Shown: positions 1-64,000 of the stretch, in pieces
How positions within the stretch are numbered: position 1 is the first letter of the stretch
How the letters are laid out: the number at the start of each line of letters is the position of its first letter
Source: Lunularia cruciata
Lineage: Eukaryota > Streptophyta > Marchantiopsida > Lunulariales > Lunulariaceae
Length of the DNA stretch: 64,000 nucleotides
NCBI GenBank assembly: GCA_948567375.1
Contig: OX419756.1
Coordinates: forward strand, 5,213,001-5,277,000
Reading direction: 5' to 3'
Notes under the pieces: generated by a model
Databases searched by the model: none
The model's input: the letters and a program-made list of their open reading frames with translations, nothing else
What the model was told of the DNA's origin: nothing
Position numbers and translations under genes: made by a program

Positions 1-966
1 TTGCAAAACTTGTCATGTTTGTCAAGCTTTTGCTAGAAAGTCTTCTTCCACTCCACCACTTTGATCAATTCCATTGCTAAGACCTTTTGAGAAGTGGGGA
101 ATTGATTTTGTAGGTCCTCTCAATAGAACCCCAAGGAACAATTGGTACATTGTGGTAGTTACTAATTATCTTACCAAGTGGATTGAGGCTATACCATTGA
201 GAGACAAGAATGAACATGAAGTTGGGAGATTTCTTTATGAATGCATTATCACTACGTTGGAGTGCCCTTTGGAGTTGGTTTTTGGTAGAGGAGGAGAGTT
301 TAAAATAAATATTACTACAGCCATGCTATGAAATTTCTCTATTACACATAGAGCAATTACATCCTATAAGCCAAATTCCAATGGCTTGGTAGAGAGAACC
401 AATCAGACCTTGTGCATGATGTTGGCCAAAGATGCAAAAATGGAAGGGGCTAAACATCATTGGGACAAGAGAATTCAGGCAGTTTTGTGAGAGTATATGA
501 CAACCATGAAGACTTCCATTGGCTATTCTCCATTGCAATTGGTATATGGTATTAAGTCTACCTTACTTATTCATTTTGATCTTCCTACCTTCCAAAGCAT
601 TCATAGGAGATTGAAGAAAACAAGAGGAGGTCATACAAAGAAGTCAAGGAAGGATCAACTCATGGAATTGGAGGAGGCAAGAGCAGTTGCTATGGTTTGA
701 GTGGAGCAAGCCCAAAGGAAACAAAAGGAGAGCTATGATAAGAGGCAAGGTAGGAAGAAGGTGGAACCCTTCAAAGAAGGTGATTGGGTAATGTTGTTTG
801 ATCCATTTGATTCAAGAGAGTGCAAAAGAAATTTTTGCCTAAGTACTTTGGACCTTTCATAATGGAGAAGATGTGAGGCAATTACACCTATGATCTCAAG
901 GAGTTGGGAGGAAGACACGTTAATAGGATTAACCATGATAAGTTGGAGATGTATCATAAAAGATAG
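1..966 (+). pseudogene. Family A gypsy pol remnant (integrase part)
   Basis: This is the 3' end of a Ty3/gypsy pol gene, clearly the same family as the intact polyprotein at 27,999-32,825. It begins inside the integrase zinc-binding region (Cys-x2-Cys of the HHCC motif), continues through the DDE core (GIDFVGPL near 100 and a damaged second-Asp block near 285) and ends with the GPF-type C-terminal module near 850-960. Premature stops, for example near 331, 489 and 699, and small frame shifts show that it is dead. No chromodomain follows. The 5' part of the element lies outside the window. Confidence 0.9.
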
Positions 967-1010
967 AGAGATCACTTTGAGGACAAACTAAAATCTGAGT
1001 TGGGGGTAAA

Positions 1011-1710
1011 TATAACATCCATTTGTGCATGTGTGTGGCATTGTGATATTTAGTTTGGTATTTTAAGTACTTGACATATATTATTTATATAGAGATAAAA
1101 GATGGTTGTACATTAGTCATGATAAGCTAAATTTAGTCATAGCTAAGATAGAGGAGACCTTACCTTAGAGGAAGTGGAAAAGATGAGCACCATTATTTTG
1201 GATTCTAGTGTGTTGACTTGGTATTATTCCTAGAGGTTTGGCTTTGAGAAAAGAGTTGAGAACTCTTGGACTCACAAGCCCTTTTGTTTTGGATTCTTCT
1301 ATAATCCAATGATTGCCCATGTGAAGGAATCCTTGACTTAGTGGTTAGGTCAAGATAAGACCACATGCTTAGGAGAATATTCCTATGAGTATAGATATTC
1401 CTTTAGCTTTTTGACTTTTTTGAATTTTAGGCTAATAACTTGAATTAATTCAATAATTACTAACTTTGGTGTGTAACTATCTCACAAGTATATAAACTAG
1501 GGTGAGGAGGTACTCATCATCCTTTCATTTGCAACTATCTCTCTCTCATTGAATTCTCTAGTGAGCAATGTCTTCAATCTTGGAGTGTTAGCCTTGGAGG
1601 AGTATGATGGAGTTGAGGTTCCTTGTCTTCTCAGTCCATGGTGCACTATCATAATAGCCATCAAAGGTTCATCCTAAGTGAGATACAGGCAAGCTACAAG
1701 CCGGCTCACA
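1011..1710 (+). repeat. 3' LTR of the family A remnant
   Basis: This matches the LTRs at 25,738-26,429 and 32,874-33,552 from the start (TATAACATCC, a one-base change from TGTAACACCC) to the end CCGGCTCACA. It is clearly more diverged than the pair around the intact element, so this insertion is older. It also carries a short extra stretch before the end. A G-rich tract (TTGGGGGTAAA) precedes it as polypurine tract. Confidence 0.9.
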
Positions 1711-4700
1711 ATCCATAAAGAGATGCATCAGGGCAAAACCATTTGGCTAAGTGTTGATTGTTGGGCAAAGTGCTACCAAACCAAATGACATTTTGTATGG
1801 ATATCTTTGCGCCAAAGTCCTTCTCCTCCCAAACCATTTGCCTTTGAGCCCTTCAATCCCAAGTTGGTTGCATGCCTTTTTCTTCTCCAAGTGTTTCTTT
1901 GACCTAAACCCCATCATTTGGATTGTTGGCTCCAAAGTCCCAACTTGAAGAATGCACTTATCGACAAGTTTTCCTATCTATCTAATTTGTAATATAAACT
2001 AGTACTTCCTCACCATAAAAGTTGAAATTAATAAATAAAATAGACTAAATAAAAACATGTGTGCACCACAATATTCTTATACATGTTCCAAGAATATAAA
2101 TAAGTTATATATAAATTTTGCTAAGCTACATGCTCACTGAGGCTAGGATTTTTACTTCTCACCTTTGGAGTGGAAGGCAGCTGCACAACACCAATAAGAA
2201 GAATGAGCATAAAAGAAGAAGTGCATACTAAAGTAATGAATCCAAAGAGGTTGAGCTAGAGGAAGGTACATCCCAAAGGATTACACAAACACAACCCCCA
2301 ACCTTTGGCTCGGTAATGTTTGCCTTGGAAGAAATTTGGCCCCTAAGGAAGTACAATGGTTTAAATGTGATGCCACCTAGATAAACAGTTGCCATCAAGA
2401 ACTGTTGGCATGCATCAAAGCATTTTCATGTGGAGATTGAGATTGGCCAACCATGACTCGATCACTGAAGACAAGTAATAGATAGACTAAGGCTATAAAG
2501 TCAAGGCCTTACTACCAATCCTTCACCTTCTATAGATTGAAGTTAGCTACAAGCCTGGAGCAATCTAAAGATTTCCCACCTTTGGCATAAAACTTATGTA
2601 AGTAGAAACTTCATTCTGCATTTGTTCAAAATAGAGAAAGATAATGTTATGAGAGGATGAAACATGGTGATAGGACCAAGGCAGCATAGGAGAGTGCCTA
2701 AAATAATTCTCAAACCACTGGCCATAAAAAATGGGCATTCCACTATGGACCAGATGTAATCAATAGCAAGAAATTGGGCTTCTTGCTATGGAATTGGGAA
2801 TTGAGGCACCTGGGGATGATCCAAGAAATTAGAGAGAATAAGGATCTGGTAGTGACAACTTGAGAGGAAACCTATTTGCCTAGAATGAGGAGCACTGGAG
2901 ATGTCCTTGGCCAAGAGAATTCCACTCCAAGAACATTGACCCTGGAGACCGGCATCACCAGAACTTGGAAATTTTTTTGAAGGTCTCCTTTGCTAAACCA
3001 AAGAGTAATAACTAGTGAGGTGTAGCACATTATAAGGACCACAATTGAAGGGCTTTTGTCAAGGCTACTAGGGAATTATTCAAGCCAACAAAAATGATTG
3101 ACCTCAACACCAACTAAGTGATCTTCTTCCAATTCATGTACAAAGGCCAACCAGTGAATTGTGCACATAAGTTCTACACTTTGACCAAAAGCATGTGTGG
3201 TGGACATGAACAAAGATGGAGGAATGACACATTTTTCTCCATTTGTGTCATATTTCTATATGGGAAGGAATCTCTTTACCAAGGAAGAAATTCCCAAGTC
3301 ACTTCCATCCAATGGTGTACTTCATGTCACAATCAAAGGGGAGGAAGGTATATCAAAAGTACAAAGTGGTCTATGAAGGATATGCACACATAGGTAAATA
3401 TGTGCCTATATAAGAAGCAATGAATCCACTTGGCTTCAACAAGAAGCAGAAGAGAGCAACACTTGTATGACCAAAGATGAAGGTGAAGCAAGAGGTTTAT
3501 TTTCTTAACATGAAAATAATCTTTCATGTCCTTACCAAAAGAAAAGAAAACTAAACAAGACAACAATGAAGATTTTGTAAAAAGGTATGCATCATTCATA
3601 CTCTTTATTTATATAAATAATTTAGAGAGAATTTTCATAAAATAGGGAAAATATTCTATGAAGATTTTAGGCAGTTTTTATTGTCATTTAGAGATTATAT
3701 TCTTATTAGACCAAGGTTAATAAAATTAATAAATTAACACTATTTCAACTATAGTTAAAAAAGGTAGAAATTCAAAAGATCAAAGGTATTTTTGGACCAA
3801 GAAGAAAATGTAGGATCCAAATGTTATTTAAGAAATTTTTATTTAAGTCCTCAAACTAGCTGAACCAAAAATTTTATAATTTTTTAGTCTTAAGTGGAAC
3901 TCTAATTAATTAAATAAAATCATAACATCTTGTTTCTTTTTTTGATAATCATAATTTCAAGATAATATGTAACTCACATAAAAGTTGTTGATAGAGTTAA
4001 GATTGTTGAATTACAAAGTGATGCGTGGTATTTGATCTCTCAAATATGAGCAAGATTCCAAGAAATAAGCTTAAGAAAAAACAATCTAAAGTGTTATCAA
4101 GGATGAGGCTGTCTCTTAGGTAGTAAATTAGAAATCACTATTTCATTAATAGGCTAATAACTAAAGGAACCAAGTGAGAAATGAATGAACTAATTAAATC
4201 CTATCACACTTTGTTTTATTCTTTAGGTCTTAATCCTAAGATTGATTCAATATGCATTTTTGTCATGTTTGATAAGATAACACTTTCATGAAAGTTTCAA
4301 AATGAATTAATTTTTGTTCATTAAGTGCTACAAAGGTTGATTTTTCGTTCATTAAAATGCTAAAAGAAACCTAAAATCCATAAAAGCTTACTAATCATAT
4401 TTTTCATGACCCATAAATTTATTCTATAACTATGAGAAAATCCCATAAAATCCAAATACCCATCCTCCGGCCCCCATAAAAAATTCAAGGGACCTCTCGT
4501 ATAGCTCCCGTAACCAAATGTTTACTGGAACTTTATGGAATCCAAAACCCCTTCTGGAAATCCACCAATAAAGTAGAGATGGACGTACTCACACGCGTTT
4601 GGAGTGGCATCCAAGGGTGTGAAGCTGGGTAGAAAAGGGAAGAAGACCCCTAGGAACACTACTCTAAGTTTGGCTGTTAGTCTTGATGGCATCCAAATTG

Positions 4701-6250
4701 ACTGAAGGACTTCAAAGTCATTTAGTCTATAGTCTATAGTCTATTTTGGATAGTTGTTGAGAAATTTCTTCTAAATGCAGAAGTAAACTCAGCGTAATTT
4801 CTGCAATTGTCTAAAACTTCAGTTATAACGGACGCGTCTATCGCCAATGAGGATAATCGCTTGCCAAATTACTTCACCTTGGTTATCAATCATGTGAAAC
4901 TTTTGGGATGTAGTTAAGTCTAAAACTGGAAACTGGTGTATAATTAAGTCCATCTCTTCTCAATCAAGACTGAAAGTTGGTGATTCAAGAAGAGGAAGGA
5001 AGAAAAATAATAATACAACTATAAAATCACATTTAAAAAAGAAAAAAATCAAACATCACAGTACCACACAATAAAGATGAAGCTTTTCTGGTCAATAAAA
5101 TCTTTAATTTTTTAATAAGAAACTAAATAGGGACTTCACCTTCACCGTCTTTGCGGTCAACGGATTTTTGTTTTACTTACATTGTTGTTAAGATTAACTT
5201 ATAAAGACAGACTCTATCTTTACGCTTGTCTATGTTTATTAGTGTTATTCCAGAACAAAAAGAACTAATACATAAGTCAAAATTTTACTCCATTGAAATA
5301 TGTTTACTAAGACGCGGATAAGTTGTTGGAAAAAGGAAAAAATGGTAGTATGGGTAGTTGGTTATATTGTATAATAAGTAATTTAAACATTATTATAGTT
5401 TATTATAAAATCTTAATTTTTTGAGAAATTCAAGGAAATTTAAACAACCTTTTTGAATCCTTTTAATTTTTAAATTTTTTTGAATACAATAAATTCTAAT
5501 GTTAAGGTATCAGTTAAAAAAAGAAAATAACTAATTATAATAACCATAAAAATCTAGCTAACAAAGAAAATTTAGCTTAAACTTTCACAAAAAGTTATAC
5601 AAACTATAAAACTTAATTTTTCTAAGATATTAATTTAAATGATTTAAATAAATATAATTTTATTTGATTCATTTCTAAAAGTTTTATAAAAGAATAAATT
5701 CATCGTCTACGGCATCTAATTCCATTTGCTCTTTTAGCTTTCGTCTCTCGGTGTCAGTGTCAGCCCAGCAGAAATGCAATTCCTTCTATTACTATAGCTT
5801 TATTTGGAATATTAGTTGCATTGCAAGAGATGTGAATCTGCTCGTCCAACCGTTTTTTTAAGCGTGGGCGCGTATTTGGGAAACTGAAATTACTTGTCGT
5901 ATGGGTGAGGGTTATTAGTTTTTACCATTTAAGTAACACATTTTCGATTGAGGAAGAATTTGATTGAAAGGAGACTTTGTGATTGAATAGAATTTCCAAG
6001 TTCTAGAAAATATGCTTTGTTTTTGTTAAAAGTAAGGCACTGTGACACATCCAAGCAGGACTGCCATGTCTTGTTCGCGTTTGATAAACAAAACTTTCAT
6101 TAAAATGAATAATTCCATCAAACGGAGTTCTGCAATATTTCTTGTAAACACACCACCACTATGAAATGTTCTGAAAGGTAATGAGTTCCAAGTTCTCCTA
6201 TAAAATGCGTTGAGGCGCACCATTTGACTGGACTATTTAGGGGTAAAGCA
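1711..6250. other. AT-rich intergenic DNA, no gene recognised
   Basis: I see no supported gene here. Around 2,150-3,600 short open stretches and purine-rich, coding-like composition suggest a heavily decayed retroelement, but no conserved motif survives and I assign nothing. From about 3,600 to 5,700 the sequence is very AT-rich with A and T runs and no long ORF. From 5,700 to 6,250 it is mixed, again without a recognisable product. Confidence 0.6.
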
Positions 6251-6260
6251 CTATTTTGGT

Positions 6261-6502
6261 GCGGGCTGCGAGAGCGGGTTCTTTCTGATCTCTACGCCTT
6301 TCACCAAAATTCTCTCTGCCTCCTCTACCGTACATCCGGCTTCATACAGGTGACCTGCAATCCGAACGGAGGTCTGGTTTTTGAGGTTAGTTTTCTCTCG
6401 TGTGGTCACCTGTGTCCCAGCCATTGTAGCACGTGTGTGTCGCCCAGGGTGTAAGGGGCATGTTGACTTGACATCATCCTCACCTTCCTCCAGCTTATCA
6501 CC
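6261..6502 (-). pseudogene. Plastid 16S rRNA fragments (NUPT)
   Basis: Read on the minus strand, this holds two separate pieces of plastid-type 16S rRNA. About 6,355-6,502 contains CACGTGCTACAATGGC, the Gly-rich start of the GGGACA stretch, and the conserved AGGAAGGTGAGGATGATGTC region of the 3' major domain. About 6,261-6,345 contains GCGTAGAGATC and flanks from the central domain. The two are several hundred bases apart in a real 16S gene but adjacent here, so this is a rearranged nuclear copy. GGCTGGGACA after CTACAATGG favours plastid over plant mitochondrial 18S. The 122-residue open frame across it is a chance reading of rRNA. Confidence 0.85.
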
Positions 6503-6626
6503 ATTGGATTTGAACCAATGATATGAAGGCCATACTCTACCCACCGAGTTAATCCTCACCTTCCTCCAGCTTATCACCATTGGATTTGACCAATGATATG
6601 AAGGCCATACTCTACCCACCGAGTTA
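6476..6626 (-). repeat. Tandem 75-bp duplication with tRNA-like half
   Basis: Two head-to-tail copies, about 6,476-6,551 and 6,552-6,626, differ by a single-base indel (TTTGAACCAAT against TTTGACCAAT). Each joins a piece of 16S rRNA (CACCTTCCTCC) to a tRNA-like piece. On the minus strand the tRNA part has a box A-like TAACTCGGTGGGTAGAG and a box B-like GGTTCAAATCC. This resembles plastid trnT-GGU at both ends, but the middle is altered and the acceptor stem is replaced. It is a chimeric, non-functional fragment. Confidence 0.7.
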
Positions 6627-6692
6627 AGTAGGTTTCCTTGGGCAGATTCCTCCTTTCCTCCTCTTTAGGCGGATTCCTCCTCACTGGTCTAT

Positions 6693-6775
6693 ATGAGAGA
6701 GAGAGAGGAGAGGGAAATGGAGAGTTCTATGTGAGAGAGAGGAGAGAGAAATGGAGAGAGAGCAAAGAGGCAACT
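6693..6775 (+). repeat. GA-rich low-complexity tract
   Basis: Interrupted runs of GA and GAGAGGAGAG, with the phrase GAGAAATGGAGAG occurring twice. This is a simple sequence repeat with no coding content. Confidence 0.8.
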
Positions 6776-8190
6776 AATGAGAGTACATTATAGAGTTTTA
6801 GAGAGCTCATCTATATAAATATATATATCACATGAGGGCATAGAAAATTTTATTCCTTTCTCAATTTAGATTCCATGATTCTTAGATTGAAAATAATGGA
6901 GAATTGAATAAGAAGTTTGGAGGACTTTTAGATTTGTAGGGTTTAGAGTGATTACTGCACATTGAGAGTGATGGATGGGGAATTTTCTAATCTTTTGGTA
7001 TTCATGCTTGAGTTCCATGGGAACTTAATTAAAAAGTTTTTCAGATGGAAATTGAAAATTATTAGCATTTATAGTTTCTAAGGTTCGGAGACATTGTATT
7101 TATTCATGTGAGTTGAAAAGTGAGAGGTTGTGGTTCTGCAAGAACGGGAGATGTGGAGAGGAGCATTGTGTGTTACTATTGTTATTCTTGTTCTAGCCAT
7201 GGCTACATTTCCCTATATGGGGTTACCTAGACCGGCACGGGATACACCATGCCCAGTGTGGATTCTCTTTGCTATATAATAAATAGAAGGTGCTCCTTTA
7301 GTGCATCAGAGCACTAAGTGTGAATCTTGTGTTTACTCTCTTGTATTTGTCTTGGAGAGTTTTCCTATCCTTGAAGTATTACACTAAAGTTGTTAAGGAA
7401 GTTCTTTGTAGATTATAAGATAGGAAGTAAACCAAAGGACACTAGACTTGTAAATACATTCTAGGAAGAATGACTTTGGATTTTTTTAGAACTTCCCAAC
7501 CTACTACCACTTTGGTGTGGTAAATACAAAGAGTACAAATTCAAACTATATTTGGGGAGGATTTCATACATTCATTAATATATGTCAAATGCTTATTAGT
7601 TAGGTAAGATTAGGATAAGATAGGATTAGAATCCTAAGTTAGAGATAAGAGGTAACCAAAAACCCACTTAATTGTTAAGTCAATTTGGTGCAAAGAAGGA
7701 AGTGCATATAGGTTTCTAGCTCAATAAATAGAGTTCATTTCCCATGCAACTTTTGCATACAACCAAAATCTAATTACTTGTTCTTGAATGTTGGTGAATG
7801 CTTGTGTGGATTAGTGGTGAGGAATTTCACAATAGGATCACAAGTGCTTCAGTACATAGCGGTGGCTTTTCACTTGATCAGGATGTTTGTTTCCTAAGGG
7901 AGCCAAAGTAGTGAACCAATATGTTGAAAAATGAAGTTGGATTTTGAGCATTAGGAGTATCACCAAATCAAGAAGCAAAGGAATTTGGCCAACTGGAAGA
8001 TGCTTTTGGACCATGCCTATTAGGAAGAATGGTACATGCATATGGAGTTGAGTCTTCAGGCAATATGATTTTTGGGGCAAAATGAACCATCACCTTAAGG
8101 AGTAACTTGGATTATATCTATAGTGAAAGTGATTGTTAGATTTCTTTTTAATGTAGCACATCATAGTATGGGGTGGTTCTTGCACGAAAG
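6776..8190. other. Intergenic DNA, no gene seen
   Basis: AT-rich with no ORF showing conserved motifs. Short frames near 7,840-8,270 on the minus strand have no recognisable domain. Confidence 0.5.
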
Positions 8191-8195
8191 TGTAA

Positions 8196-8398
8196 GCATA
8201 AAAATATAAAAAAATTGCACCTAGTGATATTTTCCCTTCATTTTTAGTCATTTCAGACTCATATTCTTGCACAAAATTTTGACATAAAATTATAATAAAA
8301 ATTGCACCTAGTGAGATTTTCCCTTCATTCTAAATATACATTCTTGTAACTAATGACATTTCTCTTCATTTTTAGTCAATTCAAGTTCATATCTTTGA
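8196..8398 (+). repeat. Degenerate tandem repeat, about 65-bp unit
   Basis: Three diverged units share TTGCACCTAGTGAKATTTT and CCCTTCATTTTTAGTCA-like cores, at about 8,205, 8,298 and 8,355. The copies have point changes and indels. No function is visible. Confidence 0.65.
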
Positions 8399-9274
8399 GT
8401 CAAAACAACACATTCTTATGGTTTACACGTTCTTACTGTTTATACTATTAGTACATCAACATTAGATTAGATTGTCACAAGGATATATTGATTAAATTAT
8501 ATTCTAATATGATATGTTATATTATATTATAAGATTATTCTTGATGAAATAAATCTCCATTATATTATCCATATCAAAGAATAAGTACCATATTGAAGCA
8601 ATACTTCATTACCTTTTTTTTCCTTCCTTAAATGCTTTGAGTCCTTCAACCTCCACTATGTCATCTTTTCTTTTTCTCACTTGCCACCCTGGATACAACA
8701 TATTCTCAATGAAAAAGAATTTCCATTGATGTCATCCAAATGAAAGAATTAGTAGCTCTTAAATGGTTGCAAATCTATATGAGCCTAAACCCTTTTGAGG
8801 GATAGCACTTTTCGTACATAATCCAGAAGAATACATATACACAAAGAGCCAATAGATATAGAGCAGCGGGCCTCAACACCTCAATTGGGTATTTCATTTC
8901 TCTTAGCTCGTATGTTATGCAATATAAAACTTAATGAGCTTGAGTCTTAAGTAAATTTTGAAGAGAAAGAGTGTTCTCTCATTCTTGCTCTTAGTGCTTA
9001 TTATCGAAAAGCTATGGCTGTGCCGATTGCTCAGTTCCCTCGGCAGGAGACTCTTCAATGGTCATAACATATAATTGCATTATTTCGCCTCGTGGTCCGA
9101 GGGTTTGTCAACATGATCTAGAATAGATCGAGCAATAGGATCACATGCACGCACTTTTTTGTTTGCAGGGAGGTAAATTAAAATTTAGACACGTTCGCAA
9201 TCTGTAACATAACACTGATTTCCAAGTCTACTCCTGATTATTGACATATGAGGCACTAGGGCAGATTTATCATA

Positions 9275-9530
9275 TAGACTCTATTGGGTTTAGCTTTATT
9301 ATTTTTTTTTTCTCCTTTATTCTGTATAGACTCTATTGGGTCTAGCTCGATTTACTTTCTTTTTCCTCCTTTAAAATTTATAGACTTTATTGGGTTAGAC
9401 CGATTTTTCTTTTTTTCTTTTATTCGTTTATAGACTATTGACGCCTAGTCCGATTTTACTTTTTATTGTTCCTCCTTTATAGACTCTATCGGGGCCTAGC
9501 CTCATTTTACCTATTTATTATCTCTCCTTT
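9275..9530 (+). repeat. Degenerate tandem repeat, about 55-65-bp unit
   Basis: About four to five imperfect copies of a unit with core TATAGACTCTATTGGGTCTAG followed by a CGATTTTACTTT-like stretch and a T-rich TTCCTCCTTTA spacer. The degenerate copies suggest an old minisatellite, possibly inside a decayed LTR. The 400 bases before it (8,870-9,230) have no recognisable coding content. Confidence 0.65.
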
Positions 9531-10187
9531 GTGTGGCTTGGCTCGATGGGGTCCTGTCCTTATCCCTTGTACGGCTTGATGGGCTTCTTATCCTTAGTGT
9601 GTTCTACCCGGTCGCCCTTGTCTATTATTGACAAATAAAGAACTACAAATATCTTTGGAGGGAATTATTATTCCACACTCTCTTTTCAAATTTCCACCTC
9701 CAATATATACAGCGAAATAATCATTTCATCCTCTCGAATCGCGTGGGGAGAGTAAGGATACTATATTTGAATGTTCTAATGGCACACTTTTCATTCAACT
9801 CCGACTCTACCTGACTCTACCGCACCTGCCATCGATCATTACAGAAATATTCTGTGGATAAGCATTTTACTTTTACACCCCCACCAATGTTAAGGGGGAT
9901 GGGAACCGTTGTTTCCGGGCGGTGACATTAGACTTCACGAACGACGAAGATGGATGGCTTCGGATCCGACGGCCACCCATCCGAACCCGAGACCACCCTA
10001 GAATGGAAATGTTGTAAAGGAGTGTAAAAGTATGAATTCCCTTTTTGTATTGTTTATAATATTGTTAACAAATAATGAGATATCCAAGCAACTTCGGTAG
10101 CCGGTGCGTTACAAAAAGTTATAAGAGGTCACCGAGCACAGTCTTATATTATCTCAATCTCGCTACATCGAGGCAGCCACTCTTGTT

Positions 10188-12375
10188 TTGCGGACTTGCA
10201 AACCTGTCATACTCGGATATTCCAATCCAGAGCAGAATCCCAGTTCCCTCACAGAAATGCAGGGAAGAACGATAACCTTTACCGGAAGGAGAGAGTGCGA
10301 AAGGGGAACGGGTAATTCAACTCATCACGATGGGATTTCTAGTGATCCACATTTCCGTGCTACCGTTAATGGTGGGCACTCTCAAAATCCGATTGAAAAA
10401 GTTAGCCAGGATCCACAGTCAGCGCTTTCCCACGCTTCAGTCTCACCAGGGCAGTATCCACCTGTGAAGTTTACCATCCCGTACGCAGATGAACTCCCAC
10501 ATCCACTTATGCAGAAGATTCGAGAAGAAACTGTCAAGTGGGCGGAGAGTCATGGAATAAAGAATCAAGTCGGTGATGTGTTGTTTAACTGGGTGGTCGA
10601 GGCTAGAACGACCGATCTCGTTACGTTCTCAATAGGGTACTTTGAAGAAGAAATGTCGATCCGTTCAGCATCCAGACAGATGTTTGCAGCTTTTTGTTTC
10701 GACGATGCACTGGAAGACAGAAGGTCATCGATCTACGGTGACTCGGATGCGGCATGGGCATTGGTGCTAGATTTCGCCAAGATATTCTTATTTCACTTTC
10801 CTAAGTATCCGGTCTTGCATGCATCTTTGCAAGAGCTACTGTTTGACCATGCTTCCAATGAACGAGATCTTGCTGATGTTCAAACATTTGACCAAAAGCT
10901 GGCTGAAGCCAGACGCCACTCGTGTACGTAAATCCAAACTTTGAGGAAGGCATACAGAGATTGATGTCTTCAAGACCTATATCTGGCATGGTATGCCATC
11001 TGGAATTCCTTACAACATCCGCGCAGCTGCCATAGCTAATAATATACAATGTTTTGTGTGAGAACAGACATGCGGCTGACCATTACTGTAGTCTACATTG
11101 TGTGAGAACTTCAAGAAGATGTTTTCCACCGTTGCTGTGGTGGCGGTGGATCAGATATCAGCGATATCAGCTGATAAAGTACCTACAGTTATACCATTTT
11201 CATAACCGCGTACTCGCTATTTGTTGCAGTCGAGGATCTGCAACTCACACCTCTTGGAAGAGCCCTGCGCGATATGTGGAATGACACTCTTCAATCTCCA
11301 GTATCACTCGACGGGAAGGCCAAAATGGCCAACTGCAATCTCCGATACATCCTGGCAAACTATCTTGAAATGATAATAAAAAAAACGAGAGGAGATGAAA
11401 TCTTAGGTATAGAAGAGTACACTCGTCTCCGTCGTATGACGGTCGGCGTCGAACAGTTTCTGGTAAGGCCTTTTGTTCTCCTCGTTTGTTCAAAATATAA
11501 ATTTTTTTTGGAGTCAAATAGATATGTACATAACTCAGGGCTGTCATGTCGCGATGCTACTCTTGCTGGTAGCTGCAGAATGAAGAGCGAACTATCAGAT
11601 TTCCTAACTCACTCCAACGAACATTTGTACTCCATGATAAATTTAAGACCTCCTAAACTAAATATAAATATAAAGAGACAGGAAAGAATATGGAAACATT
11701 GTGGAATTTCACGAAACATCTGTGAATAAAAGTCTGTTATTACCGTTTAGTGGGCCAAACGCACATAAGTACTAATTGCTTTTCTTGAATAGTGACTATG
11801 TTCGTATACTCCTGAAGGTCTATGCAGAGAGGAGAATCTGCTATCTCGGATTACCAGCTTTACCTTACAGTTTGTTATTCAGCCCTCAGATGGATGCCCT
11901 TATGGATGCCACAAGTGATGTCATTGCCTGGCATAACGACGCGTCATCCTTTTACAAGGTAATAGATCCGCGCCTTCTAATTTGATTACCTCGAGCTTCG
12001 TCTGCTTTTCCTATGCTTCCGCTGATCATGATTAAAGCTGGATCCTTGATTCAGAAACATCAATTAACCCTTGAGCTTCCCTGGAAATCGAATCTGCGCT
12101 CACAGGAATGTATTAAAAACAAAAGTCCTCTGAACGTGGTATACTTGATCATGCACCATCGGAAGTGCTCCTACACAGAAGCCATTGGGCATACTCTCGG
12201 AATGCTTGATGATGCGATCAAGGATGTTGAGAGGGCAGTATCAAACTTGAAGTCCCTTGCTTCTTCCAAGTTCCATCCTGCAGTGGACGAGTACGCCCGA
12301 GCATGTAGCGCTTGGATCTCTGGATCGGTCAAGTGGCACAAGGAATCCGCTCGGTACAAGAAAATATCACATTAG
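10188..12375 (+). CDS. Microbial-type terpene synthase (MTPSL), four exons
   Basis: This class I terpene synthase would ionise a prenyl diphosphate and cyclise it. The best exon model is 10,188-10,923, 11,230-11,462, about 11,793-11,958 and 12,106-12,375, giving about 465 residues. An in-frame ATG at 10,257 is an alternative start. Exon 1 has the first metal motif FDDALED (residues about 171-177). Exon 2 has TPLGRALRDMW and the Y-x-RRMT-x-G diphosphate-sensor region. Exon 3 ends with WHNDASSFYK, and exon 4 starts with Glu, so splicing restores a perfect NSE motif (ND..S...KE). Exon 4 ends with a W...SARYK stretch like the C-terminal RY pair. Introns 1 and 3 have good GT/AG borders and compatible phase. 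The strong donor of intron 2 (GTAAGG, 11,463) does not give the right phase for exon 3, so either a weaker donor (GTTTCT at 11,456) is used or there is a one-base lesion. Product unknown. Confidence 0.85.
10924..11229 (+). other. Intron 1 of the terpene synthase gene
   Basis: The donor is GTACGT directly after the first base of a codon in exon 1, and the acceptor is TTTGTTGCAG. Joining gives a Phe codon (T + TC) followed by EDLQLTPLGR, which keeps the family's expected frame. The intron contains short repeated GTGTGAGAAC phrases but no gene. Confidence 0.75.
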
Positions 12376-14235
12376 ATTTGCAAATTCGGATAATTAGCTG
12401 ACTTGAAACCGGGGTCCACTGCCTACGACTGCCTTTTCAATGTCACCTCGCGGCCAACCAATGCCCTTAGGAAATAGATATAGAAATAAAATTCTTTGTG
12501 GTGGATACTCCGCGTGGCGATCGAATAGGTAAAACAGGGAAAAGCTGTTCAGATGAAGGTTCCAGTCTGCTCGGGAAGACGTTGAGTATGCTAGTAGAAT
12601 CAAGTTTGGGGCTAGAAAACTCCCAACACTTTTGGCTGTCATTTATTGCCCATACATTCTATAGAATATATGTCGAATAAAGAATCCCGGTAAACTATCT
12701 GCACTTCCTTATAAGGAGCGTGATAATTACCCGAAGTACCGAGCGAAGTGAGGGAGCTAGAGCGCGTTTCGAATATGCATATCATCTGCATCTGCATCTG
12801 ATTTCGTCGTCCAAGGAACATTGGCTTGTTTGATTCCGTTAAAATCAGATAACAAGATCAGCGTTATTATCTGCGAATTTGCTACCCAGTAGAACCAAGT
12901 CGTCTGGACTCTCAGAGCGTGACTTGCTTCCACATGCGCGGCTGGTCTCACTCTTGACATTTGTGAGAAATCTATGTCTACATATTATCTGAGGCGCATA
13001 TGGGATCCGGCCACGAGGCAAACAAACTAGTGGCTGTAGACCAGGATTTGAAAAAGAATTTATACACCGTGGAGTAATATTTTAATCTTCCAAGCAAGAT
13101 TCAAAATATTTTTAATTAAAAAATCCGTAAGTTTCCGGGAATTAAATGTCAAATTATTGGGAAGAATGTTGTACAGAGATAGATAACAGAATGAATGTGT
13201 TAAATATTTATTTGTAATTAGATAAATTTATATAATTTGATATAATTAATATTTTTATATAATTAATTTTAAAATATTTGTTTTATTAAAATTTTTATCC
13301 TTTTTCTATATAGTTTGATGAGATTTTTCATATTTAAAATTTTATTAAAATTAATTTTAAAAAAAAACTCCGATTATTTTAACCAAATAAATATAGAACA
13401 AAGATTTATATTTTGTATTAAATAAATTATTGTACTTAAATACTACAAAGAAAATTATAAAAATGGTATAATGAAATTAAATTCACATGATGTAAATTTT
13501 GTCTTACTGAATGATTTATCACATTATTTTTGCAACAAAAATGAAAAGATGTGAATTCACCACAAAAACAAAAACAAAAACTAACCAATCATCAATAGAT
13601 GTCCATCTTCAAAAAAGCTAACAGATTTGGAAGGGACTAAGTATAAGTATCATGACAAATAAATATTAATATTTAGTTAAAATTTATGAAAGTAAATTCT
13701 TTTTAAAAAACACCTTTCACAAACTGTACTTGGAGCATCGGTAATTGAAAGCGATAATTGAAAGTGAAAGCTTTGTGGGGATTTGATATCGTGCAAACAA
13801 ATTTTTTTTTAAGAAATTTTCTTTATATCTGATCATCTAAATTTGAAATATATTTTTAAAATTTTTAATCATATTCTATTGATTATTTTTTAAATAAATT
13901 GTTTTTATCAACCAAAGTTCCTATTTAGCTTCATTTCTCATACAAAAATAAAAAAATCTATTAAATATTAAATGAATTAATTTTATTACTTTCATGAAAA
14001 TTCCAAAAAATAATGAATTTAAAAATATCATTGTATAAGAACGATATGCTACAAAATCAAATTTGTTGTTTATAACTATCTATATTACCACAAGAATAAA
14101 AGACTAAATTAAAATTTAAGACAACAATAAATCATACCAAATATCTAGTGGAAAAGAGAATAAAACATATTGGCTCAAATATTACATATATATTTGAGGT
14201 TTATATAACAAATAACCAGATTCCATATTCATAAG
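12376..14235. other. AT-rich intergenic DNA
   Basis: This stretch, 3' of the terpene synthase, contains no recognisable gene. It becomes strongly AT-rich after about 13,050. Short frames at 12,394-12,960 have no conserved motif. The unusual GC-rich phrase near 12,736-12,770 is unexplained. Confidence 0.55.
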
Positions 14236-16666
14236 GACGGTCTCTTTGCTTTGTGAACTTGTAATACAAGTGTTCTTTCAGCCAAAGTGCGAGTTTCTCC
14301 TTGCACTCTTCTTTGTAAGTTTTTACCTCCCAACTTCTAAGCCTAAAGCTCAAATCATGGATCTTCATCTTTATACCCTTCTCTTATGCTTCCTCCTCTC
14401 ACACTTCTTCCAATTGCTGAATGGTCTTCAGCTTTGATTCCTCCAAGTGCTGGTTCTTTGCTCTCAACTCCTCCAACAATCCTTCATGAATTTGGGCTCT
14501 CTTTGCTTCCTTCTCCATTTCCTTACGCAATCCTGTTGCCAGAATATTTAGGAGAACGAACCGTAAACCTTGTCTAAACCCTAAATCTTACCGCAGAGAA
14601 TATGTGGACGAGTCAAGTCTGAAAACTCTCGTCTCCTCATCGTCAGTACCTGTCGTCTGGCTTAAGCTCTTCAACTTCCTCATCTCTTTGGGTTACACGC
14701 TCTTGCAATCCCTTTACTTCAGCCAGCAAATACTTCACCACCTGCAACTCATTCTTCACCTTCATACAATCTTGTGGTATTACCTTCTGCTGCTCTTTCA
14801 ACAGCTCCAACAATGGAGTTACAACATGCAATAAATACTATATTCCTCCAAAGTTCTCTTCGTCTTCAGCCCCATCTTCGTACTTTGCCTCTTCCACCGG
14901 CTCCTTCTTCCGAAGTCTTGATCTTCGTACCTTCATCGATACTACGTCCAAGCTTCCCTCTTCCTTACTTGCTGAACTTGGGCCTGTAGGGTACTCCTTC
15001 TTCTGCTCAGCCCCCTTCTCTTCCATGACCAAGGCTACACAGGGATTAGCATTTCCCTTTATACTGTCAATCATTGTATGAAAAGCTTCATCTTCTTCTA
15101 CTTCAGCTGATTGTTGAACTTTGTCTTCACCCTCACTCTCACTTCCAGATTCCCCACTTTGTAAATGAGCTCTACTTCTTTTGAGTGTTCTCCTCTAGAC
15201 TTTGTCTCCCTTTCAGACTCAGTTTCTGACGGTTCTTCTTTCACCGCATTCTTACCCCACAGAACGAGTCTTTGGGTCTTTCTTTGTGCTGGAGGCAACT
15301 CTGCTTCTTCAGGTTTATTCCGCTTCTTCGTCTTTGGGCTTATGACTTCTTCCATCTCTTGTCGTCCCGTTCTCAAGAAATGATCATCACTGGCTTGCAG
15401 GTGTGCCATGTACTGTTGTTCTTCTTCATCCGCTTCTCATCTCAAATCAGGATGAAAATGTGACACCATGCAACACCTCTCTTCCGCTGTTAGCAAATTC
15501 AACCCGAAGTAGAAATGTGCTACAAATGGTGCAAAATAATGTGGAGGCAAATTTGTCCTCCAATTGACAATCATCTGCCTTGTTCGTTGGTGGAAACACT
15601 TTGCCCAATTCACCTTTACTCCTGCAAACATCAGGTGAAAACAGACCGCCTGTTGCATGTTCACGTAAGTCATTCATTCTAGTTTGAACATTGCCATTAT
15701 CATCCCCACGATGCTTTGTTTAATCTGGTCCTAATAGGACTCCACCTTGTGACCATTTGTTGTACGTGGAGTGAAGAACAAATTGCATATGTTCGTAGTT
15801 TCCTCTGCAGCATCACACTTCCGATAGAAGGTGATCCCCGTCGGTTCTCCTGCTTCCTTCCCCAACACTAACCTCCAATCCGACTCAGTCCATTGAGCCA
15901 GATTTCCTCTCTTCCCCTTGACTTCAGGACCATCCTCACAATTATTGGTAGCTATCTCTGCCATGAAATTCCAGTTCCACGCTAAAAAAGTAATACAAAG
16001 TCTATTCAAGACCTCGATCCTTGCTATGACATCCAACCTCTCAATTGAAAAACTTCTTACTGCAAGGGTGTTCTTGACCTTCTTTGCCATGATCTGCACT
16101 CTTGTTCTTCGGCACTGGAAGACTATTCCCTCTCTTGGACGAGACACTCTAACCCCTTTTGGATTTCAGAAAATCTCACTCTCAATTGGCTTCTTGACAC
16201 GCATTCTTGACATGCATTATTGCAAGACAACTACTCAGCAAAATAGGAAATCTATTGACATATTCAATTTTCCCCTATGCAATTGCAATTTTATATTACC
16301 CTGAATTGCAGTCATTCTTTAGTCAATTTCAAAATTGACTCCCCCTTCTTTTGCGTGTTGATGTCTTGTCATTGTCAAGACATGCTTCTTCTGCCATTTC
16401 TTGAAGTGTACTTTCTTGCCACGCCGAAAGGTTGTTAGACCATCTTTGTATTGGCCTTCACTGCCCAATCCAAAGATGATGGTCTTCGGACTTGTTTCTT
16501 CATACTCCCCTTCTGAGTACTTCCGTTTTCCGACCTGAAGTCTACTTCTTTGGATTCCCTCTAAAGACACTCATGTCCATTCTTTTCTTTGTAATGTGGC
16601 TTTCTTGCTTACTTCTTCTCCAAATGCTAACAAAACAAAAAAAAAACAAAAAATGTGGGCACCACA
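14236..16666 (-). repeat. Family E 3' LTR (truncated) with a decayed ORF inside
   Basis: On the minus strand the LTR begins TGTGGTGCCCACATTTTTTG directly after a polypurine tract and downstream of the integrase. It never reaches the family's end (GTTGTCACA, seen at 59,562), so it is cut off near 14,236. It holds a broken ORF homologous to the one at 61,900-64,000. Shared blocks are LTTFRRGKK...FKKW (about 16,430), NVIARIEVL/DVIARIEVL and WTESDWRLVL (about 15,870-16,030), a WAKCFHQRTRQM and PPHY...HFYFGLNLL block (about 15,480-15,620), an acidic, Glu-rich stretch (15,100-15,400) and a coiled-coil (14,250-14,830). The protein family is not one I recognise. Confidence 0.75.
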
Positions 16667-16682
16667 TACCCCCTCCTTCAAA
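16667..16682 (-). promoter_or_regulatory. Polypurine tract of the family E copy
   Basis: On the minus strand, TTTGAAGGAGGGGGTA lies immediately before the LTR start TGTGG. This is the expected position of the plus-strand primer in a retrotransposon. It overlaps the 3' end of the integrase frame. Confidence 0.75.
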
Positions 16683-18709
16683 TGTGAGCATCCTCGCAAA
16701 CATCGACAATCGGTTCTTTATACAAAGTCAGGTCTGTGGTGCAATATTTTCTAACCCTCCACCAATTTACTTGAGTGGCAAAAGGATTGCCTTCCAGCTC
16801 TGCAAGTTGAATAGAGCCATTGGCATATATGTGCTTAACATAGTATGGTCCCATCCACCTCAAATGTAGTTTCCTTGGAAAAAATATGCGGCGATTGTCA
16901 TATAACAATACCAAGTCACCTTCTTGAACAACAACAGGCTTGATTCTCTTATTGTGCCTGACTTTCTGCTGTTCTTGTACTTCCTTCATGGTTTGCATTG
17001 CATCTTCCCTTTTCTCTTCTAACCACATCAGTTGGTGGATCTGAAGATCCTAGCTTTCTTCCTCCAACAATTGTTCTTTGCAAAGAATCCGATATGTCAG
17101 TACTTAAAATTCAACTGGTAGTATGAGATGCAATCCGTATGTCAGAAAATAGGTAATTTGCTTGGTGGTAATCTTTTCAGTTGTTCTATATGCCCACAAA
17201 GCTACAGGTAACTTTGTGTCCTACTTGTAGGCATAATTGACTGTCACCTTGTTCAAAATTTTACACAACAATCCATTGGCCTTCTACGTTAGTTCATTCA
17301 CTTTTGGATTGTAGGGAGTTGTCTTTTGATGTTTAATCTGGAAGTATTTGGTTAATGCTTCCACCATAGAGTTCAAAAAAAGGAGTTCCCCGATCACTGA
17401 CCAATTCCAAAGGACACCCATAATGGGAAATGATGTTTTGGAAAAAAAATTCTGCAACTGTTTCCACATCATCTCTTCGTGTTGCCTCTGCTTCTACCAT
17501 CTTGGTAGCATAATCAGTGCATACCAAGATGTACCTCTTCCTTGTGACTCAGGTCACTGGTTGAATTGGACCTACAAAATCAATACCCCATTTCTCAAAT
17601 GGAGCCAATGGCAAAATTGGTTTCAAAGGCCACAGGGAAGTCACCGTCAGTTTTCTTGTTCTCTGATTGGCATCACAACTTCAAATATGGGCATATGTAT
17701 CTTTATACATTGTGGGCCACCACTAACCTGCTGAAAGGATTTTCTTCACAATATTCTTCAAGGCATAGTGTCCCTTCTATGCTTTAGAGTGTAAGGACTC
17801 AATGACTCCTCTAACTTTGTATGCCTCCAAACATCTCTGAAGTACTTCATCTTTGCCCAATCTTAAACAAAATGTTGTGTTTTAATTGGTATGGTCCCAT
17901 CTTCCTGAGGAAGACTGCCCTCAACTCTAGGTTCAGCCCCTCAAGACAATGATAAGTATGCAGATAGTGATATTTGGCCACATACCTTGTACTTCAAACA
18001 ACCATTAGGTGATGCAATTCTTCATCAGACAACCGATCATCGACTTCCAAGTCTTGGTCTTGGGTTTCTAACCTGGATAAGAAGTCCTCTTTGAATGCAA
18101 AGCTCCCTTCCTTACTTTTTCAATGTATGTGAATTCTTGTAACAACAAGATCCATCTTGCAATTTGCCTGGACAAATCTGCCTTCTTGACCAAATGTTGC
18201 AATGCGTAATGGTCAACATAGAAGACAAACTCGTATCCCAATAGGTAGCGGCAAAATTTCTTGCAGGCATACACCATTCTGAGTGCTTTTCTTTCAGTTG
18301 TTGAATAGTTCTTTTCTGAGATTGATAGTTGTCAGTTGGCATAATAAACCAAATAGTCCTTCTTCTTCTTGTCCTTCTGACTTAAGATGACTCCGATTGC
18401 CATGGATGAAGTGTCCACATACACATGAAAAGGGGTGTCCCAATTTGGGGCCCTCATAATTGGTGCTTCAACCAGTTTCTTCTTCAATACTTGGAAAGCT
18501 TCTTCTTGTGCGGCTTCCCACAAGTAGTCTTCTTCAATAGCTTTGTGAGGGGTGCAACAAGCACCGCATAATTTGAAACAAAGCATCTGTAGTATCCAGA
18601 ATGTCCTAAGAAGGCTCTGAGCTCCTGGATGTTCTTTGGGGATTCCAAAGCTGAGATTATTTTGACCTTCTTAACATCAACTTCAATACCTTGGCTTGAC
18701 ACCCGATGC
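16678..18709 (-). pseudogene. Family E gypsy pol remnant (RT thumb, RNase H, integrase)
   Basis: On the minus strand the order is: RT thumb (ELRAFLGHSGYYRCFV, near 18,620), RNase H (FHVYVDTSSMAIGVILSQ near 18,430; the VDHYALQHLV region near 18,190), integrase DDE core (FHHYGCPLELVSDRGTPFF-like, near 17,400) and C-terminal GPY module (WMGPYYVKHIY near 16,840). Several frame shifts and stops separate these pieces. The element is broken at about 18,709 inside the RT, where it abuts family B sequence, so gag, protease and the RT catalytic core are lost. Confidence 0.85.
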
Positions 18710-18711
18710 CG

Positions 18712-19346
18712 CTATTGCGACAATAGCTAAGTCATATGATGTGCTAGCTAGGAGAGCAGTGTTATACCCCATGGGTTTCAATATTGACTAGTGGGAGGAG
18801 ACAACCTCCTATAGACCAGGTTGGCAGTCTAGTGAGGGACGAGTATGTCACCTACTAGTACGCTTCAATAGTGGTAGTCTTGGCTCACCACAGTCCAAGA
18901 CCATGGCATCATCAATTTTAGCTTTCAGTGGTGCAATTACTTGGCCTGGTGATTTGTTGGAGGGGAACACCCATGCCGAGGATACTCCAATACCAGAGGA
19001 GATCACATAGATTTGAAGTACGAGTGGGATTGTTCCATCCACCTTGGATGTTCCATTGTGGAGTTCCAAGGAGGCCTTGCAGCAATATGCAAATCAGTTG
19101 GTGCAATAGGCTTGGAGTGCAGCCTTCGTACCATAAGGAGATGAGTGTGAGGATGAGCCTCTAGAGTCGATTGCTTTGACACCTCTGGATACCACATTCA
19201 TTGCTTGGCCATATCCAATAGAGGGGATATGTCTATAGGAGTTGTTTGGTGGGATTAGCACCGGACTAGCTACAGTGTTACTTGCAGGTACATGAGTACA
19301 AAGGTACTTGTATGTAGAGAGAGATGAGACTGCTAGGTGAGTCTCT
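18712..19346 (+). pseudogene. Family B element, old copy C: protease end to methyltransferase motif II
   Basis: This is the left fragment of an old family B copy. It starts in the protease tail (AESYDVLVGG region of the relatives) and runs through the linker to the start of the DNA methyltransferase (LLELFGGISTG, then VERDETAR), stopping at 19,346. The same gene resumes at 43,837 after a 24-kb insertion. At 18,912 it has TCA where the younger copies B1 and B2 share a TGA stop. Point changes and stops are plentiful. Confidence 0.85.
19343..19346 (+). repeat. Target-site duplication CTCT, left copy (right copy 43,837-43,840)
   Basis: Copy C coding sequence stops after GAGTCTCT here and resumes at 43,837 with CTCTCTACATC. 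The uninterrupted relative at 38,721 reads GAGTCTCTCTACATC. The shared CTCT is a 4-bp duplication flanking the B1/B2 complex. It fixes the outer ends of family B as TGTCACGCC (19,347) and GCACGACA (43,836). Confidence 0.8.
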
Positions 19347-19794
19347 TGTCACGCCATTTGTAGTTCCGCATCTAGATGCTCGGACACTAGAGTTCTAGTG
19401 ATGGTAGTTAGAGTTATTCTAGCTGTTTCTCAAGGACTACTTTCCGACGGTTAGATTTCGTGTTCGGGGTACTGACTTCACGGTGGGGCCCACCGTCACT
19501 TTGCACCATTTGCACCGTCGAGTGTGCCGTCAGCGGGACCGTTAGGGTTTCAGGGCTAGTTCAAGTCCAGGGGGTATAGTTTTGAAGTGAGCTCCAGAGA
19601 GCTCACTTCTCTGATGTTGAGCCTTCGAGTTCCTGGCTATGGTGGACAGAGGCCGGCGAGCGTCACTTGGATTCTCTATGCTTGAGTGGGTGTGGCTTGA
19701 CTGTAATCAGTGCCCAGTTGTTGGCGGTTTATAGAGTGATAGATCAAGTACTGATCTGAGTTGAGTTGAGTTGAGAGTGTTAAGCAATCTGATT
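19347..19794 (+). repeat. 5' terminal repeat (Y) of family B copy B1
   Basis: This 448-bp repeat starts TGTCACGCCATTTG and ends CAATCTGATT. It recurs at 33,923-34,370 (start of B2), at 43,282-43,729 and, diverged, at 57,136-57,602. At the 5' ends it is followed by ACATCAGAGAAG. At the 3' ends it is flanked on both sides by the 105-bp repeat X. A GAGTT microsatellite near its end varies in copy number. See the finding on split direct repeats. Confidence 0.85.
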
Positions 19795-21097
19795 ACATCA
19801 GAGAAGTGAAGTCAGGGGGAAATCGGGTGCAGGAACGTTGAGTGTTGGTGGTATCTCCAAGCTCGGTGGATCGTGGTAGCTCGATTCAGGTTCTATGTTT
19901 CCCTAGTGTGCAGAAGCTCGTGTAGTTGATGCAAATTTGGCAGTTAGGCGGACGGTGTGCGGAAGTGCTAGCCAAATTTTGAGCAAAGAAGGAGCAATTT
20001 TCAAGCAGTGTTGTGATTTTGAGCTCAAGAGGTGAAGGCATGACCAATTTGCTGCGAGTTGGGCTCAGAAAGTGAAATTGAAGGTGGAGTTGGAAAGCTC
20101 TTCTCATGAAATTGTGATTTGGAAAAACCCGTTTTGTCAATTTGGCTCGAGTGGAAAGTTAGCGGGGGATTTGGCGGACATCCATCTTTAGGGTTTACGT
20201 CAGATTTTACTTCAGATTTACGTCAGATTTTGGGCCAGAATTGGAGGAGTTTCGCTGTTTGGCCAGATTTGGAGAAGTTTCGCTAGTTTGGAGGAGTTTC
20301 GCAGATTTGGAGAAGTTTCGCCAATTTTGGAGGAGGTTTGAAGTGGCAACAAGAAAGGCCTCATTTGGCTGAATTTTGGCATTTCGAGGCTTCGAGGCAT
20401 AGGGCTGTGGGCTATGAAAGGCCTAGAAGGGCCAGAAGGGCCAGCAAGCCAGCTTGCTGGCGTGAGGCTAGCTAGTTTAGTGTAGATCTTGGTCATTGGT
20501 TGGCAAAATCTGCCTTTCTTGCTAGATTGTGCGCAACAGGGTTTGACCCCTAGATCTCTTGTTCCTAGACTGGTGCCCTAGCCAACTGGTCCACCCTCAC
20601 TTGTTGTCATAGTGACTGTGCCACTGTTATCTATACACATGTAGCTTTGGCTAGGAGAGGCAGTTTGATCCCATTCTTGGTGATCTTGGTAGCTTAGGAC
20701 TTAGATACGAACTACTCTTATGTCAAATGCCAAATGGTGGCAGAGTCAGTCCCGTGTTGTGTTATGAGATGGAGGGTTTTCGTTTAGATTTCTTGTGATT
20801 GGATCCCCTCCATTCTCTGCTTCCTGTTTGTGCAGCACGTTTGTGTGAGGTGCCTTGACTTTTGAGCGTTGGTGCTCTGGTGTGCTCTCGGTGGTGAGGC
20901 TGGAGTGATGACCAGTCAGACTACCTTTGTTTCTCTCCGGTGAGGCAGGAAGTGATGACCTGCAGACCGTGAGAGTGCGTGTTATGATGGCAGGTTATAG
21001 GTTGCCCTTCCCCTAGTGTAGTTATCTCGGTTAGAGTTACATTAGTGGGTGGTGTCTAGTTGGTGTTGGCACTTGGTGGGGCACTTGCAATTGCGAC
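19795..21097 (+). other. 5' leader of B1, non-coding
   Basis: About 1.3 kb between the 5' terminal repeat and gag, repeated almost unchanged at 34,371-35,658. There is no long ORF in the sense direction. ACATCAGAG at its start slightly resembles a tRNA-iMet primer site (ATCAGAG core), but the match is weak. It contains the tRNA-like stretch described separately and a run of near-repeats of TTTGGAGGAGTTTCGC/TTTGGAGAAGTTTCGC at 20,265-20,340. Confidence 0.65.
20529..20600 (-). other. tRNA-like sequence in the B1 leader
   Basis: On the minus strand, TGGACCAGTTGG fits a box A and GGGGTCAAACCC fits a box B, about 45 bases apart, with CTAG half-sites where the anticodon stem would be. Stem pairing is imperfect, and the T arm has only about three good pairs. 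It could be a SINE-like or fossil tRNA segment captured by the element. The copy at 35,074-35,145 is the same. Confidence 0.35.
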
Positions 21098-23734
21098 TTG
21101 CGGTTGCAGTTGGTGGTTTGGGTTTGCTGTTGCAGTTACGTGGTCACGACGGAGTTCTTTGGAGATTCAGAAGGAGTTAGCCCTGCAGTACGCAGTGGGT
21201 TTACTCGGAGTGGTGCTTGGTATCAGCCTGTATCTCAGGTCCCAGTGAGGGAGGAGATTGACTCTGAGTTGGAGTTTGACACAGGAGCTGATTCAGTTGA
21301 GAGTGCACTTGGTGTGTCCGCACCGTTGTTGTGGGACATGGACAAGATTTATGGGGCCTCCAAAGGCCCTAGGCGTTACTCTGGTACAGTGGGTACTATT
21401 GAGTTGGATGATTTCATCCAGGAGTTCGATAGTTGGTGTGATCTGCAGCAGATGCGGAACCCGACTTTGTTCACACCCTTCATGGCATAGAAGGGGTTGT
21501 TTCAGCACTTGGAGGGTCCACCGATGGACGACTACCATGAGTTCATGAGAGCTCATTTGGAGGAGATTGAGTTATGGAGACAGTATTGGTCTCCACACTA
21601 TGTCTCCATCACTTCAGGTTCGGTGGCCAGGAGTAGGTCGGCTGTACCTACGAGTTCTAGCTCGAGTAGTGTTGGTGGAGCTAGTGGAGGTGCACTAGCT
21701 GGAGATAGTGCTACTACGAGTGGAGGTACCGCTGCAGGAGGTGGTGTGGTACCGGGGTTTAACCCCATGGTGGAGTTCTTCCTATGTTTGAGGCAGAACT
21801 ACCAGGGAGTGCGGACTGACAAGCTGAGGAGCTTGCAGGAGTTCCAGCGGAAGGCTGGAGAGAGCCTACGCGAGGCATACACTCGCATGAGGCGGCTGAT
21901 CAGTTTCACTCAGGGAGTTACTGAGGCCCAGGCAGTCCAGTTTTGGTATGGGATACTGGACAGGGAGTTGCGACGTAGAGTTCGTGATGCTACGTTGTTG
22001 TAGGCTACTTCGCCCACTTTGGCAGTAGTCTTTGGTTTGGCTGAGCGTATTGAGCTCAACATGGTGGAGGAGAGAGTGGTGACATCTGGATTTGGTAGGG
22101 AGACCTCATCCACGGTTGTGACTTCTTCTAGAGTGCAGCAGAGTGCACCACGCCCAGTTGGTTTTCGAGGACAGGGTGGACAGCCCAGATCCTATGGAGC
22201 GAGTGGAGGGCCTAGTGGAGTTAGACCCTTACCCTCATTTTTGGGTCAGCAGCAGCCAGTGAGTGGTGGTGTTGCTTGTTGGACTTGTGGTGGACCTCAC
22301 CATAGGAGAGAGTGTACTCAGGGCAGCGGACCTGATACCTGTGGTGCATCACAGCCAGCACAGAGGCAGTGTGAGCATTGCCACAGATTTGGTCACACTA
22401 GTGACCGGTGTTTTGACCCACACCCGGAGTTACGGAGTGGTAGGGCTGCTATGGCAGGTAGTAGAGGAGCTCCAGTTCATGGAGGACGAGGTGGTAGAGG
22501 TGGTGGTAGAGGATCTACACCTAGTAGGGGTGCAGTACCTGCCCTTACTTCTGACACAGCTATGGCTACTCGGATTGAGCAGTTGGAGCAGAGATTGGCT
22601 AGTATGGCTATTGCTCATAGGAGATCAGATTCAGGTGCTGAGGCTTCCACCTCATATGCTGGTGATAGAGATGCTTTGGACTTCATGTGCGGAGCAGCAC
22701 AGGTGGATGCATCTGCAGCAGTGACTAGGAGTGTAGTACGTGCTCCAGAGCCTAGAAGAGCATCAGTGGAGTTGGACCTACAGAGAGGAGAGGTTGGGAG
22801 ACAGGTCAGACTTCCCCAGTCTTTCACGCTATCTGAGGCATTGCAGACGACATCCATGGTTCCTAGACGTCCCAGTGCAGGTGTGGTAGGTGGTGATGGA
22901 GTACATGATGGACTACCTGCTAGTCAGCCACCTGCTACTACACAGACTGAGTCTAGCATGATGTTGGGGGCGGCTCAGCTGATTATGCGGCATCCTTTAT
23001 TTTCAGCCAGTGACATGTTTACATTGGGAGTTGACCCAGCCCCAGTGTTCCGGTTGGCTGCCACGTTGTGTGAGAGTAGGGATGGTGCAGTTCCTACTAC
23101 TAGAGCAGAGGTGGTTGGTAGTGGAGCTGACTTGGTTGAGGAGCATGGGATCCGTTTAGCGACCAGTGGTTTATGGCAGGCAGCAGCGGCTAGACTGGAG
23201 GAGTTGCCAGCTAGACCGGCCTTTGAGAGAGCGCGGTTTACACCTGGTGTTGTCCTATTGGATAACCAGAGGAGGATCTTTCGTTTGGTGGGACCTTCAG
23301 GGAAGGTCTATACACCACAGAGAGTCTTGTTAGACTCTGGTGCGCAGCCCCTTATGTTGGGGAAGGCTGCAGTTGTTGGTCTGGAGTTACGGAAGACCGA
23401 TGTGGAGAGGTGTCCATTTCAGATCCAGACATCTCTAGGTGGTGGTTTGACACAGTACATCACACGTGGGGAGCTTGTTGTCCAGGTTCAGCCTGGTCAT
23501 CTGACTGATAGCTCAGTGGTGAGAGCTCAGGCTATTGCGACGATAGCTGAGTCATATGATGTGCTAGTTGGGGGAGCAGTGTTATACCCTATGGGTTTCA
23601 GTATTGACTATTGGGAGGAGACAGCCTCTTATAGACCTGGTTGGCAGTCTGGTGAGGGACGGGTATGTCGCCTACCAGCACGCTTTAGTAGTGGTAGTCT
23701 TGGCTCACTACAGTCTGGGACCATGGCAGCATGA
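21098..23734 (+). pseudogene. B1 Gag and aspartic protease
   Basis: One frame encodes a retrotransposon Gag, about residues 120-330, with an FWYGILDRELRRRVRDATLL segment near its end. A Gly/Ser/Arg-rich linker and two zinc knuckles follow (CWTCGGPHHRREC, a variant, and CEHCHRFGHTSDRC, canonical), then an aspartic protease with LLDSGAQ near 23,330 and a C-terminal YDVLVGGAVLYPMG. In-frame stops are TAG at 21,488 (TGG in B2), TAG at 22,001 (CAG in B2) and TGA at 23,732 (shared with B2). There are no frameshifts in this span. Gag would form the particle, and the protease would process the polyprotein. Confidence 0.88.
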
Positions 23735-25329
23735 GTTTTGGCTTTCAGCGGTGCAGTTACTTGGCCTGGTGACTTGTTGGAGGGGAACGCCCATGCAGAG
23801 GATACTCCAGTACCAGAGGAGATCACTCGGCTATGGAGTACGAGTGGGATTGTTCCATCCACCTTGGATGTTCCATTGTGGAGTTCAGAGGAGGCATTGC
23901 AGCAGCATGCAGATCAGTTAGTGCAGCAGGCTTGGAGTGGAGCCTTCGTACCATCAGGGGATGAGTGTGAGGATGAGCCTCCAGAGGCGATTGCTTTGAC
24001 ACCTCTGGATACCACACTCATTGCTTGGCAGTACCCAGTAGAGGGGATATGTCTATTAGAGTTGTTTGGTAGGATCAGCACCGGACTAGCTGCGGTGTTA
24101 CAGGCGGGTATCCGAGTACAGAGGTACTTGTATGTAGAGAGAGATGAGACTACTAGGCGAGTCTCTCTACATCATGTGGCACACTTGGCCTATCGGTATC
24201 CGGAGTTATTACCGATGTCAGCAGTCAGAGGTTACCAGAAGGCCTTACCAGGAGACATTTCCTTATTGGGGGCGCATGACCTAGAAAGACATGGGCCTAT
24301 TCACTTGGTGATTTCTGGATGGCCATGTCAGGGACATACACGTGCGGGCCGCGGTTTGGGTCTTCAGGATCCTCGTTCTGGTGTGTTTTGGGAGATGTTA
24401 CGGATACTACGACATCTCCAGGTTCATCAGTCTGTTTCTCCAGCTTACCTTTTGGAGAACGTTCCATTGATGGGTGATTCTCGCACTAGAGTGGTGGCGA
24501 GTACACATCAGGTCCATTCTTGGATGGGACCTGCTGTGTTGTTAGATGCAGCCAGAGTGGGATCACGGGCTCATCGTCTTCGTCTTTGGTGGACGAACCT
24601 TTTACCCAGAGAGGTTCTACAGCATAGTTATGATGGGATTCAACGACTGGACCACATTCTTGTTGATGATATCTTGGATGTTGGGTGTCAGTCTCAGACA
24701 GTGGTAGTGGCTGATAGGTCACCCATGGCAGTGGTGAACATAGTTGGACAGCCTAGAGCTGCATTTCCCACACTCATGAGTTTCCCAGGCTCTCATGCTT
24801 TTCAAGAGGGAGGACCTGGACTTGTTTGGGACTCACAGTTACAGCAGTTGGTGGAGCCCAATGCTCATGAGAGAGAGCGGGCGATGGGTTTTCGCACCGG
24901 TATTACCGCTGTTCCAGCAGTGTCAGAGGCATCTAGGCGTCAGGTGTTAGGTCAGGCTATGGACCTGAACTGTTTGACCTGGATTGTGAGCCTTGGTTTG
25001 GCAGAGCAGCGTAGGATGCGGTTGATAGGCATCACCACTCGGACACTTGTGAGCCCTGTGCCTATCGAGACGATTTAGGCACATGCTGGGGGCGATGGAC
25101 CGAGTGACATGGTATTCTTGGGACACATCCAGTAGCTACTAGGGAGAGTGGTCTACTTGGAGTCCATCCAGGTGAGCGTGGGCTACTTGGATTACACCCT
25201 TGGTCCACATGGGATGCAGCCAGAGGACGTATAGAGCTTGTAGCCAGAGTGGAGGGAGTTTTTCACACAGAGGTTGGGACCTCTAGTGGTCGGGAGCATG
25301 ACACTATTGCTCCCAAGGGCCCAGTGTAG
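23735..25329 (+). pseudogene. B1 C5-cytosine DNA methyltransferase region
   Basis: In frame with Gag-protease after the TGA at 23,732, this encodes a DNA (cytosine-5) methyltransferase domain lying between protease and RT. Motif order is linear: I (LLELFGRISTG), II (VERDET), III (GDI), IV (SGWPCQGHT, catalytic Cys present), VI (LLENVPLMG), VIII (GSRAHRLRLWW) and X (RRQVLGQAMD). In motif I the second Gly of FGG is Arg, unlike B2, which may impair SAM binding. A TAG at 25,076 replaces a CAG in B2, and a one-base deletion near 25,105 shifts the frame before the conserved TAG CAG CCA at 25,327. Confidence 0.88.
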
Positions 25330-25737
25330 CAGCCAGTCAGTACGTCTTCCACTCCTACTACAGTTACAGAGGATACTTGGGAGCCAGATCTTGGACCCAA
25401 GCTTACTGGAGAGGAAAGACGGAGGGTTTGGAGGTTCTTGAGGAGTCACACGAGTTGTTTTGCCTTCAATATGAAGGATTTGGGTGCTCTGAAGGGACCT
25501 GGTATACGGATTGAGCTGACTAGCGACACACCTGTTTTCCGACGTCCTTATCGATATAGTGAGATGGAGAGGACATTGATTCAGAGCCGGAGTAGTGACC
25601 TTTTTGAGGCTGGTTTGGTGGAGATTTCACATGGAGAGTATGCATCAGCGACAGTGATGCCAGCCAAGAAGGATATGCATGGCAACTATATAGATAGGCG
25701 GATGTGTGGAGATTACCGTCCTATCAACCGACAGACC
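25330..25737 (+). pseudogene. B1 reverse transcriptase, 5' part
   Basis: This is the start of the RT, with motifs shared with B2: KGPGIRIELTSDTPVFRRPY, VMPAKKDMHGNY and MCGDYRPINRQT. It is interrupted at 25,737 by the family A element. The gene resumes at 33,553 with the same GACC and the continuation RADRYAMPTPEE. Confidence 0.9.
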
Positions 25738-26429
25738 TGTAACACCCATTTGTGCATGTGTGTGGTATTGTGATATTTAGCTTGGTATTACAAGTACTTA
25801 AGAGATATTATTTATATAGAGATAAAGGATGGTTCTATATTAGTCATGGTTAGCTAAAGTTAGTCATAGCTAAGATAGATGAGACCTTACTTTAGAGGAA
25901 GTAGAAAAGATGAGCACCACTATTTTGGATTTTAGTGTGTTGACTTGGTATTATTCCTAGGTGTTTGGCTTTGGGGAAAGAGTTGAGAACTCTTGGGCCC
26001 GCAAGCCTTTTTGTTTTGGATTCTTCTTTAGTCCAAGGATAGCCCATGTGAAGGAATCCTTGCTTTAGTGGTTGGGTCAAGATAAGACCACATGCTTAGG
26101 GGAATATGCCCATGTGAATGGATATTCCTTTCTACTTTTTGACTTTACTTGACTTTTAGTCTAGTAACTTGAGTTACTACGGTAAATAGTAACTTTGGTA
26201 CGTAACTATTTCACAAGTATATAAACAAGGGGTGAGGAGGTCCTCAACATCCTTTCATTTGCAACTATCTCTCTCTCATTGAGTTCTCTAGTGAGCAATG
26301 TCTTGAGTCTTGGAGTGTTAGCCTTGGAGGAGTATGATGGAGTTGGGGTTCCTTGCCTTCTTAGTCCATGGTGCGCTACCATAATAGCCATCAGAGGTTC
26401 ATCCTGAGTGAGAGACAGGCCGGCTCACA
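25738..26429 (+). repeat. 5' LTR of the intact family A element
   Basis: Starts TGTAACACCC and ends GGCTCACA. A TATA box (TATATAAA) lies at 26,218-26,225, so transcription probably starts about 25-35 bases later. The 692 bp contain no ORF of note in the sense direction. Confidence 0.93.
26218..26225 (+). promoter_or_regulatory. TATA box of the family A LTR
   Basis: TATATAAA sits in the last third of the LTR. It is conserved in the 3' LTR (33,341) and in the older copies (1,491 region), which supports a promoter role. Confidence 0.6.
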
Positions 26430-26432
26430 TTT

Positions 26433-26452
26433 TTGGTTCCGTTGCCGGGACC
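26433..26452 (+). promoter_or_regulatory. Primer binding site
   Basis: TTGGTTCCGTTGCCGGGAC begins a few bases after the LTR end. It resembles the TGGCGCCGTTGCCGGGGA primer site known for plant Tat/Athila-type gypsy elements, with a few changes. Copy D has the corresponding stretch at 56,130-56,150 on the minus strand. Confidence 0.7.
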
Positions 26453-26470
26453 TCTCTAGAAGGCAAGATA

Positions 26471-26641
26471 ATGTTCCGCGTCCAATTCTACATTAGGCAG
26501 AAGGAGGCTATGAGAGCTCACTTGGAGAGAACATTAGGAGAGGAGAGGGCTGAACTTATGTTAGAGAACCAAGATCCATTTGTATACCCTGTAGTTCATT
26601 ATGATGTCTTTGAGGTGATTTTGTACATCTTGTACACATGA
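26471..26641 (+). CDS. Short leader ORF, 56 residues, of family A
   Basis: The first ATG after the primer site opens a small ORF beginning MFRVQFYIRQKEAMRAHLE and ending with a tyrosine-rich tail. It is preserved in copy D (minus strand 56,111-55,941) with about ten changes and no stop. It is also recognisably related to two leader ORFs of family E (59,602 and 59,857): shared features are an F-x-[VI] start, YI or VV, MR or FR, a central G-[EA]-E and PVV-x-YD. Function unknown. It is short, charged, without signal peptide or membrane span. Confidence 0.65.
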   Translation: MFRVQFYIRQKEAMRAHLERTLGEERAELMLENQDPFVYPVVHYDVFEVILYILYT

Positions 26642-27289
26642 GAGGAATTGGAGAGATTGTGTGAGGTGGATTGCAGATTTTGGGGATTAAGGTGATTTTG
26701 GGCAAAATCTCAAGTTTGAGATCTGGACTTGAGATTTCTACACATGATAGTTTGGGTTATCTTTCAGTTAGCACACTTGAAATTATTGAGAGAGCTTCTA
26801 TGCGCACTGGGCTAGAATTTTTGAAAGTTGATAGGGTAAAGTGCTCCCGCAACTGCATGCTCTCTGGAAAATTGTACAGAGTCTGCCATTTCTTCAATTT
26901 TTAGTGAATTGTCCTGAAAATTTCCAAGAAAATTCAGTGCATTGTATCCTACCTGGTGCCACAAAAATTAGAGAGAGATCATTTTTGCGCAGTGCGTTAT
27001 GAGTTTTTGAAGTGAGGGGGGTGGTTTTCAGACCAAATCTGAAATATGGGTGCTGAATAGAAAGGTGTCTAGGCCAAATGGCTCGATGAAAAGATCTAAA
27101 ATTTTGCAGGGAGGGACGCCCTAGAGTTGTGATCAAGTGTGGAAAATTTCAGAGGACTGTGACATATTCGTTGGGAGATTTGAGTGACATTGTGAGGTAG
27201 GGTCAATTCTGCAGAGTGGAGATCTCATGCATGAGAAGTTTGAGATCAACAAAAAGCATGTTTGAGTGTTTAGATTCATCTTTGGGAAC
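26642..27289 (+). other. Family A leader, non-coding
   Basis: About 650 bp between the small leader ORF and the zinc-knuckle ORF. It is conserved in copy D (minus, 55,250-55,940). It contains only a short frame near 26,671-26,904 with no known motif. Confidence 0.5.
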
Positions 27290-27763
27290 ATGGAGGGTCA
27301 TCAAGAGTGGAAATTGAGATTATGCAAGGTTCCCCAAGGGTTTGAGGTGATTGTAGGGGTGGATTTGAGGAAAAGAGAATTTACAATAGAATTTGAAGAG
27401 AGTGTTGAGAGGATCCAAAAACCTACACCACTTGGAGGAAAGAGTGAGTCTAAGTGCTTTCTATGTGGAGAGAAGGGACATAAGGCAAGTTCATGTCCAT
27501 TAACCTTTGAGAGCAAGAGATTGAGGGAAAGGAGAGGCTTACTTGACTTGGGTTTGCATGTTGGACCTTCTTCACCAAGATTGGGAGGGAGAAGATCTAA
27601 GACCAAGGAGTTGTGTGAGGTTTGTGGAGTTGAAGGACTTCCAAAAGGACATGAGTGTAGTGGAGTAAAAGCACTTTTGGAAACTTTGGTGAAGGATCTT
27701 GGAGAGAGTCTTAGTACAGCTACAGAAATACTACCACCTTCATCAGCTAGTTCTCAAGATTAG
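27290..27763 (+). CDS. Zinc-knuckle protein encoded upstream of gag
   Basis: A separate ORF of about 157 residues, starting MEGHQEWKLRLCKVPQGF (an in-frame ATG also lies 24 bases upstream at 27,266). It has a canonical CCHC knuckle, CFLCGEKGHKASSC, and a second Cys/His cluster, CEVCGVEGLPKGHEC. The N-terminal third has a strand-like pattern (VIVGVDLRKREFTIEFEE). It lies before gag in a different frame and ends 235 bp before it, so it needs its own translation route. Copy D keeps a homologue at 55,244-54,819. It is probably a nucleic-acid-binding accessory protein; its role is unknown. Confidence 0.7.
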   Translation: MEGHQEWKLRLCKVPQGFEVIVGVDLRKREFTIEFEESVERIQKPTPLGGKSESKCFLCGEKGHKASSCPLTFESKRLRERRGLLDLGLHVGPSSPRLGGRRSKTKELCEVCGVEGLPKGHECSGVKALLETLVKDLGESLSTATEILPPSSASSQD

Positions 27764-27998
27764 TGATGGAGATAATCTTTCAACTTATGGATAAACTATC
27801 CATGAGAGTTAGATTAATATGCACTCTAGGATTTGATGTTGCTATAGAAATCTTGGAGCAACCTGAACCTTTTGTGTTCCCTAGAGTGGATTATTCTCAG
27901 ATGGTGTTAGTCATGTATATACTCTATTAGTAATAGAGTGAGAGAAAAGAAAAGAGAAAAAAAAAATTAAGAGAAAAGAAAGATAGTGAGGGGTTAAG

Positions 27999-30900
27999 AT
28001 GGGGAAACTTCCGGTTTTCTTTGGCAAGGATGGAGAAGATGTGGAGGCCTTTGTGAGAGACTTCAAGAGAGCTTGCATAGGAAACAATGAGAGGAGGAAG
28101 AATGAGTGGGCCTCATTATTACCAGATTTCTTTGAGGATGCAGCACTTACATGGTATGAGTCAGAATACCAAAAAAGAGAGAGGAGAGAGGGGGAAGAGG
28201 AGTCTTGGGAGACTTTGACTTCAGCACTCATTGAGAACTTTCTTCCTGATGAGAGTTATGAGAGATTGATGAGTGAGGTTACATTTCTCAAGCAAGGAGA
28301 TGGAGAGAAAGTGAGGGTCTATGTGGAAAGAGTGGAAAAGTTGGAGTCCAGATTTCGCATAGTGTTGAGGAAGGGTGGGGATGATGTGGAGACTACAATG
28401 ATTGGCATAGGGGCCATGCTCACCAAGAATTTTGTGGGAGGATTGAGACCACAAATTAGAAGCAAGGTGAGATATGAGAAACCTTCTTCCAAGGTTGAAG
28501 CTATCAAGATCGCAATTCGTATGGAGGAGAGTTTGGAAGGGGATGAGAGTGATTTGGTGGTGAAGGAGGTTGTGCATCCTCCTCAAGGCTACAAGTATGG
28601 TGGAACTTCTGATACTTTGGTGACAAGGGTTGCACCACAAGTAGTAGTTGCTCCAATTCTTGCACCTCCACCAAAAGATCCACTCCAAACCATCACAGAA
28701 CAACTTGCGGATCTCAAGATCAATGTGGTGCAACTATGGGAGAAGAGAGAGGTGGATCAGAATGTAGGGAGAGGACCTAGGAGTTATGGAAACTATCCAT
28801 ATAGAGGAGGCCAACCAGCCAACAATTTCAATGATAGAAATTGTTTTGGTTGTGGAGGAAGAGGCCATATCCAAAGGAATTGCCCAAATTCCACTTACCA
28901 TGGAGGAAGGGGTTATGAGGGAGCCAATAGAGGGAAAGAGGGAGGTAGTGAAACCCAAGTGGCTCCTAATCCCAACAAAGGTAAGGGGATAGCATCCATA
29001 GATGTGGTTGAGAGCAAGTATGAGAAGGGAGAGTGCTCAAACTCCAAGGGTCTTAATTTGGAGCTTTTGGCACAAGAGAAGAAGAGAGCTCGTTTTGCAG
29101 AGGATGTTCACTCTTCTCAAGGATTTACTTCAAGCAAGGATACTCCTATGTCTACTAGGAGCACTCGCACCTCAACACCATCAACAACAAAGACTCCAAG
29201 GAAGAAGTTGGGGATGGAGGACTTCTTGATCTCAAAGCAACAATGGAACTACAATGTGTTGGAGGATGTTGGTAGTCACAAGGCTAACATCACAGTGGGC
29301 CAATTAATTGCTTTGAACCCTACCTTGAGAAAGGAGCTTAGAGGTGGTTTGAGTTCTACAAGGAGCAAAAAGAAGAAGAAGGCAAAAGTTCCAGTATCAA
29401 TGGGGGTGGTGGATGCCAAGCCAGCACCATGGGAGGCTTGTGAATATGCCTCCAAGATTGATGTGAGAGTGAATGGTCACAACATCAAGGATGCATTGGT
29501 TGATGGAGGATCAGCATTGAATGCCATGTCAGAAAGGTTGATGAAGAAGTTGGGTATGATACCCTCAAGACCTTCAACATTTGTGGTGAGCATGGCAAAC
29601 AAGCAACAAGTTCGACCAGTAGGGGTGATGGATAAGGTGGTAGTTTCAGTTATGGGAGTTCAAAATCTCATGACTTTCCAAGTCTTGAAGGATTCAAGCT
29701 ATGACTTACTTCTTGGGAGGCCATGGTTGAGAGCAGCACGCACAACTGATCGATGGCACAAAGGGTACTTGAGGATTGGGCCATCAAACCATAGAGTCAC
29801 TGTTCCTGTGACTAACACCACCAACACTTCACATTCAGATACCCCATCTTCTAATTATTGGGAATCAGATTCTGAAGAAGGAGCTTCAGGTGTGGACACA
29901 AGCATGGAAGAGGAGACTTCCACGGAGGAGGATGAATCTGAATCTGATTCAGATGTGTATCCCTTGTGTGCTATGGATTTTGCACCTAAGCCAGAGGTTT
30001 TGAAGGACCCAGATAAATCACCATTGACACTTGAGGAGGTAGAGAGAAGGTTATCTACCCTCAAGTATGGCCCAAATGTTACCAAGGAGGAGAAGGTGAG
30101 ATTTGAGGAGATTTTCCGCAAGTTCATCCATGTGTTTGCTTTTAGTTACAAGGATTTGAAGGAAGTCACCTTGGAGGAGCACAAGATAGAGGTGGAGTCA
30201 CATGCAAGACCAATCCGCCAAAAGCAACGTCGCATTAGCCCACCAATATCTTTGGTTGTGAAGGAGGAGATTGATAAGCTCAAGGAGGCTGGATTTATCT
30301 TTGAGGTGGAGAATTCAGAATGGGTGTCTCCAATTGTCATTGTGAAGAAAAAGAATGGCAAGCTTCGGGTATGTGTGGATTACAAGAAGCTTAATGCTGT
30401 TACCAAGAAGGACTACTACCCATTGCCATTCATTGATGAGATCTTGGAGGAGGTTGCAGGTCATGAGAGGTACAGTTTTGGAGATGGTTATAGTGGATAT
30501 AACCAAATAAAGATTGCACCAGAGCATCAACAACTCACCACATTCACCACACCTTGGGGAACTTACGCTTTCAAGGTCATGCCTTTTGGGCTTTGCAATG
30601 CTCCAGCCACATTCCAACGGTTCATGAACAAGGTATTTGAACCTTTCATTGGGAAATTTGTGAGAGATTTCATTGATGACTTTTGTGTCTATGGGAGCAA
30701 GGAGGAGCACTTTGAGCACCTAATCAAAGTCTTGCAACGCTTGGATGAGGCAAATGCATCACTCAACCCAGAGAAGTGCATTTTTGGATGTGAAGAAGGT
30801 CTACTTTTGGGGCACATCATCTCCAAGGATGGAATAGCAGTTGATCCTGAGAAGGTGAGGAAAATCTCAGACCTTCCATTCCCTTCAAGCTTGACAAAGT

Positions 30901-32825
30901 TACGCCAATTCTTGGGAATGGTTGGGTACTATAGGAGGTTCATCTTCTCATTTTCCAACAAGGCTTATGCATTGACCATCTACATGAAGAAGGGTGTAGA
31001 TTACATGGTGATTTTGGAAGACAAGGAGGCTCTCAAAGCTTTTGAGGAGCTCAAGCAATCCCTTGTTGTAGCTCCAATTCTTGCTAAACCTGATTGGAGT
31101 AAGCCTTTCATCCTCTACACTGATGCTTCTAATGTAGCTATAGGATGCACTCTTAGTCAATTAGACCAAGATGGGCATGATCATCCAATAGCTTATGCTA
31201 GTAGGCAGATGGTTTCAGCAGAGAAGAACTACTCTGTCACAGAGAGAGAAGGGTTGGCAGTGATCTTTGGTCTCAAGAAGTTTAGACACTACTTGATTGG
31301 AGGGAAAGCCACAATTGTCACGGATCACAAGGCTTTGAAGTACATCTTCAACAAGCCTAATGTTGAAGGGAGACTAGCAAGGTGGATGATACTCTTGTCT
31401 GAGTATGACTACACAATTGAGGATAGGCCAGGAAAGAAACATGCAAATGCTGATTTGTTATCTAGAGCCTATGATCATGATGGAGATGAGCCAGTAGATG
31501 ATTCCTTCCCGGATGAGGAGCTCATGACAATCTCAGTCACTCAAGAGATTCCAATGGAGTACAAGGAGATTGTGGATTTTGTGACAAGAGGTAACTATCC
31601 AGAAGGAATGCATGCTAGGGAGAGGAAGGCCCTTGCAGCAAGATCTAGACCTTACACAATGGTGGAGGATATTCTTTTTCACCAAGGAGCAGATGGTCTA
31701 CTTCGAAGAGCAGTGGGTAAGGAAGAGTCTATCCTACTCATAAAGGAGTTTCATGAAGGTTTAGTATGTGGAGGACACTTTGCAGGAAAGGTGACTGCTT
31801 TCAAGATTCTAGATGCAGGTTACCATTGGAGAGGGATTTTCAAGGATTGTCTTGATTATTGCAAAACTTGTCATGTTTGTCAAGCTTTTGCTAGAAAGTC
31901 TACATCCACTCCACCACTTAGATCAATTCCATTGCTAGGACCTTTTGAGAAGTGGGGAATTGATTTTGTAGGACCTCTCAATAGAACCCCAAGGAACAAT
32001 CGGTACATTGTGGTAGTTACTGATTACCTTACCAAGTGGGTTGAGGCTAGACCATTGAGGGACAAGAATGAAGATGAAGTGGGTAGATTTCTTTATGAAC
32101 GCATTATCACTAGGTTTGGATGCCCTTTGGAGTTGGTTTCTGATAGAGGAGGAGAGTTTACAGGAAGCATTACTACAGCCATGCTACGACATTTCTCTAT
32201 CACACATAGAGTAACTACATCCTATAAGCCAAATTCCAATGGCTTGGCAGAGAGAACCAATCAGACCTTGTGCATGATGTTGGCCAAAGATGCAGAAATG
32301 GAGGGGGCTAAACATCATTGGGACAAGAGGATTCATGCAGTTTTGTGGGAGTATAGGACAACCATGAAGACTTCCACTGGATATTCTCCATTCCAATTGG
32401 TGTATGGTATTGAGTCTACCTTACCTATTCACTTTGATCTTCCTACCTTCCAAAGCATTCATAGGAGATTGAAGAAAGCACAAGGAAGTGATGCAGGGAA
32501 GTCAAGGAAGGATCAACTCATGGAGTTGGAAGAGGCAAGAGCAGTTGCTATGGTTCGAGTGGAGCAAGCCCAAAGGAAACAAAAGGAGAGCTATGACAAG
32601 AGGCAAGGCAAGAAGAAGGTGGAGCCTTTCAAAGAAGGTGATTGGGTAATGTTGTTTGATTCCATTCGATTCAAGAGAGTGCAAAAGAAGTTTTTGCCTA
32701 AGTACTTTGGACCTTTCATAGTAGAGAAGGTGTGGGGCAATTACACCTATGATCTCAAGGAGTTGGGAGGAAGACACTTTGATAGGATTAACCATGATAA
32801 GTTGAAAATGTACCATAGAAGGTAG
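27999..32825 (+). CDS. Family A Gag-Pol polyprotein (1,608 residues)
   Basis: Intact single-ORF polyprotein of a Ty3/gypsy retrotransposon. The order is Gag with a helical core (about residues 1-200), zinc knuckle CFGCGGRGHIQRNC (about 282-295), a basic linker, aspartic protease with ALVDGGSALNAM (about 500; the Asp-Gly-Gly form), an acidic spacer, RT with FIDDFCVYG (about 890) as catalytic box, RNase H with LYTDASNVAIG (about 1,038), integrase HHCC (H...GGHFAGK...CKTCHVC, about 1,255-1,295), DDE core (GIDFVGPL, SDRGGEF, GLAERTN; about 1,320-1,416) and a GPF-type C-terminal module. No chromodomain. Gag and Pol share one frame with no stop between them. It would direct particle formation, reverse transcription and integration. 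Confidence 0.95.
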   Translation: MGKLPVFFGKDGEDVEAFVRDFKRACIGNNERRKNEWASLLPDFFEDAALTWYESEYQKRERREGEEESWETLTSALIENFLPDESYERLMSEVTFLKQGDGEKVRVYVERVEKLESRFRIVLRKGGDDVETTMIGIGAMLTKNFVGGLRPQIRSKVRYEKPSSKVEAIKIAIRMEESLEGDESDLVVKEVVHPPQGYKYGGTSDTLVTRVAPQVVVAPILAPPPKDPLQTITEQLADLKINVVQLWEKREVDQNVGRGPRSYGNYPYRGGQPANNFNDRNCFGCGGRGHIQRNCPNSTYHGGRGYEGANRGKEGGSETQVAPNPNKGKGIASIDVVESKYEKGECSNSKGLNLELLAQEKKRARFAEDVHSSQGFTSSKDTPMSTRSTRTSTPSTTKTPRKKLGMEDFLISKQQWNYNVLEDVGSHKANITVGQLIALNPTLRKELRGGLSSTRSKKKKKAKVPVSMGVVDAKPAPWEACEYASKIDVRVNGHNIKDALVDGGSALNAMSERLMKKLGMIPSRPSTFVVSMANKQQVRPVGVMDKVVVSVMGVQNLMTFQVLKDSSYDLLLGRPWLRAARTTDRWHKGYLRIGPSNHRVTVPVTNTTNTSHSDTPSSNYWESDSEEGASGVDTSMEEETSTEEDESESDSDVYPLCAMDFAPKPEVLKDPDKSPLTLEEVERRLSTLKYGPNVTKEEKVRFEEIFRKFIHVFAFSYKDLKEVTLEEHKIEVESHARPIRQKQRRISPPISLVVKEEIDKLKEAGFIFEVENSEWVSPIVIVKKKNGKLRVCVDYKKLNAVTKKDYYPLPFIDEILEEVAGHERYSFGDGYSGYNQIKIAPEHQQLTTFTTPWGTYAFKVMPFGLCNAPATFQRFMNKVFEPFIGKFVRDFIDDFCVYGSKEEHFEHLIKVLQRLDEANASLNPEKCIFGCEEGLLLGHIISKDGIAVDPEKVRKISDLPFPSSLTKLRQFLGMVGYYRRFIFSFSNKAYALTIYMKKGVDYMVILEDKEALKAFEELKQSLVVAPILAKPDWSKPFILYTDASNVAIGCTLSQLDQDGHDHPIAYASRQMVSAEKNYSVTEREGLAVIFGLKKFRHYLIGGKATIVTDHKALKYIFNKPNVEGRLARWMILLSEYDYTIEDRPGKKHANADLLSRAYDHDGDEPVDDSFPDEELMTISVTQEIPMEYKEIVDFVTRGNYPEGMHARERKALAARSRPYTMVEDILFHQGADGLLRRAVGKEESILLIKEFHEGLVCGGHFAGKVTAFKILDAGYHWRGIFKDCLDYCKTCHVCQAFARKSTSTPPLRSIPLLGPFEKWGIDFVGPLNRTPRNNRYIVVVTDYLTKWVEARPLRDKNEDEVGRFLYERIITRFGCPLELVSDRGGEFTGSITTAMLRHFSITHRVTTSYKPNSNGLAERTNQTLCMMLAKDAEMEGAKHHWDKRIHAVLWEYRTTMKTSTGYSPFQLVYGIESTLPIHFDLPTFQSIHRRLKKAQGSDAGKSRKDQLMELEEARAVAMVRVEQAQRKQKESYDKRQGKKKVEPFKEGDWVMLFDSIRFKRVQKKFLPKYFGPFIVEKVWGNYTYDLKELGGRHFDRINHDKLKMYHRR

Positions 32826-32860
32826 AGAGACCTTCACTTTGAGGACAAAGTGAAAACTTA

Positions 32861-32873
32861 GTCCGGGGGTAAA
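32861..32873 (+). promoter_or_regulatory. Polypurine tract of family A
   Basis: GTCCGGGGGTAAA lies directly before the 3' LTR. It is the expected primer for plus-strand synthesis. Confidence 0.75.
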
Positions 32874-33552
32874 TGTAACACCCATTTGTGCATGTGTGTG
32901 GTATTGTGATATTTAGCTTGGTATTACAAGTACTTAAGAGATATTATTTATATAGAGATAAAGGATGGTTCTATATTAGTCATGGTTAGCTAAAGTTAGT
33001 CATAGCTAAGATAGATGGGACCTTACTTTAGAGGAAGTAGAAAAGATGAGCACCACTATTTTGGATTTTAGTGTGTTGACTTGGTATTATTCCTAGGTGT
33101 TTGGCTTTGGGGAAAGAGTTGAGAACTCTTGGGCCCGCAAGCCTTTTTGTTTTGGATTCTTCTTTAGTCCAAGGATAGCCCATGTGAAGGAATCCTTGCT
33201 TTAGTGGTTGGGTCAAGATAAGGGGAATATGCCCATGTGAATGGATATTCCTTTCTACTTTTTGACTTTACTTGACTTTTAGTCTAGTAACTTGAGTTAC
33301 TACGGTAAATAGTAACTTTGGTACGTAACTATTTCACAAGTATATAAACAAGGGGTGAGGAGGTACTCAACATCCTTTCATTTGCAACTATCTCTCTCTC
33401 ATTGAGTTCTCTAGTGAGCAATGTCTTGAGTCTTGGAGTGTTAGCCTTGGAGGAGTATGATGGAGTTGGGGTTCCTTGCCTTCTTAGTCCATGGTGCGCT
33501 ACCATAATAGCCATCAGAGGTTCATCCTGAGTGAGAGACAGGCCGGCTCACA
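32874..33552 (+). repeat. 3' LTR of the intact family A element
   Basis: 679 bp. Compared with the 5' LTR it lacks 13 bases (ACCACATGCTTAG) and differs by eye at two positions. It ends GGCTCACA, followed by the GACC duplication at 33,553. Confidence 0.93.
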
Positions 33553-33922
33553 GACCAGGGCTGATCGATATGCCATGCCTACACCGGAGGAGATTTTTGA
33601 TGCGATTGGGCATGCAAAGGTCTTTAGTACTTTGGATCTTTGAGCGGGATATCATCAGTTGCCGATCAGGGAGGAAGATAAGTCCAAGATAGCATTTTGG
33701 GCTATTGATCCTCACGGCAAGGATGTGTTATATCAGTGGAGATTCTTACCATTTGGGTTGAAGAATGGTCATGCTGAGTTCCAGAGGGTCATGGATAGGA
33801 TCCTAGCTGGACTGGATTTTGCTCGGTGCTATATTGATGACATTTTGGTTTATAGCACTATTGTGGAGGAGCATGAGAGACAGTTGTTGGAGGTGTTTGA
33901 GAGGTTGAGATCTCATGGACTC
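33553..33922 (+). pseudogene. B1 reverse transcriptase, middle part
   Basis: The RT gene continues here from 25,737: FDAIGHAKVFSTLDL, then a TGA where B2 has CGA, then FWAIDPHGKDVLYQWRFLPFGL and the catalytic CYIDDILVYS. It is cut at 33,922 by the start of B2. The remaining RT, RNase H and integrase of B1 are not found separately. They appear to have merged with those of B2 by recombination. Confidence 0.9.
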
Positions 33923-34370
33923 TGTCACGCCATTTGTAGTTCCGCATCTAGATGCTCGGACACTGGAGTTCCAATGATGGTAGTTAGAGTTATTCTAGCT
34001 GTTTCTCAGGGACTACTTTCCGACGGTTAGATTTCGTGTTCGGGGTACTGACTTCACGGTGGGGCCCACCGTCACTTTGCACCGTTTGCACCGCCGAGTG
34101 TGCCGTCAGCGGGACCGTTAGGGTTTCAGGGCTAGCTCGAGTCCAGGGGGTATAGTTTTGAAGTGAGCTCCAGAGAGCTCACTTCTCTGATGTTGAGCCT
34201 TCGAGTTCCTGGCTATGGTGGACAGAGGCCGGCGAGCGTCACCTGGATTCTCTATGCTTGAGTGGGTGTGGCTTGACTGTAATCAGTGCCCAGTTGTTGG
34301 CGGTTTATAGAGTGACAGATCAAGTACTGATCTGAGTTGAGTTGAGTTGAGAGTGTTAAGCAATCTGATT
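33923..34370 (+). repeat. 5' terminal repeat (Y) of B2
   Basis: Nearly identical to 19,347-19,794, starting TGTCACGCC right after the B1 sequence CATGGACTC. This second, independent insertion shows that the left terminus of the family is the start of Y, not of X. Confidence 0.85.
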
Positions 34371-35658
34371 ACATCAGAGAAGTGAAGTCAGGGGGAAATC
34401 GGGTGCAGGAACGTTGAGTGTTGGTGGTATCTCCAAGCTCGGTGGATCGTGGTAGCTCAATTCAGGTTCTATGTTTCCCTAGTGTGCAGAAGCTCATGTA
34501 GTTGATGCAAATTTGGCAGTTAGGCGGACGGTGTGCGGAAGCGCTGGCCAAATTTTGAGCAAAGAAGGAGCAATTTTCGAGCAGTGTTGTGATTTTGAGC
34601 TCAAGAGGTGAAGGCATGACCAATTTGCTGCGAGTTGGGCTCAGAAAGTGAAATTGAAGGTGGAGTTGGAAAGCTCTTCTCATGAAATTGTGATTTGGAA
34701 AAACCCGTTTTGTCAATTTGGCTCGAGTGGAAAGTTAGCGGGGGATTTGGCGGACATCCATCTTTAGGGTTTACGTCAGATTTTACTTCAGATTTACGTG
34801 AGATTTTGGGCCAGAATTGGAGGAGTTTCGCTGTTTGGCCAGATTTGGAGAAGTTTCGCTAGTTTGGAGGAGTTTCACAGATTTGGAGAAGTTTCGCCAA
34901 TTTTGGAGGAGGTTTGAAGTGGCAACAAGAAAGGCCTCGAAGCATAGGGCTATGGGCTATGAAAGGCCTAGAAGGGCCAGAAGGGCCAGCAAGCCAGCTT
35001 GCTGGCGTGAGGCTAGCTAGTTTAGTGTAGATCTTGGTCATTGGTTGGCAAAATCTGCCTTTCTTGCTAGATTGTGCGCAACAGGGTTTGACCCCTAGAT
35101 CTCTTGTTCCTAGACTGGTGCCCTAGCCAACTGGTCCACCCTCACTTGTTGTCATAGTGACTGTGCCACTGTTATCTATACACATGTAGCTTTGGCTAGG
35201 AGAGGCAGTTTGATCCCATTCTTGGTGATCCTGGTAGCTTAGGACTTAGATACGAACTACTCTTATGTCAAATGCCAAATGGTGGCAGAGTCAGTCCCGT
35301 GTTGTGTTATGAGATGGAGGGTTTTCGTTTAGATTTCTTGTGATTGGATCCCCTCCATTCTCTGCTTCTTGTTTGTGCAGCACGTTTGTGTGAGGTGCCT
35401 TGACTTTTGAGCGTTGGTGCTCTGGTGTGCTCTCGGTGGTGAGGCTGGAGTGATGACCAGTCAGACTACCTTTGTTTCTCTCCGGTGAGGCAGAAAGTGA
35501 TGACCTACAGACCGTGAGAGTGCGTGTTATGATGGCAGGTTATAGGTTGCCCTTCCCCTAGTGTAGTTATCTCGGTTAGAGTTACATTAGTGGGTGGTGT
35601 CTAGTTGGTGTTGGCACGTGGTGGTGTTGGCACTTGGTAGGGCACTTGCGGTTACGAC
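34371..35658 (+). other. B2 leader, non-coding, with tRNA-like stretch
   Basis: Same as the B1 leader, except for a roughly 30-bp deletion after AAAGGCCTCGAAGC near 34,940 and a short duplication of GTTGGCAC-type sequence near 35,610-35,635. The tRNA-like stretch lies at 35,074-35,145 on the minus strand. Confidence 0.65.
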
Positions 35659-38295
35659 TTGCGGTTGCAGTTGGTGGTTTGGGTTTGCTGTTGCAGTTAC
35701 GTGGTCACGACGGAGTTCTTTGGAGATTCCAGAGGAGTTAGCCCTGCAGTACGTAGTGGGTTTACTCGGAGTGGTGCTCGGTATCAGCCTGTATCTCAGG
35801 TCCCAATGAGGGAGGAGATTGACTCTGAGTTGGAGTTCGACACAGGAGCTGATTCAGTTAAGAGTGCACTTGGTGTGTCCGCACCATTGTTGTGGGACAT
35901 GGACGAGATTTATGGGGCCTCCAAAGGCCCTAGGCATTACTCTAGTACAGTGGGTACTATTGAGTTGGATGACTTCATCCAGGAGTTTGATAGTTGGTGT
36001 GATCTGCAGCAGATGCGGAACCCGACTTTGTTCACACTCTTCATGGCATGGAAGGGGTTGTTTCAGCACTTGGAGGGTCCGCCGATGGACGACTACCATG
36101 AGTTCAGGAGAGCTCATTTGGAGGAGATTGAGTTATGGAGATAGTATTGGTCTCCACACTATGTCTCCATCACTTCAGGCTCGATGGCCAGGAGTAGATC
36201 GGCTGTACCTACGAGTTCTAGCTCGAGTAGTGTTGGTGGAGCTAGTGGAGGTGCACTAGTTGGAGATAGTGCTACTACGAGTGGAGGTACCGCTGCAGGA
36301 GGTGGTGTGGTACCGGGGTTTAACCCCATCGTTGAGTTCTTCCTATGTTTGAGGCAGAACTACCAGGGAGTGCGGACTGACAAGCTGAGGAGCTTGCAGG
36401 AGTTCCAGCGGAAGGCTGGAGAGAGCCTACGCAAGGCATACACTCGCATGAGGCGGCTGATCAGTTTCACTCAGGGAGTTACTGAGGCCCAGGCAGTCCA
36501 GTTTTGGTATGGGATACTGGACAAGGAGTTGCGATGTAGAGTTCGTGATGCTACGTTGTTGCAGGCTACTTCGCCCACTTTGGCAGTAGTCTTTGGTTTG
36601 GCTGAGCGTATTGAGCTCAACATGGTGGAGGAGAGAGTGGTGACAGCTGGATTTGGTAGAGAGACCTCATCCACGATTGTGACTTCTTCTAGAGTGCAGC
36701 AGAGTGCACCACGCCCAGTTGGTTTTCGAGGACAGGGTGGACAGCCCAGATCCTATGGAGCGAGTGGAGGGCCTAGTGGAGTTAGACCCTTACCCTCATT
36801 TTCGGGTCAGCAGTAGCCAATGAGTGGTGGTGTTGCTTGTTGGACTTGTGGTGGACCTCACCATAGGAGAGAGTGTACTCAGGGCAGCGGACCTGATACC
36901 TGTGGTACATCACAGCCAGCACAGAGGCAGTGTGAGCACTGCCATAGATTTGGTCATAGTAGTGACCGGTGTTTTGACCTACACCCGGAGTTACGGAGTG
37001 GTAGGGCTGCTATGACAGGTAGTAGAGGAGCTCCAGTTCATGGAGGACAAGGTGGTAGAGGTGGTGGTAGAGGATCTACACCTAGTAGGGGTGCAGTACC
37101 TGCCCTTACTTCTGACACAGCTATGGCTACTCGGATTGAGCAGTTGGAGCAGAGATTGGCTAGTATGGCTATTGCTCATAGGAGATCAGATTCAGGTGCT
37201 GAGGCTTCCACCTCATATGCTGGTGATAGAGATGCTTTGGACTTCATGTGCGGAGCAGCACAGGTGGATGCATCTGCAGCAGTGACTAGGAGTGCAGTAC
37301 GTGCTCCAGAGCCTAGAGGAGCATCAGTGGAGTTGGACCCACAGAGAGGAGAGGTTGGGAGATAGGTCAGACTTCCCCAGTCTTTCACGCTATCTGAGGC
37401 ATTGCAGACGACATCCATGGTTCCTAGACGTCCCAGTGCAGGTGTGGTAGGTGGTGATGGAGTACATGATGGACTACCTGCTAGTCAGCCACCTGCTACT
37501 ACACAGACTGAGTCTAGCATGATGTTGGGGGCGGCTCAGCTGATTATGCGGCATCCTTTATTTTCAGCCAGTGACATGTTTACATTGGGAGTTGACCCAG
37601 CCCCAGTATTTCGGTTGGCTGCCACGTTGTGTGAGAGTAGGGATGGTGCAGTTCCTACTACTAGAGCAGAGGTGGTTGGTAGTGGATCTGACTTGGTTGA
37701 GGAGCATGGGATCCATTCAGCGACCAGTGGTTTATGGCAGGCAGCAGCGGCTAGACTGGAGGAGTTGCCAGCTAGACCGGCCTTTGAGAGAGCGCGGTTT
37801 ACACCTGGTGTTGTCCTATTGGATAACCAGAGGGGGATCTTTCGTTTAGTGGGACCTTCAGGGAAGGTCTATACACCACAGAGAGTCTTGTTAGACTCTG
37901 GTGCGCAGCCCCTTATGTTGGGGAAGGCTGCAGTTGTTGGTCTGGAGTTACGGAAGACCGATGTGGAGAGGTGTCCATTTTAGATCCAGACATCTCTTGG
38001 TGGTGGTTCGACACAGTACATCACACGTGGAGAGCTTGTTGTCCAGGTTCAGCCTGGTCATCCGACTGATAGCTCGGTGGTGAGAGCTCAGGCTATTGCG
38101 ACGATAGCTGAGTCATATGATGTGCTAGTTGGAGGAGCAGTGTTATACCCTATGGGTTTTTGTAGTGACTATTGGGAGGAGACAGCCTCTTATAGACCTG
38201 GTTGGCAGTCTGGTGAGGGACGGGTATGTCACCTACCAGTACGCTTTAGTAGTGGCAGTCTTGGCTCACTACAGTCTGGGACCATGGCAGCATGA
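35659..38295 (+). pseudogene. B2 Gag and aspartic protease
   Basis: Same gene as 21,098-23,734. In-frame stops are TAG at 36,142, 36,814, 37,363 and 37,981, each a CAG in B1, and the shared TGA at 38,293. Zinc knuckles CWTCGGPHHRREC and CEHCHRFGHSSDRC lie at about 36,838-36,990, and the protease LLDSGAQ at 37,887. The N-terminal start is uncertain; the first in-frame ATG that I accept is 35,659, after the GC-rich leader end. Without the point mutations it would be about 878 codons up to the TGA. Confidence 0.88.
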
Positions 38296-39891
38296 GTTTT
38301 GGCTTTCAGCGGTGCAGTTACTTGGCCTGGTGACTTGTTGGAGGGGAACGCCCATGCAGAGGATACTCCAGTACCAGAGGAGATCACTCGGCTATGGAGT
38401 ACGAGTGGGATTGTTCCATCCACCTTGGATGTTCCATTGTGGAGTTCAGAGGAGGCATTGCAGCAGCATGCAGATCAGTTAGTGCAGCAGGCTTGGAGTG
38501 GAGCCTTCGTACCATCAGGGGATGAGTGTGAGGATGAGCCTCCAGAGGCGATTGCTTTGACACCTCTGGATACCACACTCATTGCTTGGCAGTACCCAGT
38601 AGAGGGGATATGCCTATTGGAGTTGTTTGGTGGGATCAGCACCGGACTAGCTACGGTGTTACAGGCGGGTATCCGAGTACAGAGGTACTTGTATGTAGAG
38701 AGAGATGAGACTGCTAGGCGAGTCTCTCTACATCATGTGGCACACTTGGCCTATCGGTATCCGGAGTTATTACCGATGTCAGCAGTCAGAGGTTACCAGA
38801 AGGCCTTACCAGGAGACATTTCCTTATTGGGGGCGCATGACCTAGAAAGACATGGGCCTATTCACTTGGTGATTTCTGGATGGCCATGTCAGGGACATAC
38901 ACGTGCGGGCCGCGGTTTGGGTCTTCAGGATCCTCGTTCTGGTGTGTTTTGGGAGATGTTACGGATACTACGACATCTCCAGGTTCATCAGTCTGTTTCT
39001 CCAGCTTACCTTTTGGAGAACGTTCCATTGATGGGTGATTCTCGCACTAGAGTGGTGGTGAGTACACATCAGGTCCATTCTTGGATGGGACCCGCTGTAT
39101 TGTTAGATGCAGCCAGAGTGGGATCACGGGCTCATCGTCTTCGTCTTTGGTGGACGAACCTTTTACCCAGAGAGGTTCTACAGCGTAGTTATGATGGGAT
39201 TCAACGACTAGACCACATTCTTGTTGATGATATCTTGGATGTTGGGCGTCAGTCTCAAACAGTGGTAGTGGCTGATAGGTCACCCATGGCAGTGGTGAAC
39301 ATAGTTGGACAGCCTAGAGCTGCATTTCCCACACTCATGAGTTTCCCAGGCTCTCATGCTTTTCGAGAGGGAGGACCTGGACTTGTTTGGGACTCACAGT
39401 TACAGCAGTTGGTGGAGCCCAATGCTGATGAGAGAGAGCGGGCGATGGGTTTTCGCACCGGTATTACCGCTGTTCCAGTAGTGTCAGAGGCATCTAGGCG
39501 TCAGGTGTTAGGTCAGGCTATGGACCTGAACTGTTTGACCTGGATTGTGAGCCTTGGTTTGGCAGAGCAGCGTAGGATGCGGTTGATAGGCATCACCACT
39601 CGGACACTTGTGAGCCCTGTGCCTATCGAGACGATTCAGGCACATGCTGGGGGCGATGGACCGAGTGGACATGGTATTCTTGGGACACATCCAGTAGCTA
39701 CTAGGGAGAGTGGTCTACTTGGAGTCCATCCACGTGAGCATGGGCTACTTGGATTACACCCTTGGTCCACATGGGATGCAGCCAGAGGACGTATGGAGCT
39801 TGCAGCCAGAGTGGAGGGAGTTTTTCACACAGAGGTTGGGACCTCTAGTGGTCGGGAGCATGACACCATTGCTCCCAAGGGCCCAGTGTAG
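38296..39891 (+). CDS. C5-cytosine DNA methyltransferase carried by retrotransposon B2
   Basis: The frame is open from the codon after the TGA at 38,293 to the TAG at 39,889, about 530 codons, in phase with Gag-protease before it and RT after it. Counting from the ATG-free start at 38,299, motif I is LLELFGGISTG (106-116), II VERDETARR (133-141), III GDI (172-174), IV SGWPCQGHTRAGRG (193-206) with catalytic Cys197, VI LLENVPLMG (238-246), VIII GSRAHRLRLWWTNL (275-288) and IX-X RAMGF ... RRQVLGQAMD (381-409). The motif order is the normal one, not permuted as in plant DRM enzymes, and ENV-x(n)-D-A-x-x-V-x-x-A-H-R resembles DNMT3. It would transfer a methyl group from SAM to DNA cytosine. A target-recognition segment of ordinary size lies between VIII and IX. 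All catalytic motifs look intact. No start codon is obvious, so it was probably made as part of a polyprotein. Confidence 0.9.
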   Translation, partial: VLAFSGAVTWPGDLLEGNAHAEDTPVPEEITRLWSTSGIVPSTLDVPLWSSEEALQQHADQLVQQAWSGAFVPSGDECEDEPPEAIALTPLDTTLIAWQYPVEGICLLELFGGISTGLATVLQAGIRVQRYLYVERDETARRVSLHHVAHLAYRYPELLPMSAVRGYQKALPGDISLLGAHDLERHGPIHLVISGWPCQGHTRAGRGLGLQDPRSGVFWEMLRILRHLQVHQSVSPAYLLENVPLMGDSRTRVVVSTHQVHSWMGPAVLLDAARVGSRAHRLRLWWTNLLPREVLQRSYDGIQRLDHILVDDILDVGRQSQTVVVADRSPMAVVNIVGQPRAAFPTLMSFPGSHAFREGGPGLVWDSQLQQLVEPNADERERAMGFRTGITAVPVVSEASRRQVLGQAMDLNCLTWIVSLGLAEQRRMRLIGITTRTLVSPVPIETIQAHAGGDGPSGHGILGTHPVATRESGLLGVHPREHGLLGLHPWSTWDAARGRMELAARVEGVFHTEVGTSSGREHDTIAPKGPV

Positions 39892-39897
39892 CAGCCA
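39889..39897 (+). promoter_or_regulatory. UAG CAG CCA, probable stop-codon readthrough site
   Basis: The in-frame TAG between methyltransferase and RT is followed by CAG CCA, which fits the CARYYA context of the tobamovirus-type leaky UAG. Frame and flanks are open on both sides. The same TAG CAG CCA stands at 25,327 in B1, and copy C has TAG CAG at the same place (about 44,991). Unlike the other stops it is not explained by a copy-specific mutation. Confidence 0.6.
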
Positions 39898-41385
39898 GTC
39901 AGTACGTCTTCCACTCCTACTACAGTTACAGAGGATACTTGGGAGCCAGATCTTGGACCCAAGCTTACTGGAGAGGAAAGACGGAGGGTTTGGAGGTTCT
40001 TGAGGAGTCACACGAGTTGTTTTGCCTTCAGTATGAAGGATTTGGGTGCTCTGAAGGGACCTGGTATACGGATTGAGCTGACTAGCGATACACCTGTTTT
40101 CCGACGTCCTTATCGATATAGTGAGATGGAGAGGACATTGATTCAGAGCCGGAGTAGTGACCTTTTTGAGGCTGGTTTGGTGGAGATTTCACATGGAGAG
40201 TATGCATCAGCGACAGTGATGCCAACCAAGAAGGATATGCATGGCAACTATACAGATAGGCGGATGTGTGGAGATTACCGTCCTATCAACCGACAGACCA
40301 GGGCTGATCGGTATGCCATGCCTACACCGGAGGAGATTTTTGATGCGATTGGGCATGCAAAGGTCTTCAGTACTTTGGATCTACGAGCGGGATATCATCA
40401 GTTGCCGATCAGGGAGGAGGATAAGTCCAAGACAACATTTTGGGCTATTGATCCTCACGGCAAGGATGTGTTATATCAGTGGAGGTTCTTACCATTTGGG
40501 TTGAGGAACGCTCCTGCTGAGTTCCAGAGGGTCATGGATAGGATCCTAGCTAGATTGGATTTTGCTCGGTGCTATATTGATGACATTTTGGTGTATAGCA
40601 CTACTGTGGAGGAGCATGAGTGACAGTTGTTGGAGGTGTTTGAGAGGTTGAGATCTCATGGACTCAAACTACATCCTGGGAAGTGTAGGTTCTTCCACGA
40701 GCAGGTTGAGTATTTGGGTCACACTATCTACCCCGGAGGACTTGGTGTCCAGCAGACCAAGGTGGAGGTTATTGCACGTGTTCCTCGGCCTTCGGATGTG
40801 AGCAGAGTGCGAGCATTCCTTGGGTTGGTGAACTTCTATCGCCGCTATGTTAGAGGATTTAGCGCCATTGCCAAGGCCTTGACAAAGCTGACCAAGCTTA
40901 CACAGGAGTGGTGTTGGGGAGATGAGCAGGAGAGAGCTTTTGTAGAGCTCAAGGAGAGGTTGACATCTGCTCCTATTTTGAGGAGACCGATCAGGGGACG
41001 ACCATTTCAGGTTCACACTGATTGGAGTATGTTGGGGCTTGGAGCGGTGCTCACCCAGCATGATGATGAGGAGAAGGAGTTTGTGGTGGCCTATGCTAGT
41101 CGCTCCAACAATTCAGCGGAGGTGAAGTATAGTTCATATGAGGGAGAGTGCTTGGCAGCAGTTTTGGCAGTAGCACATTTCCGATGTTACCTATTTGGTA
41201 ACCCCTTCACTCTCATCACTGATCATCAGCCGCTAAAGTGGTTGATGGAGTCCGACAAGCTTTCAGGGAAGCTTGCACGATGGGCTCTGATTTTACAGGA
41301 GTATGATTTCACGGTTGTTCACAGACCTGGAGTGGTGAACCGTGATGCAGATGGGTTGAGTAGAAACCTATGTCCCAGCCAGTAG
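39892..41385 (+). pseudogene. B2 reverse transcriptase and RNase H
   Basis: After the TAG the frame continues through a spacer into RT: RIELTSDTPVFRRPY, MCGDYRPINRQT, FSTLDLRAGYHQL, FLPFGLRNAPAEFQR and the catalytic CYIDDILVYS (about 40,573-40,602). A TGA at 40,621 replaces the AGA of B1. The thumb (VRAFLGLVNFYRRYVRGF) and RNase H follow (HTDWSMLGLGAVLTQ, YEGECLAAVLAV, LITDHQPLKWL). The frame ends with TAG at 41,383, probably a mutated CAG. Confidence 0.9.
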
Positions 41386-42705
41386 GATCAGACCGGAGCA
41401 CGTTGGCATGGTGAGACAGATGAGGAGATGGTGCTAGGTTGGCATACATCAGCCTTTCTATGTATATTTGCAGAGACATTGGTGGTATCTCTCTCACCGC
41501 ATACAGGAGGAGTTATTGAGGTCACAGATCCAGAGAGTGAAGATATTGGTACAGTTCAGCGAGACATTCATGATGATGTCTTAGTGATGAACTATCTTCG
41601 CACTGGTGTTGTGGGTGGCAAAGTTGGGGCCAAGGAGAGAGACCGTGTTCTTCAGCGAGCCAGACGGTTCAGATTGGAGGGTAGGCACCTTTTGCGTGTA
41701 TGGGAGGATGGTAGAGTGCGAGTAGTACCACTTCCATCACAGAGACCACAGTTGGTCCATCATGCTCATGAGGAGCTAGGACATTTTGGAGTAAAGCGTA
41801 CATATAGCTTACTCCAGAGTCATTATTGGTGGCGCGGTATGCAGACCGAGGTACAGCAGTTTGTTGCCAGATGTGTGGTTTGTGACCGAGTTAGAGCATC
41901 ATTCAATGCTCCTATGCCACAGTTACACCCATTACCTATCATGGGATTGGGTTACCGTTGGAGTTTGGACTTCGCCGGACCTTTACCGCTGACTGTGAGA
42001 CATCATCGGTATGTTTTGGTGATGGTGGAGCACTTCTCCAAGTGGATTGAGTTGGTGGCACTTCCTGACAAGTCTAGTGAAGGGACAGCTTACTCGTTCC
42101 TGGATCGAGTTCTTAGTCATTTTGGTGCACCAGCTGAGGTTTTGACTGATCAGGGTACAGAGTTCTTGGGAGAGTTTCAGGTCTTGTGTGACAAGGCTTT
42201 GATTGATCATTGTACTACATCTTGAGATCACCCTGAGGCAGATGGCTTAGCAGAGAGAGTGGTTCAGATGGTGAAGAGAGGATTGCGAAAGTATGGTTTG
42301 TAGAGAGGCCACTTGGGAGATTGAGATCTCCAGTTACCTTGGTTGGCCATGGGCTATCGGTTCAGCCGGCAAGCCTCCTTAGCATCCTTCTCTCCATACT
42401 TTCTACTCTATGGACGAGATCCAAATTTACTTACAGCCATTTGTCAAGATGCTACTGTAGTTTTGGACTTGGATGACCCTGATGTATGGATGAGCGCATG
42501 TTCTCAGCGGGCAGAGATCTTTCGGAGAGTGATGCTGATGGCCTTCGAGAACTTGGCGATTGCTCAGCATAGAGATACTTTACGCTATGCTACCATTTGA
42601 GGAGGAGGTTATAGACCCTCGATCCGTCGATTTCATCCAGGCGACTATGTATATCTACAGCAGACAACACCGACGACACTTGATGTTTCTACAGGCCGCA
42701 CTATC
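41386..42705 (+). pseudogene. B2 integrase
   Basis: The HHCC zinc domain (HHAHEELGHFGVKRTYSLL ... CVVCDRV, about 41,757-41,895) is followed by a DDE core: first Asp in WSLDFAGPL (about 41,962), second in LTDQGTEF (about 42,144), Glu in DGLAERVVQ (about 42,250). Stops in frame are TGA at 42,223, TAG at 42,301 (CAG in copy C), TGA at 42,322 (TGG in copy C) and TGA at 42,598. The C-terminal part (HPGDYVYLQ, then VLPSGVLVLEGRDG) looks like an SH3-type integrase tail. It would insert the cDNA into the chromosome. Confidence 0.88.
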
Positions 42706-43005
42706 TTGAGAGTGCGCGAGGTTTTGCCATCTGGAGTCCTTGTGTTAGAAGGACGTGATGGTGTTGTTTGGAAGGATCATGTGCGCAATTGTGCGCCATG
42801 CCACCTCCCAAACATTGATGGTACTATGGACCCAAGCTTGGCACTTGTACGTGCAGGCTTGAGGTGTATGTTATGTGGCTCTTCTGGTGGAGTTGCTACT
42901 ATGTTAGTGTGTGATAGTTGTTCGAGAGGATGGCATATGGCATGTATGACTCCTCCCCTCACGGTGGTTCCTCAGGGACAGTGGTTATGTCCTAGATGTA
43001 CTTGA
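42706..43005 (+). CDS. C-terminal PHD finger of the family B polyprotein
   Basis: The last 48 codons of the long frame form a textbook C4HC3 PHD finger: Cys-x2-Cys (CMLC), 11 residues, Cys-x2-Cys (CDSC), four residues, His-x2-Cys (HMAC), a PPL...P-x-G-x-W loop and a final Cys-x2-Cys (CPRC), then Thr and the stop TGA. All eight zinc ligands are present. It sits where many plant gypsy elements carry a chromodomain. PHD fingers read histone H3 tails, often by Lys4 state. Which state this one reads cannot be told from sequence. The interval starts at an in-frame Met in the integrase tail; the PHD proper is about 42,862-43,002. Confidence 0.88.
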   Translation: MRVREVLPSGVLVLEGRDGVVWKDHVRNCAPCHLPNIDGTMDPSLALVRAGLRCMLCGSSGGVATMLVCDSCSRGWHMACMTPPLTVVPQGQWLCPRCT

Positions 43006-43160
43006 CCTATAGCTAGTTCATTCTTTATATGGTATAGATTGCAGACAGGCGACTAACGATGGGGCTCCATAGCACCCGACCTCCTGATCTTTGCCCATTA
43101 GAGGGTATACCATATACTTAGAGTAGATGGCTATCTGGAGTTAGAGGGACCTAACCGCCA

Positions 43161-43174
43161 GCTAGGGGGGCGAT
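43161..43174 (+). promoter_or_regulatory. Candidate polypurine tract of family B
   Basis: GCTAGGGGGGCGAT stands directly before the first copy of repeat X, about 155 bp after the end of the polyprotein. Copy C has GCTAGGGGAGCAAT at 57,015-57,029. The position suggests plus-strand priming at the start of X. Confidence 0.55.
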
Positions 43175-43836
43175 TGTGGCACTTTAGAGTCTATGTATGA
43201 CTTATGTGTGAGTTGTGCTTTGATAGTGTATGATGTTGACAGTGATGTATGTTGTGTAGCGATGTATATACGCACGACAGCTATCACGCCATTTGTAGTT
43301 CCGCATCTAGATGCTCGGACACTGGAGTTCCAGTGATGGTAGTTAGAGTTATTCTAGCTGTTTCTCAGGGACTACTTTCCGACGGTTAGATTTCGTGTTC
43401 GGGGTACTGACTTCACGGTGGGGCCCACCGTCACTTTGCACCGTTTGCACCGTCGAGTGTGCCGTCAGCGGGACCGTTAGGGTTTCAGGGCTAGCTCGAG
43501 TCCAGGGGGTATAGTTTCGAAGTGAGCTCCAGAGAGCTCAATTCTCTGATGTTGAGCCTTCGAGTTCCTGGCTTTGGTGGACAGAGGCCGGCGAGCATCA
43601 CCTGGATTCTCTATGCTTGAGTGGGTGTGGCTTGACTGTAATCAGTGCCCAGTTGTTGGCGGTTTATAGAGTGACAGATCAAGTACTGATCTGAGTTGAG
43701 TTGAGTTGAGAGTGTTAAGCAATCTGATTATTGTGGCACTTTAGAGTCTATGTATGACTTATGTGTGAGTTGTGCTTTTATAGTGTATGATGTTGACAGC
43801 GATGTATGTTGTGTAGCAATGTATATACGCACGACA
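43175..43836 (+). repeat. 3' terminal block X-Y-X of family B
   Basis: Repeat X (105 bp, TGTGGCACTTTAG ... GCACGACA) occurs at 43,175-43,279 and again at 43,732-43,836, enclosing one Y (43,282-43,729). The first X and Y are joined by GC, giving GACA-GC-TATC, a near palindrome (GACAGCTGTC if the one changed base is ignored). The same X-GC-Y-X order is kept in copy C at 57,028-57,709. The element's outer end is the end of the second X, shown by the CTCT duplication. Confidence 0.8.
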
Positions 43837-44993
43837 CTCTCTACATCATGTGACACACTTGGTCATCAGTATCTGGAGTTATTACCAATGTCAACTGTCA
43901 AAGGTTACCAAAAGGCCCTACTAGCAGACATTTCCTTATTGGGGATGCATGACCTATAGAGATATGGGCCTATTCACTTGGTGATTTTTTGGATAGCCAT
44001 GTTAGGGACATACACGTGCAGGCCACAGTTTGGGTCTTTAAGATCCTTGTTCTGGTGTGTTTTGGGAGATGTTACAAATACTATGACATCTCTAGGTTCA
44101 TTAGTCCATTTCTCTAGCTTACCTTTTGGAGAACGTGCCTTTGATGGGTGATACTTGCACCTGAGTGGTGGTGAGTACACATCAGGTCCATTATTAGATG
44201 AGACCTGCTATCTTGTTAGATGTAGCCAAAGTGGGATCACGGGCTCATTGTCTTCGTCTTTGGTGGACGGACCTCTTACCTAGAGAGGTTTTATAGCGTG
44301 CTTATGATGGGATTCGATGACTTGACCACATCCTTGTTGATGACATCTTGGATGTTGGGCGTCAGTCTTATACGGTAGTAGTGGCTGATAGGTCACCTAT
44401 GGCAATGGTGAACCTAGTGGGATAGCCTAGAGCCGCATTTCCCACACTCATGAGTTTCCCAAGCTCTCATGCTTTTTTGAGAGGCAGGACCTGGACTTGT
44501 TTGGGACTCATAGTTACAGCAATTGGTGGAGCCCAACGCTGATGAGAGAGAGCGGGCAATGGGTTTTCACACCAATATTACCACTATTCCAATAGTGTTA
44601 GAGGTATCTTAGCGTCAGGTGTTAGGTCAAGCTATGGACCTAAACTGTTTGACTTGGATTGTGAGCCTTGGCTTGGCAGAGCAGCGTAGGATGCGCTTGA
44701 TAGGCACACTTGTGCGCCCTGTGCCAATCAAGATGAGTTAGGCATATGATGGGGGTGATGGACCGAGTGGACATGGTATTCTTGGGACACAACCAGTAGC
44801 TACTAGGGAGAGTGGTCTACTTGGAGTCCATCTAGGTGAGTGTGGGCTACTTGGATTACACCCTTGGTCCACTTGAGATGCAGCTAGAGGATGTGTAGAG
44901 CTTGCAACCAGAGTGGAGGGAGTTTTTCACACAAAGGTTGGGACCTCTAGTGGTCGGGGGCATGACACTATTGCTCCCAAGGGCCCAACGTAG
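43837..44993 (+). pseudogene. Copy C methyltransferase, distal part
   Basis: Continues the gene interrupted at 19,346. Recognisable pieces are the GYQKALLADISLLG stretch (motif III region), a damaged motif IV (the PCQ codons read as CCATGTTAG), LLENVPLMG-like and RLRLWWTDL-like blocks, and the ERERAMGF block near 44,545. It has many stops and small indels. The TAG CAG at about 44,991 matches the readthrough site of B1 and B2, but the next codon is GTA. Confidence 0.88.
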
Positions 44994-45984
44994 CAGGTAG
45001 TTAGTACGTCTTCCACTCCTATGACAGTTATAGAGGATACTTGGGAGCCAAATCTTGGACCCAAGGTTATTGGAGAGGAAAGATGGAGGGTTTGGAGGTT
45101 CTTGACAAGTCACACGAGTTGTTTTGCCTTCAGTATGAAGGATTTGGGTGCTCTGAAGGGACCTGGTATACGGATTGAGCTGACTAGCAATACACCAAAT
45201 TCCCAAAGTCCTTATCAATATAGTGGTATGGAGAGGACATTGATTCAGAGCCAGAGTAGTGACCTTTTTGAGGCTGGTTTGGTGGAGATTTCACATGGAG
45301 AGTATGCATCAACGACATTGATGCCAGCCAAGAAAGATATGCATGGCAACTATATAGGTAGGTGGATGTGTGGAGATTACCGTCCTATCAACCAATAGAC
45401 TAGGGCTGATTGGTATGCCATGCTTATAGTGGAGGAGATTTTTGATACGATTGGGCATGCAAAGGTCTTTAGTACTTTGGATCTTTCAATCAAGATTTCA
45501 TCAATTGCAGATCAAGGTGGAGGATAAGTCCAAGACAACATTCTGGGCTACTGATCGTCACGGCAAGGATGTGTTATATGAGTGGAGGTTCTTACCATTT
45601 GGGTTAGAGAATGCTCTTGTTGAGTTCTAGAGGGTCAGGGATAAGATCCTAGCTAGATTGGATTTTACTCGGGGCTTTATTGATGACATTTTGGTCTATA
45701 GCACTACTGTGGAGGAGCATGAGAGACAATTGTTGGAGATGTTTGAGAGGTTGAGATCTCATGGACTCAAATTACATCTTGGGAAGTGTAGGTTCTTCCA
45801 TGAGCAGGGTCACACTATCTACCCCGGAGGACTTGGTGTGTAGCAAACCAAGGTGGAGGCTACTGCACGTATTCCTTGGCCTATGGATGTAAGCAGAGTG
45901 TGCTCATTCCTTTGGTTGGCAAACTTCTATCACTACTATGTTAGAGGACTTAGTGCCATTGCCAAGGCCTTGACAAAGCTGACC
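44994..45984 (+). pseudogene. Copy C reverse transcriptase
   Basis: RT fragments parallel to B2: IRIELTSNT, MCGDYRPINQ, FWATDRHGKDVLYEWRFLPFGLENA and FIDDILVYS (about 45,675), then the thumb. Several stops and a deletion are present. It is interrupted at 45,984 by a family A solo LTR with duplicated GACC. Confidence 0.88.
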
Positions 45985-46675
45985 TGTGAGCTGGCCTGTC
46001 TCTCACTCAGGATGAACCTCTGATGGCTATTATGGTAGCGCACCATGGACTAAGAAGGCAAGGAACCCCAACTCCATCATACTCCTCCAAGGCTAACACT
46101 CCAAGACTCAAGACATTGCTCACTAGAGAACTCAATGAGAGAGATAGTTGCAAATGAAAGGATGATGAGTAGCTCCTCACCCCTTGTTTACATACTTGTG
46201 AAATAGTTACGTACCAAAGTTACTAATTACCATAATAACTCAAGTTACTAGACTAAAAGTCAAGTAAAGTCAAAAAGTAGAAAGGAATATCCATTCACAT
46301 GGACATATTCCCCTAAGCATGTGGTCTTATCTTGACCCAACCACTAAGTCAAGGATTCCTTCACATGGGCTATCCTTGGACTAAAGAAGAATCCAAAACA
46401 AAAAGGTTTGCGGGCCCAAGAGTTCTCAACTCTTTCCTCAAAGCCAAACACCTAGGAATAATACCAAGTCAACACACTAAAATCTAAAATAGTGGTGCTC
46501 ATCTTTTCTACTTCCTCTAAAGTAAGGTCCACTCTATCTTAGCTATGACTAACTTTAGCTAACCATGACTAATATAGAACCATCCTTTATCTCTATATAA
46601 ATAATATTCTCTTAAGTACTTGTAATACCAAGCTAAATATCACAATACCACACACATGCACAAATGGGTGTTACA
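45985..46675 (-). repeat. Solo LTR of family A in copy C
   Basis: A full 691-bp family A LTR in reverse orientation (TGTGAGC ... GTGTTACA on the plus strand), flanked by GACC on both sides (45,981-45,984 and 46,676-46,679). No internal element sequence remains, so an earlier full insertion was reduced by LTR-LTR recombination. Confidence 0.92.
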
Positions 46676-46679
46676 GACC

Positions 46680-48208
46680 AAGCTTACACAAGAGTGGTAT
46701 TGGGGAGATGAGCAAGAGATAACTTTTATAGAGCTCAAGGAGAGGTTAACATTTGCTCCTATTTTGAGGAAACCAATTAGAGAATGACCATTTCAGGTTC
46801 ATACTGATTGGAGTATGTTGGGGCTTGGAGCAGTGCTCACCCAACATGATGATGAGGGGAAGGAGTTTGTGGTGGCCTATGCTAGTCACTCCAACAATTC
46901 AACGGAGGCAAAGTAAAGTTTATATGAGGGAGAGTGCTTGGTAGCAGTTTGGGCAATAGCACATTTTTGATGTTATCTATTTGGTAACCCCTTCACTCTC
47001 ATCACTGATCATCAGCAGCTAAAGTGGTTGATGGAGTCCAACAAGCTTTTAGTGAAGCTTGCACGATGGGCTCTGATTTTACAAGAGTATGATTTCACGG
47101 TTGTTCATAGACTTGGAGTGGTGAACCGTGATGCATATGGGTTGAGTAGAAACCCATGTCCCAACCATCAAGATCAGATTGGAGCATGTTGGCATGGTGA
47201 GACAGATGAGGAGATGATGCCAAGTTGGCATGCATCTGCCTTCTTATGTACATTTTTTGAGGCTTTGGTGATATCTCTCTTAGCACACACAAGAGGAGTT
47301 ATTGAGGTCACAGATCCTGAGAGTGAAGATATTGGTATAGTTCAGCAAGACATTCATGATGATGTGTGAGTGATGGACTATCTTTGCATTGGTGCTATGG
47401 GTGGCACAGTTGGGGCCAAGGAGAGAGAGCATGTTCTTCAGCAAGCTAGACGGTTCAGATTGGAGGGCAAACATCTTTTGCGTGTATGGGAGGATGGTAG
47501 AGTGCGAGTAGTACCACTTCCATCTCAGAGACCACAGTTGGTTTGTCATGCTCATGAGGAGCTAGGACACTTTGGAGTAAAGTATACATATAGCTTACTC
47601 TAGAGTCATTATTGGTGGTGGGGTATGTAGACCAAGGTACAATAGTTTGTTGCCAGATGTGTTGTTTGTGACCAAGTTAGAGCATCATTCAATGCTCCTA
47701 TGTCACAATTACATCCATTACCTATCATGGGATTGGGTGACCGTTGGAGTTTGGACTTTGTTGGACCTTTACTGCTGACTGTGAGACATTATCAGTATGT
47801 TTTGGTGATGGTGGAGCACTTCTCTAACTGGATTGGGTTTTAGGCACTTCTTGACAAGTCTAGTGAAGGGACATCTTACTTGTTCTTGGATCAAGTTCTT
47901 AGTCATTTTGGTGCACCAACTGAGGTTTTGACTGATCAGGGTACAAAGTTCTTGGGGGAATTTTAGGTCTTGTGTGACAAGGCTTTGATTGATCATCGTA
48001 CTACATCCCAAGATCACCTAGAGGTAGATAGCTTAGCAAAGAAAGTGGTCCAGACGGTGAAGAGAGGATTGCAAAAGTATGGTTTGCAGAGAGGCCACTT
48101 GGGAGATTGGGATCTCCAGTTACCTTGGTTGGCCATGGGCTATCAGTTCTACTGGTAAGCTTCCTTAGCATCCTTCTCTCCTTACTTCCTACTCTATGGA
48201 CGAGATCC
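46680..48208 (+). pseudogene. Copy C RNase H and integrase
   Basis: Continues copy C: HTDWSMLGLGAVLTQ-like RNase H (46,800), LITDHQQLKWL (47,005), then the integrase zinc domain (CHAHEELGHFGVKYTYSLL, 47,546), the DDE core (LTDQGTKF, 47,930; Glu replaced in SLAKKVVQ) and the tail. It ends abruptly at 48,208 in ...CTATGGACGAGATCC, where the minus-strand element D begins. About 570 bp of copy C, including the PHD finger, are missing before it resumes at 56,844. Confidence 0.88.
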
Positions 48209-49303
48209 ACCTATCTTATATGATATATCTTCAACTTATCATGGTTAATCCTATCAAAGTGTCTTCCTCCCAACTCTTTGAGATCATAGGTGTAATTGCC
48301 CCACACCTTCTCCACTATGAAAGGTCCAAAGTACTTAGGCAAAAACTTCTTTTGCACTCTCTTGAATCGAATAGAATCAAACAACATTACCCAATCACCT
48401 TCTTCTTGCCTTGCATCTTGTCATAGCTCTCCTTTTGTTTCCAATGGGCTTGCTCCACTCAAACCATAGCAACTGCTCTTGCCTCTTCCAACTCCATGAG
48501 TTGATCCTTCATTGACTTCTTTGCATCACCTCCATGTGCTTTCTTCAATCTCCTATGAATGCTTTGGAAGGTAGAAAGATCAAAGTGAATAAGTAAGGTA
48601 GACTCAATACCATATACCAATTGAAATGGAGAATATTCGATGGAAGTCTTCATGGTTGTCCTATACTCCCACAAAACTGCATGAATCCTCTTGTCCCAAT
48701 GATGTTTAGCTCCCTCTATTTCTGCATCTTTGGCCAACATCATGCACAAGGTCTGATTGGTTCTCTCAGCCAAGCCATTGGAATTGGCTTATAGGATGTA
48801 GTTACTCTATGTGTGATAGAGAAATGTTGTAGCATGGCTGTGGTAATGCTTCTTGTAAACTCTCCTCCTCTATCAGAAACCAACTCCAAAGTGCATCCAA
48901 ACCTAGTGATAATGCATTCATAAAGAAATCTACCCACTTCATCTTCATTCTTTTCCCTCAATGGTCTAGCCTCAACCCACTTGGTAAGGTAATCAATAAC
49001 TACCACAATGTACTGATTGTTCCTTGGGGTTCTATTGAGAGGACCTACAAAATCAATTCCCCACTTCTCAAAAGGTCCTAGCAATGGAATTGATCTAAGT
49101 GGTGGAGTGGATGTAGACTTTCTAGCAAAAGCTTGACAAACATGACAAGTTTTGCCATTATCAAGACAATCCTTGAAAATCCTTCTCCAATGGTAACCTG
49201 CATCTAGAATCTTGAAAGCAATCATCTTTCCTACAAAGTGCAGTCCACATACTAAACCTTCATGAAACTCCTTTATGAGTAGGATAGACTCTTCCTTACC
49301 CAC
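48209..49303 (-). pseudogene. Copy D integrase
   Basis: HHCC zinc domain (GLHFVGKMIAFKILDAGYHW ... CKTCHVC), DDE core (GIDFVGPL, SDRGGEF, AERTNQ) and tail, much like the family A polyprotein. The frame is broken near 48,780 and in the C-terminal 200 bp. The start abuts the RNase H segment. Confidence 0.9.
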
Positions 49304-50045
49304 TGCTCTTCAAAGTAAACCATCTGCTCCTTGGTGAAAAAGAATATCCTCCACCCTTGTGTAAGGTCTAGATCTTGCTGCAAGGGCCTTCCTCTCCCTA
49401 GCATGCATCCCTTCTGGATAGTTACCTCTTGTCACAAAATCCACAATCTCCTTGTACTCCATTGGAACCTCTTGAGTGACTGAGATTGTCATGCGCTCCT
49501 CATCCGGGAAGGAATCATCCACAGGCTCATCTCCATCATGATCATAGGCTCTAGATAACAAATCAGCATTTGCATGTTTCTTTCTTGGCCTATCCTCAAT
49601 GGTGTAATCATACTCAGGCAAGAGTATCATCCACCTTGCTAGTCTCCCTTCAACATTAGGCTTGTTGAAGATGTACTTCAAAGCCTTGTGCTCCATGACA
49701 ATAGTGGCTTTCTCTCCAATCAAGTAGTGTCTAAACTTATTGAGACCAAAGATCACTGCCAGCACTTCTCTCTTTGTGAGAGAGTAGTTCTTCTCTGTTG
49801 AAACCATCTGCCTACTAGCATAAGCTATTGGATGATCATGCCCATCTTGGTCTAATTGACTAAGAATGCATCCATTAGCTACATAAGAAGCATAAGTGTA
49901 GAGGATGAAAGGCTTACTCCAATCAGGTTTAGTAAGAATTGGAGCTACAACAAGGGATTGCTTGAGCTCCTCAAAAGCTTTGAGAGCCTACTTGTCCTCC
50001 AAAATAGCCATGTAATCTACACCCTTCTTCATGTAGATGGTCAAT
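49304..50045 (-). pseudogene. Copy D RNase H and RT end
   Basis: RNase H with ASRQMVSTEKNYSLTKRE, GEKATIVMEHKALKYIF (the Asp of TDHKAL has become Glu) and RPRKKHANADLLSR. The frame is interrupted at the left by a stop near 49,308 and at the right by the solo LTR. Confidence 0.88.
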
Positions 50046-51950
50046 TGTGACAACCCGGCAAATATCACTTTTGCGGTAATCGGGTAAGTAAAGTTCGTTC
50101 CCGCAGAGATACGAGTCAGAAATGTCCAAATACGAAGCAAAGTAACAATTTCAGTTCTTCTTGAGTTCTTCTTTAGTCTCTCAGGTAGAAACCACACCCA
50201 GAAGAGAGTAACAAGCACTGACTCGCAGTCTTGTCACAAATTCACACTCCTTAATCACAACTCCATCAAATCTTTCTAAACAATCTTGATTGTGATGATT
50301 CATGCTCTCCCAAAAACGGCACTTCACTGCAAAACGACTTTGCCTCAGAATTGTGTTCCACCCTTCCACTGAAGGCAGAACTTCCTCAATCGAAATTGCT
50401 TCACATCAACTTCGCACTGCACTCACAAATGCAGAATACTACCAACACTACAATTCCTCTCAGATCTGTCAAGGCATTGCTTCGATTGCACTTCACTCAG
50501 GATCAAACACACAGAATGAAGATCAAGGCTGTGGAATCCAACATCCAACAAGCATTTTGACTTGCACTTTGAATTTCTCCAAACATTCACAAACACAATT
50601 GCAAAGTTGATACTCGGAATCAAGCTCAAGCGACGAGCACTGCTTCACAGCACTTCGCTTTATCTATTCTCAGAAATAATGAGCACTGAACAACAATTTC
50701 ATGCGAATGCCACTCTTAAATAGTGAAGCAATCGACAGTTCTAACAACTATACCATTCTACAACAACTATTCTAACCTACAGATCCGAAATGACAATGCA
50801 CCTCTTCATATCTGCCCCTTCAAATCTCAAATCGGTTACTAATCCGATCCAATGTGTACTTCTTCCTTGACTTTCAAACCCGAACCCGAAGTAATCTTAC
50901 TTCCTACTACTCTGTCCTCGGGTTTTCTTAACTTCCAATTCCTCCACTAATTCTAACACTTCTCCTTCCTGATCTGCAATTCCTATCATAATTAAGCCTT
51001 CTAAATCTCTATCTCCCGACCCACTTTTCTCTAAAGTGTCAAATGTCAAATCCGAAGACACCTACACTCCTATCTCTTTTATTTCGGGTCTAACTATTAT
51101 CAATTCTTTTACTAATTCTACTGTGTCCTCATCCAGAACTGTAATTGAAAGCATGAATACACTATCTACACCTTCAATTTGTAACCCACTTTCCCCTAAT
51201 CACTCATGTAACTGACCCGAAGACACTTCCTATCTGATCTTGCACTTCGGGTTTATTCACTACTGCTACTTCTCCTTCAATTCATGTTCCATCTTCAATC
51301 AGAACTGAAATTGAAGTCATAGGTATCTTAACTATCTTCTTTCCCTACTCTAACTTCCTTTGATCTCTCAGGCAAAACTCCCGAAGTCGCCTTCACTGCA
51401 CTCCGAGATATGACTTCCTTTTATTTAGTCATTTTCATCTTGAGGCAAAGTCTTTAGACCCGAAGTCATATAAACCCGAAGTCCGAAGTACGAAGTCACT
51501 TTGACCCGAAGACACTTTGACCCGAAGTACATCTACTCTCAAAACTTCAAATGCTTGTAACTTCTTCTACAGACCTCCAAACTTTGCGATTTTGGTGGCA
51601 ATGGAAAGCCCTAGACGAGACGCTTCCAACGAGATATAACACGCTCGATTTGGACTTGTTTTCACTCAGATATGGCCCCCGCAAGAATCCTGACCTGCAA
51701 CTTCTATTTCTCCTTCGGGTTTGCACTCCTTCAACGTCTGATCCGAGTTGTTTTTCCTCCTCTGACACGAAGTAACCTTCTTCGGATTTGATCCAATTCG
51801 AGTCTTTCTTCCTCTTACAGGAAATTGACTTCCTCGGGTTTGATCAAAACACAAGTTTGCACTCACTTCTTCTCCATTTGGTTTCAATTTGGTTTCAGCA
51901 AGCCATTTCTTCTTCAAAACTCGTCCAAAATGAAAAATGTGGGTACCACA
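50046..51950 (-). repeat. Solo LTR of family E inside copy D
   Basis: On the minus strand it runs from TGTGGTACCCACATTTTTC to GGGTTGTCACA, 1,905 bp. It is flanked by TCAAT and TGAAT, a 5-bp duplication with one change, at a point where family A reads continuously. Its last 650 bp match 58,920-59,562. Its middle matches the coiled-coil ORF at 58,520-58,700, in decayed form, and repeated phrases such as GACCCGAAG occur near 51,470-51,530. It is shorter than the other LTRs of the family, which carry the longer ORF. Confidence 0.85.
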
Positions 51951-52866
51951 TGAATGCATAAGCTTGTTGGAAAATGAGAAGATGAACCTCCTATAGTATC
52001 CAACCATCCCCAAGAATTGGCATAACTTTATCAAGCTTGAAGGGAATGGAAGGTCTGAGATTATCCTCACCTTCTCAAGATCAACTGCTATTCCATCCTT
52101 GGAGATGATGTGCCCTAAAAGTAGACCTTCTTCACATCCAAAAATGCACATCTCTGGGTTGAGTGATGCATTTGCCTCATCCAAGCATTGCAAGACTTTG
52201 ATTAGATGCTGAAAGTGCTCCTCCTTGCTCCCATAGACACAAAAGTCATCAATAAAGTCTCTCACAAATTTCCCAATGAAAGGTTCAAATACCTTGTTCA
52301 TGAACCGTTAGAATGTGGCTGGAGCATTGCAAAGCCTAAAAGGCATGACCTTGACAGTGTAAGTTCCCTAAGGTGTGGTGAATGTGGTGAGTTGTTGATG
52401 CTCTGGTGCAATCTTGATTTGGTTATATCCACTATAACCATCTCCAGAACTATACCTCTCATGACCTGCAACCTCCTCCAAGATCTCATCAATGAATGGC
52501 AATGGGTAGTAGTCTTTCTTGGCAACAACATTGAGTAATCCACACATACCCAAAGTTTGCCATTCTTTTTCTTCACAATGACAATTGGGGACACCCATTC
52601 TGAATTCTCTACCTCAAAGATAAATCCAGCCTCCTTGAGCATATCAATCTCCTCCTTCACAACCAAAGATATTGGTGGGCTAATGTGACGTTATTTTTGG
52701 CGGATTGGTCTTGCATGTGACTCCACCTCTATCTTGTGCTCCTCCAAGGTGACTTCCTTCAAATCCTTGTAGATGAAAGCAAAAACATGGATGAACTTGC
52801 AGAAAATCTCCTCAAATCTCACCTTCTCCTCCTTGGTAACATTTGGGCCATACTTGAGGGTAGCTT
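51951..52866 (-). pseudogene. Copy D reverse transcriptase
   Basis: RT with WVSPIVIVKKKNGKL, a block corresponding to SGYNQIKIAPEHQQL, and FVRDFIDDFCVYG (catalytic box), then the thumb up to the solo LTR at 51,950. One or more frameshifts lie near 52,370-52,600. Confidence 0.9.
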
Positions 52867-54590
52867 ACCTTCTCTCTACCTCCTCAACTGTCAATGGTGA
52901 TTTATCTGGGTCCTTAAAAACCTCTGGCTTAGGTGCAAAATCCATAGCACACAATGGATACACATCTAAATCAAATCCAAATTCATCCTCCTCCGTGGAA
53001 GTCTCCTCTTCCATGCTTGTGTCCACACTTGAAGCTCCTTCTTCAGAATCTGATTCCCAATAATCATAAGATGGTATATCTGAATGTGAAGTGTTGGTGG
53101 TGTTAGTCACAAGAACTGTGACTCTATGGTTTGATGGCCCAATCCTCAAGTACCCTCTGTACCATCGATTAGTTATGCGTTCTGCTCTCAACCATGGCCT
53201 CCCAAGAAGTAAGTCAAAGCTTGAATCCTTCAAGATCTAGACCACCTCTTAGCTCCTTTCTCAAGGTAGGGTTCAAAGCAATCAATTGGCCCACTATGAT
53301 ATTAACCTTGTGACTACCAACATCCTCCAACACATTGTAGTTCCATTGTTGCTTTGAAATCAAGAAATCCTCCATCCCCAACTTCATCCTTGGAGTCTTT
53401 GTTGTTGATAGTGTTGAGGTGCAAGTGCTCCTAGTAGACATAAGAGTATCCTTGCTTGGAGTAAATCTTTGAGAAGAGTGAACATCCTCTGCAAAACGAG
53501 TTCTCTTCTTCTCTTGTGCCAAAAGCTCCAAATTAAGACCCTTGGAGTTTGAGCACTCTCCCTTCTCATACTTGCTCTCAACCACATCTATGGATGCTAT
53601 CTCCTTACCTTTATTGGGATTAGGAGCCACTTTGGTTTCACTACCTCCCTCTTTCCCTCTATTGTCTCCCTCATAACCCCTTCTTCCATGGTAAGTGGAA
53701 TTTGGGGAATTCCTTTGGATATGGCCTCTTCCTCCACAACCAAAACAATTTCTATCATTGAAATTATTGGCTGGTTGGCCTCCTCTATATGGATAGTTTC
53801 CATAATTCCTAGGCCCTCTCCCTACATTTTGATCCACCTCTCTCTTCTCTCATAGTTGCACCACATTGATCTTGAGATCCACAAGTTCTTCTATGATGGT
53901 TAGAAGTGGATCCTTTGGTGGAGGTGCAAGAATTTCAGCAACTACTACTTGTGGTGTAACCTTTGCCACTAAATTATCAGAAGTTCCACCATACTTGTAG
54001 CCTTGAGGAGGATGCACAACCTCCTTCACCACCAAATCACTCTCATCCCCTTCCAAACTCTCCTCCATACGAATTGTGAGCTTGATAGCTTAAACCTTGG
54101 AAGAAGGTTTCTCATATCTCACCTTACTTCTAATTTGTGGTCTCAATCCTCTCACAAAATTCTTGGTGAGCATGGCCCCTATGCCAATCATAGTAGTCTC
54201 CACATCATCTCCACCCTTCCTCAACACTATGCAAAATCTGGACTCTAACTTTTCCACTCTTTCCACATAGACTCTCACTTTATCTCCATCTCCTTGTTTG
54301 AGAAAGTTTACCTCACTCATCAATCTCTCATAACTCTCATCTGGGAGAAATTTCTTATTGAGTGCTGAAGTCAAACTTTCCCAAGACTATTCTTCCCCAT
54401 CTCTCCTCTCTCTCTTTTGGAACTCTGACTCATACCATGTAAGTGCTGTATCCTCAAAGAAATCAGGTAATAATGAGACCCATTCATTCTTCCTCCACTC
54501 ATTTTTTCCTATGCAAGCTCTCTTGAAGTCTCTCACAAAGGCCTCCACATCTTGTCCATCCTTGCCAAAGAAAACCGGAAGTTTTTCCAT
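52867..54590 (-). pseudogene. Copy D Gag and protease
   Basis: Starts MEKLPVFFGKDGQDVEAF at 54,590, like the family A polyprotein. It is broken near 54,375 and 54,090. The zinc knuckle CFGCGGRGHIQRNS has lost its last Cys (Ser). The Asp-Gly-Gly region of the protease is deleted: the sequence jumps from KELRGG to the LLGRPWL end of the protease near 53,215-53,240, a loss of about 350 bp. Confidence 0.85.
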
Positions 54591-54818
54591 CTTAACCCCT
54601 CACTATCTTTCTTTTCCTCAAATTTTTTTTTTCTTTTCTCTCACTCTATAACTAGTAGAGTATATACATGACTAACACCATCTGAGAATAATCTACTTTA
54701 GAGAACAAAAAAGGCTCAGGTTGCTCCAAGATTTCTATAGCAATGTCAAATCCTAGAGTGCATATTAATCGAGACCTCATGGATAGTTTATCCATAAGTT
54801 GAAAGATTATCTCCATCA

Positions 54819-55283
54819 CTAATCTTGAGAACTAGCTAATGAAGATAGTAGTATTTCTATAGCTATACTAAGACTCTGTCCAAGATCCTTCACCAAAGCC
54901 TCCAAAAGTGATTTTACTCCACTACACTCATGTCCTTTTGGAAATCCATCAATTCCACAAACCTCACACAACTCCTTGGTCTTAGATCTTCTCCCTCCCA
55001 ATCTTGGCAAAAAAGGTCCAACATGCAAACCCAAGTCAAGTAAGCATCTCCTTTCCTTCAATCTCTTACTCTCAAAGGTCAATGGACATGAACTTGCCTT
55101 ATGTCCCTTCTCTCCACATAGAAAGCACTTAGACTCACTCTTTCCTCCAAGTGGTGTAGGTTTTTGGATCCTCTCAACACTCTCTTCAAATTCTATTGTA
55201 AACTCTCTTTTCTTCAAATCCACCCCTACAATCACTTCAAACACTTGGGGAACCTCACATAGTCTTATTTTCCACTCTTGGTG
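54819..55283 (-). pseudogene. Copy D zinc-knuckle ORF upstream of gag
   Basis: Homologue of 27,290-27,763. It keeps CFLCGEKGHKASSC and the second cluster CEVCGIDGFPKGHEC without an internal stop in the region after 55,244. The original ATG context is altered, and the readable frame starts at a downstream ATG. That both clusters survive in an old copy supports a real gene. Confidence 0.7.
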
Positions 55284-55940
55284 ACCCTCTATGTTCCCAA
55301 GATGAATCTAAACACTCAAACATGCTTTTTGTTGCTCTCAAACTCTTCATGCATGAGATCTCCACTCTGTAGAATTGACCTTTCCTCACAATTTCACTCA
55401 GATCTCTCAACTAGTATGTGACACTCGTCTAAAATTTTGCACACGTGATCACAACTCCAAGATGTGCCTCCCTGCAAAATTTCAAATCTTTTCATTTAGC
55501 TTTTTGTCCTAGACACTTTTCTATTCAGCACACATATTTCAGATTTGGTCTAGAAACCACCCCCTTAACTTTAGAAACTCATAACTCCTTGCGCAAAAAA
55601 TGATCTCTCTCTAATTTTTATGGAAGAAAGTAGGATACAAGGCACTTAATGTTCTTGTAAATTTTTACGACAATTCATAGATAATTGGAGAAATGTCAGA
55701 CTCTGTAAAATTTTCCAGAGAGCATGCTATTGCGGGAGCAGTTTACCCTATCAACTTTCAAAAATTCTAACCTAGTGTGCATAGTAGCTCCTACAACAAT
55801 TTCAAGTGTGCTAACTGAAAGATAACCCAAGCTATTATGTGTAGAAATTTCAAGTCCAGATCTCAAACTTGACATTTTGCTCAAAATCACCTTAATCTAC
55901 AAAATCTTCAATCCACCTCACACAATCTCTCCAAATCCTC

Positions 55941-56111
55941 TCATGTGTACAAGATATAAAAAATCACTTCAAAGATATCATTATAAACTATAGTGTATAC
56001 AAATGAATCTTGGTTCTCTAACATAAGTTCAGCTTTCTCCTCTCCTAATGTTCTCTCCAAGTGAGCTCTCATAGCCTCTTTCTGCCTAATATAGAATTGA
56101 ACACGGAACAT
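55941..56111 (-). CDS. Copy D short leader ORF
   Basis: Homologue of 26,471-26,641, starting MFRVQFYIRQKEAMRAHLE and still open to its stop after 56 residues, while gag-pol of the same element is decayed. Confidence 0.65.
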   Translation of the reverse strand: MFRVQFYIRQKEAMRAHLERTLGEEKAELMLENQDSFVYTIVYNDIFEVIFYILYT

Positions 56112-56152
56112 TATCCTGCCTTCTAGAGAGCTGCCGGCAACAGAACCAAAAA

Positions 56153-56843
56153 TGTGAGCTGGCTTGTCTCTCACTCAGGATGAACCTCCAATGGCTATTA
56201 TGGTAGCGCACCATGGACTAAGAAGGCAAGGAACCCCAACTCCATCATACTCCTCCAAGGCTAACACTCCAAGACTCAAGACATTGCTCACTAGAGAACT
56301 CAATGAGAGAGAGATAGTTGCAAATGAAATGATGATGAGTACCTCCTCACCCCTTGTTTATATACTTGTGAAATAGTAATGCACCAAATTTACTACTTAC
56401 TGAAGTAACTCAAGTTACTAGGCTAAAAGTAAAGTAAAGTCAAAAAGTAGAAATAAATATCCATTCACATGGGCATATTTCACTAGCATGTGATCTTATC
56501 TTGACCCAACCACTAAGTCAAAGATTCCTTCATATGGGCTATCCTTGGACTATAGAAGAATCCAAAACAAAAAGGCTTGCGGGCCCAAGAGTTCTCAACT
56601 CTTTTCTCAAAGCCAAACACCTAGGAATAATACCAAGTCAACACACTAGAATCCAAAGTAGTGGTGCTCATCTTTTCCACCTCCTCTAAAGTAAGGTCCC
56701 CTCTATCTTAGTTATGATTAACTCTAGCTAATCATGAATAATGTAGAACCATCTTTTATCTCTATATAAATAATATCTCTCAAGTACCTGTAATACCAAG
56801 CTAAATATCACAATACCACACACATGCACAAATAGGTATTATA
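56153..56843 (-). repeat. 5' LTR of copy D
   Basis: 691 bp, minus orientation, ending on the plus strand with GGTATTATA instead of GGTGTTACA. It is more diverged from the intact element's LTRs than these are from each other. Confidence 0.92.
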
Positions 56844-57709
56844 GTCCTAAATGTACTTGACCTATAAATAGTTCATTCTTTATATGGTATAGATTGCACA
56901 CATGCGACTTAAAAGGGGGCTCCATAGCACCTGGCCTCCTGATCTTTATCCATCATAGGGTATACCATATACTTAGAATAGATGGCTATCTGGAGTTAGA
57001 GGGACCTAACTGCTAGCTAGGGGAGCAATTGTGGCACTTTAGAGTCTATGTATGACTTATGTGTGTGTTGTGCTTCTATAGTGTATGATGTTGATAGCAA
57101 TGTATGTTGTGTGTGATATATATACGCATGACCGCTGTCATGCCATTTGTAGTGTTACATCTAGATTACTCGGACATTGGAGTTCCTGTGATAGTATGTA
57201 GAGTTATTTTAGTAGTTTCTTAGAGACTACTTTCAGACGGTCATATTTGGTGTTTAGGGTATTGACTTCATGGTGGGGCCCACCATCACTTTCCACTTTG
57301 CACAGTTTGCACTGTTGAGTGTGCCGTTAGCGGGAGCATTAGGGTTTCAGACCTAGCTCAAGTCCAAGGGGTATACTTTTGGAATGCAGCTCCAGAGAGC
57401 TCACTTCTCTGATGTTGAGCCTTCAAGTTCTTGGCTATGGTGGATAGAGGCCAGCAAGTATCACTTGGATTCTCTATGCTGGAGTGGGTGTGGCTTGGCT
57501 GTAATCAGTGCCTAGTTGTTGGCAGTTTATAGAGTGATAGATCAAGTATTGAGTTGAGTTGAGTTGAGTTGAGTTGAGTTGAGAGTGGTAAACAATCTAA
57601 TTATTGTGGCACTTTAGAGTCTATGTATGACTTATATGTGAGTTGTGCTTCTATAGTGTATGATGTTGATAGTGATGTATGTTGTGTAGCAATGTATATA
57701 CACACAACA
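56844..57709 (+). repeat. 3' end of family B copy C with X-Y-X
   Basis: Starts at the last codons of the PHD finger (GTCCTAAATGTACTTGA). A 160-bp untranslated tail, a G-rich tract (57,015-57,029), X (57,028-57,132), CGC, Y (57,136-57,602) and X again (57,603-57,709) follow. The order is the same as at 43,175-43,836 though clearly older, so X-Y-X is a family feature and not an accident of one copy. (GAGTT) is expanded to six units. Confidence 0.85.
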
Positions 57710-58009
57710 AAGAAGAGGGAGATGCACCATGGTGTCTAGTGTTGCTACTGTGTCCTCAAGTCTACAACAATATACATGATATTGAATCCTAAATGGACTC
57801 AATGACCACCATAGGGCCACTTGCTCTCATCCAAGTCTTGGTGCCTAATACCGCTAGAGAATATAGGTCACTACAATAAAAACTCAGTCTACTTCATATC
57901 CACTCCTCTTTTGCCCAACTAATAACAGGCCTATCATCATGGACAAATTTGTTCAAAGCACTCATCAAAGGGTCAAATGACCAAGTGTAATGATAGGGTG
58001 GATAACACC

Positions 58010-58765
58010 ATGGAGCAGGAGTTGGATAGTTTGAAGAAGAGTGCAGCAGCGAAAGATCAAGCATGGCAGAGAGAGTTGGCAGCAAGGCAAGAAGAAGAGG
58101 AATGATTACAAGAACTTGTCAGGAGCATGGAAAGGCAAAGCATGCAATATGCATAGGAGAAGAAGATGCTCGCTGCAGAATACGAAGACGAGTTGAAGAT
58201 GTATCCTGAGGAGTTGAAGGTAGAGTGCTCTCGAATATATGCATCGGAATCAGTAGGGGAAGTTGCAGGGAAGTTAAGAGAAATTTTAAGCACAGAGGCT
58301 GAGGGGAGATTGGAGGAAGCTTGCCTACATGAGTTGAAGTTACTTGTGCAAGAAACTCAAAAGAGGAAAGCCAAGGATGTGGACATGAACACCTTATTGA
58401 TTCGATTGAGGGAACGTGTAGATAGGAAAATGTTAGATGTAGAGAACAATGTTAGTCTTAGACTAGATTTAGTCAATTTGGAGTTAGAAAAGATTTGGAA
58501 TAGTGTGACAATAGAGAAGAAACCCGATATCGCAAAAGTAGGAATTCAGGTGTCATTGGACTTGATAATTGACACATTAGAGAAGAGTGGGTCAGGAGAT
58601 AGAGATTTAGATAAGTCACTCTTGAGCTCTATTGTAGTTCCTAGTGTAGAAGTCATAGAATTAGTGAAGGAATTGGTAGAATCAGCTAAACCCAAAGAAG
58701 GCGAAGTATTAAGAAGATCATCGGGTTTGGAAGCCGATGATGAGGTAAACATTGGATTGGTGTAA
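58010..58765 (+). pseudogene. C-terminal part of the ORF within the family E LTR
   Basis: From ATG at 58,010 the frame reads a heptad-rich, strongly charged protein (MEQELDSLKKSAAAKDQ ...), two stops near 58,103 and 58,153, then about 199 open codons: coiled-coil (LQEL, KKMLAAEYEDELK, EELKVE) followed by an amphipathic region with SLDLIIDTLEKSGSGDRDLD and VEVIELVKELVES. The last block recurs, decayed, in the solo LTR. No known domain is recognised. Confidence 0.6.
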
Positions 58766-59561
58766 GTATCAATTTTGAGATAGGAAGAGGCAGATATGAA
58801 AAGATAGACTGTCACTTGGGATCTGCAAGTAGGAAGAGATTTTAGGAAGCGGTGCATAGGTAGGCAAGTCTACTGTTTGCTTCAGTATTTAAGTGGAGCA
58901 ATCGCAGTACAATGTTATTCAGTATTCACATTTTTGAAGATAGATAAAGCAAAGTGTTGTTCTTAGTACTCGTTGCTTTAGCTTAATTCTGATTGTCAAT
59001 TTTGTGTTTGTGTTTGTGAGTGTGTGGAGAATTCCGAAGAGCAAGTCAATGTGTTTGTGGATGTTGGAATTTGCAGCCTTGATCTTTATTCTGTGTGTTT
59101 GATCCTGAGTGAAGTGCATCAGAGCAATGCCTTGACAGATCTGAGAGGAATTGTAGTGTTGGTAGTATTCTGCATTTGTGAGTGCAGCATGAAGTTGATG
59201 TGAAGCAATTTCAATCGAGGAAGTTGTGCCTTCAGTGGAGGGGTGGAACACAAGTCTGAGGCAAAATCGTTCTTTTCAATGAAGTGCCATCTTTGGGAGA
59301 ATTTGAATCATCACACTCAAGAGTTATTTGGACAGAATTTGCTATGATGTGATTATGTGTGTATTCATGACAAGTTGTCAAGATTGTGAGCTTGTTACTC
59401 TCTTCTGGGTGTAGTTTCTACTTGAGAGATTAAAGAAACAATAAAAAAGAACTGCAATTGGGACTTTTGACTTTGTATTTGACTAATTCTAGATAGTATC
59501 TCTACGGGAACAAACTTTACTTACCCGATTACCACAAAAGTGATATTTGCCAGGTTGTCAC
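58766..59561 (+). other. LTR end of family E, non-coding
   Basis: About 800 bp with no sense ORF, the best-conserved part of the family E LTR between copies. It is likely the promoter and 5' untranslated region of the element. No clear TATA box was singled out. Confidence 0.45.
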
Positions 59562-59601
59562 AAGTTGCTAGACTTAGGAAGGACTTTAGAGAGCGGATGG
59601 G

Positions 59602-59817
59602 ATGGATGCACCGGGAGGCCAATTTCCCGCACCTAGCTTTCCATTCTCAAACCCATTCCACATCAAGGTTATGTACATCCAGCGTGAGCAAATGAGGGTA
59701 TCGCTAGTTTATCACTTTGGTGCAGAATTCATGGACAGAGTGATGAACTCACCAAACCTGGTGATTCTACCTGTGGTGATATATGATAGAGAGAGGGATT
59801 TGACAATCTATATTTGA
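59602..59817 (+). CDS. Family E leader ORF 1
   Basis: About 71 residues starting 39 bp after the LTR end. Its second half (FHIKVMYIQREQMRV ... FGAEF ... PVVIYD ... IYI) aligns with the leader ORF of family A. It is open to its stop in an otherwise damaged element. Function unknown. Confidence 0.6.
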   Translation: MDAPGGQFPAPSFPFSNPFHIKVMYIQREQMRVSLVYHFGAEFMDRVMNSPNLVILPVVIYDRERDLTIYI

Positions 59818-59856
59818 CAATCTATATAGAATCTATATACATTCTATTATGATAAT

Positions 59857-60060
59857 ATGGATATGAATGTCCTAAATCCTCTCCCTTTCAACACTCAAGT
59901 AGAAATCCGTTATGTCGTGAGGTCGAAAGTGAAGTTTAGAGATTTTGTTGTTAGGAATTTTGGTGAGGAGTATTATCAACAAGTGATAGCTTTTGAGGTC
60001 CCAATGGTAGTTCCGATAGCTTGTGCGCCTTCCAAAGTGATTATATTGACTCTATATTGA
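59857..60060 (+). CDS. Family E leader ORF 2
   Basis: About 67 residues just after leader ORF 1. VEIRYVVRSKVKFRDFVV, then NFGEEYYQQ and VVPIA follow the same pattern as leader ORF 1 and the family A leader ORF, which suggests a tandem duplication of one small gene. No stop or frameshift. Confidence 0.55.
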   Translation: MDMNVLNPLPFNTQVEIRYVVRSKVKFRDFVVRNFGEEYYQQVIAFEVPMVVPIACAPSKVIILTLY

Positions 60061-60092
60061 AGTAGACATTAGCAATTGAGTGTTGTAGGAAC

Positions 60093-61180
60093 CATGGATC
60101 CGCAATTGCAAGAGTTGGTGCAGGGAATGCAAGGGATGTTGAATGAATTTTGAGAGATTAAGATGACCATGGAGACATTACAAAGTCAAGTGCAGATCCT
60201 CAGGAACGATCAAGCCATGCAAGAAGAAGAGCCATCTCAAAACCCAGTACCTACGATTGAAGTACTTGGAGAGGCACCCGTGCCTATGAACCCTATTAAT
60301 GATGGAGCCACACTGCTACTCCGGATGAAGAAGACCTGCAACATTGAGCCTTACAAGGGGCAGCATTCGATGGGAGTAGTGGAAAATTAGATCTTGAGAA
60401 TGAATCAATATTTCCGATTGTTCTCAATATAGATCACAGAGCATGCTGCAGGCGTGTTTGCATGTGGGCACTTGACCAATAAAGCCCTTGCATGATATGA
60501 TGCTTGAGAACGATCTATGTTGGCAGAGAGAAGGGAGGTCACATGGACAACAATGCAAGAAGGACTGCTGAAGAATTTCCAATTGGTGGATCCTGTGCAA
60601 ATGGCTCAAACCCGACTATGGGGATTGAGACAAAAGAATAGCACACAAGAGTATGTGGAGGCATTTCTGGATCTACAAGTTGCAATTACCAACATGAGTC
60701 CAGCAGAGGCTCTCAACAATTTCAACGAGGGTTGAAAGTGCGGATTCGCCAAGAAGTCATGGTGCAAAATCCTCACACGGTATTTGAAGCCATTGCTTGT
60801 GCGCAAAGAATAGCAGGAGCATTAGGTGGAGGTGAAGGAGTAGCTCCACCTCAACATTATCGGGCAGAAATGCCACACATGGGTGGACCAGTACCAATGG
60901 AATTGGGCAACCTTTGATTCAGGGATCAAGGAGCACGACCGCTTCAACGGGAGCGGGGACGGGTAGAAGAATAAAGAGATGGAGTCCCACGAGGAGAAGT
61001 GACTCAAGGAGAACAACACCATTGTTACAATTATGGCCGTATTGGGCACATATCTACCAACTATTGCACTTGTTTTCCTAGAGGCCCTCGGCCTTCGTTC
61101 AGGCGATCTTTGAATAACATGGAGAGGCACATTGAAGAGGAGGAGGTGGAAATCACTTTGGAAAATGAAGATCACTAGTA
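60093..61180 (+). pseudogene. Family E Gag
   Basis: Starts MDPQLQELVQGMQGML. The typical gag segment (RLWGLRQKNSTQEYVEAFLD, then NNFNEG/KVRIRQEVMVQNPHTVFEAI) lies at 60,600-60,800 with a stop at about 60,733. A zinc knuckle near 61,025 reads CYNYGRIGHISTNC, with the second Cys changed to Tyr. There are several further stops (60,150, 60,388, 60,430-60,510). Confidence 0.8.
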
Positions 61181-61244
61181 AATGTACCTCGTGGCCTTAC
61201 TAGCTCAATAAGGAAGCAGAGAAGCAAGGGAAGGAAGAAGAATA

Positions 61245-61600
61245 ATGCGCAAAGATCCCGAAAGGCAACCCTCACAATTCATTGTCATGAATGGAATGCT
61301 AGAAGGTAATCAAGTGAGAGTATTAATAGATCCGAGAGCAACAAAGAATTTCTTGTCTCGTTGTGTTGCAATAAGATTGGGAATGGATCTAGAGAGAGAT
61401 GGAAGTGAAGAAGTAGAGTTACCAAATGGGCAAACTGAGAAGATTGAATCATTACCTAGACGGGTAACCCTCTCTGTAGGAGAATATCAGGAAGCAATTG
61501 AGTGGCGAGTGATACAATTAGCTCGTTATGATGCAATTTTAGGCATACCATGGATGGAGCAATACAACCCTATGGTGGATTGGAGGAAGAAAGTAGTGAG
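61245..61600 (+). pseudogene. Family E aspartic protease, active site damaged
   Basis: Fits a gypsy protease: VLIDPRATKNFLS stands where LIDSGATxNF is usual, so Ser-Gly of the catalytic triad is Pro-Arg. The C-terminal AILGIPWMEQYNPMVDW is typical of the family. The Asp is kept. Confidence 0.8.
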
Positions 61601-61870
61601 AACCAACCAATGGTCAATCAATTGTAGAGAAGGATGTGTACAAAACTGCCTTTCAAACCAAGTATGGCCACTTTTAGTATCTTGTGATGCCTTTTGGCCT
61701 CACCAATGCACCTGCCACTTTCATGAGTCTAATGAATGACATATTTTGTCCATACTTGGATAAGTCTGTTATTGTCTTCTTGGATGATATCTTAGTATAC
61801 AGTAGCATGATGACAGAACACAAGCAACATCTACGAGAGGTCCTCCAGATTCTAAGACAAAATCAGTTGT
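61601..61870 (+). pseudogene. Family E RT core fragment
   Basis: Only about 90 codons of RT remain: a shifted piece resembling KTAFQTKYGH, then [18 protein letters not shown] and [13 protein letters not shown] with the catalytic Asp pair. The fingers before it and everything after it (thumb, RNase H, integrase, polypurine tract) are deleted, and the LTR follows directly at 61,871. Confidence 0.85.
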
Positions 61871-64000
61871 TGTGGTGGCCACATTTTTTGTTTTTTTTCA
61901 AAATAAAGGAGAAGAAGTGTATAGAGAAGTCGGATTGTGCCAGTATGGCCAAAGAAAGCAAAGAAAAGAGTCTTCAGGATGAAACCTAAAGTAAAGTGAC
62001 TTCGGGTCATAAGGTGAAGTACTCAGAAATGCCCTGTCAGCATACAACCCAAAGTAAATTGTCTTTGTATCGGGGGGAGCTCACCCAAGGCAAAGGCAAT
62101 CTAACCACCTTTCATCGGGGCAAGAAATTCAAGAAGGGGCCATTTAAAAATTGGCAGCCTATACGCACAAAGGTTTATTGACAGTGATAGGTGCATGCTG
62201 GAGGTGTGATTTCTTGGTAGAAACTCAAAGTGACAAAAGACAAAGAAGTGCAACTCTATAAAAATCAAACTTGCAACGACAAAATGTCAAGTAATTTTCC
62301 TTTGCCATTGAAAAGTCATCTTGTAGGTGATCGAGGAAAGGGAAATAGAGTTGGGATTGTGTTAGTGCGCAAGGGAGAAGTCGCGAGAGTGAAATCAAGA
62401 GAGAGGGAGAAATTAGAAGAGATGGGAGGAGGAAAGAAGAACTCCAAATTCGCAGTGAGAAATCATGTGATTCGGAGGTTAAACGTGATAGCAAGGATCG
62501 AGGTCTTGAGCCAACTTTGGATCACATTTCTAGCATGGAACAAGAATGTAAGCTTTCCAAGATTCATGACAGAAATCATCAAGAGTAAGTGTCTTGAGGG
62601 ACCCAAGGAAGAAGGGAAGAGAGGAAATCCGGCTCGCTGGACAGAGTCGGATTGGAGACTCGTACTTAGGAAGGAGGCAGGCTAGGAGCAGGGAGCCACA
62701 TTCTTGGGGAAGGGAGAGATAGCTCAAGAGACTCAAGAGGTGAGAGACGCTTTCTCGTCGAAGAGAACGAAGAATGAGTATAAGGTTGAGAGTTACAAGG
62801 ATCCATTGAAGAGAGGGATCGTTAGTGCTCTCATGGCAATCTTGAAGCCAGAGAGAACAACTTATGTGATGAAGCACCAAGCAGTGTTCTTCCATAAGTT
62901 GTTTGCAGGAGAACCTATAAATTGGGCGAGGTGCTTCCATGGGAGGATGAGACAAATGGTGTGGAATTTGCAGGATAAGTCGCCTCCCCACTACATCGTG
63001 TTGTTTGCAACACATTTTTACCTCGGGTTGAATTTGCTCAACTTGGCGGAGCAAAACAGAATGGTGTCTCACTTCCATCCCGACTTGAGAAGAGAAGCCG
63101 ACATGGAGGAACAGCAGTACATTCTCCAAATCCGGAGCACGGATGAGTACTACATGAAGACGGGTAAGAGCGTGGAGATAGAAGCTAGTACTCCAAAATC
63201 AAAGAAGAGGGGTCGGCAAGTGGAAGCCAAAGACATCAAGAAACCTCAGAAGATGTAGAGAAGCAACCCAAGGCAAAGTATGATGGTAATTGAGTTGGAG
63301 GATGAAGACTCAGAAGAAGATGCCGAGGTCAAAATTGAGGACTTGGAACATGAGGAGGAGCCTGAGCTAATGCTGCAGAGTGAAGATACGAGCAGTGAGA
63401 GTGATGAAGGGGGAGAGATGACATTGGTGCCGGCTGCTGATGAATAGGAAGAAGAAGTGCAAGCCGAGATGGAGGCCAAAGACAACACACAGTTGGAAGA
63501 CGAAGTAACTGTGCCCAAAGAAAAGAAGATCGTGGTACAGCAAGGAGTTTGCTTGAGATGTAAGGCAAAGTGTGAAGCGGGGCCAAGTAAAGTGAAGGAA
63601 GAGGTAGGAGAAAGCTCGGGAAGTGAAGCATCAATTCCGATACGAAGACTGCAGAGGAGAAGGTGAGTATTGGGTGAAGAAGAGGTAAGGAAGGAAATTT
63701 CTATGCAGGAAAACACAGTTGTGAGAAATGGAGTGGAGTACTTGTAGGAAATCGTGTGCCCATTATTGGTGAAGTTGGAGCACAAGAAGAGGGAGATGCA
63801 GTCAACATGTTTGGAGGTGAAGACTATGTTGCAGGTGTTAGCGCAACTAGAAGAAGAGAACTCGGAGTTGAAGAGGAGTATAACCTGAGGTGAGGAGGAA
63901 AGAGAGGTAATACGAGCGGAGGCAGTAGAGAGAAGTCAGGTCATTGAAGACCTGAAGAGAGAAGTGAGTTATCGGGAGGATCTTGTGAGGAAGAGTGACA
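61871..64000 (+). repeat. 3' LTR of family E, running off the window
   Basis: Starts TGTGGTGGCCACATTTTTTG, like the LTR at 16,666 (minus) and the solo LTR at 51,950 (minus). It is at least 2.1 kb here and includes the large ORF described next. The family's LTR end is not reached. Confidence 0.75.
61947..64000 (+). pseudogene. Large ORF inside the family E LTR, N-terminal part
   Basis: From 62,230 to the window end one frame persists for about 590 codons with six stops (62,683, 63,256, 63,447, 63,664, 63,745, 63,886). Order: basic start with LTTFHRGKKFKK (upstream, about 62,098), NVIARIEVLSQLWITFLAWN and WTESDWRLVLRKEAG, a central domain (KHQAVFFHKLFAGEPINWAR ... PPHYIVLFATHFYLGLNLL ... SHFHPDLRREADMEEQQ), a long acidic region, a Cys cluster (CLRCKAKC) and a coiled-coil. 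The copy at 14,236-16,570 (minus) shares all blocks. I do not recognise the family; some plant elements carry unclassified 'putative plant transposon protein' ORFs of similar style. Confidence 0.65.

What the first reader, a model, noticed from the sequence alone, without database searches (positions are those of the whole stretch)
38296..39891. A gypsy retrotransposon that encodes a complete cytosine DNA methyltransferase
Seen: between protease and RT, in the same frame, lies a C5-methyltransferase with motifs I, II, III, IV (Pro-Cys-Gln), VI (Glu-Asn-Val), VIII and X in the normal order. It appears in three copies in the window (B1, B2, C), so it belongs to the element and is not a chance insertion. 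Known: retrotransposons with captured cytosine methyltransferases have been reported in a charophyte alga and in dinoflagellates; I know of no well-described case in a vascular plant. Inference: the enzyme may methylate the element's own cDNA or new insertion, to hide it, or to steer CG/CHG methylation in the host. The linear motif order argues against DRM, and the ENV and AHR context favours a DNMT3-like source.
Basis: partly seen in the sequence, partly recalled or inferred. Interest (0 to 1): 0.92.

Follow-up and report, generated by a model that had tools for sequence, protein, structure and literature searches.

The report
Jumping gene carrying a DNA methyltransferase
A multi-copy retrotransposon in a plant genome, probably that of a moss or liverwort relative, carries a DNMT3-like DNA-methylating enzyme and a histone-reading type of zinc finger, so a 'jumping gene' owns parts of the machinery that normally silences it.

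Summary

Beyond the finding: (1) integrase ends in a PHD finger. (2) The TAG after the methyltransferase is followed by CARYYA, the type I readthrough motif, in 59 of 61 and 16 of 16 copies and in a relative whose enzyme is 52% identical. Gag-PRO-DNMT would be the major product, RT-RH-IN-PHD the readthrough product. (3) Copies have DIRS-like A-coding-B-A-B repeats yet 4-bp target duplications (7 of 7 readable). (4) The family reaches bryophytes and green algae; the host is more likely a bryophyte than a vascular plant.

The kind is known: KnitGypsy-Dnmt3 of a charophyte alga (2018). New here, as far as searched: land-plant hosts, PHD finger, leaky stop, insertion footprint. Best mechanism, inferred: the enzyme is packaged with Gag and methylates the element's own DNA. 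Activity is untested.

The parts
33923..43836 (+). Element B2, whole copy, A-coding-B-A-B
   Evidence: self-BLAST and end inspection
33923..34371 (+). 5' terminal repeat A (449 bp), starts TGTC
   Evidence: 7 differences in 449 to the 3' A
35641..37365 (+). gag / nucleocapsid region (broken by stops)
   Evidence: homology to the gag part of L081 ORF1, 29-30%; the matching B1 stretch 21491-22000 hits Retrotrans_gag weakly (E 0.0035, below cut-off)
37366..38292 (+). protease region
   Evidence: no Pfam hit in the window pieces tried; homologous to L081 ORF1 residues 342-648, which has a weak PF13650 match below cut-off; relatives P0020 and P0003 have PF13650 before the DNMT
38296..39888 (+). DNMT open frame, 531 codons
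38578..39585 (+). catalytic core, residues 95-430, motifs I-X
   Evidence: PF00145, PDB, AF2 model
39889..39897 (+). TAG CAG CCA: leaky stop of UAG-CARYYA type (motif level)
   Evidence: B1, B2 and L081; 59 of 61 and 16 of 16 copies
39892..41385 (+). RT and RNase H (two in-frame stops, 40621 and 41383)
   Evidence: PF00078, PF17917, PF17919
41386..42600 (+). integrase (H2C2, rve), broken by stops
42865..42999 (+). PHD finger (C4HC3) at the integrase C-terminus
   Evidence: PF00628 E 3.3e-11; alignment; PDB PHD hits
43162..43172 (+). candidate polypurine tract, directly before B
   Evidence: read by eye; same layout in L081
43173..43279 (+). internal repeat B (107 bp)
43276..43285 (+). B|A junction GACAGCTATC (GACAGCTGTC in L081 and in 4 of 6 other copies)
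43282..43730 (+). 3' repeat A
43730..43836 (+). terminal repeat B, ends GACA
19347..25737 (+). Element B1, first part (DNMT 23735-25075)
33552..33922 (+). Element B1, continuation in RT, cut off at B2
18711..19346 (+). Element C, first part (protease/DNMT); left CTCT duplication 19343-19346
43837..45984 (+). Element C, DNMT/RT part; right CTCT duplication 43837-43840
46676..48209 (+). Element C, RNase H/integrase part
56844..57709 (+). Element C, 3' end B-A-B

Best explanation
The feature is a DNMT3-like C5-cytosine methyltransferase that is a regular part of a multi-copy gypsy-type retrotransposon family in a non-seed plant, most likely a bryophyte. Relatives occur in liverworts, Sphagnum and a green alga. 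Shown at sequence level: one frame encodes gag-PRO-DNMT, then a TAG with a CARYYA context, then RT-RNase H-integrase-PHD; copies have A-coding-B-A-B ends and 4-bp target duplications. Inferred: most ribosomes stop at the TAG, so the enzyme is made at Gag-PRO level and RT-IN-PHD at a lower level. The enzyme is packaged with Gag and, once double-stranded cDNA exists, methylates that DNA, probably at CG as DNMT3 enzymes do. The new copy then arrives carrying the host's own mark. The PHD finger may steer integrase to nucleosomes with a certain H3 tail. The split repeats suggest a circular intermediate opened at the B|A palindrome.
For: Enzyme identity. In 85 aligned rows (window copy included) the catalytic Cys is kept in 78 of 80 with a residue there, the ENV Glu in 76 of 81, and the first Arg of the RxR in 75 of 80. 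Element-borne: 80 further genome matches scored; 18 of 20 copies picked by non-coding 5' sequence have it in the stretch fetched. Between B2 and L081 the DNMT core is 52% identical, protease pieces 31-41%, RT/RH/IN pieces 60-69%, and the PHD piece 63%. Leaky stop: 61 of 61 TAG and 59 of 61 CARYYA in copies chosen by DNMT match; 16 of 16 in copies chosen by 5' sequence. In L081 it is the only stop in the 2,403 codons before the frame's end and reads TAG CAA TCA. Motif definition: PMC5382211 (passages). PHD. Ends.
Against: No activity is shown. The catalytic domain of KnitGypsy-Dnmt3 gave no methylation in yeast; its authors call that inconclusive (PMC5890265). Motif IV is PCQ, not the PCN of DNMT3A. 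Selection inside this genome is weakly supported: DNMT ORF private N:S 51:23 against shared 18:20 (p 0.040), but the core alone 31:16 against 15:15 (p 0.23); in the larger, biased sample no part reaches p 0.05 (core 0.057, N-terminal linker 0.24, tail 0.45, RT 0.40). The element's copy C shows a CG/CHG decay pattern much like that of a methyltransferase-free neighbour, so no mark of the element's own enzyme is seen. In C the stop's context is no longer CARYYA. Readthrough and packaging are inferred. B2 itself is dead.
Confidence: 0.6

Rival explanations
1. The enzyme acts after integration: integrase-PHD lands in histone-defined chromatin and the methyltransferase marks the new copy and its surroundings, so the element limits its own harm or shuts out related copies.
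For: A reader-type domain (PHD) and a writer (DNMT3-like) in one element. The PHD's PDB relatives include CHD4, PHF21A, AIRE, KDM5, BAZ2 and UHRF1, which are H3-tail readers (recalled, not tested). Strong CG and CHG decay in copy C (38 of 125, 60 of 230, against CHH 33 of 753).
Against: The gypsy without a methyltransferase shows about the same CG rate (27 of 96) and a lower but still raised CHG rate (37 of 227 against 60 of 230, p 0.012). The DNMT lies on the Gag side of the stop, not with integrase.
Confidence: 0.2
2. The domain is kept for a non-DNA role: RNA methylation, or a structural part of Gag-PRO.
For: Position on the Gag side of the leaky stop; the authors of the 2018 paper raise RNA as a substrate for the LINE type.
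Against: Nearest to DNMT3 by sequence, profile and fold, with the RNA enzyme DNMT2 far lower in the profile search (E 8e-8 against 3e-26); catalytic residues kept.
Confidence: 0.1
3. Passenger: the domain was captured once, is neutral now and is decaying.
For: B1 and C copies are decayed; only 5 of 16 spanning copies in the 5'-chosen sample have a stop-free, gap-free frame; the core N:S test is not significant.
Against: Retained with catalytic residues across 85 aligned rows that go down to 33% identity; shared variants have lower N:S than private ones in the whole ORF (p 0.040).
Confidence: 0.1

Closest known systems
KnitGypsy-Dnmt3 of Klebsormidium nitens (de Mendoza et al. 2018, PMC5890265; four sections and some passages read)
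   Same: LTR gypsy with a Dnmt3-class, non-rearranged methyltransferase inside the polyprotein; repeats arranged as in DIRS elements with gypsy domains (Fig. 4 legend)
   Different: Here in a plant outside the charophytes (inferred), with a PHD finger, a UAG-CARYYA stop between DNMT and RT, and 4-bp duplications; that paper's main text has no 'PHD' or 'readthrough'. Its sequence was not at hand, and Fig. 4c was not readable here, so it may share these features
SymbioDIRS-Dnmt3 (dinoflagellates; PMC5890265)
   Same: Dnmt3 in Pol; A-coding-B-A-B repeats; CG methylation shown in yeast
   Different: Uses a tyrosine recombinase; here a DDE integrase with target duplications
Plant DNMT3 genes of non-flowering plants (PMC6453930, passages)
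   Same: Nearest enzyme class
   Different: Host genes, not part of an element; no direct comparison was made here
Chromoviruses
   Same: Gypsy elements with a chromatin reader on integrase
   Different: PHD finger here, no chromodomain found
Tobamovirus-type (type I) readthrough and MLV gag-pol
   Same: UAG-CARYYA context (type I, PMC5382211); MLV uses in-frame UAG readthrough between gag and pol (recalled)
   Different: Here the methyltransferase is on the upstream side of the stop

Membership tests
C5-cytosine methyltransferase (PF00145) | Family match and motifs I, IV, VI, VIII, X in linear order | tested here: met
C5-cytosine methyltransferase (PF00145) | Methylates cytosine in DNA | not testable with these tools
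   needs an assay
DNMT3 | Closest by sequence and fold among solved C5 enzymes, unpermuted | tested here: met
DNMT3 | Motif IV Pro-Cys-Asn (taken from DNMT3A) | tested here: not met
   PCQ here and Gln in 78 of 80 rows; therefore called DNMT3-like, not filed as DNMT3 proper
DNMT3 | Groups with cellular DNMT3 in a tree with DNMT1, CMT, DRM, DNMT5 | not tested
   only one DNMT3A fragment was in the tree
DNMT3 | PWWP/ADD companion domains (animal type) | tested here: not met
   Pfam finds only PF00145 in the frame; land-plant, algal and protist DNMT3 are reported without them too (PMC12344493, passage)
DRM | Circularly permuted motifs | tested here: not met
Ty3/gypsy (by pol domains) | PR-RT-RH-IN order, DDE integrase, target duplication, TG...CA ends | tested here: met
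   L081 ORF2 best solved match is Ty3; 4-bp duplications in 6 of 6 readable other copies
Standard LTR element | Two equal flanking LTRs | tested here: not met
   A at the 5' end, B-A-B at the 3' end; so filed as gypsy-type by pol domains, not as a standard LTR element
DIRS | Tyrosine recombinase, no target duplication | tested here: not met
   rve integrase and 4-bp duplications
KnitGypsy-Dnmt3 lineage | Gypsy + Dnmt3 in polyprotein + DIRS-like repeats | tested here: met
KnitGypsy-Dnmt3 lineage | Common descent with the K. nitens sequence | not tested
   that sequence was not identified in any call
Chromovirus | Chromodomain at the integrase C-terminus | tested here: not met
   PHD finger and no chromodomain in the piece scanned or in L081 ORF2
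Type I stop-codon readthrough | UAG followed by CARYYA | tested here: met
Type I stop-codon readthrough | Measured readthrough | not testable with these tools
   needs a reporter assay

The most novel reading that the evidence does not exclude
An old green-lineage gypsy group carries a chromatin reader and a DNA-methylation writer split by a programmed leaky stop. The DNMT3-like writer is made in Gag amounts and packaged, and marks the element's own DNA before or at insertion. The PHD on integrase picks the chromatin. A DDE integrase inserts a circle-derived molecule opened at a GACAGCTGTC palindrome, which gives DIRS-like repeats with true target duplications.
Probability: 0.3. Interest if true: 0.85.

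Novelty: new variant of a known kind. Interest (0 to 1): 0.74.

Why it matters
DNA methylation is a main plant weapon against transposons, yet this multi-copy family carries the weapon itself. A 2019 paper stated that transposons with DNA methylases are absent from land plants (PMC6338049, passages); the named relatives in Marchantia, Riccia, Calypogeia and Sphagnum contradict that at the level of protein records. Marchantia and some mosses can be grown in the laboratory (general knowledge), so the open question of why retrotransposons capture methyltransferases becomes testable in plants. The leaky stop gives a concrete clue: the enzyme is on the Gag side, so a role in the particle is favoured. 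The DDE integrase with DIRS-like repeats is an unexplained replication route.

Tried and rejected

Bacterial origin: one genome-contig scan gave L081 (a cyanobacterial MAG contig with a whole eukaryote-type element, so read as contamination) and four Streptomyces loci at 29-35%.

Host naming: a neighbouring frame next to terpene-synthase-like exons found no protein relatives; the adjacent gypsy found one, from Marchantia.

A methylation footprint of the element's own enzyme was looked for and rejected, because the control gypsy shows a similar pattern. DNMT1/CMT chains do not appear among the 60 chains shown or the 50 entries shown; that is not proof of distance. In one search a motif-count line used a faulty pattern for motif X; the counts replace it.

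Genome-wide counts of the stop context and of 3' ends could not be run because the tool stayed busy.

Full report

The copies. B1 (19347-25737 plus 33552-33922) and B2 (33923-43836) lie inside C, whose pieces are at 18711-19346, 43837-45984, 46676-48209 and 56844-57709. The joint insertion is flanked by CTCT on both sides. The order B1(part)-B2 fits B2 inserting into B1, followed by recombination between 3' ends (inference). B2 is not a working element: 11 stops beyond the conserved one and the terminal one. Its two A repeats differ at 7 of 449 sites. In the same 566-Mb genome 81 DNMT matches were scored, B2 included, from 16,436 first-look candidates that are not a copy count; 46 of the 81 rows list no stop in the matched part (my count). 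Of 20 copies chosen by their non-coding 5' end, 18 have the DNMT in the stretch fetched, 16 span its end, and 5 of these 16 have no stop or gap in its 531 codons. One search listed 39 copies besides B2; the other 19 were not obtained.

New parts of the anatomy. First, a PHD finger (C4HC3) ends the integrase (42865-42999; E 3.3e-11). It is also in the relative L081, in a Marchantia protein (P0079) and in a EukProt protein of unstated organism (P0113), and its eight zinc ligands are invariant in the four sequences aligned. Second, gag to PHD is one frame with a TAG after the DNMT. In L081, a 9.3-kb contig filed under a cyanobacterial MAG but holding a gypsy-type element, that TAG is the only stop in the 2,403 codons before the frame's end. 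It reads TAG CAA TCA there and TAG CAG CCA in B1 and B2; C has the TAG with a changed context. I fetched 60 of the 80 further copies. With B2 that makes 61, of which 61 have TAG and 59 have CARYYA. Among the 16 chosen by 5' sequence, 16 have both. At least four copies are in both samples. UAG-CARYYA is the type I readthrough signal of tobamoviruses and others (PMC5382211, passages). The two elements differ at about 48% of DNMT core residues, so chance is an unlikely reason. Third, the ends: A at 5' and B-A-B at 3', with the B|A junction reading GACAGCTGTC in L081. I looked at the ends of 8 of the 20 copies; 6 had a 3' end in the stretch fetched. All six end in A-B after a B|A junction, five with both B repeats in range and one whose first B began before the stretch. 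All six have matching 4-bp flanks (CTGA, AAGG, GCAA, ATGT, AAGG, ACTC). The exact palindrome is in 4 of 6; two copies had no match in range. DIRS-like repeats with gypsy domains were described for KnitGypsy-Dnmt3 (PMC5890265, Fig. 4 legend).

Family and host. Of 120 listed relatives (135 found; the 7,998 candidates sharing most words were scored), 21 carry an organism name: 12 Marchantia, 3 Calypogeia, 3 Sphagnum, 1 Riccia, 1 Monoraphidium and 1 bacterial MAG. In a tree of 86 rows (84 relatives, the window copy and a DNMT3A fragment; rows covering under 80% of the core were left out), the window copy sits in a 17-row group (99/96) whose nine named other rows are all bryophytes. Its bootstrap had not settled, and DNMT3A is a very long branch. 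An RT tree of nine rows separates the six elements that matched the DNMT search from Ty3 and two others (100/99); with so few rows it only hints at one old lineage. In part of the family the DNMT lies between RNase H and integrase instead: RNase H is upstream in P0074 and P0094 and partly in the Monoraphidium gene model, and the integrase zinc finger is downstream in P0072, P0078, P0085 and P0094, with P0110 marginal. The eight large contigs seen, 60-85 Mb, the bryophyte relatives and a microbial-type terpene synthase trace (below cut-off) suggest a bryophyte, perhaps a liverwort (inference).

Selection and methylation. In the 16-copy sample, private changes in the DNMT ORF are 51 N to 23 S, close to the 330:144 that all C>T/G>A changes in the core would give; shared ones are 18:20 (p 0.040). 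The core alone is not significant (p 0.23), and RT is 43:23 against 4:14 (p 0.0025). In the 61-copy sample, which is biased towards intact proteins, the core gives p 0.057, the flanking parts 0.24 and 0.45, and RT 0.40. Copy C has T where the B copies have C at 38 of 125 CG, 60 of 230 CHG and 33 of 753 CHH sites. The gypsy without a methyltransferase shows 27 of 96, 37 of 227 and 135 of 2816; CG does not differ (p 0.77), CHG is higher in C (p 0.012), and the two comparisons differ in age. So both carry the decay expected of CG and CHG methylation, and nothing clearly points to the element's own enzyme.

Mechanism. The stop puts the methyltransferase with Gag and protease, so the simplest reading is a packaged enzyme acting on the element's DNA in or soon after the particle. 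That step, its context and its benefit are inferred. Papers: I read four sections and some passages of PMC5890265, and passages only of PMC6338049, PMC12344493, PMC6453930, PMC5382211, PMC6317226, PMC9289625 and PMC9246332. PMC12344493 (2025) mentions DNMT3 in retrotransposons of streptophytes and dinoflagellates, citing the 2018 paper. The listings of my searches for a report in land plants, or of PHD with integrase in such elements, showed none that I recognised (most lists were capped and most listed papers were not opened). The library lacks most subscription journals.

Noticed in passing
window 25738-33552: A second gypsy family, with a 1611-aa open frame (27990-32825) and LTRs differing at 2 of 679 sites, is inserted in B1; a single LTR copy lies at 45985-46675 and an inverted copy at 48210-56844.
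   Followed up: partly
window 10125-12375: Remains of a microbial-type terpene synthase gene (weak Terpene_syn_C_2 matches, below cut-off, in two exon-like frames).
   Followed up: partly
L081 1-9285: A contig of a cyanobacterial MAG (AVDCRST_MAG81) is a whole eukaryotic DNMT-gypsy element closed on itself by a 127-base overlap; probably algal contamination or a collapsed repeat.
   Followed up: yes
P0022: A protein filed under Candidatus Obscuribacterales is a member of the same retrotransposon family, so probably contamination.
   Followed up: no
P0072, P0074, P0078, P0085, P0094: In part of the family the methyltransferase sits between RNase H and integrase instead of between protease and RT.
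   Followed up: partly
window 38293 and 23732: B1 and B2 share a TGA just upstream of the DNMT that C does not have, so their common source may already have been broken.
   Followed up: no
window 61212-63935 and 14676-16666: Traces of further retroelements (RVP_2 protease match at 61212-61736; 59% inverted similarity between 14676-16666 and 61871-63900).
   Followed up: no
window 34372-34385: The sequence after the 5' A repeat (CATCAGAG) only partly resembles the usual primer binding site for initiator Met tRNA (recalled); the primer is unclear.
   Followed up: no
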